Source: an uncultured Bacilli bacterium
GTDB taxonomy: Bacteria > Bacillota_I > Bacilli_A > RFN20 > CAG-449
Assembly (NCBI GenBank): GCA_944332525.1
Contig: CALVKD010000039.1
Span: 1 to 35,368, forward strand
Length of the DNA: 35,368 nucleotides
Direction of reading: 5' to 3'
Shown here: positions 1 to 35,368 of the stretch, in pieces
Numbering within the stretch: position 1 is the stretch's first letter
Layout: every line of letters starts with the position of its first letter
The notes under the pieces: model-generated
Databases searched by the model: none
The model's input: the letters and a program-made list of their open reading frames with translations, nothing else
What the model was told of the DNA's origin: nothing
Translations under genes and position numbers: made by a program

Positions 1-112
1 AAATAATTTGAAATTAATGAATAATAGACCTAGAAAATGTTTGCAATATAAAACACCTAAAGAAATATTAGGTGTCTAGTCATTTATGTAGTGTTGCATT
101 TAATTTGATAAA
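1..112 (+). mobile_element. Right end of an IS30-family insertion sequence
   Basis: The first 79 bases encode the C-terminal tail of an IS30-type transposase. Downstream is an AT-rich end containing GTGTTGCATTTAATTTG, which resembles the terminal inverted repeats of IS30-family elements in Firmicutes. The body and left end lie outside the window, so the exact boundary and any target duplication cannot be fixed; I place the right edge near 105-115, just before the terminator of the neighbouring minus-strand gene. The family call rests on the transposase tail; the end sequence is supportive only. Confidence 0.6.
2..79 (+). CDS. IS30-family transposase, C-terminal 25 residues (partial)
   Basis: The open frame enters from the left edge and ends at TAG 77-79. 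Its translation contains NNRPRKCLQYKTPKEIL, a close match to the conserved C-terminal motif of IS30-type DDE transposases (LNNRPRKCLNWKTPYEVF type), which lies after the catalytic Glu. Nothing of the DDE core is visible because of the window edge, so I cannot tell whether the gene is intact. It reads towards the minus-strand DUF1349 gene and stops before that gene's terminator. Confidence 0.7.
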   Translation, partial: NNLKLMNNRPRKCLQYKTPKEILGV

Positions 113-120
113 TCATCTAT

Positions 121-147
121 AAAAAAAGTTATCTCTAAGAGATAACT
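121..147 (-). terminator. Rho-independent terminator after the DUF1349 gene
   Basis: A perfect 9-bp stem, AGTTATCTC (127-135) with GAGATAACT (139-147), encloses a 3-nt loop. Seven A's at 121-127 give a U-tract on the minus strand. It lies 5 bases past the stop of the DUF1349 gene and ends the minus-strand Sel1/hydrolase/DUF1349 operon. Confidence 0.85.
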
Positions 148-151
148 CAAA

Positions 152-736
152 CTACTCTTTTTTCCAAACGCAAGTTGTTAGGGATAAATTGGAAAACTCC
201 GATTCAAAACTTGAATCATTAGGCGAAGCGACATACATGCCGATATCGACATCGCCAGAAGCTAATAAGAGATGGCAAACTCTCATCTTATAATACTTTT
301 TTCCGTCAAAACTAAATTCAATTAAGAAATCATTCTCGCGTCTTGATAAGCGATAATATATTTCTTTTTTAGAAGTCGGTATCCCTTGGAAGGCCCAATC
401 AGAAAAACCATTATTTGTAACAACCGAGCCTAGATATGAAGCATTGCTGTCGCCATATTCAACCGCGGCTTTTAACCAGTTACCCTCACCCAGATGCAAA
501 ACTAAACCAGCTTGATCATATTTATTTTTATAATCAAACTTTACTTTAAAAGAAAAAGAGAAGAACTTTTCTTTTAATTTTAGTAAAAGCATGGAAGCTG
601 TCTCGTGGCAAAATCCATAATAAGTATTCTGCCATAAATCGGTATGCGAACGAGAAACCATCGTTAAAACTTCATCATTTAATTCATAACGCGACGGCAA
701 ATTTTTAAAATGAAAATTATTAAAGCTGATAGCCAT
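152..736 (-). CDS. DUF1349 family protein (concanavalin-A-like fold)
   Basis: A 194-residue protein resembling the DUF1349 family, which adopts a concanavalin A-like beta-sandwich and is usually annotated as 'regulation of enolase protein 1-like'. Family-typical features are the AGLVLHLGEGNWLKAAVEY segment near residues 75-93, the later SNDWAF-like segment (FSDWAF) and the final GMYVASP strand. The start is the ATG at 736, read as MAISF, because AGGGAGG lies 7 bases upstream; an in-frame ATG six codons earlier lacks a good site. There is no signal peptide or membrane segment, so it is probably cytoplasmic. The biochemical role is unknown for the family; binding of a carbohydrate or cell-wall fragment is only inference from the fold. 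It is the last gene of a probable three-gene operon. Confidence 0.75.
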   Translation of the reverse strand: MAISFNNFHFKNLPSRYELNDEVLTMVSRSHTDLWQNTYYGFCHETASMLLLKLKEKFFSFSFKVKFDYKNKYDQAGLVLHLGEGNWLKAAVEYGDSNASYLGSVVTNNGFSDWAFQGIPTSKKEIYYRLSRRENDFLIEFSFDGKKYYKMRVCHLLLASGDVDIGMYVASPNDSSFESEFSNLSLTTCVWKKE

Positions 737-791
737 ATAAACCCTCCCTAACATTAGCTAAGCATATTTTAACAAAATGCTCACAAAAATG

Positions 792-1703
792 CTATAGGCC
801 TTTAAGAGAAGCAAAAATATCTAACATATTTTCATTAATTTCTTGTGATTCTTTGTACTCAGGATGCAGAATTTCATAAACATGTCCGAGCTTTTTAAAA
901 TAAGGTGTAACATGGAAATTTACTTTATTTCCTTTTTTTGTTAATAAATCATAAGCAAATAAAGAATGTTTCATTAGTCCATCAGCTTCACTTGTTAATA
1001 AATAAACTAATGGAAATTTTCCATCGTTAATAATTTCACTTAAACAAGAATGATAATAATAAGGCGATTCTTTATATCCTTTAAAGAAAACCTCTTCCAT
1101 TTTTTTATCTAAGTAATAATTGGTTTTGTTTTCTAATAGTCCCAAAATTCGATGCAGTTCAAGAACCGGATGTAATAAAGCTAACATAGCAATATGATGA
1201 GGAAAAGTCGAAACATCATAAAATTTAGCTAACTGAGGAAAGCTTGCTAAAGCATAAGCCATCATCGCTAGATGACCTCCGGCAGAATCACCAATTAACA
1301 AAACTTTACTCGTATCTAAATTCAAATCTTGGTTATTTAAAATATATTTTAAAGCCTGGTAACAATCTTTGATTTCGTCATCAATGGTCACTGAAGGAAT
1401 TAACCGATAAGAAATAGATACTAAATCATATCCCTGCTTAACTAAAGAAACGTAATATGGATCAGCAAACATCTTATCACCGTATATCCAGCTACCCCCG
1501 TGAATATGAAAAAGTAACCCTTTCTTTTTATCTTTTCCTAAATAGCGATAAATGTTAAAAGTATGACGCGGATCACCATCATCAAGATATTTTAAATCTT
1601 TTTCTAAAGAGTATGTTCCGTCAGGGGTTAAATATTCTTTGACCTCATCTTTTTTCATTGAATTGATAAGTAAACGTGAGCCTATTTTAAAAATCAATCC
1701 CAT
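792..1703 (-). CDS. alpha/beta hydrolase (esterase/lipase, HSL-type)
   Basis: A 303-residue serine hydrolase of the hormone-sensitive-lipase/carboxylesterase type. The oxyanion-hole motif HGG is at residues 68-70, and the nucleophile elbow GDSAGG puts the catalytic Ser at residue 140. The likely acid is Asp241 (SEADG) and the likely base His274 (LGHVYE). No signal peptide is visible, so it is expected in the cytoplasm, acting on small acyl esters; the substrate is unknown. The start is supported by AAGAGG 6 bases upstream. The upstream Sel1 gene ends 11 bases away and the DUF1349 gene follows after 55 bases, consistent with one transcript. Confidence 0.85.
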   Translation of the reverse strand: MGLIFKIGSRLLINSMKKDEVKEYLTPDGTYSLEKDLKYLDDGDPRHTFNIYRYLGKDKKKGLLFHIHGGSWIYGDKMFADPYYVSLVKQGYDLVSISYRLIPSVTIDDEIKDCYQALKYILNNQDLNLDTSKVLLIGDSAGGHLAMMAYALASFPQLAKFYDVSTFPHHIAMLALLHPVLELHRILGLLENKTNYYLDKKMEEVFFKGYKESPYYYHSCLSEIINDGKFPLVYLLTSEADGLMKHSLFAYDLLTKKGNKVNFHVTPYFKKLGHVYEILHPEYKESQEINENMLDIFASLKGL

Positions 1704-1714
1704 ATTGCCTCTTT

Positions 1715-3133
1715 CTAAGCAACAAAATCAATTTCCGAATCTTTAACCGGATAATGATGTTCCCTACTCCTAATAAGTAGCTCTTTAGCTTTCTTTAAGT
1801 CAATATCAAAGCCTTTGCCGTCTTTATAACACTTGCCTAAATGATATAAAGCTTCACCGTCTCCGTTATCCGCGGCCTTATTTAAATACTTAACCGCCTC
1901 TTGATAATTAATCTCTGTACCTAAGCCGTTAAGATAGCAAATACCTAATAAAGTTAATGACGGAATAAAGTTTTGTTCCGCGGACATTTTAATATACTTA
2001 AAGCCTTCTTGATAATTATGTCCGTTATCAAAATCATTGATATATGCGCGTCCTAAATTATACATTCCCATTAATGACCCATGATCTGCGGCAATTTTAA
2101 ACCAGCGCATTCCCACATTGTAATCTTGATTAAGACCTTCACCGCGCATATTCATCACGCCTAACATATTCATGCTATCTAAATTACCTTTATCCGCGGC
2201 TTGCAAGAAATAATTATACCCTTTTGCCATATCTTGCTTAACGCCGATACCATAATAATAAGCTCTGCCGACATGATAAAGAGAATCTGGGAACTCTTCT
2301 TCGCTTGCTTGTAAATAATAAGTTAACGCGCGCTCAGGATCTTTTCTAACGCGGATACCTAAAAAATAAATTTCTCCAAGATTATCTAAAGCCCGTAATG
2401 AATGATACTTTTTAAAAGCTTCTTCATAAGCGTTAATCGCTAAAGAAATATCTTCTCTTTCATCAGCAAGATAAATATGCCCTAAGGTTACTAAAGCTTC
2501 TGGTGAATGATGTTCATCCGCTTTTAATAAATATCTCTTAGCCTGGTTTAAATCTTGTTTAACAACTACGCCTCGGAGATAGAAAATACCTAAATTATAT
2601 AATGCAACTGGATCATTAGCTAATAACGGATCATTAAATAAATCAAAAGCTTTCTTAATATCTGCTTCAACTCCGTTTCCAAAAAGATAGCACTGAGCTA
2701 AATTAACTTTTCCGAGAATAGAGCCTTTTTCGGCAGCTGTTTCATAACATACCTTAGCTTTTGAAATATTTCTTTCTGTTCCTTTGCCGAGCTGATAGCA
2801 AGTTCCTAAATTATTATTGGCTTCAACATTTCCTCTTTCCGCGGCTTCTTGAAATAACTTAAAAGCTTCTTTTTCATCTTTATTTAAACCTTCACCTCTT
2901 AAATAGCAAAGACCGAGTAAATTTAAGCAGTCCGCATCTTTAATCTCTTTGCCTTTTAAAAGATAGTTAACCGCTTTTGAATAATCCTTTTTCAGAAAGA
3001 AGTATTCTCCAAGAGGATAATAATCCTTGTCTTCAATACCTCTAAATTCTTTTTCAGTTTTATGACATTTATCGCAAACTAAGAGATTACCGACCTCTCT
3101 TAATTCATTTCCGCATTCTTTACATTTTTCCAT
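1715..3133 (-). CDS. Sel1-repeat protein with N-terminal zinc ribbon
   Basis: A 472-residue protein. Residues 1-25 form a zinc-ribbon-like finger (CKECGN, then CDKCHK), and the rest is a run of about a dozen Sel1-like (TPR-class) repeats of 35-37 residues. The repeats have the typical A..LG.(C/Y)Y..G.G...D..KA...(L/F) pattern, for example at LNLLGLCYLRGEGLNKDEKEA. Sel1 arrays form solenoids that scaffold protein complexes, so a cytoplasmic adaptor role is inferred; the partner is unknown. The start is the ATG at 3133 because AGAGGTG lies upstream; the frame stays open 24 codons further, but those codons lie in promoter-like AT-rich DNA. It is the first gene of the minus-strand operon and is transcribed divergently from the aldolase gene. 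Confidence 0.85.
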   Translation of the reverse strand: MEKCKECGNELREVGNLLVCDKCHKTEKEFRGIEDKDYYPLGEYFFLKKDYSKAVNYLLKGKEIKDADCLNLLGLCYLRGEGLNKDEKEAFKLFQEAAERGNVEANNNLGTCYQLGKGTERNISKAKVCYETAAEKGSILGKVNLAQCYLFGNGVEADIKKAFDLFNDPLLANDPVALYNLGIFYLRGVVVKQDLNQAKRYLLKADEHHSPEALVTLGHIYLADEREDISLAINAYEEAFKKYHSLRALDNLGEIYFLGIRVRKDPERALTYYLQASEEEFPDSLYHVGRAYYYGIGVKQDMAKGYNYFLQAADKGNLDSMNMLGVMNMRGEGLNQDYNVGMRWFKIAADHGSLMGMYNLGRAYINDFDNGHNYQEGFKYIKMSAEQNFIPSLTLLGICYLNGLGTEINYQEAVKYLNKAADNGDGEALYHLGKCYKDGKGFDIDLKKAKELLIRSREHHYPVKDSEIDFVA

Positions 3134-3196
3134 AACCGCACCTCTTTCTTGATTATATAAATATATTACTTTTAAATTAATAAATAAATATAGAGA

Positions 3197-3237
3197 ATTA
3201 CGCATTTTCGTAATAAAATAAGAGAGTAATCATTACT
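3197..3237 (+). promoter_or_regulatory. Two palindromes in the aldolase leader
   Basis: ATTACG-N6-CGTAAT (3197-3214) and AGTAAT-C-ATTACT (3225-3237) are perfect inverted repeats, lying just upstream of the AAGGAGG ribosome-binding site of the aldolase gene. They could be operator half-site pairs or weak RNA hairpins in the leader. The symmetry is seen directly; a regulator is not identified. Confidence 0.35.
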
Positions 3238-3253
3238 ACTAAGGAGGAAAACA

Positions 3254-4126
3254 ATGTTAGTATCTGCTACAGAAATGATTAAGAAAGCTCATGAAGGACA
3301 TTATGCTATCGGTGCTTTCAACATTAACAATTTAGAATGGATTAAGAGTATCTTAACCGCGGCTGAGGAAGCAAAATCACCATTAATCATGGAAGTTTCC
3401 GAAGGTGCCGTCAAGTATATGTGCGGTTATAAAAACGTCGTTGATATGGTCAGAAATGTTCACGACAGCATGAACATCACCGTTCCAGTTGCTCTCCACC
3501 TCGACCATGGTTCATATGAAGGTGCTAAAAAAGCAATTGAAGCTGGTTTCACTTCAGTTATGTTTGATGGTTCCCACTATCCATTTGAAGAAAACTTAGC
3601 AAAGAGTAAAGAAATTATCGAACTCGGACACGCACATGGCTGCTCAGTCGAATGCGAAGTCGGCGGAATCGGTGGAAGCGAAGATGGAGTTACCTCTTCT
3701 GGTGAACTCGCTGATGTCAACGAATGCAAGACCATCGCTGGTTTAGGCGTTGATATGCTCGCTGCTGGTATTGGCAATATTCACGGTATTTATCCAGCTA
3801 ACTGGAAAGGTCTTAACTTTGAAAGACTCCAAGAAATCCAAGCTGCTGTTGACGGCAAACCATTAGTCTTACACGGCGGAACTGGTATCCCAGCTGAACA
3901 AGTCAAGAAAGCTATTACTTTAGGTGTTTCTAAAGTCAACGTCAACACTGAATTACAACTCGCTTTCCAAGCTGCAACTAGAGAATACGTTTTAGCAGGA
4001 AAAGATATCGATAAAGCTAAAAAAGGCTTTGATCCAAGAAAGCTTTTAAAACCAGGTGCTGAAGCTATCACTGCTAAGACAATCGAATTAATGGAAGAAT
4101 TCGGTTCTTACCAAAAAGCTGAATAA
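3254..4126 (+). CDS. fba: Class II fructose-1,6-bisphosphate aldolase
   Basis: A 290-residue zinc-dependent aldolase that cleaves fructose-1,6-bisphosphate to dihydroxyacetone phosphate and glyceraldehyde 3-phosphate in glycolysis. The class II signature is present: LHLDHG (residues 81-86) carries the catalytic Asp84 and zinc ligand His85, CEVGGIGGSEDGV follows at about 134-146, and GIGNIHGIYP and LHGGTGIP supply the later His ligand and the phosphate-binding loop. Length is normal for the short class IIB enzymes (285-310). AAGGAGG lies 7 bases before the start. Codon choice is visibly biased (many CTC, GTC, AAC and ATC codons) relative to the AT-rich neighbours, fitting high expression. It appears to be monocistronic, ending at the terminator at 4351. 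A tagatose-bisphosphate (GatY/KbaY) specificity cannot be excluded from sequence alone. Confidence 0.93.
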   Translation: MLVSATEMIKKAHEGHYAIGAFNINNLEWIKSILTAAEEAKSPLIMEVSEGAVKYMCGYKNVVDMVRNVHDSMNITVPVALHLDHGSYEGAKKAIEAGFTSVMFDGSHYPFEENLAKSKEIIELGHAHGCSVECEVGGIGGSEDGVTSSGELADVNECKTIAGLGVDMLAAGIGNIHGIYPANWKGLNFERLQEIQAAVDGKPLVLHGGTGIPAEQVKKAITLGVSKVNVNTELQLAFQAATREYVLAGKDIDKAKKGFDPRKLLKPGAEAITAKTIELMEEFGSYQKAE

Positions 4127-4266
4127 GACACAAAATGCAATGTTTCGCAACAATTTGTATCGTTTGATTAATTTTTCTAAGAGAAGTATCAAAAATTCTA
4201 ATGTGTTGTTGAAAATAATTTAAAAAAGACTTTTCTTTTTCAAAATAAAAGAGTAAAGTTATAGAA

Positions 4267-4333
4267 GGTAATAATTGATTTAGCTTCATCAACCCATATA
4301 ACCCCACAAAATCCGGCTGAGTTAGTTATTACC
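4267..4333. other. Possible structured RNA element downstream of the aldolase gene
   Basis: GGTAATAA (4267-4274) pairs perfectly with TTATTACC (4326-4333), closing a 51-base interior. The interior holds a second hairpin, TTGAT (4275-4279) with ATCAA (4288-4292). The interior is more GC-rich than the flanks (CCCC, CCGGCTGAG). No open frame of note is present on either strand. It could be a 3'-UTR structure of the aldolase mRNA or a relic; orientation is undetermined and no known family was recognised. Confidence 0.25.
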
Positions 4334-4350
4334 GCTTATAAAAAAAATCT

Positions 4351-4374
4351 AGAGATGCTTCGACATCTCTTTTT
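4351..4374 (+). terminator. Terminator of the aldolase gene
   Basis: AGAGATG (4351-4357) pairs with CATCTCT (4364-4370) around a CTTCGA loop, followed by TTTT. It is the first good plus-strand intrinsic terminator after the aldolase gene, 225 bases past its stop. Confidence 0.8.
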
Positions 4375-4380
4375 ATTGCA

Positions 4381-4408
4381 TAAAAAAATCAGCTATCGCT
4401 AGCTGATT
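4381..4408 (-). terminator. Terminator of galK
   Basis: AATCAGCT (4387-4394) pairs with AGCTGATT (4401-4408). The A-run at 4382-4388 gives a U-tract on the minus strand. It lies 15 bases beyond the galK stop codon. Confidence 0.85.
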
Positions 4409-4422
4409 ATTTATTTTCTCAA

Positions 4423-5622
4423 TTATTCAGGAAGAACTTCTTTTAAAGGTTCGTGAGAAATGATAACTTCGATAATATTATCTTTACCAACAAGTTTTTC
4501 CATCTCTTTGATATAGGCATCTTTTTCTTTCTTATTAATAATAGTGATCGATGCTCCGCCGAATCCGCCGCCATGAACTCTAATAGCACCGTCTTTGATT
4601 AACTTTCTGCCTGTATCGATAACTTCTTTAAGAGAATTGCTCTTTTCGCTTTCTAAGCAAACATTACAAAGCATGTTTTCATTAGATAAACCCGATTCAT
4701 TAAATGCATTGAAGAATTCTTTTAAATTATTATGAGTTAATCCGTCATAAGCTCTGTTAACTCTCTCTAATTCATGAATATAGTGATAAGCTCTCTTATA
4801 TGCTCTCTTAGTAGAATTATCGCCTTCATTAAATTTCTTTAAGAAATCTTCTTTTGGAATAAAGCGGAGATATTTTTCTCCGTAAAGAGATGCGATATAG
4901 TGATAGTCATCAACAATTGATTGGAAGGCTAAGCCAGCATCTTTATTTGCATGGTTAGTTAAAGAGTTAATTAATAAGATTGAATAATCATCAAGAGGAG
5001 CCTTGAAATGAGTGATAATCGGATGTTCTTGATCTTTGCAGTCAAGTAATTCCATTCCGTCAGAAACGCATCCTAAAGCGTCTTGAATACCGGAATTCTT
5101 ACCAAAGTAATTATTTTCAGCCCATTTAGAAGTGAAAGCTAAGACGATATGATCAATCTTGTCTTCATTATAGAAATATGAAAGTAATTTACCAATCATA
5201 ACTGCAAAGGATGAAGATGAAGAAACACCTGCCCCCTTAAAGATGGTCGATGTAACAAAAGCTTCAAATCCTCCAACTTTATAACCTAAATCGAGTAACC
5301 GTTTAACAACGCCTTTAACTAACCCTAACGATGTTTCGGTGTCGGTATCTTTATTTAATTCGACATCATTAATATCGACTTTAAAACTTTGATAACCCTC
5401 TGACTTAATGGTGATAACCCCGTCGCTAGTCTTCTTAGCCGCGGTATAAATCGATAAATTATCGGTTGAAGCATTAATGACCAATCCAGAAGAATATTCT
5501 GTATGGTTACCTAAAACCTCTAATCTTCCGCATGAAACGATGATGATATCTTCTTTTTCATGATAGAATTCACGGAAAAGACCTCTCACCTTTTGAATGT
5601 TTTCCAACTTATAGTTTTCCAT
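4423..5622 (-). CDS. galK: Galactokinase
   Basis: A 399-residue GHMP-family kinase that phosphorylates alpha-D-galactose to galactose 1-phosphate with ATP in the Leloir pathway. The galactokinase signature is at residues 32-43 (GRLEVLGNHTEY, variant of GRxNLIGEHTDY); the GHMP ATP-binding motif is at about 130-140 (GAGVSSSSSFA); the C-terminal motif HGGGFGGASI is near 355. The start is the ATG at 5622, because GGAG lies 7 bases upstream; an in-frame ATG four codons earlier overlaps that site. No galT or galE is adjacent, so the rest of the pathway must lie elsewhere. The signature's Asn in place of the usual Glu (GNHTEY) is seen in related low-GC homologues as far as I recall; sugar specificity should be treated as probable. 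The upstream promoter carries a LacI/GalR- or Cre-like operator. Confidence 0.9.
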   Translation of the reverse strand: MENYKLENIQKVRGLFREFYHEKEDIIIVSCGRLEVLGNHTEYSSGLVINASTDNLSIYTAAKKTSDGVITIKSEGYQSFKVDINDVELNKDTDTETSLGLVKGVVKRLLDLGYKVGGFEAFVTSTIFKGAGVSSSSSFAVMIGKLLSYFYNEDKIDHIVLAFTSKWAENNYFGKNSGIQDALGCVSDGMELLDCKDQEHPIITHFKAPLDDYSILLINSLTNHANKDAGLAFQSIVDDYHYIASLYGEKYLRFIPKEDFLKKFNEGDNSTKRAYKRAYHYIHELERVNRAYDGLTHNNLKEFFNAFNESGLSNENMLCNVCLESEKSNSLKEVIDTGRKLIKDGAIRVHGGGFGGASITIINKKEKDAYIKEMEKLVGKDNIIEVIISHEPLKEVLPE

Positions 5623-5644
5623 AAAAATCTCCATATCACTAAAA

Positions 5645-5692
5645 TGTAAGTGTTTACTTTATAATAATATTCTTTTTGCCTAGAACTTACAA
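5645..5692 (-). promoter_or_regulatory. galK promoter with LacI/GalR- or CcpA-like operator
   Basis: On the minus strand a -35 TTGTAA (5687-5692) and a -10 TATTAT (5664-5669) are separated by exactly 17 bases. About 6 bases after the -10 lies AGTAAACACTTACA (5645-5658), a near-palindrome (GTAAA-CA-CTTAC) of the shape bound by LacI/GalR-family repressors, including CcpA cre sites. Its position over the predicted start of transcription suits repression by galactose regulator or catabolite control. The regulator gene is not in the window. Confidence 0.55.
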
Positions 5693-5712
5693 GATAGGGA
5701 ACTTTTAAAGCA

Positions 5713-5850
5713 CAAAAAAAGCTGGGAGTTCAAAGATTCTCTCAGCTAACTTATTTCTATAGTGAAGGAATGATCTTAATAACAGTCTAGCTGTAAAGAT
5801 TTTTGCTGGGTCATATAAATGCCCTAATGATTAATATAAACATTCCTTCA
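5713..5850 (-). ncRNA. Candidate small RNA or leader RNA upstream of galK
   Basis: A minus-strand transcript of about 138 nt is predicted: TATAAT at 5856-5861, a start near 5849, and an intrinsic terminator at 5720-5747 (AGCTGGGAG with CTCTCAGCT, one G-U) followed by seven U's. A perfect 10-bp stem joins the 5' part (TGAAGGAATG, 5841-5850) to CATTCCTTCA (5763-5772 as read on the minus strand). Inside are two smaller hairpins, GGGCAT..ATG-A-CCC and ACAG-CTAGA-CTGT. No coding frame with a ribosome-binding site is present. I do not recognise 6S, SRP, tmRNA, T-box or a known riboswitch class. The -35 is weak. Because galK follows on the same strand, this could be a free sRNA or an attenuating leader. 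Confidence 0.5.
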
Positions 5851-5874
5851 TTACTATTATACTATAATATTTGA

Positions 5875-5937
5875 AATAAAAAAACTAAGAGGTTACACTC
5901 CTAGTTTTAGTATACGAAAAGAGGCTTATGCCTCTTT
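5875..5937 (-). terminator. Two terminator hairpins after hsp20
   Basis: Two hairpins follow the hsp20 stop on the minus strand. The first is AAAGAGGC (5918-5925) with GCCTCTTT (5930-5937). The second is an 11-bp stem with one G-U (5881-5891 with 5898-5908) followed by a U-run. Together they separate hsp20 from the small RNA locus. The linker between them holds the 16-mer TTTTAGTATACGAAAA, which recurs at 16635. Confidence 0.75.
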
Positions 5938-5954
5938 CTTTATTTTTATGAAAA

Positions 5955-6374
5955 TTATTTGATTTCGATAAATTTCTTCTTATCGACAACTTTTGTCTCA
6001 GGTTTCTTGATATCAAGAGTCAAAACGCCGTTGTTTAAGGAAGCAGATACATCTTCTTCATCAACGTCTTTACCGACATAGAAGGAACGAGCCATTTCTC
6101 CGGAATGTCTTTCTTTACGGATATATTTGCCCTTCTTTTCGCTATCGTTATTTTCGTGATATGAAGCAGATATGGTTAAATAACCATCTTCAAGTGAGAG
6201 CTTGATGTTTTCTTTCTTAACTGCAGGTACTTCAACTTGTAACTCATAATGATCGCCTTCATCAGTGATATCGGTTTTCATTAATTCGTTAACGTGACTA
6301 TCTTGGAAGAAGTCATCGAAGAAAGGATCGAATAAATCAAATGTATTGTGATGATATTTATTAATGTTTGCCAT
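5955..6374 (-). CDS. Small heat shock protein, Hsp20 family
   Basis: A 139-residue alpha-crystallin-domain chaperone that holds unfolding proteins in the cytoplasm under stress. The ACD spans about residues 32-130, with YELQVEVPAVKKENIKLSLEDGYLTI-type strands at its beginning and the conserved A-x-L-NNGVLTLDIKKPE motif near 107-123, ending in an I-E-I-like tail (KKFIEIK) used in oligomerisation. The N-terminal arm FDLFDPFFDDFF is typical. Length matches the family (about 140-150). It is monocistronic between its own promoter and double terminator. HrcA control is strongly suggested by two CIRCE-type elements in the promoter. Confidence 0.93.
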   Translation of the reverse strand: MANINKYHHNTFDLFDPFFDDFFQDSHVNELMKTDITDEGDHYELQVEVPAVKKENIKLSLEDGYLTISASYHENNDSEKKGKYIRKERHSGEMARSFYVGKDVDEEDVSASLNNGVLTLDIKKPETKVVDKKKFIEIK

Positions 6375-6392
6375 AATTAAATGCGCCTCCGT

Positions 6393-6463
6393 TTAGCACT
6401 CATCATTCCCAAGTGCTAACTATATTATAGCCTCTTTTAGCACTCTGTCAAGTAGTTTGCTAA
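6393..6463 (-). promoter_or_regulatory. hsp20 promoter flanked by two CIRCE elements
   Basis: The minus-strand promoter is near consensus: TTGACA (6446-6451), 16 bases, TATAAT (6424-6429). One CIRCE (TTAGCACTC-N9-AAGTGCTAA, 6393-6419; one mismatch to consensus) lies just downstream of the -10. A second, more degenerate copy (TTAGCACTC-N9-GTTTGCTAA, 6437-6463; two mismatches) overlaps the -35. CIRCE is the binding site of the heat-shock repressor HrcA, so this arrangement predicts tight repression at normal temperature. GGAGG follows 11 bases before the ATG. Confidence 0.9.
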
Positions 6464-6471
6464 AAAATTTT

Positions 6472-6744
6472 TTAGAATTCGTAATAGTAGTTACTAATTA
6501 AGTTATGTACAAAGACAAACATTGAAACAATTAGCTGAATTGCCATCGTAACTGATAAAATCACTGTAATTTGATTGACAATAATCCATTCAAAGAAGAA
6601 GACAAAAACTATCGCAGTTATTAACAAAACTAATATATGGTATCCGAGAATTAAAATTTTATGCTGCGAGAGCAAGCTTTCAACACCTGGAGAAAGTAAG
6701 TAAAGAAAAAGTATTACTGATTCTAAAACCCATAAAGTAATCAA
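6472..6744 (-). CDS. Small integral membrane protein (90 aa), unknown
   Basis: A 90-residue, very hydrophobic protein with three likely membrane spans (about residues 3-21, 30-52 and 55-80) joined by short loops, and a terminal YYYEF. The start is TTG at 6744, whose bases overlap the stop of the preceding 40-codon gene in a TTGA arrangement; no better in-frame start retains the first span. It is the third gene of a tightly overlapping operon beginning with the GNAT gene at 7357 and ends just before the hsp20 promoter region. I do not recognise the family. Function unknown. Confidence 0.55.
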   Translation of the reverse strand: MITLWVLESVILFLYLLSPGVESLLSQHKILILGYHILVLLITAIVFVFFFEWIIVNQITVILSVTMAIQLIVSMFVFVHNLISNYYYEF

Positions 6745-6863
6745 ACTTCCAATTTCATCACCATTTTTTTAGTCATATCAATCATAAAAGCAATTACCAA
6801 TATTGAAACAATTGATAATAATGCCATCGCGATAACCAAAAAAACTTGCTTACGAATTTTCAT
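6741..6863 (-). CDS. Single-span membrane microprotein (40 aa), unknown
   Basis: A 40-residue frame starting MKIRKQVFLVIAMALL, with one hydrophobic span at about residues 7-28 and a basic/amphipathic tail ending KMVMKLEV. Its ATG overlaps the stop of the acetyltransferase gene (ATGA at 6860-6863), and its own stop overlaps the TTG start of the next gene (TTGA at 6741-6744). It has no Shine-Dalgarno of its own, consistent with translational coupling. The double overlap is the main argument that it is real. A positive-inside arrangement (KIRK at the N-terminus) suggests the C-terminus faces out. Confidence 0.55.
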   Translation of the reverse strand: MKIRKQVFLVIAMALLSIVSILVIAFMIDMTKKMVMKLEV

Positions 6864-7357
6864 TTTCTAATGAAATCAACATGATATATCTCATTCCAGA
6901 GATATCTCAAATCTTTTTCTTCCACCTTTCCGTTATATGAGAGAACCTCATAATCAACATCATTATAAGCATAAAAGAGATTATTCTCACAAAAATTATT
7001 TTTTAGATAAAAATCTTTTCTTTTTTTATCTATGAGAGTTCCACCGTTTTCAATATCGAGCATTATGACCTTATTAGAATACTTTTTCTTTAATAAAGAT
7101 AACATCTCTGATCCATAACCTTTGCCTCGGAATTGTTCTTTAACGGCTAGATATAAGACATTCAGAAATCTTTTGACCAAGATGACGTGAGCAAATCCAA
7201 CAAATTCATCTCCCTCAAAAAAAGCCTCAACCTCCACGAATGGAAAATGTTCTAAGTAATCAAATTCCATTCTCACCTCTTTTTTGAAAGCTTTCAGATA
7301 GAGGACTTTGATTTCCTGTTTCACCTCTATGCTGAAGCGATCTTTCATCGTTAACAT
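6860..7357 (-). CDS. GNAT family N-acetyltransferase
   Basis: A 165-residue GNAT-fold enzyme that would transfer an acetyl group from acetyl-CoA. The acetyl-CoA-binding motif A is clear: LYLAVKEQFRGKGYGSEML at about residues 68-86, with the Q/RxxGxG/A loop (QFRGKGYG). A later DFYLKNNFCENN segment is typical of the fold's end. The acceptor is unknown. The start at 7357 is preceded by AAAGGAG with 7-base spacing. It is the first gene of an operon with two overlapping small membrane protein genes, which suggests, as inference only, a membrane-linked acceptor or process. Confidence 0.8.
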   Translation of the reverse strand: MLTMKDRFSIEVKQEIKVLYLKAFKKEVRMEFDYLEHFPFVEVEAFFEGDEFVGFAHVILVKRFLNVLYLAVKEQFRGKGYGSEMLSLLKKKYSNKVIMLDIENGGTLIDKKRKDFYLKNNFCENNLFYAYNDVDYEVLSYNGKVEEKDLRYLWNEIYHVDFIRK

Positions 7358-7627
7358 AATATCACTCCTTTCAAATTATTTTTATAATATCAAATCTCTT
7401 TAAACCATCTTTTAACTTTTTAGTCTGTATAAAAGCGAGACGCGATAGAAAATTGAAATTTAAAAGAAAATAAATATTTCATAAAATAGTTATTAACATA
7501 TGTGTATAAATTATCTAATGTGTAAGTTTCGCTTTAACAAATGTAAGTTTTTTAAAGATAATATAGATAAAAAAATATCAATATGTTACAATAAACTGTA
7601 AATTCAGAAAGGATATTTAAATTTTAA

Positions 7628-8479
7628 ATGAAAAAGACAAAAATTTTAATCCCTCTCTTAGCCTTGGGATTACTTGCTGGCTGTGGAGGAACATCAACAT
7701 CTTCAACGCCAACCTCATCATCCGAACCAGAAACAGTCATCGTTACTGTCAGAACCTTTGAAGAACAACTTAAAGCTGCTGGTATTGAAGGATACACATA
7801 TGTTGATCCAAATGCTGACATCTACAAAGCAGAAACAAAACCAGCTGAAGGAGAAGAAGATGTCGTTGCTGGAGCATCAGGTGAAGGAACAGACTTCTAT
7901 CCAGCTTCCGGTGGTGGATCTTACTACACATTAGACTATATGGTAACTAGAGCGAACCTCAAATACTACCATTATTACTGGTCAGAAAGCGAAGAAGGTG
8001 CTAAAACCTTAGAAGAAGCTAGTAAATTAGAAAATGCTCAATACGTTTCTGATTTATTCCCTAATGATGGAAAAACTTATACTGTCGCTAGCTACAGCAA
8101 TGCTGTTGCTACTAAAACCATAGTTACTGCTGATAGTGAAGGCAATCTCTCTGCTTCAGTATATGGCATGGGTGCTTCTAAAATCGATGACAACTACTAT
8201 ATCACTGGTGCACTTACCAACAAGAAAACAGTTGCTAACTTAGTTAAGAACGGAAAAGGTTTAGTCCTTATGTACGAATACAACCCAACTTCTAACGATA
8301 AAACTGGCCCAGGTGGAAGAAACTTCGGCTGCCGTTTAGCTGTTGAGCTCGACTTTGATAAAACTACCTTCTCAACTTCTGAAGGTCCTGTTACCTTAAA
8401 GCTCGGTGATGATGTTCCAAGCAACCTCTCTGCTGCTATGGTCAAATTAAAAGTCACCACAATGTACACTTTAGGTTAA
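7628..8479 (+). CDS. Secreted lipoprotein, unknown function
   Basis: A 283-residue lipoprotein. The signal peptide MKKTKILIPLLALGLLAGC ends in the lipobox LAGC with lipid-attached Cys19, followed by a short Ser/Thr linker and then a single globular domain rich in Tyr, Gly and Ser. No enzyme motif was recognised. Codon use is biased towards C-ending codons (GTC, AAC, TAC), as in the aldolase gene, which suggests high expression. The ribosome-binding site AAAGGA is unusually distant (about 14 bases). It is a single-gene unit between divergent GNAT and convergent aldo/keto reductase genes and shares a bidirectional terminator with the latter. Confidence 0.8.
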   Translation: MKKTKILIPLLALGLLAGCGGTSTSSTPTSSSEPETVIVTVRTFEEQLKAAGIEGYTYVDPNADIYKAETKPAEGEEDVVAGASGEGTDFYPASGGGSYYTLDYMVTRANLKYYHYYWSESEEGAKTLEEASKLENAQYVSDLFPNDGKTYTVASYSNAVATKTIVTADSEGNLSASVYGMGASKIDDNYYITGALTNKKTVANLVKNGKGLVLMYEYNPTSNDKTGPGGRNFGCRLAVELDFDKTTFSTSEGPVTLKLGDDVPSNLSAAMVKLKVTTMYTLG

Positions 8480-8490
8480 TCAATATTTCT

Positions 8491-8526
8491 AAAAAAAGCT
8501 ATTGCTGCTACGCAATAGTTTTTTTT
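8491..8526. terminator. Bidirectional terminator
   Basis: CTATTGC (8499-8505) pairs with GCAATAG (8512-8518) around TGCTAC. Seven A's precede the stem and eight T's follow it, so it can end both the plus-strand lipoprotein gene and the minus-strand aldo/keto reductase gene. Confidence 0.85.
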
Positions 8527-9394
8527 AAGTATTTATTTCATGTTTATGAGCAATATATGCATCATCTAAATATTTTAGTTCTTCTCCGCTTAAAGTTAAT
8601 GATAAAGCTATCGCGGCATCATCAATATGGCTTTTTTCGTTAGCTCCAATAATCACTGCTTTAACATAATTTTGTTGAAGCAAATAAGCTAATGCAATAG
8701 TTGACATGTTAACGTTATGCTTCTGACTAAGTTCTTTAACTCTTTTTCTTATTTCTTTATTGATATTATCTTTTCCTTCATAAAAGCAGAGAAGCCCGCC
8801 TGCTAAAGGCGAATAAGGCGTGCATGATAAATGATATTTATCAATCAACGGCATTAAATCATTATTTTCTTCTCTTTCCATTAAAGAATAATTATGCTGA
8901 AGGACTTCTAATGATAAATTATGATTATTTGCTTCTTTAAAATATATTTTTGCTTGCTTCTTAGTCATTGAAGAAATACCGAAATGCTTAACTTTGCCCG
9001 TATCTTTTAGTTCTTTTAAGGCTTTGAACGTTTCACGCGGAGAAGTATCTTTATCAAAGCGATGCAAAAGAAGTAAATCAAGATAACCAACATTTATTCT
9101 GCTTAACGAATCAGTAACTGATTTTATAATTCCGTCATAAGATAATTTGCCATCATTAAAATATACTTTACTAGTAATAAAAATCTTTTCACGAGGTAAA
9201 TCATTAATAAATTTACCAAGATAAATTTCACTTAATGATCCGCTATAGCAATTAGCAGTATCGAAAAAGTTAATACCTAGCGAATATGCATACTCAAATA
9301 TTTCCTTTGCTTTATCTTCGCCTAATTGCCCAAAATTCATCGTGCCTAAGCAAATTCTCGAAAGTTTCTTTTCGCCTAATTCAAAGTATTTCAT
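8525..9394 (-). CDS. Aldo/keto reductase
   Basis: A 289-residue NAD(P)H-dependent oxidoreductase with the AKR (beta/alpha)8 barrel. The N-terminal LGTMNFG motif is followed by FFDTANCYSGSLSE (catalytic Asp and Tyr, about residues 44-57), ITSKVYF (catalytic Lys, about 75) and LLLLHRFD (catalytic His, about 111). The C-terminal AVIIGANEKSHIDD contributes to cofactor binding. Substrate unknown; carbonyl compounds or sugars are usual. The downstream end of the YbaK gene overlaps its start by 4 bases (ATGA), so the two are co-transcribed. Confidence 0.9.
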   Translation of the reverse strand: MKYFELGEKKLSRICLGTMNFGQLGEDKAKEIFEYAYSLGINFFDTANCYSGSLSEIYLGKFINDLPREKIFITSKVYFNDGKLSYDGIIKSVTDSLSRINVGYLDLLLLHRFDKDTSPRETFKALKELKDTGKVKHFGISSMTKKQAKIYFKEANNHNLSLEVLQHNYSLMEREENNDLMPLIDKYHLSCTPYSPLAGGLLCFYEGKDNINKEIRKRVKELSQKHNVNMSTIALAYLLQQNYVKAVIIGANEKSHIDDAAIALSLTLSGEELKYLDDAYIAHKHEINT

Positions 9395-9855
9395 ATAATA
9401 TCTGCAAAACGCGCTCTAATCAATTTAACTAAATTCTGAGGATTAATTTCAATTTGAAAACCTATTTTTCCACCTGAAACAAAGAATGTAGAAAGGTTTT
9501 CTGCCGTTGAATCAATATATGTCGGAAAAAGTTTTTTCATTCCAATAGGTGAGCAGCCACCATGAATATATCCAGTTAAAGGTAATAATTCTTTTTGATG
9601 AATCATTTCAATATTCTTTTCATTAGTTACCTTAGCTGCCTTTTTTAAATCTAATTCGTGATCAGCTGGAACGACAAAAACATAATATTTTTTCGACTTG
9701 CCCACCGTCACTAAGGTTTTATAAACTTTATTCAAATCTTGTCCTAAACAAGCTGCAACCTCTTTGGCATCAACATAAGGAGTCGAAGAATAATCTTTAA
9801 CCTGATATGGTATCTTTTTGCTATCTAGCATTTTCATAACTAATGTTTTTTCCAT
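9391..9855 (-). CDS. ybaK: YbaK/EbsC family aminoacyl-tRNA deacylase
   Basis: A 154-residue YbaK/ProX-fold protein. The hallmark GGCSPIGMKK lies at about residues 99-108 and the upstream KTLV and FVVPADHELDLKKAAK segments match YbaK of Haemophilus and E. coli, which hydrolyse Cys-tRNA(Pro) and so prevent Cys-for-Pro mistranslation. Length is normal. It overlaps the aldo/keto reductase start by 4 bases. The start is preceded by a purine-rich AAGAGAGAG. Confidence 0.9.
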   Translation of the reverse strand: MEKTLVMKMLDSKKIPYQVKDYSSTPYVDAKEVAACLGQDLNKVYKTLVTVGKSKKYYVFVVPADHELDLKKAAKVTNEKNIEMIHQKELLPLTGYIHGGCSPIGMKKLFPTYIDSTAENLSTFFVSGGKIGFQIEINPQNLVKLIRARFADII

Positions 9856-10036
9856 AATCTCTCTCTTTTCTTCTTTAAATCGCCTATATTATATAGTTTG
9901 AGTAAATACAAATAAATATTTAATTATTGGCAAATTAATTATTTTTATATAAAAAACACTTATTTTTTCTCAACTTATGTATAATTAATTAAATTTTGCT
10001 AATATTAGTAAAGTTAATATTTAAAGGAGGATTTCT

Positions 10037-11950
10037 ATGAACAAAAAAGCTTTAATTTTTGTAGCTATATTACCGTTATTCGCTCTTACAGCTTGCGACA
10101 AAGGTCAATCATCTGTAACTAGTGGATCATCTATGCCAAGCGTATCGTCTGGTTCATCTGACAGCTCATCTAGTTCAACTAGCAATTCAGAAAACACTTC
10201 ATCTTCTAACTCATCTAACAGTTCTGTTTCCGTCCCAGCTTATCCATCATTAAGGGAAGTTATGACAAATATTAGCACGCTTAAAAACTATACTTATTCA
10301 ATGTATGATGAAATTTTTGATATGACAACAAATATGTATTTTACAGAAAATGCGTACTATGTTGACTATGAAAATCCATCAAATGACTCTGCCGTGCCAT
10401 TTGGTTATGCGGAAGATTTAGAAGGACAAATATTTGAATTTGTTATTGAAAATGAACAAATCGTTCCAGGTGATTACGCTAGAACTACAACTGGTAATGT
10501 CATAAGTGATTTATGGGCTAACGCAATTATCAGTTTTTCAGATTTCAATATTGATGCATTCCAAGACACCCCTAGCAATGACAACCGCTATTTGATTACG
10601 GACGCTTCTAATAAGCAATTATTCGCTATGCTTGCTGGTTATGGTGATGTTTATGTTATGCCTTATGTTACCGTTGAAGTCGAAGTAACTGGTGAAAATA
10701 GTTTTATTTCAACAGTTACCTTTACTCCAGAAGGAAACGATAAATATACCGGCAGCTGCTATGGTACTTTAGAAGCAATAAATGAAACCACTATTCCTTA
10801 TATTGATGAATATATTGCTAATGGAGGAAGTGCAGCAACAAACGATGCCGATGCATTAATTTCTGTATTACAAACATTAAAAGATAGTAACAACTACACC
10901 TTAGAAGTTACAACTTCAACAAGTCATTATATTGATACTGTTACTAATGATTATTACTTCTCAGAAAACGTTAATAATCCTTCAGCTAGCAAAGGTTATC
11001 TTAACATTCCAGATCATGCATACAACTTCACTATGCCTAACGGAGAAGTAGTCCTCGGAAATGAAATTTCCTATACCTCATCAACTTCCAAATCATTCTG
11101 GGACAATGTTTCTTCTGTCCACAATTTCAAAAACATTAACTTAAGCGATATTCAATTAGAGCAAACTGCTGATGGTCTTAAATTAGCTAACAATGTCTCA
11201 TTCTTAAGTAGCTTATATGATTTAGTTCATTCAACTTCTTTCTTCCCAACAGTTAATATCAATACCGATTATGTAATCTTTACTGAAATTGAAGATGATT
11301 CTTTATCATTTACTTTGCATATTGAAAGCGAAGCTGATTTCAATGTTAAGATTACTAAAATCAAGACAACTGAAAATACAGTAATCAGCGATTATATCGA
11401 AACAATTAAAAACCATGATGCTTCCGATATCTCTACCTTAATCGATATGATTAAAAAAATTCAAACTGCTGCAACTTATCAAATTTCTTTAACTAATAAC
11501 TTCTCATCTTTTGCCCCAGATCTTAGCTCTGTTGGAAGTCTAAAAATAAGCGTATCTTCCGATAACTATTTCGTAGAAAACTTAACTGACTCCACCAAAT
11601 CTTATGGCTATAAAATGAATAACGGCGTTTTAAGCAAATATACCTTAAATGGTGAAGAAGAAGTCTTTACTGAAACTTTCGAAGGCGATATGGCAAATAA
11701 CGATGTCTTCACGACTATGTCAGCAATCAATGCCGATACCTTAAAGGGCGAAGCAACTTTGCAAGGTAACTATATCATAAATGATGATACAATCTTGTCT
11801 TTATTTGCTTCTTTATTTACTTTACCAGTTGATACATTCGTCACTAATGTTTCGCAAATAACCTTATCAATAACTAATGAAAACACTCTACATGTTGAAG
11901 GATCAACCACCTTCTATGGAAGCTTTAAAGCTGATATCGTTATTTTATAA
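10037..11950 (+). CDS. Large lipoprotein with three tandem diverged repeats
   Basis: A 637-residue lipoprotein. The signal peptide ends in LTAC with Cys20, followed by a 45-residue Ser/Thr/Asn linker. The rest falls into three modules of about 195 residues starting near 72, 271 and 465. Each opens with an amphipathic helix and a Tyr-containing strand (LKNYTYSM; LKDSNNYTLE; IQTAATYQIS), then a YF.EN...GY segment (MYFTENAYYVDY; DYYFSENVNNP; NYFVENLTDS). No catalytic motif was recognised; an anchored surface or ligand-binding role is inference. The ribosome-binding site AAAGGAGG is strong. It is monocistronic, with a good terminator at 11971. Confidence 0.8.
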   Translation: MNKKALIFVAILPLFALTACDKGQSSVTSGSSMPSVSSGSSDSSSSSTSNSENTSSSNSSNSSVSVPAYPSLREVMTNISTLKNYTYSMYDEIFDMTTNMYFTENAYYVDYENPSNDSAVPFGYAEDLEGQIFEFVIENEQIVPGDYARTTTGNVISDLWANAIISFSDFNIDAFQDTPSNDNRYLITDASNKQLFAMLAGYGDVYVMPYVTVEVEVTGENSFISTVTFTPEGNDKYTGSCYGTLEAINETTIPYIDEYIANGGSAATNDADALISVLQTLKDSNNYTLEVTTSTSHYIDTVTNDYYFSENVNNPSASKGYLNIPDHAYNFTMPNGEVVLGNEISYTSSTSKSFWDNVSSVHNFKNINLSDIQLEQTADGLKLANNVSFLSSLYDLVHSTSFFPTVNINTDYVIFTEIEDDSLSFTLHIESEADFNVKITKIKTTENTVISDYIETIKNHDASDISTLIDMIKKIQTAATYQISLTNNFSSFAPDLSSVGSLKISVSSDNYFVENLTDSTKSYGYKMNNGVLSKYTLNGEEEVFTETFEGDMANNDVFTTMSAINADTLKGEATLQGNYIINDDTILSLFASLFTLPVDTFVTNVSQITLSITNENTLHVEGSTTFYGSFKADIVIL

Positions 11951-11970
11951 TTATCAAGTTAAATAATATA

Positions 11971-12005
11971 AAACCCCTAAAGCAAAATAGCTTAAGGGGT
12001 TTTTA
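11971..12005 (+). terminator. Terminator of the large lipoprotein gene
   Basis: AAACCCCTAAAGC pairs with GCTTAAGGGGTTT (one mismatch) around AAAATA, followed by TTTTT. The stem is GC-rich relative to its surroundings. Confidence 0.9.
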
Positions 12006-12076
12006 TTATATAATCAATTTAACAATAGAAGCATTTAATATTAATAAAGCTTTATAACCATAACTATATAGTTTTT

Positions 12077-13330
12077 TTAATTAATTCTTTTCATTATATA
12101 TGGAACTTGCGAACTATTAATCTCGTAAAGTTTATTGTTAGATTTTCCTTTACGCACTTTTAAAATGCCATAATCGACATATTTATTTAGTATCTTAAAT
12201 GCCGCTTGCTTGGAGATATCAGATTTAATCCATTTAATAAAATCACTATAAATAAAACTGCCGTTATACGATATGAGAATCTTTTTTAAATATGCGCGAT
12301 CAGTTTCAGTTAAAACGATGCCATCATTTTTTAAATTTTGATCAATTACTTCAATATTTTTGTAACAATTATAATAATTAACCGAGGCGGAGAATAAATA
12401 AATCAAAAAATACGTCATGTCATTATGGCTATCGCGGCTATTTCTTAATGCGATATAATAACTGCTTTTAGTTTGATCAATTGCCTCAGAAATAAATAAC
12501 ATCTGATCTATATTAGATAATATGCTTAGCCAAAAAGAAACCATCCTCGCCGTCCGGCCATTATAATCAAAATATGGATGAATGTAGACTAAATAATAAT
12601 GAGCGATATGCGGTAAGAAAAATTTTTTTAGCGAATTCTTGCTATGCAAAACATTATTAACATATTCAAACAAAGAATTCATACACATTTCTATCTTACC
12701 TGGTGGGCAGCCCATATAATTATCGACTTCAACATCATCATAACGATAGTAATCACCTTCGCGCAGCTGATAGTCTTCCTCTAATAGACCATCGCTTAAT
12801 AATTGATAAAGACGAAGTAAATTTTCTTTATTAAAATCAGGATTGGTTAAGACAAACTTAATACCTTCATACATATTTTTAATTATATAGTCATTATGTT
12901 CTTTCAATGGCACTTCGTTTTTAATAATTTCTTTTATCCTTTTTCTCGTAGTATTAACACCTTCGACAGATAAAGTACCTTCAATTTCTGAATATATTCT
13001 CGATTTTAAAATATCTTGGAAAAATCTTGCTGTTACTAAATTTCCGTTCTGATTTATATCTTCCTCTATAAGGTTTTGAATAGTTAAAAGATTACTATTT
13101 AATTCCTCGCAGATAACAAAAAATGGTTGCTGATTGTTATAGCTTAACAAATTAGGAATTTCAAAACGAGAATCACCTTTATTAAGTGCTTTCTCTTCTT
13201 TATATTTTAATAGCTGATTAAATTCATTCACATCGAGGCAAAAATTATATTTTGTGTTATACATTAAATCACGCGGAGTTAAATAAATATTATTAAACAT
13301 ATAATCAAATATTTTTTTATAATCAACCAT
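12077..13330 (-). CDS. Fic family protein with variant active-site motif
   Basis: A 417-residue Fic/DOC-fold protein; such enzymes usually transfer AMP from ATP to target-protein hydroxyls. An inhibitory-type motif SEIEG lies at residues 114-118 (class II, N-terminal to the core). The Fic motif is H251-PYFDYNGRTAR, in which the usual D/E-G-N is D-Y-N (Tyr256 for Gly). The catalytic His and the G-R pair are kept. The C-terminus (about 335-417) is a winged-helix domain. The start is the ATG at 13330 because GGAGG lies 8 bases upstream; an earlier ATG is part of that site. The promoter has direct repeats, so self-regulation is possible. It opens the accessory region. A toxin role is not established. 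Confidence 0.82.
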   Translation of the reverse strand: MVDYKKIFDYMFNNIYLTPRDLMYNTKYNFCLDVNEFNQLLKYKEEKALNKGDSRFEIPNLLSYNNQQPFFVICEELNSNLLTIQNLIEEDINQNGNLVTARFFQDILKSRIYSEIEGTLSVEGVNTTRKRIKEIIKNEVPLKEHNDYIIKNMYEGIKFVLTNPDFNKENLLRLYQLLSDGLLEEDYQLREGDYYRYDDVEVDNYMGCPPGKIEMCMNSLFEYVNNVLHSKNSLKKFFLPHIAHYYLVYIHPYFDYNGRTARMVSFWLSILSNIDQMLFISEAIDQTKSSYYIALRNSRDSHNDMTYFLIYLFSASVNYYNCYKNIEVIDQNLKNDGIVLTETDRAYLKKILISYNGSFIYSDFIKWIKSDISKQAAFKILNKYVDYGILKVRKGKSNNKLYEINSSQVPYIMKRIN

Positions 13331-13345
13331 TTTGTCAACCTCCAT

Positions 13346-13400
13346 GTAAACTAAATAATATTAAGTAGTTTCAATATTGTCAACCAAATCGTAAACTAAA
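13346..13400 (-). promoter_or_regulatory. Fic promoter flanked by direct repeats
   Basis: The minus-strand promoter is TTGACA (13378-13383), 17 bases, TATTAT (13355-13360). The 10-mer TTTAGTTTAC occurs twice in the same orientation, at 13391-13400 (upstream of the -35) and 13346-13355 (just after the -10). The copies are 45 bases apart and bracket the promoter, as expected for an operator pair. The winged-helix tail of the Fic protein is a candidate binder. Confidence 0.55.
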
Positions 13401-13482
13401 AAATAAAATACTTGTCAATTATAAAGAATGTGCTTAATAAGCTTTATTTTTTAAAAAAAATATATAAATAAATCATGATATT

Positions 13483-14367
13483 TTAATGAAATGTATAACC
13501 GGCATATAAATAATATGGTTCACCAAGCAATCCTTCTTGATAGGCTATTTCAACACTATCACCAACTTCATAATCTTCATAAAGACTACTAGGTATACCT
13601 ATTTCATATTGTTTTTCATCTATTTCCACGACAAAATAATAAACTGTCGGTCCGCGATATCTTGATTGTATATATTTTTTTATTATTTTTTCATTTAAAA
13701 TGACTGGAGAAGAGGAATCAAATAAAACATTAATTTCGCAAAGAGAGATATAAGAAACAGAAAATCCGATTAAAAATCCAGCCAACGCAGCGTAAACTAT
13801 TTTAGATTTTTTAGTATTTTTCTTATTAGTTTGTTTCAATTTAACGTGATAAACGATAGATATCACTAAAGCAATAACCGCTATAATTAAAGACGGTAAA
13901 ATAAACGGAAAAGACGAAACAAAAGAAATATTGTTAATAAAACTAATTAATATAATTATTAAAATACACACAGGTACTTCAATATATAAATGGCTTGATT
14001 TAAAAATTTCTCTTTTTAAAATTAAACGCGGTAAAAACGAAATCGATAGGCCGATTGCACTAAATATTATGAAAATCAAAAAACTCGTTCGATAACCAAA
14101 AATAGGCATTAGATATGCCAAATACACTCCAAACAATACTAAGTAAATAATAAACACTAAATCTAATTGTTCTCTTCTGATAAAAATAAAACAAAGAAAA
14201 GCAATAAAAATAAAGCTAATACTAAAATACATCCCCCATAAAGAAGAAAGAAAGTCACTATTATCTTCACATAAAATTAAAATTACACCGGTTAAAAAGA
14301 AAACCGCTGCTAACGCATAGCGGATTATTGTTATTTTATCCATTTTTATAGAGTTTTTTCTTTTCAT
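13483..14367 (-). CDS. Multispan membrane protein with C-terminal soluble domain, unknown
   Basis: A 294-residue protein with about seven hydrophobic spans in residues 13-215, then a soluble tail of about 75 residues (VVEIDEKQYEIGIPSSLYEDYEVGDSVEI), which looks like a small beta-rich domain. No family was recognised. There is no clear Shine-Dalgarno before the ATG at 14367, and a TATAAT sits only a few bases upstream, so the true start could be the second ATG nine codons later (MDKITI). It is AT-rich and alone, between the Fic gene and an orphan lipoprotein gene, on the same strand as both. Confidence 0.65.
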   Translation of the reverse strand: MKRKNSIKMDKITIIRYALAAVFFLTGVILILCEDNSDFLSSLWGMYFSISFIFIAFLCFIFIRREQLDLVFIIYLVLFGVYLAYLMPIFGYRTSFLIFIIFSAIGLSISFLPRLILKREIFKSSHLYIEVPVCILIIILISFINNISFVSSFPFILPSLIIAVIALVISIVYHVKLKQTNKKNTKKSKIVYAALAGFLIGFSVSYISLCEINVLFDSSSPVILNEKIIKKYIQSRYRGPTVYYFVVEIDEKQYEIGIPSSLYEDYEVGDSVEIAYQEGLLGEPYYLYAGYTFH

Positions 14368-14581
14368 AATATAATTATAGTAAGATTATTTTAAAATACA
14401 AAAAGTCTAATAATTTTTTATCAATAAGTATTTTTTCAGATGCTTCTTCAGTATTTCCATTTTCTTTAATATTCTCTCGTTTTTATATTTTTCTCGTAAA
14501 ATAGCGCGCTAAATGAGAGAAATTTTACTCTATCCTCAAAAATTCATATATCATTTCTAAAAAGATGGATAGATAAAAATT

Positions 14582-15118
14582 TTAAAAATAATAATTAGAT
14601 GAATAATTATTAACTAAATAGTGCAATTGTTTTTCACTCATATTTTCGTGCTCGATAGTAAAATCTTCTAAAGAATATTTTTTATCAACTTCAAAGATAT
14701 ACCATTTATAGGCTATATCAGCAGTAACAACATTTGGAGTATATGCATAAAAGGTTATTTTATTATCAATCAGAGAGACCGCTCTTCTTGTTGAACCTGT
14801 TCCATCATATCGCATATAACCAAATAAATTATACGTATCAAAATTAACATCTTCCAAAATTGATTTATAAGCTTCTTCTCTACTCTTCTCTGCACCATAA
14901 GGATTAGTAAATTCATCAAACCAATCACACATTTGCGGATAACTAGTAAATAGCTGTATTGTTGGATCAGACATCGATATATTATTATCGCTGTTATATT
15001 TTAGTTCAGCAGAAAATTTATAAAGTTTAACCGGTTCAAAACCAAGATTGAACGCGCACCCAGTTAAAATAATCGTTCCAATAATTATACAAATAAATAA
15101 GCTAAATCTAAATTTCAC
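14582..15118 (-). CDS. Small lipoprotein, unknown function
   Basis: A 178-residue lipoprotein whose signal peptide ends in the lipobox LTGC (Cys21). The mature part is mixed alpha/beta and rich in Tyr, Asn and Asp, with no recognised motif; it lacks the Ser-rich linker seen in the other lipoproteins here. The start is taken as GTG at 15118, because AGGCGG lies about 8 bases upstream; an in-frame GTG three codons earlier is too close to that site. It is on the same strand as the membrane protein gene at 14367, with 214 bases between them. Confidence 0.65.
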   Translation of the reverse strand: MKFRFSLFICIIIGTIILTGCAFNLGFEPVKLYKFSAELKYNSDNNISMSDPTIQLFTSYPQMCDWFDEFTNPYGAEKSREEAYKSILEDVNFDTYNLFGYMRYDGTGSTRRAVSLIDNKITFYAYTPNVVTADIAYKWYIFEVDKKYSLEDFTIEHENMSEKQLHYLVNNYSSNYYF

Positions 15119-15479
15119 ATTAATCACCGCCTAAGAAATTTTACGTTTTAATAAAAAATTATCACAATTTTTGTCTCTTCAATTTTTATGCTAATTAATA
15201 CAATCATCAGATTAATATTATTATACTTTTTAATGATTAAATATAAAGCACATAGATAACAAAAATTACCAATTTTGACACAATTTCAATCCATCTATTT
15301 TTAATCTTTAATGGCAATCAGACTTTTTCCTTTATAGAAGATTTGAATTTAGAAGACAAGAATAATCTTTTTTGGAAATATAACTCCACTAATGGTTTAT
15401 GGTTCAAACAAACAGCAAATCCATCAAATATCATTCGAATAATAGGTAGAAATACGAATTTTTTTCGAATAGAAGAAGC
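15119..15479. other. Non-coding AT-rich gap with no clear gene
   Basis: About 360 bases separate the small lipoprotein from the broken DUF4143 gene. The part near 15119-15280 is very AT-rich and probably contains the lipoprotein promoter. From about 15300 the plus strand can be read as an open stretch (NGNQTFSFIEDLNLEDKN), but it has no ribosome-binding site and no family resemblance. It may be decayed 5' sequence of the ATPase gene. Confidence 0.4.
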
Positions 15480-16373
15480 AATTCTAAAATGCTTTCTAAA
15501 GATATTCTTACCGAATTCAGGGGAAAATAAGACGAAATTCGCGTCCATCCATTAAGTTTTAAGGAATACTATAACGCCTTACAGGGTGATAAAAAGGATG
15601 CCTGGACAACCTATTTTACCTATGGAGGAATGCCGTTTCTATTGTCATTAAATACACATCAAGAAAAGAGCGAATATTTAAAAAATTTGTTTGACAACAT
15701 TTATATTAATGACATCTTGGAACGTCAGCACATCAAAGAAAAGATCTTACTAGACGATCTTTTGGATGTGATTTCTTCTTCGACTGGTTCCCTTACTAAC
15801 CCCAAAAAGATATCTGATACTTTTGCTTCGAAAAACCGAATTAAGATAACTGATGATACCGTAGCTAAATACCTTGATTATTTCACTGATGCCTTTTTAA
15901 TAAGCAAAGCAGTTCGTTACGATGTGAAAGGTAGAAAATACATAGGTTCACCGTATAAATACTATTTCACAGACATTGGTCTTAGGAACGCTCGACTCAA
16001 CTTTAGACAAAATGAAGAAAATCACATCATGGAAAATATCTTGTATAATGAGCTTTGCCTCCGAGGATTCGATGTCGATATCGGTGTCGTGCAATGGAAT
16101 TTCAAAAACCAAGAAGGAAAAAGCAAAAAAAGCAACCTCGAAATTGATTTTATCGCCAATGATGGGAGCAAGAAATACTATATCCAATCCGCATTCTCGA
16201 TAGGTGAGGAAGAAAAGCGACTTCAAGAGATTCGCCCCTATAAACTCATCCAAGACTCATTTAAAAAGATCGTCGTAGTAAAAGATAATATCATCCCTTG
16301 GCATGATGAAAACGGCATTCTGTATGTCGGCATAGAGAAATTCTTGCTAGATTCTACAATTATCGATTATTAA
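15480..16373 (+). pseudogene. DUF4143 (AAA_14) ATPase, 5'-truncated with in-frame stop
   Basis: The readable frame matches the C-terminal two-thirds of the AAA_14/DUF4143 ATP-binding proteins. From 15480 it gives SNSKMLSKDILTEFRGK, then TAA at 15528-15530, and then, in the same frame, DEIRVHPLSFKEYYNAL and TYGGMPFLL; family members read TEFRGRGDEIRVHPLSF here. The DUF4143 part continues normally to the stop at 16373 (DDTVAKYLDYFTDAFLISKA; KYYFTDIGLRNAR; EIDFI). The N-terminal ATPase region with the Walker motifs is missing, so this is a pseudogene by two lesions. A shortened product from ATG 15630 is possible but would lack the ATPase. Confidence 0.85.
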
Positions 16374-16667
16374 GCGCTTCAAGCAATAAGGTATATACAT
16401 TTTTATATTAAATCGTAAAAATTAAATAAATTAATAAACATTACCAGATTTATCATTTTAAAAGATTAAACATATTTGAAAATAAATAATCGCGAAATTA
16501 AGAAAATAAGTCGAAGTAGCATTTATTAGAAAAAAATTTTTTGCAGATTCACCGCTCCTAATTGAGGTTTCATTAAGAGATAGAACGCAGCCTCGTTTAA
16601 CATGATTTAGTTATTTTATGGTTTAAAAAACTAATTTTAGTATACGAAAAATTTGACCAGCTATTCT

Positions 16668-16692
16668 TGAACTGAACCCCATTTAGTTCACC
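16668..16692 (+). mobile_element. Possible IS3-family terminal repeat remnant
   Basis: TGAACTGAACCCCATTTAG followed by TTCACC resembles the terminal inverted repeats of IS150-group IS3 elements (TGAACTG-CCCC-AAAAGTT type). No transposase frame flanks it, so if real it is a solo relic. The resemblance is by eye and partial. Confidence 0.25.
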
Positions 16693-16929
16693 ATTATCAG
16701 ATTAGACACCTCTTAAGTTAAAATATACTTATTCGAAAAAGGTAATAAATTTCAATCGATAATATTATTATGGTAATAAGGTTTAAACTATTGCATAGCA
16801 GAAACTTTTTACCTAGTAATATTTATGCTAGCGAATATCAAAAATAAGTGTTTTATTAATGTAGTCTCTTTTCCTATCACAATATAAAAATACTTAAATA
16901 TTTATTTGCTAAAAAAATTATTCAATAAT

Positions 16930-16956
16930 AAAGGTAGCGCATTAGCTATCTTTTTT
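16930..16956 (+). terminator. Orphan intrinsic terminator
   Basis: AAAGGTAGC (16930-16938) pairs with GCTATCTTT (16945-16953, one G-U) around GCATTA, followed by T's. No intact gene precedes it for 550 bases; it may belong to a deleted gene or end read-through before the GH16 gene. Confidence 0.6.
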
Positions 16957-17099
16957 AATGAAGAAAATAAGGGTAAAAAATTAAATATATTAACAAATAA
17001 TTCTAATGCATATATTATAATTCTTGTTTAAACATCTACCAGCATGTATAATTTTGCAAAAGTGGATAAAGGGAATATATTTTTAAGGAGACACATTTT

Positions 17100-19073
17100 A
17101 TGAAAAAAAATTATTTAAAAATTTTAACGACAATAGTATGTGTTACAGGTTGTGGTGTTGGTTTAAGTGCTTGTAATTCTACTTCATCAAGCGTTAGTAA
17201 TGTTAGCAGTATAAATAGTTCTACTCCTAGTAGTGAAAGTAATGTTAGCACGAGCGTAAGTAGCGAAATAGAAAATATTGAAGTGGAAAGTATTACACTT
17301 AATAAGAGTTCACTTACTCTTGAAGTAGGTGAAGAAGAAACTTTAATTGCAACGATTATGCCTAATGATGCAACTAATAAAACTGTGACTTGGAATGTTG
17401 AACCAGCAGGAGTAATTACTGTAGATAATGGTAAAATAACTGCAATAGCTTCTGGTAATGCAGTTGTGATAGCTTCAGCTGGAGAAAAAAGAGCGACATG
17501 TAATGTTACTGTTAATAAAAAAGAAACTACAACTATAAATGCAACATATTATATGATTACGGTTAGTCCAACTGGTTGGGCTGTTGATGCCAACCATGCT
17601 TTTATTTTTAACAAAGATGGCACTGGTGATTTTGATGGTGCAGGTACATATACCATTGATAATGGCGTAATTACTATTACTAATAATGTGAGCCAATCTG
17701 TTTGTTACGCAAAAATTGACGGAAATATTCTGTGGTTATTTGCATCTAAAGAAGATGTAAATGATATTTCTAAATCAAGTCAAGCATTATATAGTCTAAG
17801 TGAAATTACTCAAGAAGATCGTGAAAGGATTGAATCTATTTTTGGAGATGGAGTGTTTAATCCAAATATTAAAGATCCAGTTGATGAAAATGGCGTATTC
17901 CATCTTGAGAAAATTGAAGTTGGCGGAAATTTATTAGGTGGACAACCAGCGAATGGTTATGATCCTAAATATGTAGTTGATAAAACGGATGATACACTTA
18001 AGATTGATTATGAAGGAGTTTATGGAAATTCTTATCACGTTGTAGAACTTCAAGGAATTGGTTCATATCTTCAAGAAAAAAATGTATTTACTGCAAAAGT
18101 AACAAATAATGGTGATGAAACAGTAAATCTAAGAGTTAATATTACTGCAAATAAAGTTGGAAATAATGATTCTTGTAATATTTCTGCAACTATGGATGGT
18201 GAAGTAGTAAGAACTGATTCAGAATGGGGTGGCTCTTTCTTTTATATTGAAGCTGGGAAAACAGCTAATATTGAAATCATTTATGATAATTCACGGACTC
18301 TTTATGCAGTTCAATTTATGAGTGATTCTTCAACTAACTTAGCTCAAGCTTATAATGGTAGTATTGAAATTTGCGATATGAAAATTGCTTCAGAAAATAC
18401 TTCAAGCGATGATGTCTTTGTTGATGAATCTTATCGCATTCTTGATTTTTCTAAATCTGGATATCAAGGATTCTATGCCGCTAATGGATATTCTAATGGA
18501 GGTATGTTTAATTGCTATTGGAGTAATACCTGTGCTCAAATTAATGATAACACGCTTAATATGACCGTGAAAAAAGATACAAACAATAAAAATCCTACTG
18601 GTTATTTAGGCGCTGAATATCGAACCGATAATGTTTATTCTTATGGATATTATGAAGTATGTATGAAACCAGCTAAAGGATCAGGATTAGTCTCATCATT
18701 TTTCACTTATACTAATAATCCACGCTGGGATGAAATTGATATTGAGTTTTTAGGTAAAGACACAACTAAAGTTCAGTTTAATTATTATATTGATGGTGTC
18801 GGAGGCCATGAAAAACTTTATGATCTTGGCTTTGATGCTTCATCTGAATTCCATGTTTATGCTTTTGATTGGAAAAGTAATTCTATTACTTGGTATGTTG
18901 ATGGAAAAGCAGTATATACTGCGACAGAAAGTATTCCTGAATATTCTCAACAAATAATGATGAATATTTGGAATTGTACTGGTATTGATGAATGGACCGG
19001 ACCTCTTGATGAAAGTGCCCTTCCTGCCACAGCAAGTTATAAATGGGTTGCTTATGTTCCATATGCAAATTAA
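17100..19073 (+). CDS. GH16 beta-glucanase lipoprotein with Big_2 domain
   Basis: A 657-residue secreted enzyme. The signal peptide ends in the lipobox LSAC (Cys25), followed by a Ser-rich linker, an Ig-like Big_2 domain (about 62-138: ESITLNKSSLTLEVGEEETL, TVTWNVEP, NGKITAIASG), two beta-rich regions of unknown type (about 145-435), and a C-terminal GH16 domain (about 445-657). The catalytic motif DEIDIE puts the nucleophile at Glu545 and the acid/base at Glu549, and EFHVYAFDWKSNSITWYVDG is typical of licheninases. It should cut beta-1,3-1,4-glucan at the cell surface. Codons are strongly A/T-ending, unlike the C-rich lipoprotein at 7628, suggesting transfer. Neighbouring xylose genes are broken. 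AAGGAG precedes the start. Confidence 0.9.
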   Translation: MKKNYLKILTTIVCVTGCGVGLSACNSTSSSVSNVSSINSSTPSSESNVSTSVSSEIENIEVESITLNKSSLTLEVGEEETLIATIMPNDATNKTVTWNVEPAGVITVDNGKITAIASGNAVVIASAGEKRATCNVTVNKKETTTINATYYMITVSPTGWAVDANHAFIFNKDGTGDFDGAGTYTIDNGVITITNNVSQSVCYAKIDGNILWLFASKEDVNDISKSSQALYSLSEITQEDRERIESIFGDGVFNPNIKDPVDENGVFHLEKIEVGGNLLGGQPANGYDPKYVVDKTDDTLKIDYEGVYGNSYHVVELQGIGSYLQEKNVFTAKVTNNGDETVNLRVNITANKVGNNDSCNISATMDGEVVRTDSEWGGSFFYIEAGKTANIEIIYDNSRTLYAVQFMSDSSTNLAQAYNGSIEICDMKIASENTSSDDVFVDESYRILDFSKSGYQGFYAANGYSNGGMFNCYWSNTCAQINDNTLNMTVKKDTNNKNPTGYLGAEYRTDNVYSYGYYEVCMKPAKGSGLVSSFFTYTNNPRWDEIDIEFLGKDTTKVQFNYYIDGVGGHEKLYDLGFDASSEFHVYAFDWKSNSITWYVDGKAVYTATESIPEYSQQIMMNIWNCTGIDEWTGPLDESALPATASYKWVAYVPYAN

Positions 19074-19093
19074 AAATAATTAAATATTAAAAT

Positions 19094-19125
19094 AGCAATC
19101 GGTATTGATAGCCGATTGCTTTTTA
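19094..19125. terminator. Terminator of the GH16 gene
   Basis: AGCAATCGG (19094-19102) pairs perfectly with CCGATTGCT (19112-19120), followed by TTTT on the plus strand. The minus-strand AraC remnant ends into the same site. Confidence 0.88.
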
Positions 19126-19252
19126 AGTGTTGTTTTTTCGATACGAAGTAGGAGTTTGATTTTTGAATTTTAAAAAATTACGATTGAAAATTCTTAAAGA
19201 ATTATAACCACATAATGAAGCGATATCTTGGATTGATTTATCGCTATCTTTT
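19123..19252 (-). pseudogene. AraC-family regulator, C-terminal remnant
   Basis: Read on the minus strand, this gives [18 protein letters not shown], then FNRNFLKFKNQTPTSYRK and a TAA stop at 19123-19125. That is the second helix-turn-helix of an AraC/XylS-type regulator (IxxIAxxxGYxSxxxFxRxFKxxxGxTPxxYR). The ligand-binding domain and first helix-turn-helix are absent; the frame is cut at about 19250, where xylose isomerase sequence begins on the other strand. It cannot be functional and was probably the regulator of the sugar locus here. Confidence 0.8.
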
Positions 19253-19804
19253 TACCATCTTGATAAAGATTTTAAAATGAATATTGAAGCTAACCATGCT
19301 ACTTTGGCAGGCCATACTTTTGAACATGAACTTAGAGTCAGTGCGATTAATGGAAGGTTAGGTTCTATTGATGCTAACCAAGGAGATTATTTATTGGGTT
19401 GGGATACTGATGAATTCCCATTTGATGTATATTCAGCAACATTATGTATGTATGAAGTCCTTAAAGCTGGTGGTTTAACTGGTGGATTTAACTTTGATGC
19501 TAAAAGTAGAAGACCTTCATATACATATGAAGATATGTTTGAAAGTTATATATTAGGTATGGATACTTTTGCATTAGGATTAATTAAAGCTGCTGCAATT
19601 ATTGAAGATGGTAGAATTGATGAATTTAAAAAGAATCGTTATGCTTCATTCTATAATACTGAAATAGGTAAGAAAATTATTAATGATGAAACTAATTTAC
19701 AAGAATTAGCAAATTATGCAGAAAAATTAGGAAAAGCCGAATTACCTAGCAGTGGAAAACAAGAATTATTAGAATCAATTGTTAATAATATTTTATTTAA
19801 ATAG
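19253..19804 (+). pseudogene. xylA: Xylose isomerase, C-terminal fragment
   Basis: From 19256 the frame reads [20 protein letters not shown], then [23 protein letters not shown] and on to a stop at 19802-19804, matching the C-terminal 40% of XylA (about 440 residues when intact). It keeps part of the metal site (the His of NHATLAGH and the Asp residues of GSIDAN and WDTDEFP) but lacks the N-terminal barrel with the catalytic His and the first metal ligands. The ATG at 19277 lies inside the conserved core and has no ribosome-binding site, so this is a fragment rather than a short gene. The intact enzyme converts xylose to xylulose. It is followed after 8 bases by the xylB start. Confidence 0.9.
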
Positions 19805-19812
19805 GTATTAGT

Positions 19813-20024
19813 ATGAATAAATATATTGGAGTAGATTTAGGTACTAGTTCTTCAAAATTTTTATTAGTTGATATTGAAGGGAACGTTGATAAACAATGTT
19901 CCCGTTCTTATCCAGTCTTTTATCCGCAAGATGGATGGAGTGAACAAGATCCATCTTTATGGATTGAAGCTTTAATAAGTGGTGTAAAAGAATTAACTAG
20001 TAATGAAGATATCAATGAAATAAA
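19813..20024 (+). pseudogene. xylB: Xylulokinase, N-terminal fragment
   Basis: The first 71 codons encode the start of a FGGY-family xylulokinase: MNKYIGVDLGTSSSKFLLVD (phosphate-1 motif DLGTSSSK) and then PQDGWSEQDPSLWIEA. After INEIKG at about 20024, where family members continue with GISFSGQMHGLV, the frame enters unrelated sequence and soon stops. The break falls exactly where a 25-bp copy of the IS1634-type end begins (20025). The intact enzyme phosphorylates xylulose; this fragment lacks most of the kinase. Confidence 0.88.
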
Positions 20025-20049
20025 GGGCAAAGAAATGGGGGAAGTTTCA
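20025..20049 (-). repeat. Solo 25-bp inverted repeat, identical to the IS1634-type end at 35154
   Basis: The plus strand reads GGGCAAAGAAATGGGGG followed by AAGTTTCA. Its reverse complement is identical over 25 bases to 35154-35178, the left end of the IS1634-type element; the next base on each side differs. No transposase accompanies it. It joins the broken xylB gene to the broken frame on the other side. Confidence 0.85.
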
Positions 20050-20237
20050 GCTCTACGGTTATCCTTTAAGAGATTCAAAATCACAATCTCGTCTTTACTT
20101 ATTTCGCCATTTATTTCGCCACTCTTATTTCTATTTGTTCGAGAAATCGGTTGATTTCTTAAATAGGATTTTAAATCTCTTTCAAAGAAATCTGTCGGCA
20201 AATTATCATTAGCGAATGAGTCGAATATAAAATACTT
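20050..20237 (-). pseudogene. Fragment of an unidentified gene (possibly AlbA_2/Schlafen-type regulator)
   Basis: On the minus strand a frame runs from a stop at 20238 to the inverted repeat: NDNLPTDFFERDLKSYLRNQ, then SGEINGEISKDEIVILNLLK and DNRRAE. The GEINGEI stretch followed by a helix is reminiscent of the C-terminal winged-helix part of AlbA_2/Schlafen-type ATP-binding proteins. The frame has no start or ribosome-binding site and is cut at the repeat. The family call is weak. Confidence 0.35.
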
Positions 20238-20263
20238 CTAAAATATTTGTACTAATTACATTA

Positions 20264-21172
20264 TTATTTCATTTTATCAACTAAATGATATAAATCTTCC
20301 ATATTAGTTCCAATGTTATTCTTCAAGCCTTCTAAACTCGTACAATATTTTCTAGCATTTTGAATGGCTATTTCTGTCTTTTTAATATAATCATCCACAT
20401 TAAAGAATTTCTTATTGAAAGAACTATCATATTTCTTCAAAGCATCATAAACATATTGCGCGGATTTATCATCTTTTTCCCAGTTTGTTTTATCTATTTC
20501 TTCGGCGTTTGTATGATGCAATAGAAACCAAAATTCTATGCACGGATTGGATATTATCAAGGTAATATTATTCTCTTTTGTCTTAATCAACACATCATCG
20601 TATTGGTTGTCTTTAAAGCTACCTATGTCGCGATCGCCAATGATAACTATAGTATCAATATCCTTACAAAAAGTTGACTGCTCCTCGATAAGGGAAATTA
20701 ATAATTTTTCGTTCACAATATCTTTTAGATTATTGAATAAACTTGATTTTTGAATTTCATTTAATACATCACTAATTGAATCAAAATCTATTTCATCATG
20801 TAAATTTTTGTTATGCTTACTAAGTATAGATTCAAGTTTAGATTTTAATTTTTTCTTATTAATAATAATTTCTTTTTTAGAAGAAGCATCGTAAATAATA
20901 TCAACCAAACTTTCATACATTAATTCAGCTTCTTTTTTCCCTTGAATAACATCTAAAGCAGTACTTGTAATGCTTAATAAATTACTTGATTCTGGATTAG
21001 ATTTGTTTCTATAAAAGTAAAAAGTTTTTGAATTAATTTTTTTATTTTCAATTATTTTTTTAATGTAATTTACCTCAGTTTTCATTCCTTCTAAGGCAAA
21101 AAAATACTTCTTATTTACTTCTCTTATTCTTGATGGCCTATTAAAAGAACTTAAGGAAGCTATTCTCGGCAT
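20264..21172 (-). CDS. RloB/AbiLii-like TOPRIM-type defence protein
   Basis: A 302-residue RloB-family protein, the second component of AbiL-type abortive-infection systems; the TOPRIM-like fold is predicted to act on nucleic acid. The first acidic motif is FALEGMKTEVNYI (Glu28, residues 25-37), the DxD is VIIGDRD (Asp180, Asp182), and the C-terminal signature SNPCIEFWFLLHH is at 208-220. Most RloB proteins are about 200-220 residues; here roughly 100 extra residues (about 65-165, Lys/Ser/Ile-rich and helical) separate the first Glu from the DxD. Its start lies inside the 3' end of the ATPase gene (13-base overlap), so the two are translated together. Confidence 0.8.
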   Translation of the reverse strand: MPRIASLSSFNRPSRIREVNKKYFFALEGMKTEVNYIKKIIENKKINSKTFYFYRNKSNPESSNLLSITSTALDVIQGKKEAELMYESLVDIIYDASSKKEIIINKKKLKSKLESILSKHNKNLHDEIDFDSISDVLNEIQKSSLFNNLKDIVNEKLLISLIEEQSTFCKDIDTIVIIGDRDIGSFKDNQYDDVLIKTKENNITLIISNPCIEFWFLLHHTNAEEIDKTNWEKDDKSAQYVYDALKKYDSSFNKKFFNVDDYIKKTEIAIQNARKYCTSLEGLKNNIGTNMEDLYHLVDKMK

Positions 21173-22512
21173 GGCTCTATGGAAGGATAAATTGCATCAA
21201 AGATTGGCACTCCACCATATCGGCCATCAAGATAGGCTTTATCAATCTTTTTATCAAATCTAACATTAAATTCCTCTAAAGAATATAACGAGCTTTTCCC
21301 TTCATCATCTTTATCAGAAAACCAAATTTCATCACGTCTTAAAATATCAAAATCTAATAATCTAGATTCATGAGTAGTGACAATTAATTGATTATTTGTT
21401 GATTTAGCTCTTTCTAAAAATAATTGAACAAATTTACAAGTTAATTGAGGATGCAACTTTCTATCTAATTCATCAATTATGAATAACTGATTATCTCTTT
21501 CAGTTAATAAAGCTTCCGCGAGATCAATAATTCTTATAGTTCCTTCCGATTCATCAGCAAGAGAAAATGGATGATGCTTATCTTTATCATGATAAAAACA
21601 AATCTTTTTGAAGGAAACATTCTCTCCTTCAAAAATAATTATCCATACATTTTTATTACTTCTTAATAATGCCGCGGATTTATTATTAGGAACTTTATTA
21701 TCATTTGAATCAATTATTCTCATTTTAAATTCATCGATGAGTTTTAAAGGAATATTTTGATATGCGGTATCATTATCAACAGTAACGCTTCCAATGCTTT
21801 CAATTCCGGTTCCAAAAGCTTTTAGAAGTTGAGCTAATTTAGATATTTTATCTTCAACCATGAAATATTCACCTGATGTTAGTATTGATTCAGGCTCGGC
21901 AATATTTAGATTATTTTCAAACCAATCATAAACGTTTTTTAGTTCTGGATTCATTTCTAAAACCGCGCTTTGCTTACTATAATTAACGAAGGAAAGAAAT
22001 AATTTAGAATCATCATTTTTGATATCATCTAAATACATTTTTAGTTTATTTTCTTTATTTTTAGAATCTTTACAAGAAAAGACACCATTTTTCATATCTC
22101 TTGTAAAAATGATAGTTTCTTTCCTTCCATCCTTTTTGATTAGCCATTCGCTAGATAATCTATTATTATCTGAATTATATTCAAAGCCATAAGAATAAAC
22201 TAGACTGTCTAACAATAGATATACCTCAAAGTAAGTAGGTTCATTTATCATAGAATCATCTAATTTAAAATAAATTGGAACTCGAAATCGTGGTAATCCT
22301 GAAACAACAATTTGTTGCATATGTTCCAAAGCTTCTACAACATTTGTTTTTCCCCCGCCGTTTGCTCCATAAATCGCGGAAAACTTTAAAACGGAATAAT
22401 CTTTTTCTTTTTTTAATCTTTCTTCATACGATTTAGTGTTTCCAGCAATCATAGAAAACTCTTGAACGTTTTTATATGACTTATAGTTTTTAAAATTAAA
22501 TTTTAATAACAT
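21160..22512 (-). CDS. RloA/AbiLi-like AAA ATPase
   Basis: A 450-residue SMC/ABC-like ATPase (AAA_15/AAA_21 type), the first component of an AbiL/RloAB-type phage-defence pair. The N-terminus LLKFNFKNYKSYKN is typical; Walker A is YGANGGGKTN (residues 48-57), a signature-like SLADESEG lies near 315, Walker B is LFIIDELD at about 343-350, and the D-loop/H-switch region reads KLHP and VTTHES. The start has AAGGAGG 8 bases upstream. The gene is preceded by a repeat-rich 140-base promoter region and followed by the overlapping RloB gene. No restriction-modification genes, which often accompany RloAB, are present. Antiphage activity is inferred from the family. Confidence 0.82.
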   Translation of the reverse strand: MLLKFNFKNYKSYKNVQEFSMIAGNTKSYEERLKKEKDYSVLKFSAIYGANGGGKTNVVEALEHMQQIVVSGLPRFRVPIYFKLDDSMINEPTYFEVYLLLDSLVYSYGFEYNSDNNRLSSEWLIKKDGRKETIIFTRDMKNGVFSCKDSKNKENKLKMYLDDIKNDDSKLFLSFVNYSKQSAVLEMNPELKNVYDWFENNLNIAEPESILTSGEYFMVEDKISKLAQLLKAFGTGIESIGSVTVDNDTAYQNIPLKLIDEFKMRIIDSNDNKVPNNKSAALLRSNKNVWIIIFEGENVSFKKICFYHDKDKHHPFSLADESEGTIRIIDLAEALLTERDNQLFIIDELDRKLHPQLTCKFVQLFLERAKSTNNQLIVTTHESRLLDFDILRRDEIWFSDKDDEGKSSLYSLEEFNVRFDKKIDKAYLDGRYGGVPIFDAIYPSIEPCRE

Positions 22513-22532
22513 ACATCATTCCTCCTTCCAAC

Positions 22533-22673
22533 CTATAGTTTTAGATTAGCAGCCATAAAACTATTTTCAAGTGTTTTTTCACTGTATATATATTTTTTAT
22601 TCTATTTTTAATTATTTTTTATGTTTTTACGTGATTTTTTCACTAAATATTATATTTTTGCTATAGTTTTTAG
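22533..22673 (-). promoter_or_regulatory. Repeat-rich regulatory region of the AbiL-like pair
   Basis: Two nested pairs of direct repeats are visible. CTATAGTTTTAG is at 22533-22544 and CTATAGTTTTTAG at 22661-22673. Between them GTGTTTTTTCACT (22571-22583) and GTGATTTTTTCACT (22631-22644) lie 60 bases apart; each is itself an inverted repeat (AGTG..CACT). On the minus strand each of these follows within a few bases of a -10-like box: TATAAT (22649-22654) and TATATA (about 22585-22592). The -35 boxes are poor. The layout suggests two promoter/operator units. Confidence 0.45.
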
Positions 22674-22711
22674 TATCACATCTTAAAAGGTTCGAACTGC
22701 TTATATTTTTG

Positions 22712-22737
22712 AATTAAAAAAGGTTCGAATAGAACCT
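22712..22737 (-). terminator. Terminator of the tRNA-Asn/tRNA-Glu unit
   Basis: AGGTTC (22721-22726) pairs with GAACCT (22732-22737) around GAATA. An A-run on the plus strand (22716-22720) gives a U-tract on the minus strand, 25 bases after tRNA-Glu. Confidence 0.75.
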
Positions 22738-22761
22738 ACTCAAACCTCAACTTTGTAATTT

Positions 22762-22838
22762 TGGTGACCCGTACGGGATTCGAACCCATGAATGCATGCG
22801 TGAAAGGCATGTGAGTTAAGCCACTTCTCCAACGGGCC
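22762..22838 (-). tRNA. tRNA-Glu (TTC)
   Basis: A full cloverleaf is readable on the minus strand. The acceptor stem GGCCCGT pairs with ACGGGTC (one G-U), the anticodon arm is CATGC-CTTTCAC-GCATG with anticodon TTC, the T-arm contains GGGTTCGAATCCC, and CCA is encoded. It is second in a two-tRNA unit, 8 bases after tRNA-Asn. Confidence 0.95.
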
Positions 22839-22846
22839 AAAATAAA

Positions 22847-22921
22847 TGGCGCTCAGCATAGGGCTCGAACCTACAACCGATCGGTTAACAGCCGATTGCT
22901 CTGCCATTGAGCTAGCTGAGC
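22847..22921 (-). tRNA. tRNA-Asn (GTT)
   Basis: On the minus strand the acceptor stem GCTCAGC pairs with GCTGAGC, the anticodon arm is ATCGG-CTGTTAA-CCGAT with anticodon GTT, the T-arm has GGTTCGAGCC, and CCA is encoded. It is the first tRNA of the unit. Confidence 0.95.
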
Positions 22922-22952
22922 GTCTTAACTCCTGATTTATCAGGCAAGTATG

Positions 22953-22981
22953 ATAATATCTTAAAGTGAGGAATAATGCAA
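22953..22981 (-). promoter_or_regulatory. Promoter of the tRNA unit
   Basis: TTGCAT (22976-22981), exactly 17 bases, then TATTAT (22953-22958) on the minus strand, about 32 bases before tRNA-Asn. Confidence 0.65.
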
Positions 22982-23013
22982 GAAAAAAATCAAAAAAATT
23001 AATTTTTTTATAA

Positions 23014-23044
23014 AGAAAAAAATCTTCTCTTTACGAGAAGATTT
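23014..23044 (-). terminator. Terminator of the acyl carrier protein gene
   Basis: AAATCTTCTC (23020-23029) pairs perfectly with GAGAAGATTT (23035-23044) around TTTAC, with a U-tract on the minus strand. It starts directly after the stop codon. Confidence 0.85.
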
Positions 23045-23045
23045 C

Positions 23046-23273
23046 TTACTTGTTAAGTTTTTTGTTAATGGAAGTATAAACGTCTCTAACTGTATGGAAA
23101 GAGAGCATCTCATCATCAGAAAATTCGATATTGAGTTTTTCTTCCAGTTTCATTAAAGATTCGACTAAATCAAGAGAATCAAGACCTAAATCTTTAATCA
23201 CGGTATCTTGAGAGATAGTTTTACCTTTGACTAATTCTCCGAATGTCTCTTCAATTACTTTTTCTACATCCAT
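23046..23273 (-). CDS. acpP: Acyl carrier protein
   Basis: A 75-residue acyl carrier protein. The DSL motif LGLDSLDLVESLMKLEE places the phosphopantetheine attachment site at Ser33, and length and acidity are typical. It would carry acyl chains in fatty-acid synthesis or another acyl-transfer pathway in the cytoplasm. No fatty-acid genes are adjacent, so an isolated housekeeping or specialised ACP are both possible. It has its own terminator; the malQ gene lies 62 bases upstream. Confidence 0.92.
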   Translation of the reverse strand: MDVEKVIEETFGELVKGKTISQDTVIKDLGLDSLDLVESLMKLEEKLNIEFSDDEMLSFHTVRDVYTSINKKLNK

Positions 23274-23335
23274 AAAATAATTCCTCTCTATCTATATACA
23301 TAATTATATTATCTAGATAAGGAATATTCAATATT

Positions 23336-24907
23336 TTATCTTCCAGCCTCAGTTACCATCGCGGCTAAATGCTCAGCTAAAGGACGTGAGAAATCTTTCT
23401 TTCTGAAACGGAAGGTCCAGTTACCGTATGGTTTACCTGGAACGTTCATCCGCGATTCTTTACCCATATGCAAGATATCTTGGATTTGGAAGATAACCAC
23501 ATCAGCATTACTGCGCATCAACGAACCAATTAAAGTATCAAGAATATCTTCGACTCTGCCGATTTGTAAATAGTCGAGCATATAGTCATAAAGATAAGGA
23601 TGTTCGTCGAGATAATTTGTCATGACATCATTATCATGAGCCCCTAAATAAGCGACGCAGTTTTCTTCATAGTTATGAGGTAAATATGCGTTGCAGAGTT
23701 TATTTAAAGTATCTTCGCGGACATCATCATAATGATTAGAGAGTCTGTCTTTAAACTTTTCATAATCTTCGCCGTATTCGCCTCTTAAATGGTTTTGATA
23801 ATCATCAAAGCCGAATTGATAAAGTTTGATGCCTGGGAAGTTGAATTCTGCTTTTAATTCTTTTGCTGAATCGGTTAAGATACCTAAATCTTCAGCGATG
23901 ATTTGAATCTTTTTAAGCTGAGGCTCTAAAGCGATAAAGAAATCGCTGCCTGGGCCTTTCTTCCATACGCCGTTACGCGCGGTCTTTTCACCGAATTTAA
24001 CAGCCCAATAAGTATCGAAAGCTCTAAAGTGATCAACTCTAACTAAATCGTAGAGTTTGCTCATTAAATCAAAGCGTCTTCTCCACCAGAGATAGTTATC
24101 TTTTTTCATTCTTTCCCAGTTATAGAGAGGGTTGCCCCAAAGCTGACCATCTTTAGCGAAGTAATCAGGTGGGACACCCGCTACTTCAGTTGGTCTTCTT
24201 TTCTTATCGAGAAGGAATAATGAAGGATGCGCCCAAACATCAGCTGAGTCAGCTGAAACATAAATAGGTATGTCACCGATAATCTTAATACCTTTTCTCT
24301 TCGCGTAATTTCTTAATGAAGCATATTGCTTATACGCTAAATACTGCGTGAAGATATAGAATTGATAAAGATCTTTATGAGCGTCTTTTAATTCTTCAAT
24401 TACCGCTTTCTTTCTAAACTTTTCATCATGCGGCCATTCCTGCCAAGAAACATCGTTATGGAGTTTCTTAATCATCATAAAGACCGCGTAATCCTCTAAC
24501 CAGAATTTATGTTTTCTGTAGAAGTTATCAACCTTTTCCTTAATCATCGGATAGCCTCTTTGATAGGCCTTTTCGAGAATTGGGAAACGCTGTTGATATA
24601 TTTTGCCATAATTAACAAAAGAAGCATTGTTCCCACCGCGTAAATTTCTGACTTCTTCTGGTGATAAGAAACCATCTCTAACCAAATAATTTAAGTCAAT
24701 AAAATACGGATTCAGAGCAAATGCTGAAAATGATTGATATGGCGAATCTGCAAATCCGGTTGGGTTGAGAGGCAAAATCTGCCAATATTTTTGTTTTGCA
24801 GACACTAAAAAGCGAATAAATCTTCTTGCCGCGCTACCAAAGGTACCAATTCCATGTGGAGAAGGTAACGATGTGATATGGACAAGCAATCCTGAACCAC
24901 GTTCCAT
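23336..24907 (-). CDS. malQ: 4-alpha-glucanotransferase (amylomaltase)
   Basis: A 523-residue GH77 enzyme that transfers alpha-1,4-glucan chains between malto-oligosaccharides in the cytoplasm. The N-terminus SGLLVHITSLPSPHGIGTFG is diagnostic, KYWQILPLNPTGFADSPYQS follows, the catalytic nucleophile region is LVRVDHFRAFDTYW, the acid/base lies in IAEDLG, and the third Asp is in GAHDNDVM (usually GTHDN). Length is normal for bacterial enzymes. The start is preceded by AGGGGGA. No glycogen or maltose genes are next to it. With galK and the GH16 enzyme it points to use of dietary or host glycans. Confidence 0.93.
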   Translation of the reverse strand: MERGSGLLVHITSLPSPHGIGTFGSAARRFIRFLVSAKQKYWQILPLNPTGFADSPYQSFSAFALNPYFIDLNYLVRDGFLSPEEVRNLRGGNNASFVNYGKIYQQRFPILEKAYQRGYPMIKEKVDNFYRKHKFWLEDYAVFMMIKKLHNDVSWQEWPHDEKFRKKAVIEELKDAHKDLYQFYIFTQYLAYKQYASLRNYAKRKGIKIIGDIPIYVSADSADVWAHPSLFLLDKKRRPTEVAGVPPDYFAKDGQLWGNPLYNWERMKKDNYLWWRRRFDLMSKLYDLVRVDHFRAFDTYWAVKFGEKTARNGVWKKGPGSDFFIALEPQLKKIQIIAEDLGILTDSAKELKAEFNFPGIKLYQFGFDDYQNHLRGEYGEDYEKFKDRLSNHYDDVREDTLNKLCNAYLPHNYEENCVAYLGAHDNDVMTNYLDEHPYLYDYMLDYLQIGRVEDILDTLIGSLMRSNADVVIFQIQDILHMGKESRMNVPGKPYGNWTFRFRKKDFSRPLAEHLAAMVTEAGR

Positions 24908-25000
24908 CTATTTTAATCCCCCTTAAAACAAATTAATTATAAACACTAATAACGAAATTTTCAATAAATGGGTCATAAGTGGGGAAAAATAGGGATTATC

Positions 25001-25939
25001 TTAGTTTAAAGCAATGTAAGTAAACTGTTCGTTACCCATGCTCATACCTAAAGTGACAAAGCTAATTTCTCCGTTTTTAAAGCGAATATTTGTCGGAGTT
25101 AAATAATTATCGTAAGTATCGTAACCAGTTAGATGTAAGGATGAATCTTCTTGATTATAAACAGTTTGAATCTGCGTTAAAAATAACTTGCGATACTCAC
25201 CATTTAAATCATCAAGATCAATGATTTTGATTTCAGTGTCTGGATATTCTAAAGTGAATTCGTAATAAGCTCCTTCGCTTCTTTGGCAAGCTGAACATGT
25301 ATCATTAGAAATCACTAAGATAAAATCTTCATCTCGCGCGATTTTTTGCCTTAATTCAGTTTGATTAAGCATGTTATTAAAATAAAAATTTTCTTCGCTT
25401 ACATAATAAAAATTATGGATTCTAACATTTTCTGCAGCAACTACGACTTTACCGATTTGATTATCCGAAAAAAGAAAATTATAAATCATGGAATCATTAG
25501 CTTTATCGTAATAAAAATTTAAACTTGTTACGTCCTTATCAAAATAACTAAGCTGATAATTTGTAAGCTTATCTTCTTTAATTTGATATCCGTCTTGAGA
25601 TGAAATAAAATCGCTAGTGTTAACAATATTAACTAATTTATATAAATCTAAGCCATAATTTATTTCATCAGAAACTTTAATTACTTCATCATCATAAAGC
25701 TGATACTTTTTCATAAACGGCAGATAGTAATACGTAATCTCAGTATTATTATCAATATACGAATTAGTATCGATAGTTAATGATAAATTATATAATGAAT
25801 CGTTAAAACAGGCCTTTCCTGAGGTCAAAACATAATTAAAGAAGGAGATATAATCCTCCTTCAAAACAGCTGTCTGCTGGCAAGCAGAAGCTGATAAAAA
25901 CAATAATCCGATTACTAATAACTTATTCAGCTTCTTCAT
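25001..25939 (-). CDS. Lipoprotein with C-terminal thioredoxin-like domain
   Basis: A 312-residue lipoprotein. The signal peptide ends in SAC with Cys20. Residues of about 30-195 form a beta-rich region of unknown type. The C-terminal part (about 200-312) resembles a thioredoxin fold: DFILVISNDTCSACQRSEG has a CxxC motif (CSAC) at about 214-217, followed by EIKIIDLDDL and a TPTNIRFKNGE segment with the cis-Pro position. It would act in thiol-disulfide exchange outside the membrane, or simply bind thiols. Its ATG lies inside the 3' end of the Mrp gene (17-base overlap), so the two are translationally linked. Confidence 0.75.
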   Translation of the reverse strand: MKKLNKLLVIGLLFLSASACQQTAVLKEDYISFFNYVLTSGKACFNDSLYNLSLTIDTNSYIDNNTEITYYYLPFMKKYQLYDDEVIKVSDEINYGLDLYKLVNIVNTSDFISSQDGYQIKEDKLTNYQLSYFDKDVTSLNFYYDKANDSMIYNFLFSDNQIGKVVVAAENVRIHNFYYVSEENFYFNNMLNQTELRQKIARDEDFILVISNDTCSACQRSEGAYYEFTLEYPDTEIKIIDLDDLNGEYRKLFLTQIQTVYNQEDSSLHLTGYDTYDNYLTPTNIRFKNGEISFVTLGMSMGNEQFTYIALN

Positions 25940-26789
25940 CTTTTAACTCTTGATAAATCTTCTCAGCAACTTCATCAAGATACTTTCCTTCATACTTTTC
26001 AATTTCCCCGTGATTAATTAATTTAGTTAAAGCAAGGTCTAATGGTAAGGAAGCAATTAAATTAATGTCTTCATCTTTAAGTAATTCGGAAATTGAAGAT
26101 TCTCCGTATAAAGAAATCTTCTCATGGCATTTAGGGCATTCAATATAAGCCATATTTTCGATGATACCTCTAATTTTAATATGCATCATCTTCGCCATAT
26201 TGACCGCTTTCTTAACAATTAAGGAAACTAAGTCTTGTGGAGTTGTTACCATAATAATTTCATCAACTGGAATGCTTTGGAAAATAGTTAAAGCGACATC
26301 GCCGGTTCCTGGAGGCATATCGATAACTAAAACATCGAGTTCACCCCATAAAACATCGCTATAGAACTGTTTAACAATCGTGGAAATAAGCGAGCCTCTC
26401 CAAATAATCGGGTCATCATCATGCTCAAGAAGCATATTAGAAGAAATCATCTTAATTTTTAACTCTGGGGAAATAAACGGATAGATTAAATTGTTTTGTC
26501 CATACGCTCTTTCTTTTACACCAAAAGTCTTCGGAATGCTCGGTCCGGTTATATCCGCATCAAGTAAGCCGACCTTTAACCCCTTTTTAGCTAAAGAAAC
26601 CGCTAAAAGAGAAGAGACAAAAGATTTGCCGACTCCGCCTTTGCCGGAAACGACACCGATAATTTTTTTAATCTTCGAAAATTCATTTAAATTTACAGTA
26701 AATGAAGCCTGGGAGCAGTCATTAGCTTCCTGGCAATGTGAGCAATCCCCGTCGCATGCCGGTGATTGCTTATATTTTTCATTACTCAT
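25923..26789 (-). CDS. mrp: Mrp/NBP35-type P-loop ATPase, Fe-S carrier
   Basis: A 288-residue Mrp/ApbC-family scaffold that carries Fe-S clusters to apoproteins. Walker A is the deviant GKGGVGKS (residues 49-56), followed by LLDADITGPS, IDMPPGTGD and the CPKC motif at 218-221 that binds the bridging cluster. An N-terminal cysteine-rich tail (C-x3-C-x2-C-x5-C in residues 12-25) resembles the extra cluster site of eukaryotic Nbp35 and some bacterial and archaeal members. It overlaps the preceding YigZ gene by 8 bases and the following thioredoxin-like lipoprotein gene by 17. Confidence 0.9.
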   Translation of the reverse strand: MSNEKYKQSPACDGDCSHCQEANDCSQASFTVNLNEFSKIKKIIGVVSGKGGVGKSFVSSLLAVSLAKKGLKVGLLDADITGPSIPKTFGVKERAYGQNNLIYPFISPELKIKMISSNMLLEHDDDPIIWRGSLISTIVKQFYSDVLWGELDVLVIDMPPGTGDVALTIFQSIPVDEIIMVTTPQDLVSLIVKKAVNMAKMMHIKIRGIIENMAYIECPKCHEKISLYGESSISELLKDEDINLIASLPLDLALTKLINHGEIEKYEGKYLDEVAEKIYQELKDEEAE

Positions 26790-27393
26790 CGCTTTCTCCT
26801 TTCACCAAGGCAAATTCTTCCGCAATTAACTCTATGGCAATTTGTCCTTGCATATAATTTATCAAATCATCTAATTTTCTAGAAGATAACACTTCATAGA
26901 TAACATTATCTTGATATAAAACGTCACGCGTTTCAATCTTTTCCGTTAAGAGATACTTTTTTAAAACATCAATATTTTTATATTCAGTCACCAAATGATA
27001 ACAGTAACGCTTTTCTTGATGGTAAATATCAGCTTTGCTAATAACATTAACCGCGCCGCTAACATAAGCCCTCAACAATCCGCCCGCACCGAGTTTAATC
27101 CCGCCAAAATAACGGATAACCACGCAGAGAACTTTATTAAGATGATGTTTTAGCAAAACCTCTAAAATCGGTTTACCTGCCGTTCCTGAAGGCTCACCAT
27201 CATCATTAGACTTCCTCACTTCATCAAAAACATACGCATAGCAATAATGCGTCGCTTTTGGATAAGTTTTCATTAAACTTTTCAAGTGATCTTTATATTC
27301 ATCTTTAGTTTTCAAAGGTAATAAAACCGAAATGAACTGACTCTTTTTTATTTCTTCTTCAAAGGTGAAGGTTTCTAAAACATAGTTAGGCAT
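26782..27393 (-). CDS. yigZ: YigZ/IMPACT family protein (UPF0029)
   Basis: A 203-residue protein of the YigZ/Impact family. The UPF0029 signature YFGGIKLGAGGLLRAYVSG lies at about residues 90-108, preceded by the conserved THYCYAYVF and DDGEPSGTAG segments. Family members are small cytoplasmic proteins, possibly ribosome- or translation-related; the molecular role is not settled. It overlaps the giant CvpA-like gene upstream by 8 bases and the mrp gene downstream by 8 bases. Confidence 0.92.
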   Translation of the reverse strand: MPNYVLETFTFEEEIKKSQFISVLLPLKTKDEYKDHLKSLMKTYPKATHYCYAYVFDEVRKSNDDGEPSGTAGKPILEVLLKHHLNKVLCVVIRYFGGIKLGAGGLLRAYVSGAVNVISKADIYHQEKRYCYHLVTEYKNIDVLKKYLLTEKIETRDVLYQDNVIYEVLSSRKLDDLINYMQGQIAIELIAEEFALVKGESDE

Positions 27394-30300
27394 TTGTATA
27401 ATTTCTCAAAATATCTGCGATAGTCTTTAACTGCATAGTCCAGTTATCAGCTTTATCAGCGAAAACTTCACTTGCTAAATCAATGCTGAAATCAAGTTTA
27501 TTATTTGCTAATTCTGGAATTAAAATCGCTAAAGTATCTAATTGTTGGTTAATCTCAGCAATAGTTGGATTAATTAAACTGTCAAAGCCAATACTAGCAA
27601 TCATCGAATTCAAGTAATATTCTTCTTTGATATAGATGCTCTTAAATGTCTCATCATCTTTGTTGCCCATCATGCTGATATTATTGGCCATACCTACATA
27701 GAATTCATCGTTGATATTAGCAAATTTATTAGCCATATCGCCTATATATGTAGCCATATTACCTGAAAAATTGATAAGTCCTTTTAAGCCATCATTTTCA
27801 TAAGTATTGAATGTTATATAGTCATTATTAATTGCAGCATCATTTGTCCGAGCAAATAAGTTATAGACATAGTTTATATCCTGAGTAGATAAATCTTGAG
27901 AAATAATTCTGTCTAACAATCTCGCTAAGACTTCGCTTAATAAATAAGCACGATTATATAAGTCTTTATCAGTAACGTTTTCAAGATTAGAAACATCATT
28001 TAATGTATATGCTGAATTAAATAAATCATCAACTAAAGATGAGGAAACTTCGGTAATACTGCTAAGAATTTCACCATTATCAAAAAGGCTACCATAAAGT
28101 TCATTGATAAAGTACTCTAATCTTTCACCTTCAAAAGCCCATTGATTTTCTAATGTTTTATCATCAATATGATTTTTCACAATATAGCTAATCATGTCTT
28201 CAGCTAACTGATTGCTTCTACCTTTATCATCACTAACCCAAATTTCATCAGCGATATCGGCTTTTACTAAGGCTCCATAGATTAATGAACTTCTAATAGA
28301 AACAACAGTGTTATCGACTGTGACATCGTCAAATGTATTCAGTTTGCCAATTAAATTAAATAATGTGCTTAAATTGTTAACTTCAACAGAAGTGATATTT
28401 CCGCTATCGTCAGTCTTTTTAACGAAGAAGCTATCAACTCCACCTTTAATTGCTTCAAATAAGGAATCTTTGCCATCGCATAATGTAGAGATATCTTCAT
28501 CCCAAAGATTAATTTTTTCTTCTTGAGAAATATTTTTATCTTCAATCGCGTATCCGCTAATGACAACATTTTCATCAACAATTAAGCCGTTAATATTAGT
28601 TAAGACTTGATCAAAAATCTTTGGTAAAGCATCGTGATAAAGCGATGAGTGATTAACGCTAACTAAGAGATCATTAACTTCTTGAGCATTTAGAGCTTTT
28701 AATGTTTCAGCATTGCTTAAATCATTAAAGTCTTTAATTGAACTCGACATTTTAATGGTCGCATTAACCGCGGAAGTTATGTTGTCGATTTCTTTATTCC
28801 AGTCAGAAATACGAGAAATATTTTTAACCATTTTCGCTTCAGCAGAAGAATAAGAAGTATCTCTATCTTGGTTATAAGCTAATTCATCAAATCCGCTGGT
28901 ATCCATCAAGAAATTAATCATCTGTTCAAAGAAAGTTAAATCTTCACCATAGATATTCTTAACTTTTCTTGAATTGTTTGTAAAGGCTGATTCTTCCATC
29001 GCTTTCAGCATCGGAGCGATAACGTTGGTCATATCGCCTTTTAACGATTCTAAGCCGTTGCTTAAGCCATCATTATTTAATAAGTCCATCAACGGATCAG
29101 CAATATCCATAAAGATATCGATTTGATCTTGACGCGCGGCAATTTCACCGCTTCTTGAAACATCATAGCCCTTTGAAGAAAGAACGTTATTGCTATCTTT
29201 ATAGTTATAATCAACCGAGAAAGCTTCAAAATAGAGATCATTAACGGTTACTCTTTCATCGACAGTTGTATCTGGATTATCCGTTCCGAAAGCAAAGTTT
29301 GTGGTTGAGAACACTTTATTAAGCGATGAGCTAAATAAGGTTCTAAAGGAATCAATTTCATTAAAATCTGTGAGAATTGGTGAAAGAACATCCATTCTAT
29401 TATCGCTTTCTAAAACCTTTTCAAAAGTGATATTGCCATTATTATCAAAGAAAATCTTTTCGCCGTTTTCTTCTTTCAGGAATTCTTTTAATAAGTTCAT
29501 TATTTTATCGATTTCTCCGCCTTCCTCAATTGGAGCATTACCGATAGCAAAAGCGCTGATATGGTCTTCTTTAACATTTTCAGAATCAACATTTTCACCT
29601 AATGACTCTTCAATCTTTGATGTGACATTATCATAGAAAAATTCAGCAAATGGTTTGCCGGTAATTTCATATTTTCCGTTAACAAGTTCACTATTAAATG
29701 AAGATAAATTATAGACCGACTTTAATACAGTACTTAGATTATCGATATCAGCAACATCTAGAGATGCGATATTGATATTAGCTAAATCCATGCCGTCGCT
29801 ACCGAAGGCTTTAACCGCGTCGATAACTTTAACAAATTCACTGGCTTCTTTATCCCAATCAGAAACGTTATTAAAATTAATTTTTAATCCGCTTTGTTTT
29901 AATGGTTCTTCCAAGTAATGATTAAGAATATTTCCCATTGATGAAGAAATAATTGTAGATGAAGCTAAATCAGAGAAAATATTTTGAATTTCTTGTGAAT
30001 CAATTTTGTTAATATTGATGGTTCCACCATCTGCATTAATCAAATTTTTAATTGTCGAAGAATCTTGTAAAGTGGAGAAAGCTGCAACGATATTATCAAT
30101 TTCTTTATTCCAATCAGAAATTGAAGTAATTGTATTTTCACTAACAGCAAAACCCATGTTGGTTAAGTTTTGATCTTGGAAAATATTATATAAAACTGTT
30201 TCAAAATTACTCATTTCACCAGCAGCTGGCTGAGGATTAATTAAAGGTGATTGTTCAACAATCTTTAAAATATGTCCGAGTTTTTCTACATCGAATTGAG

Positions 30301-32398
30301 TCTTATCAAGGAAAGCATTAGGATCATTTGAACTTAAGGCTTCACTCAAAGCATTGATATCTGGAACTAAGTCAAGAAGGTTATAGAGTTCTTGTCCGAA
30401 GGAAGTAACATCAAAATTAAGATCTTTAAAGGTTAAGCCATAGATTAACTCTTGATTACCTAACTGATTTTCAATTAAATCAGGGATGCAAATTGAAAGA
30501 ATTTGGGAATCATCAATATTCAAAGAAACTTCTTGCAAAATTGAGATAATTTTTTCATCTTTTAAAATATCAACTTTATTATCGATAATATCTTGAAGAG
30601 GAAAATCTGGGTTATTGTAAATTAAATGCACGGTATCAAGCAATGAAGAAATTTCATGGCTCCATTCCTCTTTTGTTGTCACTTCGGCCGCAACTTCGTC
30701 GATAGCTTGGCTTAATCCTAAGTTTTGTAACTCTTCAAATGAAGTCGCATATTTTAAAACGTTTCCGATTTGGCTAAGTAATAATTCTGAATCAAGAATT
30801 CCCTTATACGCTAAAGAACTATCATCTTTATAAACACCATCAAATAAACTCTTAGTCGATAAATGATAACGGTTTTGGTCAATACTCGTCGTAGAAGTCA
30901 ATAACTCCGTTCCATCACTCTTTTCTCCGTTAATCGCTTCTTCTGTTAATGAATAATTGATTACTTGCATTAATGCGCTATTCTGTTCATTAGAATGCAT
31001 GAAATCGCCAACGGTAAGATTTCTTTGAATTGGTGAATAAAGAGCTAAATCAGAAAGATTAACCACAGTATCATAAAGAGAAAGCAATTCATTGCCTAAA
31101 TCAATATTTTGATAAGCTGCTGCATCTTCCGGCAAAATTTCATTATTAGCTTGATCATTAACATATGTGGCTAATGATGTTAAAAGATATGGCATTACTT
31201 TATTTAAAACTGATGAATCTTCTAAATTTTCAAAAGTTAATTTGAAAGAAGTATAATTCTCACGGCTAAAGGTATAGCTTTCAATTCCTTGAGGATCGAG
31301 AGCTTGCGAAATTAAGCCGGTTTCATAGAAATTATCATAAATATCGGAAATAGTTAAAAGTTCATCGCTCCAATCGATATCATTCCAGTTAACCGCTGAT
31401 AAATCTACATTATTTTTAATTTGATCAATATTGACGACAATTGATAAAGCTACTGGCAAGATTGAAGTAACAAATGGAGAATTTGCTAACAAATCAAGTG
31501 AACCGGTAACAAAAGCTTCAGATAATGCAGCCGTTTGATTGAATGAGAAGTTACTTAAATCAATAACTCCTTCTTGAATACCTAAGCAAGCGATATTTAA
31601 AAAGACCTCCATTTCATTAAATAAAGATGTAGTTTCATCACCTAACTTAAATGAAGTCAAATAAGAAGCTAATTGAATATCTAATGAAGAATCACCAACT
31701 TTTAAACTAGTTAAAGTTTGGCCGAGAAGAGAATTTTTATAAGCGTCGACATATTCCTGTAAAGCCTTAGTCTTACTATTATTTAACTCAAAATCAAATT
31801 GATTAACAGTATTAACAACATTAGATGCTAATGCGGTAAACGGCATTAATAACAACGCTGAAGAAACGAGAGCTTTAACGCCTCCAACAAAAAAGCCTCC
31901 GACTCTGATTTTATGTTTTTGTGTCAAATTTTTACCTAAAAGATGTTTAATTAAAAGGTTATAAATTAAGAAAGAAAGCAATGGTGAAATGATAAAGCAA
32001 ACAATTATGAAATGAAGGATAAATACAACTAAAGCAATAATTGAAGTCGCTAATTTATCGCACATTACAAAAGCTTCAGATGACGGAGTTAAGCCGGAAC
32101 CATTACTTGAGAAATAAATAATAATATCTCTCAAAGTTTCACCAATTGTAGTAACCGGAAAAACTTGTCCGTTAATTCCGATTGCTAAATTAAGCGAAGT
32201 TAAATTAATTCCATAGTATAATTCAGCAAATTTTGTATTGAAAACAATAATTATGACATAGAGAATCGATGAAATGATAAAAGCGGTCAAAGACTTCCAA
32301 ACGCCTTTAAACAACCCAAAAATCATTTTTAAGACTATCAGTCCAATTAAAACATAAACGACTATATTTAAGATCAAAGTAATTTGAGCTGGATCCAT
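27386..32398 (-). CDS. Giant CvpA-like membrane protein with W-repeat extracellular region (1670 aa)
   Basis: The N-terminal ~190 residues hold about four membrane spans (7-27, 33-53, 112-145, 165-190) and resemble CvpA-family proteins. Everything after about residue 200 is a soluble, Asn/Asp/Ser/Leu-rich helical region of nearly 1,470 residues without Cys-rich or enzyme motifs. A short motif, W-x-x-E-(I/L) at the head of a helix (DWNKEIDNI type), recurs with Trp at about residues 343, 579, 763, 848, 1200, 1299 and 1653; spacing is irregular. The start ATG is followed directly by the first span (MDPAQITLILNIVVYVL). It heads a four-gene overlapping operon with yigZ, mrp and the thioredoxin-like lipoprotein. 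Function unknown; orientation of the large part (outside or cytoplasm) is not determined. Confidence 0.75.
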   Translation of the reverse strand: MDPAQITLILNIVVYVLIGLIVLKMIFGLFKGVWKSLTAFIISSILYVIIIVFNTKFAELYYGINLTSLNLAIGINGQVFPVTTIGETLRDIIIYFSSNGSGLTPSSEAFVMCDKLATSIIALVVFILHFIIVCFIISPLLSFLIYNLLIKHLLGKNLTQKHKIRVGGFFVGGVKALVSSALLLMPFTALASNVVNTVNQFDFELNNSKTKALQEYVDAYKNSLLGQTLTSLKVGDSSLDIQLASYLTSFKLGDETTSLFNEMEVFLNIACLGIQEGVIDLSNFSFNQTAALSEAFVTGSLDLLANSPFVTSILPVALSIVVNIDQIKNNVDLSAVNWNDIDWSDELLTISDIYDNFYETGLISQALDPQGIESYTFSRENYTSFKLTFENLEDSSVLNKVMPYLLTSLATYVNDQANNEILPEDAAAYQNIDLGNELLSLYDTVVNLSDLALYSPIQRNLTVGDFMHSNEQNSALMQVINYSLTEEAINGEKSDGTELLTSTTSIDQNRYHLSTKSLFDGVYKDDSSLAYKGILDSELLLSQIGNVLKYATSFEELQNLGLSQAIDEVAAEVTTKEEWSHEISSLLDTVHLIYNNPDFPLQDIIDNKVDILKDEKIISILQEVSLNIDDSQILSICIPDLIENQLGNQELIYGLTFKDLNFDVTSFGQELYNLLDLVPDINALSEALSSNDPNAFLDKTQFDVEKLGHILKIVEQSPLINPQPAAGEMSNFETVLYNIFQDQNLTNMGFAVSENTITSISDWNKEIDNIVAAFSTLQDSSTIKNLINADGGTININKIDSQEIQNIFSDLASSTIISSSMGNILNHYLEEPLKQSGLKINFNNVSDWDKEASEFVKVIDAVKAFGSDGMDLANINIASLDVADIDNLSTVLKSVYNLSSFNSELVNGKYEITGKPFAEFFYDNVTSKIEESLGENVDSENVKEDHISAFAIGNAPIEEGGEIDKIMNLLKEFLKEENGEKIFFDNNGNITFEKVLESDNRMDVLSPILTDFNEIDSFRTLFSSSLNKVFSTTNFAFGTDNPDTTVDERVTVNDLYFEAFSVDYNYKDSNNVLSSKGYDVSRSGEIAARQDQIDIFMDIADPLMDLLNNDGLSNGLESLKGDMTNVIAPMLKAMEESAFTNNSRKVKNIYGEDLTFFEQMINFLMDTSGFDELAYNQDRDTSYSSAEAKMVKNISRISDWNKEIDNITSAVNATIKMSSSIKDFNDLSNAETLKALNAQEVNDLLVSVNHSSLYHDALPKIFDQVLTNINGLIVDENVVISGYAIEDKNISQEEKINLWDEDISTLCDGKDSLFEAIKGGVDSFFVKKTDDSGNITSVEVNNLSTLFNLIGKLNTFDDVTVDNTVVSIRSSLIYGALVKADIADEIWVSDDKGRSNQLAEDMISYIVKNHIDDKTLENQWAFEGERLEYFINELYGSLFDNGEILSSITEVSSSLVDDLFNSAYTLNDVSNLENVTDKDLYNRAYLLSEVLARLLDRIISQDLSTQDINYVYNLFARTNDAAINNDYITFNTYENDGLKGLINFSGNMATYIGDMANKFANINDEFYVGMANNISMMGNKDDETFKSIYIKEEYYLNSMIASIGFDSLINPTIAEINQQLDTLAILIPELANNKLDFSIDLASEVFADKADNWTMQLKTIADILRNYTNA

Positions 32399-32515
32399 AA
32401 AACAACCTCCAAAGTTATTAGTTACAAAACAATAATATTATATTTTTTAAAAATATAAATTATTTTTTATCTTTAATTTGTTTTTAATCTGTTATACTCT
32501 TACTAACGAGGCATT

Positions 32516-33235
32516 ATGAAAAACGAAGATATTTTTGTATTTGTGAAAAAAATGGGCTTATTTCTCGTCGGATTTCTCGGCTTAAGCATCATTTCGGCAA
32601 TTGTTCAGTTAGCATTTGGAGAACTTATCGTTTCGGCAATGGGCAATCAAGCTTCTGCTTTTCTTAATTTTATCGTGTATTTTATTGGAGCGATAATCTT
32701 ATGCTTAATCGTTTGGAAAAACGAATTAATCGATATTTTTAAGGGATTTAAAGTACCTCAAAATATTAAAGACGGAATTGCTATTGGAATTATTATCTTA
32801 GCGGTAACGATGTCATATAATCTGCTTTTATCATTAATTATGCCATCGTTTGGCTCAAATGATAATGAAGCTAGCGTCGATAATATGATTTTAATAAATC
32901 CAGTTTTAAGTTTTATCACCGTCGTTTTATTTGCACCTCTAGTCGAAGAAATAACTTATCGCTACGGATTATTTGCCGGAATCAGAAAATATTCACGCGT
33001 TTTAGCCTATATTGTTACTTCTTTAGTTTTTGCATTAATCCACTTTGATTTTAACTTTTCTGATCAAGCCGTTTTAATAAACGAATTGCTTAATTTACCT
33101 ACATATATTTTTGCCGCGGTTATGCTTTGCTATGCCTATGATAAAAATACTTCCTTAGCTACATCAATGACCGCGCATTTAATCAATAATTTAACCGCAG
33201 TTATCACAACCATCATCGCATCATTTCTGCAATAA
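32516..33235 (+). CDS. CPBP family intramembrane metalloprotease
   Basis: A 239-residue integral membrane protein with about seven spans, of the CPBP (CAAX protease, Rce1-like) family. Motif 1 is EEITYRYG (Glu144, Glu145, Arg149), motif 2 is FALIHFDF (His176) and motif 3 is HLINN (His221, Asn225), all expected in active members. Substrates are unknown. The start has only a weak CGAGG site. It is followed after 2 bases by the TraX-like gene. Confidence 0.88.
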   Translation: MKNEDIFVFVKKMGLFLVGFLGLSIISAIVQLAFGELIVSAMGNQASAFLNFIVYFIGAIILCLIVWKNELIDIFKGFKVPQNIKDGIAIGIIILAVTMSYNLLLSLIMPSFGSNDNEASVDNMILINPVLSFITVVLFAPLVEEITYRYGLFAGIRKYSRVLAYIVTSLVFALIHFDFNFSDQAVLINELLNLPTYIFAAVMLCYAYDKNTSLATSMTAHLINNLTAVITTIIASFLQ

Positions 33236-33237
33236 CT

Positions 33238-34059
33238 ATGTATAAAGAAAAATATAAATTTCAAATACTGGCGTCATTTCATTTAAAAATCATCGCCATG
33301 ATTACAATGCTAATTGACCATATCGGTGCTTATTTAGTACCGATTAAAAGTCCTTTTTATTATCCTATGCGAGTGATTGGCAGAATCGCTATGCCGCTTT
33401 ACGCTTTCTTTATTGTTGAAGGAATGCGTTATTCTCATAACAAATTAAAATATTTATTGCAGCTTTTCATCATGGGAATAATTGTCGATATCGGGGAGAT
33501 AATTTTTCTTAAAAAATATAGCGGTTCGATTTTCGATACCTTCGTCATCAGCGGGCTTATAATCTATTTCTTAATGAAAAAAGAAATCTATTTAAAAGTC
33601 TTCGCGCTTATTCCCTTTGCTATTGGTATCTTATCCGGGTTTTCTTTTTTTCCAATTCGTTTAGAATATGGACCTTATGGAATGTTAACCGTTTTAATAA
33701 TTTATCTTGGCTACGCATTAATCGATGTTTACGGAAAATTAACCTGCACTCAATACGATATTGATTATCAAGCCTATAAAAAATCAGGCACATTTACTTT
33801 TTATTACGTTCTCTGCGCAGCTTTATTATTAATCGGTTTTAATGCTTTATGCGTTATTTTTCAAAATTATCTCTATCTCTATTTTGATGCCTCGTCAGTC
33901 GATTATGGCATTCAAAGCTTTATTGTCTTCGCATTGCTTTTATTAATGCTTTATAACGGAAAAAGAGGATATAATCATCCTCTCTTCAAATGGGGCTGCT
34001 ACGCTTTTTACCCCGTACATTTAATCATATTATATATTATTAAATTGATTATTGGTTAA
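33238..34059 (+). CDS. TraX-like membrane protein (acetyltransferase-type)
   Basis: A 273-residue protein with about eight membrane spans. The N-terminal K-x-I-A-M-ITMLIDHIGAYL and GRIAMPLYAFFIVEGM segments and the C-terminal KWGCYAFYPVHLIILYIIK are hallmarks of the TraX family (named for the F-pilin acetylase; most chromosomal members are uncharacterised acyltransferase-like membrane proteins). It starts 2 bases after the CPBP gene's stop, so the two are co-transcribed. It ends 4 bases inside the convergent DegV gene's stop. Confidence 0.85.
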   Translation: MYKEKYKFQILASFHLKIIAMITMLIDHIGAYLVPIKSPFYYPMRVIGRIAMPLYAFFIVEGMRYSHNKLKYLLQLFIMGIIVDIGEIIFLKKYSGSIFDTFVISGLIIYFLMKKEIYLKVFALIPFAIGILSGFSFFPIRLEYGPYGMLTVLIIYLGYALIDVYGKLTCTQYDIDYQAYKKSGTFTFYYVLCAALLLIGFNALCVIFQNYLYLYFDASSVDYGIQSFIVFALLLLMLYNGKRGYNHPLFKWGCYAFYPVHLIILYIIKLIIG

Positions 34060-34937
34060 ACCGCTCTTTCTGTTCCTTCATAGAAAACTGCAATAGTACC
34101 CGGGCCGACATGAGCGCCGGTGCAGAAATCATAATATTCAATATAGACATCTTTACATTTAACATTGGCTTTAATTTGTTCGCCCAATTTTTGAGCTTCT
34201 TCTGGACAGTCGCAATGAGCGATATAAATTGTTTGTTCCTCTGGATTTATAATGTTGTCTTGAATAATTTTAACTAAGGTTAATAAGGCTTTCTTTCTGC
34301 CGCGAACCTTCATAAATGATTCAATCATATTTTTCTTTGAGGCCGCTAAAATCGGTTTAATATCAAGAAGTTTACCAATTGAATAAGTAAGCAATGAAAT
34401 TCTGCCAGTTCTCTTTAAATAAATTAAATCTCCAACAACGAATTCGCCATGAATATTTAATCTTTGAGCTGCGACTAAATCATAAGTTTCTTCAATTGTT
34501 TTTAATTCTGCGCGATATTTGCTAGCATTAATAACTGAAATGCCTTGACCAAACGATGCACACATCGAATCGAGAATCATTATTTTTTGATTAGGATATT
34601 CATCTTGTAACATATCTCGAGCATTGCAAGCTGAATTATAAGTTCCGGAAACACCTGAGGAAATGGAAATATAGAGAACATCTTCGCCTAAATCGAGATG
34701 CTTTTTGAAAAAATCATAATAGTCTTGAGGTGATATTAAAGAAGTCTTAATAAACTTGCCTTCTCTAATCATATCGTAAAACTCTTTGCCATGTGTTTTA
34801 TATCCTTCGTCCTTATTAAAACATGGAACGATTTTATCATCGATAAGATTATTAAAAGAAATCATATCAATATTGTATTTTTCTAATAATTCTTCATTTA
34901 AATTCGATGCCGAATCAGTAAGTATAGCATATGACAT
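34056..34937 (-). CDS. DegV family fatty-acid-binding protein
   Basis: A 293-residue DegV/FakB-type protein. The N-terminus YAILTDSASNLNEELLEKYNI is diagnostic, ISSGVSGTYNSACNARDM and ILDSMCASFGQG form the phosphate/carboxylate-binding region, and VYIEYYDFCTGAHVGPGTIAVFY closes the family. Members bind fatty acids and some present them to FakA kinase for phosphorylation, feeding host or dietary fatty acids into phospholipids. The start has AAGAAGG upstream. No fakA homologue is in the window. Confidence 0.9.
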   Translation of the reverse strand: MSYAILTDSASNLNEELLEKYNIDMISFNNLIDDKIVPCFNKDEGYKTHGKEFYDMIREGKFIKTSLISPQDYYDFFKKHLDLGEDVLYISISSGVSGTYNSACNARDMLQDEYPNQKIMILDSMCASFGQGISVINASKYRAELKTIEETYDLVAAQRLNIHGEFVVGDLIYLKRTGRISLLTYSIGKLLDIKPILAASKKNMIESFMKVRGRKKALLTLVKIIQDNIINPEEQTIYIAHCDCPEEAQKLGEQIKANVKCKDVYIEYYDFCTGAHVGPGTIAVFYEGTERAV

Positions 34938-35029
34938 TATTGTACCTTCTTTCTACTTCTATAATAAAACATATAAATTTAAACTAACTATAAATAAATG
35001 CAAATAAAATAAATTTCTTAAAAAAATGC

Positions 35030-35058
35030 TTGCAATAGTATTAACTTTCGATTATATT
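35030..35058 (+). promoter_or_regulatory. Promoter of tRNA-Gly
   Basis: TTGCAA (35030-35035), exactly 17 bases, TATATT (35053-35058), 15 bases before the tRNA. Confidence 0.65.
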
Positions 35059-35073
35059 AAGTAATGCTGATAC

Positions 35074-35147
35074 GCGAGCGTAGTTCAGTGGTAGAACACA
35101 ACCTTGCCAAGGTTGCTATGCGGGTTCGATTCCCGTCGCTCGCTCCA
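35074..35147 (+). tRNA. tRNA-Gly (GCC)
   Basis: The acceptor stem GCGAGCG pairs with CGCTCGC, the anticodon arm is AACCT-TGCCA-type with anticodon GCC in the loop TTGCCAA, the T-arm is GCGGG-TTCGATT-CCCGT, and CCA is encoded. It is 74 bases long, with an IS1634-type element beginning 6 bases after its end. Confidence 0.95.
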
Positions 35148-35153
35148 TTAAGA

Positions 35154-35178
35154 TGAAACTTCCCCCATTTCTTTGCCC
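35154..35178 (+). repeat. Terminal 25-bp repeat of the IS1634-type element
   Basis: TGAAACTTCCCCCATTTC followed by TTTGCCC. The reverse complement occurs at 20025-20049. It overlaps the left arm of the hairpin at 35162-35202. Confidence 0.8.
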
Positions 35179-35207
35179 ATTAGGGTATGATAGAAATGGG
35201 GGTTTTT
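35162..35207 (+). terminator. Hairpin at the IS end, able to terminate tRNA-Gly transcription
   Basis: CCCCCATTTCT (35162-35172) pairs perfectly with AGAAATGGGGG (35192-35202), enclosing a smaller CCC-ATTA-GGG, then TTTTT. It may end tRNA-Gly transcripts and may also block read-through into the element. Confidence 0.75.
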
Positions 35208-35274
35208 GTTATGAAATATACATTAAAAGAAAAACCGCGCCTTGAACCTGTTTGGTGAAAACGGACTCGTAAAT

Positions 35275-35313
35275 AAAAAGCACATTATGATTTTGTAATC
35301 TGATGTGCTTTTT
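35275..35313 (+). terminator. Hairpin upstream of the transposase gene
   Basis: AAAAAGCACAT (35275-35285) pairs with ATGTGCTTTTT (35303-35313). A terminator-like hairpin between an IS end and its transposase gene is typical of elements that limit activation by outside transcription. Confidence 0.7.
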
Positions 35314-35342
35314 TAGTACTATAAATCAAAGGAGGAAAAAAT

Positions 35343-35368
35343 ATGTATGTAAGAAAGTCAAAGCGCAA
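35343..35368 (+). CDS. IS1634-family transposase, N-terminal 8 residues (partial)
   Basis: ATG at 35343, preceded by AAAGGAGG with 7-base spacing, opens MYVRKSKR and continues past the window edge. MYVRKSKRKNGR is a common start of IS1634-type (IS4 superfamily) transposases. Too little is visible for certainty. Confidence 0.55.

What the first reader, a model, noticed from the sequence alone, without database searches (positions are those of the whole stretch)
5713..5850. Unrecognised structured RNA between hsp20 and galK
A TATAAT box, a 10-bp long-range stem closing a multi-branched interior with two small hairpins, and a good intrinsic terminator define a ~138-nt minus-strand transcript with no coding frame. 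It sits directly upstream of galK on the same strand. It could be a stand-alone sRNA or an attenuator/riboswitch-like leader controlling galK; the separate galK promoter at 5664-5692 favours the former.
Basis: partly seen in the sequence, partly recalled or inferred. Interest (0 to 1): 0.58.

Follow-up and report, generated by a model that had tools for sequence, protein, structure and literature searches.

The report
Bridge-RNA-like small RNA from jumping element
A small RNA gene next to galK turns out to be a stand-alone copy of a second RNA carried by a family of jumping DNA elements that choose their landing sites with a guide RNA, and it looks like one half of that guide RNA, so it may bind and control the element's enzyme.

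Summary
The RNA gene is real (minus strand, about 5714-5850, own -10 box and terminator), but it is not a galK leader. It lies in a 203-bp unit (5714-5916) whose relatives sit at unrelated loci in gut Bacilli/Mollicutes, most of them directly after the T-tract of a host terminator. Covariation supports the fold (18 of 32 pairs changed on both sides, 22 relatives). In full-length relatives the unit is the left end of an IS110-family insertion sequence. That element also carries a separate, canonical bridge RNA whose target guides match the insertion sites (0 of 100,000 permutations as good), a DEDD recombinase, and a right end that matches the donor guide. So these IS110s encode two RNAs, and the window holds the upstream one alone. 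The small RNA keeps the hairpin signature that the IS621 recombinase reads in each bridge-RNA loop (A-N4-G-U/C: 27 of 29 distinct copies, 3.4 expected), but its loop tracks neither target nor donor. Best reading: a one-loop bridge-RNA relative that binds the recombinase, probably as decoy or regulator (function inferred, not shown). Closest precedent: orphan Ssr9 RNAs of ISPpu9. Not in Rfam.

The parts
5714..5916 (-). whole solo unit: left end, hairpin, promoter, small RNA, terminator
   Evidence: Left boundary from 32 junctions with unrelated flanks; right boundary from the solo copies
5917..5937 (-). hsp20 terminator whose T-tract is the presumed insertion target
   Evidence: Hairpin plus T-tract directly before the unit; terminator-like on the + strand too
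5910..5916 (-). IS110 left end CGTATAC; TATACT in it is the presumed -10 half of the RE-LE junction promoter
   Evidence: Shared start of the copies; donor guide ACGAAAA complements TTTTCGT; promoter role inferred
5881..5908 (-). left-end terminator hairpin AAAACTAGGAG..CTCTTAGTTTT
   Evidence: Terminator-like; conserved in most copies
5856..5861 (-). -10 box TATAAT of the small RNA
   Evidence: Sequence; conserved as TATAAT, TACAAT or TAAAAT
5714..5850 (-). small RNA, about 137 nt (5' end inferred from the -10 box)
   Evidence: Models R1 and R2 match 5717-5876 with 189 and 162 bits; covariation
5763..5850 (-). closing stem P1 (5841-5850 with 5763-5772) and the domain it closes
   Evidence: 9 of 13 pairs of P1 change on both sides among 20 distinct relatives
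5808..5824 (-). hairpin P2 with bulged A (5811), recombinase-signature hairpin
   Evidence: 6 of 6 pairs change on both sides
5805..5811 (-). A-N4-G-C signature (A-CCCA-GC), as after both bridge-RNA loop hairpins
   Evidence: 27 of 29 distinct copies against 3.4 expected; IS621 structure paper
5782..5794 (-). hairpin P3 ACAG-CUAGA-CUGU
   Evidence: 2 of 4 pairs change on both sides, 100% of cells paired
5714..5747 (-). terminator of the small RNA, right end of the solo unit
   Evidence: Helix 4, 95.8% of cells paired; T-tract in sequence
5664..5692 (-). separate galK promoter-like site, not part of the unit
   Evidence: outside the part shared between unrelated loci

Best explanation
Shown by sequence: the finding is a solo copy of a small-RNA gene that normally forms the left end of a clade of IS110-family insertion sequences of Bacilli/Mollicutes. 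Element order: left end, terminator hairpin, small RNA with own promoter and terminator, bridge RNA, DEDD recombinase, right end. In most of these elements the bridge RNA is programmed for terminator T-tracts. Inferred: the small RNA is a one-loop relative of the bridge RNA. It keeps the hairpin signature that the recombinase reads in each loop and so should bind a recombinase dimer, but has no guide that follows target or donor. Made from integrated copies, it would occupy the recombinase (or stand in for one loop of the bridge RNA) and so most likely restrain recombination, as copy-number control. The window's solo copy would be a left-behind or separately moved unit that still makes this RNA.
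For: Same unit at unrelated loci, at contig edges as a repeat. Full IS110 elements carry it before the bridge RNA and recombinase; 8 of 13 recombinase relatives have it, and 4 of the 5 others are cut, broken or truncated. Bridge-RNA target guides match own flanks, 113 of 140 against 87.9 +/- 4.9, 0 of 100,000 permutations as good; right guides 17 against 5.4, 4 of 5,040; donor guides match both ends, read by eye. Pfam IS110 domains and IS621/ISCro4 as structural relatives. Signature A-N4-G[U/C] in 27 of 29 distinct small RNAs, 3.4 expected; the two without it, L095 and L101, lie outside an IS. In G325, 19 nt identical between small RNA and target loop; G432 and G430 significant as well. Separate loops and two RNA molecules per complex in IS621 (PMC11208158).
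Against: No expression or binding data. The small RNA's similarity to the bridge RNA in plain sequence is significant in 3 of 9 elements, borderline in G312 and G290, absent in 4. The outer A of the symmetric IS621 signature is not seen in P1. Type A copies, the window's included, have G-C instead of G-U. No antisense relation to bridge RNA or tnp leader was found. Some guides match poorly (G420 C110 4 of 10; G420 C108 and G375 7 of 10). L120 is a 38% relative without it. The window's genome shows no recombinase of this clade.
Confidence: 0.62

Rival explanations
1. The small RNA is a working guide: a stand-alone third loop that leads the recombinase to a fixed DNA site, for instance to move the solo units.
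For: Loop architecture with GUU before the left strand (28 of 29) and an A-run on the right side that could pair with T-tracts; separate loops work in IS621 (PMC11208158); at least five separate type-B solo insertions.
Against: Left strand matches its own element no better than others (7.77 against 7.49 of 9, 13 elements) and does not vary with the landing site; the core is constant within types.
Confidence: 0.17
2. The small RNA regulates recombinase expression by base pairing or as an RNA sponge, like Asr9/Ssr9 of ISPpu9, without binding the recombinase.
For: Precedent with orphan copies (PMC8450116); the gene lies upstream of bridge RNA and tnp.
Against: No consistent complementarity to bridge RNA, tnp leader or their antisense strands in 8 elements; it does not explain the recombinase signature.
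Confidence: 0.12
3. It is a host sRNA gene with a cellular function that IS110 elements picked up and spread as cargo; the solo copies are the useful form.
For: Solo copies such as L093 and L095 have a host terminator in place of the left-end hairpin; own promoter and two terminators insulate it.
Against: Patchy: 11 of 279 genomes of the order and 8 of 392 of the phylum; the only copies clearly without the signature, L095 and L101, are outside an IS, as expected if it is useful only to the IS.
Confidence: 0.06
4. It is a cis-acting leader of galK.
For: Same strand, directly upstream of galK.
Against: galK has its own promoter-like site; the G002 galK lacks the RNA; other copies are not upstream of galK.
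Confidence: 0.02

Closest known systems
Ssr9 (and Asr9) of ISPpu9, IS110 family, Pseudomonas putida (PMC8450116, passages read)
   Same: Second structured RNA of an IS110 element, about 180 nt, own terminator, with orphan copies in intergenic regions far from the IS; proposed to move or be left behind as a unit
   Different: Ssr9 lies downstream of tnp and is proposed as a sponge of the antisense RNA Asr9; ours lies in the left end before bridge RNA and tnp, and no such pairing was found. Sequence homology was not tested
Bridge RNA of IS621 and other IS110 elements (PMC11208160, PMC11208158)
   Same: Encoded in the left end; loop with hairpin followed by A-N4-G-U; the full elements here also carry a canonical bridge RNA
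   Different: A bridge RNA has two loops with target and donor guides (177 nt in IS621); ours has one loop plus an extra hairpin P3, an internal promoter and terminator, and no guide that follows target or donor
seekRNA of IS1111 and IS110 elements (PMC11187229, passages read)
   Same: Non-coding-region RNA needed by the same recombinase family
   Different: One RNA per element, guiding target choice; ours is an additional RNA
Group IIC introns (recalled, no call)
   Same: Insertion directly downstream of intrinsic terminators
   Different: Different chemistry and enzyme; here the machinery is an IS110 recombinase with bridge RNA

Membership tests
IS110 element, IS621 type (full-length relatives) | Recombinase with PF01548 (DEDD) and PF02371 domains | tested here: met
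   P0001 and P0002, both domains above cut-off; PDB relatives IS621 and ISCro4
IS110 element, IS621 type (full-length relatives) | Bridge RNA in the left end whose two loops match target and donor | tested here: met
   Fold as 5' stem-loop, target loop, donor loop in G369, less clear on the donor side in G325; target guides; donor guides by eye
IS110 element, IS621 type (window copy) | Recombinase, bridge RNA and right end present | tested here: not met
   None between 5714 and galK; no recombinase of this clade found in G000
Bridge RNA (the small RNA itself) | Two internal loops, target-binding and donor-binding | tested here: not met
   One closing stem with P2 and P3
Bridge RNA (the small RNA itself) | Guide strands complementary to target or donor | tested here: not met
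   Core constant across landing sites; left strand no better in own element; right strand not tested by permutation
Bridge RNA (the small RNA itself) | Flipped-out A, four nucleotides, syn G (G-U linker) after the loop hairpin | tested here: met
   27 of 29 distinct sequences, 3.4 expected; the outer A of the symmetric pair is not seen; conformation itself not testable
Bridge RNA (the small RNA itself) | Binds the cognate recombinase | not testable with these tools
   Needs purified recombinase
Ssr9-like IS110 sRNA | Small RNA of an IS110 element with orphan copies | tested here: met
   Full elements and solo copies
Ssr9-like IS110 sRNA | Downstream of tnp and complementary to an antisense RNA of the tnp leader | tested here: not met
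   Upstream position; no consistent complementarity
galK riboswitch or attenuator | Conserved association with galK | tested here: not met
   Absent upstream of G002 galK; other copies elsewhere
Known Rfam class (6S RNA and others) | Score at or above the family's gathering threshold | tested here: not met
   for five relatives' loci

The most novel reading that the evidence does not exclude
A natural anti-bridge RNA: IS110 elements carry a second, self-standing one-loop bridge-RNA relative that binds their recombinase and limits RNA-guided recombination, and solo copies spread or persist as immunity units against the element.
Probability: 0.3. Interest if true: 0.82.

Novelty: new variant of a known kind. 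Interest (0 to 1): 0.64.

Why it matters
Bridge-RNA recombinases are promising DNA-rearrangement tools whose natural control is little known. A second RNA with the recombinase-reading signature but no evident guide would be a candidate off-switch or a loop supplied in trans, and this can be tested directly. Most of this clade also lands behind intrinsic terminators by RNA guidance, which would be a mild landing site for the host.

Tried and rejected
galK leader or attenuator: rejected by gene neighbourhood. Known Rfam class: none. Viral or plasmid origin: no match in IMG/VR for the core pattern nor in the phage and plasmid records. IS200/IS605-type palindromic mini-element: considered from the TTTT junction and subterminal hairpins (recalled), dropped once IS110 elements with the same left end were found. 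An IS110 inserted behind an independent RNA unit: dropped because the target guide matches the flank left of the RNA unit and the donor guide ACGAAAA fits the outer left end TTTTCGT. Antisense control of bridge RNA or tnp leader: 8 elements, four comparisons each, no consistent excess over shuffles; the low energies against the bridge-RNA antisense strand (0 of 100 shuffles in G325, G432, G430, G312) mirror sequence similarity, not pairing. Plain sequence similarity of small RNA and own bridge RNA: clear in 3 of 9 elements only. Alignments A4 to A6 misaligned the closing stem between types; A7, with more upstream sequence, was used instead.

Limits. The terminator test covers the 32 junctions known then. 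The later f15 and f20 elements (L160-L162, L165-L168) mostly lack an obvious terminator at the junction, so terminator targeting belongs to part of the clade; their guide matches and that of L148 were only read by eye. Model searches used strict filters: R1 14 of 160 genomes, R2 11 of 279 and 8 of 392, so misses are expected. G039, hit by DNA, was missed by the pattern and by R2, its copy being cut by a contig end. Most genomes are metagenome bins, so a single odd host could be a binning error; copies on contigs of 141 to 421 kb (G369, G401, G312) argue against that as a general cause.

Full report
Observation. Energy alone is modest (5 of 200 shuffles as stable). Comparison settles it: on the 7-sequence alignment A7, 7 of 32 pairs change on both sides with 94.2% of cells paired, against 0-2 pairs and 34-45% when partners are slid. 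On the 22 matches of model R1 (A8, 20 distinct) it is 18 of 32 pairs and 93.4%, against 0-6 and 32-47% (this alignment is fitted to the model). No Rfam family fits.

It is a mobile unit. The closest copy in the order is in G001 (same genus), at the same place between hsp20 and galK, 89% identical. A 26-nt core (up to 3 mismatches allowed) occurs 10 times, each exact, in 7 of 279 genomes of the order, several at contig ends as repeats do. In the collection of 84,980 species genomes a 22-nt core pattern hit 12 stretches, among them 'Candidatus Avacholeplasma faecigallinarum', whose small RNA is identical to the window's (135 of 135 nt, L028), and an Acholeplasmatales bin with nearly identical copies. 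What is shared is not just the RNA but a unit that begins CGTATACTAAAACT, with a terminator hairpin, the promoter, the RNA and its terminator; the flanks are unrelated. Two sequence types are found in the window's order, A (window) and B (G015, G178, G248, later G122, G078, G017).

Where it lands. Of 32 left junctions, 22 have a hairpin of -6 kcal/mol or better directly before the T-tract, against 24 of 187 other T-runs in the same loci (20 against 10 at -8). In the window the unit starts after the T-tract of the hsp20 terminator. The best galK homologue of G002 (same genus) has a terminator of similar sequence upstream and no unit, though the upstream gene differs.

What the full element is. 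A search with model R1 of the 160 genomes of the order of G280 (the Acholeplasmatales bin) hit 14. Behind the RNA in many of them comes a second non-coding stretch and then a recombinase of about 400 aa, IS110 family by Pfam, with IS621 and ISCro4 as relatives of known structure. The element ends ...TTATCTAATTTT. The second stretch folds as a 5' stem-loop, a target loop and a donor loop in G369; in G325 the target loop folds as well, the donor side less clearly. Its left guide (10 nt between GGRCGY and the hairpin) copies the flank left of the element: over 14 elements 113 of 140 positions, permuted 87.9 +/- 4.9, 0 of 100,000 permutations as good; without two duplicate guides 97 of 120 against 75.5 +/- 4.4, again 0 of 100,000. 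G420 C110 (4 of 10) does not match; G420 C108 and G375 (7 of 10) are weak. The right guide matches the right flank beyond the T-run in 7 elements (17 against 5.4; 4 of 5,040 permutations as good). By eye, ATCTAAT in the donor loop equals the right end, and ACGAAAA is the complement of TTTTCGT, core plus left end. So the element's left end is the start of the small-RNA unit, and the small RNA lies inside the element, before the bridge RNA. The right end (TTGACT or TTGATT) and left end (TATACT) would also form the usual IS110 junction promoter in a circle (inference). Of 13 recombinase relatives (E up to 1e-60 to P0002) in 160 genomes, 8 have the small RNA upstream. Of the others, L112 and L122 are cut by contig ends, L121 is a broken fragment, L117 has its 5' end replaced, and L120 (38% identity) has none. 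A full element also exists in the window's own order (G188, L148), and more distant ones in families f15 and f20 (L160-L162, L165-L167; L168 is broken).

Solo copies. The copies of the window/G001, G015, G248, G178 C113, G122, G078 and G369 C3 have no bridge RNA and no recombinase and end at the small RNA's own T-tract. L095 ends there with a short remnant; L033, L036, L153 and L168 keep a broken piece of the bridge RNA. In L093 and L095 a host terminator stands in place of the left-end hairpin. In G280, ten left ends and eight right ends at contig edges show a multi-copy full element. The window's genome has one small-RNA copy, a right-end remnant at C32 and a fragment of another IS110. Whether solo units move by themselves or are left behind is open; five separate type-B insertions without remains of the rest (G015, G248, G178, G122, G078) favour movement.

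How it may work. Structures of IS621 show that each bridge-RNA loop is read by a recombinase dimer through flipped-out A and syn G nucleotides (A67 and G72 in one loop, A150 and G155 in the other: A, four nucleotides, G-U after the hairpin), that the two loops of one complex come from two RNA molecules, and that separate loops work in vitro (PMC11208158: sections 7 and 8 whole, passages of others). The bridge RNAs here show the same, as AUCUCGUA after the target hairpin in many elements. The small RNA has A-N4-G[U/C] followed by an A-run after hairpin P2 in 27 of 29 distinct sequences, 3.4 expected in shuffles; the two exceptions, L095 and L101, are copies outside an IS. GUU at the start of the left strand is found in 28 of 29. 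In G325, 19 nt of the small RNA's loop are identical to the target loop of the same element; G432 and G430 are also significant, G312 (13 of 300 shuffles) and G290 (23 of 300, outside the loops) borderline, the other 4 of 9 not. The left strand matches its own element no better than others. I therefore infer a one-loop relative of the bridge RNA that binds the recombinase and lacks a productive guide, most simply a decoy. Binding and inhibition are not shown.

Compared with what is known. IS110 elements with one bridge or seek RNA are established (PMC11208160: sections 5, 6 and 12 read; PMC11187229: passages). ISPpu9 has two sRNAs, and its sense RNA Ssr9 has orphan copies (PMC8450116: passages); this is the closest precedent, but Ssr9 lies downstream of tnp. 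A search for 'IS110 family' with 'transcription terminator' and 'insertion site' held 0 papers; those for bridge RNA with IS110 and terminator, or with split or two RNAs, listed no title or abstract start that describes a terminator-targeting IS110 clade or a second bridge-like RNA. Only a held open-access library was searched, and those listings were not read in full.

Noticed in passing
window 6393-6419: Upstream of hsp20, TTAGCACTC-N9-AAGTGCTAA, a one-mismatch CIRCE element (motif recalled), suggests HrcA control of hsp20.
   Followed up: no
G000:C32:3255-3276 (L126): The window's genome holds an IS110 right end of this clade with no recombinase nearby, a remnant.
   Followed up: partly
L125 (G001:C9): An IS110 right end of this clade lies downstream of an unrelated transposase-like gene.
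   Followed up: no
L024/L029 (G152:C76): This copy, cut by the contig end, seems to sit inside a gene resembling a YfcE-type phosphodiesterase (my reading of the translated flank), not behind a clear terminator.
   Followed up: no
L120 (G396:C31): A 38% recombinase relative starts with a similar left end (TTCGTATAATAAAAG) but has a different RNA region: a possible ancestor or sister arrangement.
   Followed up: no
L162, L165-L168 (G711) and L160 (G575): Distant elements of this clade use other targets (ATGTCT-like sites in G711, TAGTCATTT in G575), so the same two-RNA layout serves different programmes.
   Followed up: partly

Follow-up and report, generated by a model that had tools for sequence, protein, structure and literature searches.

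CvpA has long been puzzling: this small membrane protein is widespread and has phenotypes, but there is no agreement on its function. A CvpA-like (Colicin_V-like) transmembrane (TM) part is also found in MarP. In this mycobacterial acid-resistance protease (Rv3671c), four TM helices at the N-terminus precede a C-terminal domain located in the periplasm (PMC4992679), an order of parts that is a precedent for the layout of the protein described here. The C-terminal domain of MarP is, however, a chymotrypsin-like protease and not a helical solenoid. Among solenoids, HEAT/ARM proteins such as CRM1, importins and karyopherins consist of tandem short helices. Sortase-dependent LPXTG repeat adhesins of Gram-positive bacteria form long anchored repeat rods with a variable tip and variable copy number.

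Here we compare these systems with a giant protein of 1670 residues encoded in a stretch of 35,368 nucleotides from an uncultured Bacilli bacterium (the window). Like CvpA/Colicin_V (PF02674), it has a four-TM fold, a G-x-x-[KR]-G motif in the TM1-TM2 loop and a profile similarity of E ~1e-12 over ~180 columns, whereas giants of this kind are several times longer, nearly all score below the Pfam cut-off and have other gene neighbours. As in MarP, four N-terminal TM helices precede a C-terminal domain that is predicted to be extracytoplasmic, but no protease domain was found in the giant with Pfam or NCBIfam, and its AlphaFold2 (AF2) models are all-alpha. It resembles the HEAT/ARM solenoids in its tandem short helices and predicted stacking, and differs from them in its three-helix unit with a W-x-x-E start, its membrane anchor, its predicted extracellular location and the lack of any significant structure or sequence match. 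To the LPXTG adhesins, which have a C-terminal LPXTG and Ig-like repeats where the giant has an N-terminal four-TM anchor and helical repeats, the likeness would be a functional analogy only. The giant is predicted to work like an anchored repeat scaffold. It pairs a known anchor fold with an array of repeats that is undescribed, and neither the scale nor the distribution of this combination is described in the literature searched, in which nothing relevant on giant CvpA proteins was found.

Results

The giant gene is complete and under purifying selection

The giant open reading frame (ORF) is on the minus strand, with an ATG start, 1670 codons and no internal stop.

27386..32398, minus strand: giant protein gene, 1670 aa, with CvpA-like anchor, 11 three-helix modules and variable tail (ORF, homologues, purifying selection)
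32406..32410, minus strand: GGAGG Shine-Dalgarno of the giant gene (read directly from the sequence)

The gene is real and complete. A single-protein scan with the giant protein matched only a sister genome within the genus, also an uncultured Bacilli bacterium, in which a 1670-aa counterpart with 96% identity lies on an independent contig. The dN/dS of the gene against its nearest relative is 0.091, which indicates purifying selection, and the values climb from anchor to tip (0.012 in the anchor, then 0.068 and 0.091, and 0.287 in the tail). Because of the independent-contig copy at 96% identity and the dN/dS of 0.09, both an assembly error and a chance ORF are rejected as explanations of the giant gene. 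Among the full-length homologues fetched, no split of anchor and modules into separate genes was found and all carry both in one frame, which answers the concern in the preliminary description that the fusion might be an assembly error.

A CvpA-like anchor with predicted outward topology

31799..32398, minus strand: four-TM CvpA/Colicin_V-like anchor, residues 1-200, with positive loops 1-2 and 3-4 predicted cytoplasmic (hhalign, loop charges, PF02674 matches in homologues, AF2 helices)

A direct Pfam scan of the giant protein against PF02674 gave nothing at E<1, placing it below the Pfam cut-off, and 4/48 homologues matched PF02674 at their start with E<0.01 (best 1.8e-6). The N-terminal profile of the family was aligned to a true CvpA reference profile built from 15 CvpA proteins of the same order, with an hhalign probability of 97.7 and E 1.4e-12 over 181 columns. 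Controls throughout were reversed profiles, shuffled sequences and an unrelated membrane family; in this comparison, the reversed CvpA profile reached 6.5e-4 and the unrelated multi-TM (CAAX) family 3e-3. The profile alignment supports the CvpA-like N-terminus proposed in the preliminary description despite the missing direct match, and from it the N-terminal 200 residues are identified as a diverged four-helix CvpA/Colicin_V domain. The giant is best described as a distant CvpA-domain protein by homology, one that lies outside the usual CvpA range in score and in size (1670 aa versus ~160-260 aa for stand-alone CvpA). An ordinary CvpA of ~256 aa is also encoded in the same genome, on another contig.

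Across the family, loop 1-2 has a charge of +2.0, loop 2-3 of -3.8, loop 3-4 of +6.3 and the part after TM4 of -3.6, and this pattern holds in 94-97% of members. By the positive-inside rule, these charges place the N-terminus and the remaining 1,470 residues outside the cytoplasm, so that the surface location suggested at first is also what the topology predicts. The ectodomain of the giant is acidic (DE 16.5%, KR 6.2%) and has 3 Cys; across the family the domain is N/S-rich and mostly Cys-poor, with up to 23 Cys in some members. Only one further weak hydrophobic stretch is present, at residues 303-322, inside the first module (M0).

An array of three-helix modules and a fast-evolving tail

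By profile comparison, residues 250-1377 contain 11 homologous modules, not every one of which has a tryptophan.

31409..31651, minus strand: M0, residues 250-330, no tryptophan (hhalign to M1/M3, probability 88/92)
31139..31396, minus strand: M1, residues 335-420, W343 starts helix A (AF2 model, module profiles)
30719..31120, minus strand: M2, residues 427-560, L434 replaces W, low-confidence insertion at 455-528 (alignment, AF2 model, module profiles)
30449..30691, minus strand: M3, residues 570-650, W579 (AF2 model, module profiles)
30164..30421, minus strand: M4, residues 660-745, no W (hhalign to M6/M8, probability 80/85)
29879..30133, minus strand: M5, residues 756-840, W763 (AF2 model, module profiles, two-module profile)
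29594..29878, minus strand: M6, residues 841-935, W848, the most conserved W (alignment, module profiles)
29264..29536, minus strand: M7, residues 955-1045, no W (hhalign to M5/M9, probability 96/95)
28904..29161, minus strand: M8, residues 1080-1165, no W (hhalign to M9, probability 92)
28574..28822, minus strand: M9, residues 1193-1275, W1200 (AF2 model, module profiles)
28259..28531, minus strand: M10, residues 1290-1380, W1299 (AF2 model, module profiles)
27389..28258, minus strand: tail, residues 1381-1670, predicted helical, unrelated to the modules and the fastest-evolving part (AF2 model, profiles, dN/dS 0.287)

When profiles of 14 segments were compared with each other, 31/91 pairs had a probability >50 (best E 1e-10) versus 0/91 with reversed profiles. 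Position 434 in M2 is Leu here and Trp in many relatives. As the preliminary description had it, the layout fits no described family: the giant protein by itself was unmatched in Pfam and PDB sequences, and no family in Pfam, NCBIfam or PDB sequences covers the modules.

Module HMMs built from proteins of this order gave ~187 matches (summed by hand) in giants outside the training set versus 4 in reversed sequences, and almost none in other large proteins of the same loci. Order-wide, proteins have 7 to about 21 modules, and length correlates with module number (r = 0.92), a value in which only the extra modules are independent because the eleven aligned modules were in the training set. A two-module profile without the TM part, searched against 98 relatives, matched almost only frames of this architecture, with a single short frame (433 aa) among them.

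The tryptophan motif that drew attention to this protein is also above chance. W-x-x-[ED]-[ILMVF] occurs in 5 copies versus 0.57 expected from shuffles (0/500 reach 5), and when half of the proteins were used to train a motif HMM, it gave 2.2 matches per held-out protein at >=6 bits and zero in reversed or shuffled controls. Family-wide, the consensus reads [IV]-D-W-x-x-E-[LI]-x-x-[LI]-x-x-hydrophobic. Seven W-x-x-E-(I/L) copies had been reported; the motif stands, while the count does not, as the strict form fits only W343, W579, W763 and W1200. W848 (WDKEA) and W1299 (WDEDI) depart from it, and the seventh copy, W1652 (NWTMQLKTI), belongs to no module and sits in the unrelated tail. In the AF2 models, W343, W763, W848 and W1200 each open a helix and W579 is within the first turn of its helix. 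The motif marks the opening turn of helix A within a three-helix module of ~80 residues. A repeated module does lie behind the motif, as both profiles and models indicate, and the tryptophan marks only some of at least 11 repeats.

Predicted structure

AF2 models of residues 1-900 and 860-1670 (pLDDT 80.5 and 79.5; pTM 0.60 and 0.72) are almost wholly helical and, together with the profiles, exhibit the repeated module whose absence would have spoken against the original proposal. Tandem homologous helical repeats of the kind seen in HEAT/ARM solenoids are present in the giant, from the 31/91 profile pairs and the model helices. The top Foldseek matches were mostly HEAT/ARM solenoids (CRM1, karyopherins, importins) and were non-significant (E>=0.03, TM ~0.12), and HEAT/ARM Pfam profiles had no match in 48 + 30 family members. 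A fold search of the PDB gave nothing at E<1e-3 with Foldseek and nothing at Z 5 with VIA-align; the absence of a significant PDB match does not imply a new fold.

Gene neighbourhood

Genes near the giant in the window:

26782..27393, minus strand: YigZ/UPF0029 gene, 8-bp overlap with the giant gene (PF01205 5.6e-35; 30/34 loci)
25923..26789, minus strand: Mrp/ApbC Fe-S carrier ATPase gene (PF10609 1.2e-84; 26/34 loci)
25001..25939, minus strand: lipoprotein with a CxxC segment and weak thioredoxin similarity (E 0.15), genus only (Pfam; 1/34 loci)
32516..33235, plus strand: CPBP/CAAX glutamic intramembrane protease, divergent neighbour, with EExxxR and HxxxN motifs (PF02517 4.5e-17; 31/34 loci)
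33238..34059, plus strand: TraX-family membrane protein (PF05857 1.1e-23; 30/34 loci)

The layout conserved in the order is a TraX/CPBP-protease pair divergent from the giant, YigZ and Mrp. The operon of the giant with YigZ, Mrp and a thioredoxin-like lipoprotein in the preliminary description is borne out in that the genes overlap, and YigZ and Mrp recur beside giants at the frequencies given; conservation of the lipoprotein is limited to the sister genome. The CPBP-protease/TraX pair, which that description did not mention, is among the robust neighbours. No link of YigZ or Mrp with surface display is evident, a counterpoint to the explanation that we favour below. In other families of the class, TraX, CPBP, YigZ and Mrp are absent beside the giant, so these neighbours are a lineage trait and not an obligatory part. 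At other loci the giant is beside MurA, near MraY, beside UppS or between lipoproteins (MurA, UppS and the lipoproteins were named by eye).

Distribution and the cell wall

With a profile of the first 300 residues, the family was detected in 163/279 genomes of the order and, at E<=1e-8, in 144/395 sampled genomes of the class; homologues are mostly about 850 to 6,056 aa long. All matches in a phylum-wide sample, for which the number of genomes from outside the class is not given, fell inside the class. The suggestion that the system is specific to this lineage does not hold, since the family is class-wide, with members in many Bacilli that live in the gut or are poor in wall. In another genome of this genus, the giant, the CPBP gene and Mrp are all absent, and this joint absence fits loss of the entire locus, or a contig that is missing, better than loss of the giant gene alone.

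The genus of this bacterium lacks MraY, and other genera of the same family have it. In a class-wide tally made by hand, 39 genomes have both MraY and a giant, 105 a giant only, 121 MraY only and 130 neither. The link between MraY and the giant is weak because it is confounded by phylogeny and because giants occur in some MraY-positive families. As 39/144 giant-bearing genomes encode MraY, the giant is not simply a wall replacement. For related uncultured orders, loss of peptidoglycan and sortases has been published (PMC10868615).

Discussion

The giant is probably a membrane-anchored extracellular alpha-solenoid with a variable tip, which would serve as a scaffold at the surface or as an adhesive stalk. 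The architecture is well supported: the homology, the modules, the scaling of length and the neighbourhood are observed, and the topology and helical fold are predicted. The scaffold or adhesion role is what we infer. In such a protein, the CvpA-type four-helix bundle (N-out, C-out) would fix the giant in the cytoplasmic membrane, and at least 11 three-helix modules, each with helix A ([IV]-D-W/F/L-x-x-E-[LI]-x-x-[LI]), helix B and a helix C usually following a conserved Ser, probably stack as a long rod outside the cell. The faster-evolving tail of 290 residues would be the likely distal tip, and lineages would set the length of the rod through module number (7 to about 21). The variable end and the side faces may be offered to partners such as other surface proteins, matrix or host. 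The setting would be Bacilli whose wall is reduced or absent and which could not rely on sortase anchoring, and it is the lack of MraY in this genus, with the published loss of peptidoglycan and sortases, that leads us to favour a surface scaffold or stalk. More tentatively, since we hold it as somewhat less than an even chance, the giants may form a class-wide undescribed surface family, with a CvpA-type anchor and a new three-helix repeat array, that is the main scaffold of wall-reduced Bacilli and replaces sortase-anchored adhesins.

The giant could instead be a CvpA-type transporter or channel: a substrate would leave or enter through the four-TM part, and the solenoid, as receptor or gate, would capture the substrate or bind a controlling partner. 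CvpA has a predicted likeness to small-solute exporters and is required for deoxycholate resistance in enteric pathogens (PMC6705877), and constraint on the anchor (dN/dS 0.012) far exceeds that on any other part of the giant, beyond the need of a mere tether. This strong constraint keeps a transport or gating role in play, as a reading we consider rather unlikely: a separate ordinary CvpA is encoded in the same genome, four helices are a minimal pore unless oligomerised, and CvpA itself has no proven transport function.

It is unlikely that the giant is an envelope-assembly or maturation factor. In that role it would hold secreted proteins or guide them, and the CPBP protease and the TraX-like protein would process or modify the giant or its clients. 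The divergent CPBP-protease/TraX pair does adjoin the giant at nearly all loci of the order, the CPBP protein has NCBIfam matches, below cutoff, to the sorting-signal proteases MrtJ/MrtS, and in other families giants are found near MurA or MraY or between lipoproteins. Against it, the giant persists in other orders without CPBP/TraX neighbours, and the giant has no known client or modification.

It is very unlikely that the long domain lies inside the cell and that the giant is a scaffold of the cytoplasm or of a membrane skeleton. HEAT/ARM-like solenoids are mostly cytoplasmic, as are the YigZ and Mrp neighbours, and some ectodomains have many Cys; the loop charges in 94-97% of members and the acidic, N/S-rich, mostly Cys-poor character of the domain argue for the opposite side of the membrane. 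Nothing was found in favour of an artefact, whether through fusion of a CvpA gene to a long ORF unrelated to it or through chance copies of the motif; this reading is refuted by the recurrence of the architecture in ~50 aligned homologues and class-wide, by the motif controls and by purifying selection.

Whatever the role, a giant protein is built on the CvpA fold in much of a bacterial class, many members of which are uncultured and have a reduced wall or none. If the giant is a surface scaffold, as we favour, it would account for the display of long proteins in lineages without sortases, CvpA could serve extracytoplasmic machinery as its anchor or gate, and the modules would form a new family of repeats in which gain and loss of modules adjust the length. 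In some families of the class, two giants are encoded in tandem.

Tandem giants and short homologues of the anchor region

Giants, the long proteins that combine a CvpA-like four-TM anchor with repeated three-helix modules, occur as tandem pairs at the loci L144, L145 and L157-L159, and one frame among them reaches 6,056 aa (G387:C7; genome:contig). In one family of these bacteria, lipoprotein-like genes flank the pairs, the lipoproteins being judged by eye. Short homologues of the N-terminal anchor region, about 280-305 aa long, are encoded in several genomes of the order (G187:C6, G189:C19, G272:C15 and G171:C36), and stop codons break two of these four (G187:C6 and G189:C19). They are possibly truncated relatives or ordinary CvpA-like paralogues.

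Peptidoglycan synthesis in the genus

MraY was absent from the window genus, including the window genome itself (G000). Three further genera within its family have MraY, a distribution that suggests recent loss of peptidoglycan synthesis in the window genus.

Other genes of the window

Other features of the window
7628-8479, +, Ser-rich lipoprotein
10037-11950, +, Ser-rich lipoprotein
12077-13345, -, Fic-family protein (PADLOC SoFic, 1.8e-25)
17100-19073, +, lipoprotein: GH16 beta-glucanase that also carries a Big_2 (bacterial Ig-like) domain
19277-20154, +, xylose operon remnants: partial xylose isomerase (TIGR02630) and partial xylulokinase
20264-22512, -, two-gene defence pair: AAA ATPase and RloB-like protein (PADLOC, Pfam)

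The two Ser-rich lipoproteins had no Pfam match. By sequence, the defence pair is classed as an AbiL/RloAB-type system: its AAA ATPase carries an AAA_21 domain and matches PADLOC AbiLi (1.8e-81), and its RloB-like partner (PF13707) matches AbiLii (2.2e-16). The xylose isomerase piece comprises the C-terminal 172 residues (TIGR02630 positions 263-434), the xylulokinase piece comprises the first 70 residues followed by an unrelated end, and both look like decayed pseudogenes.
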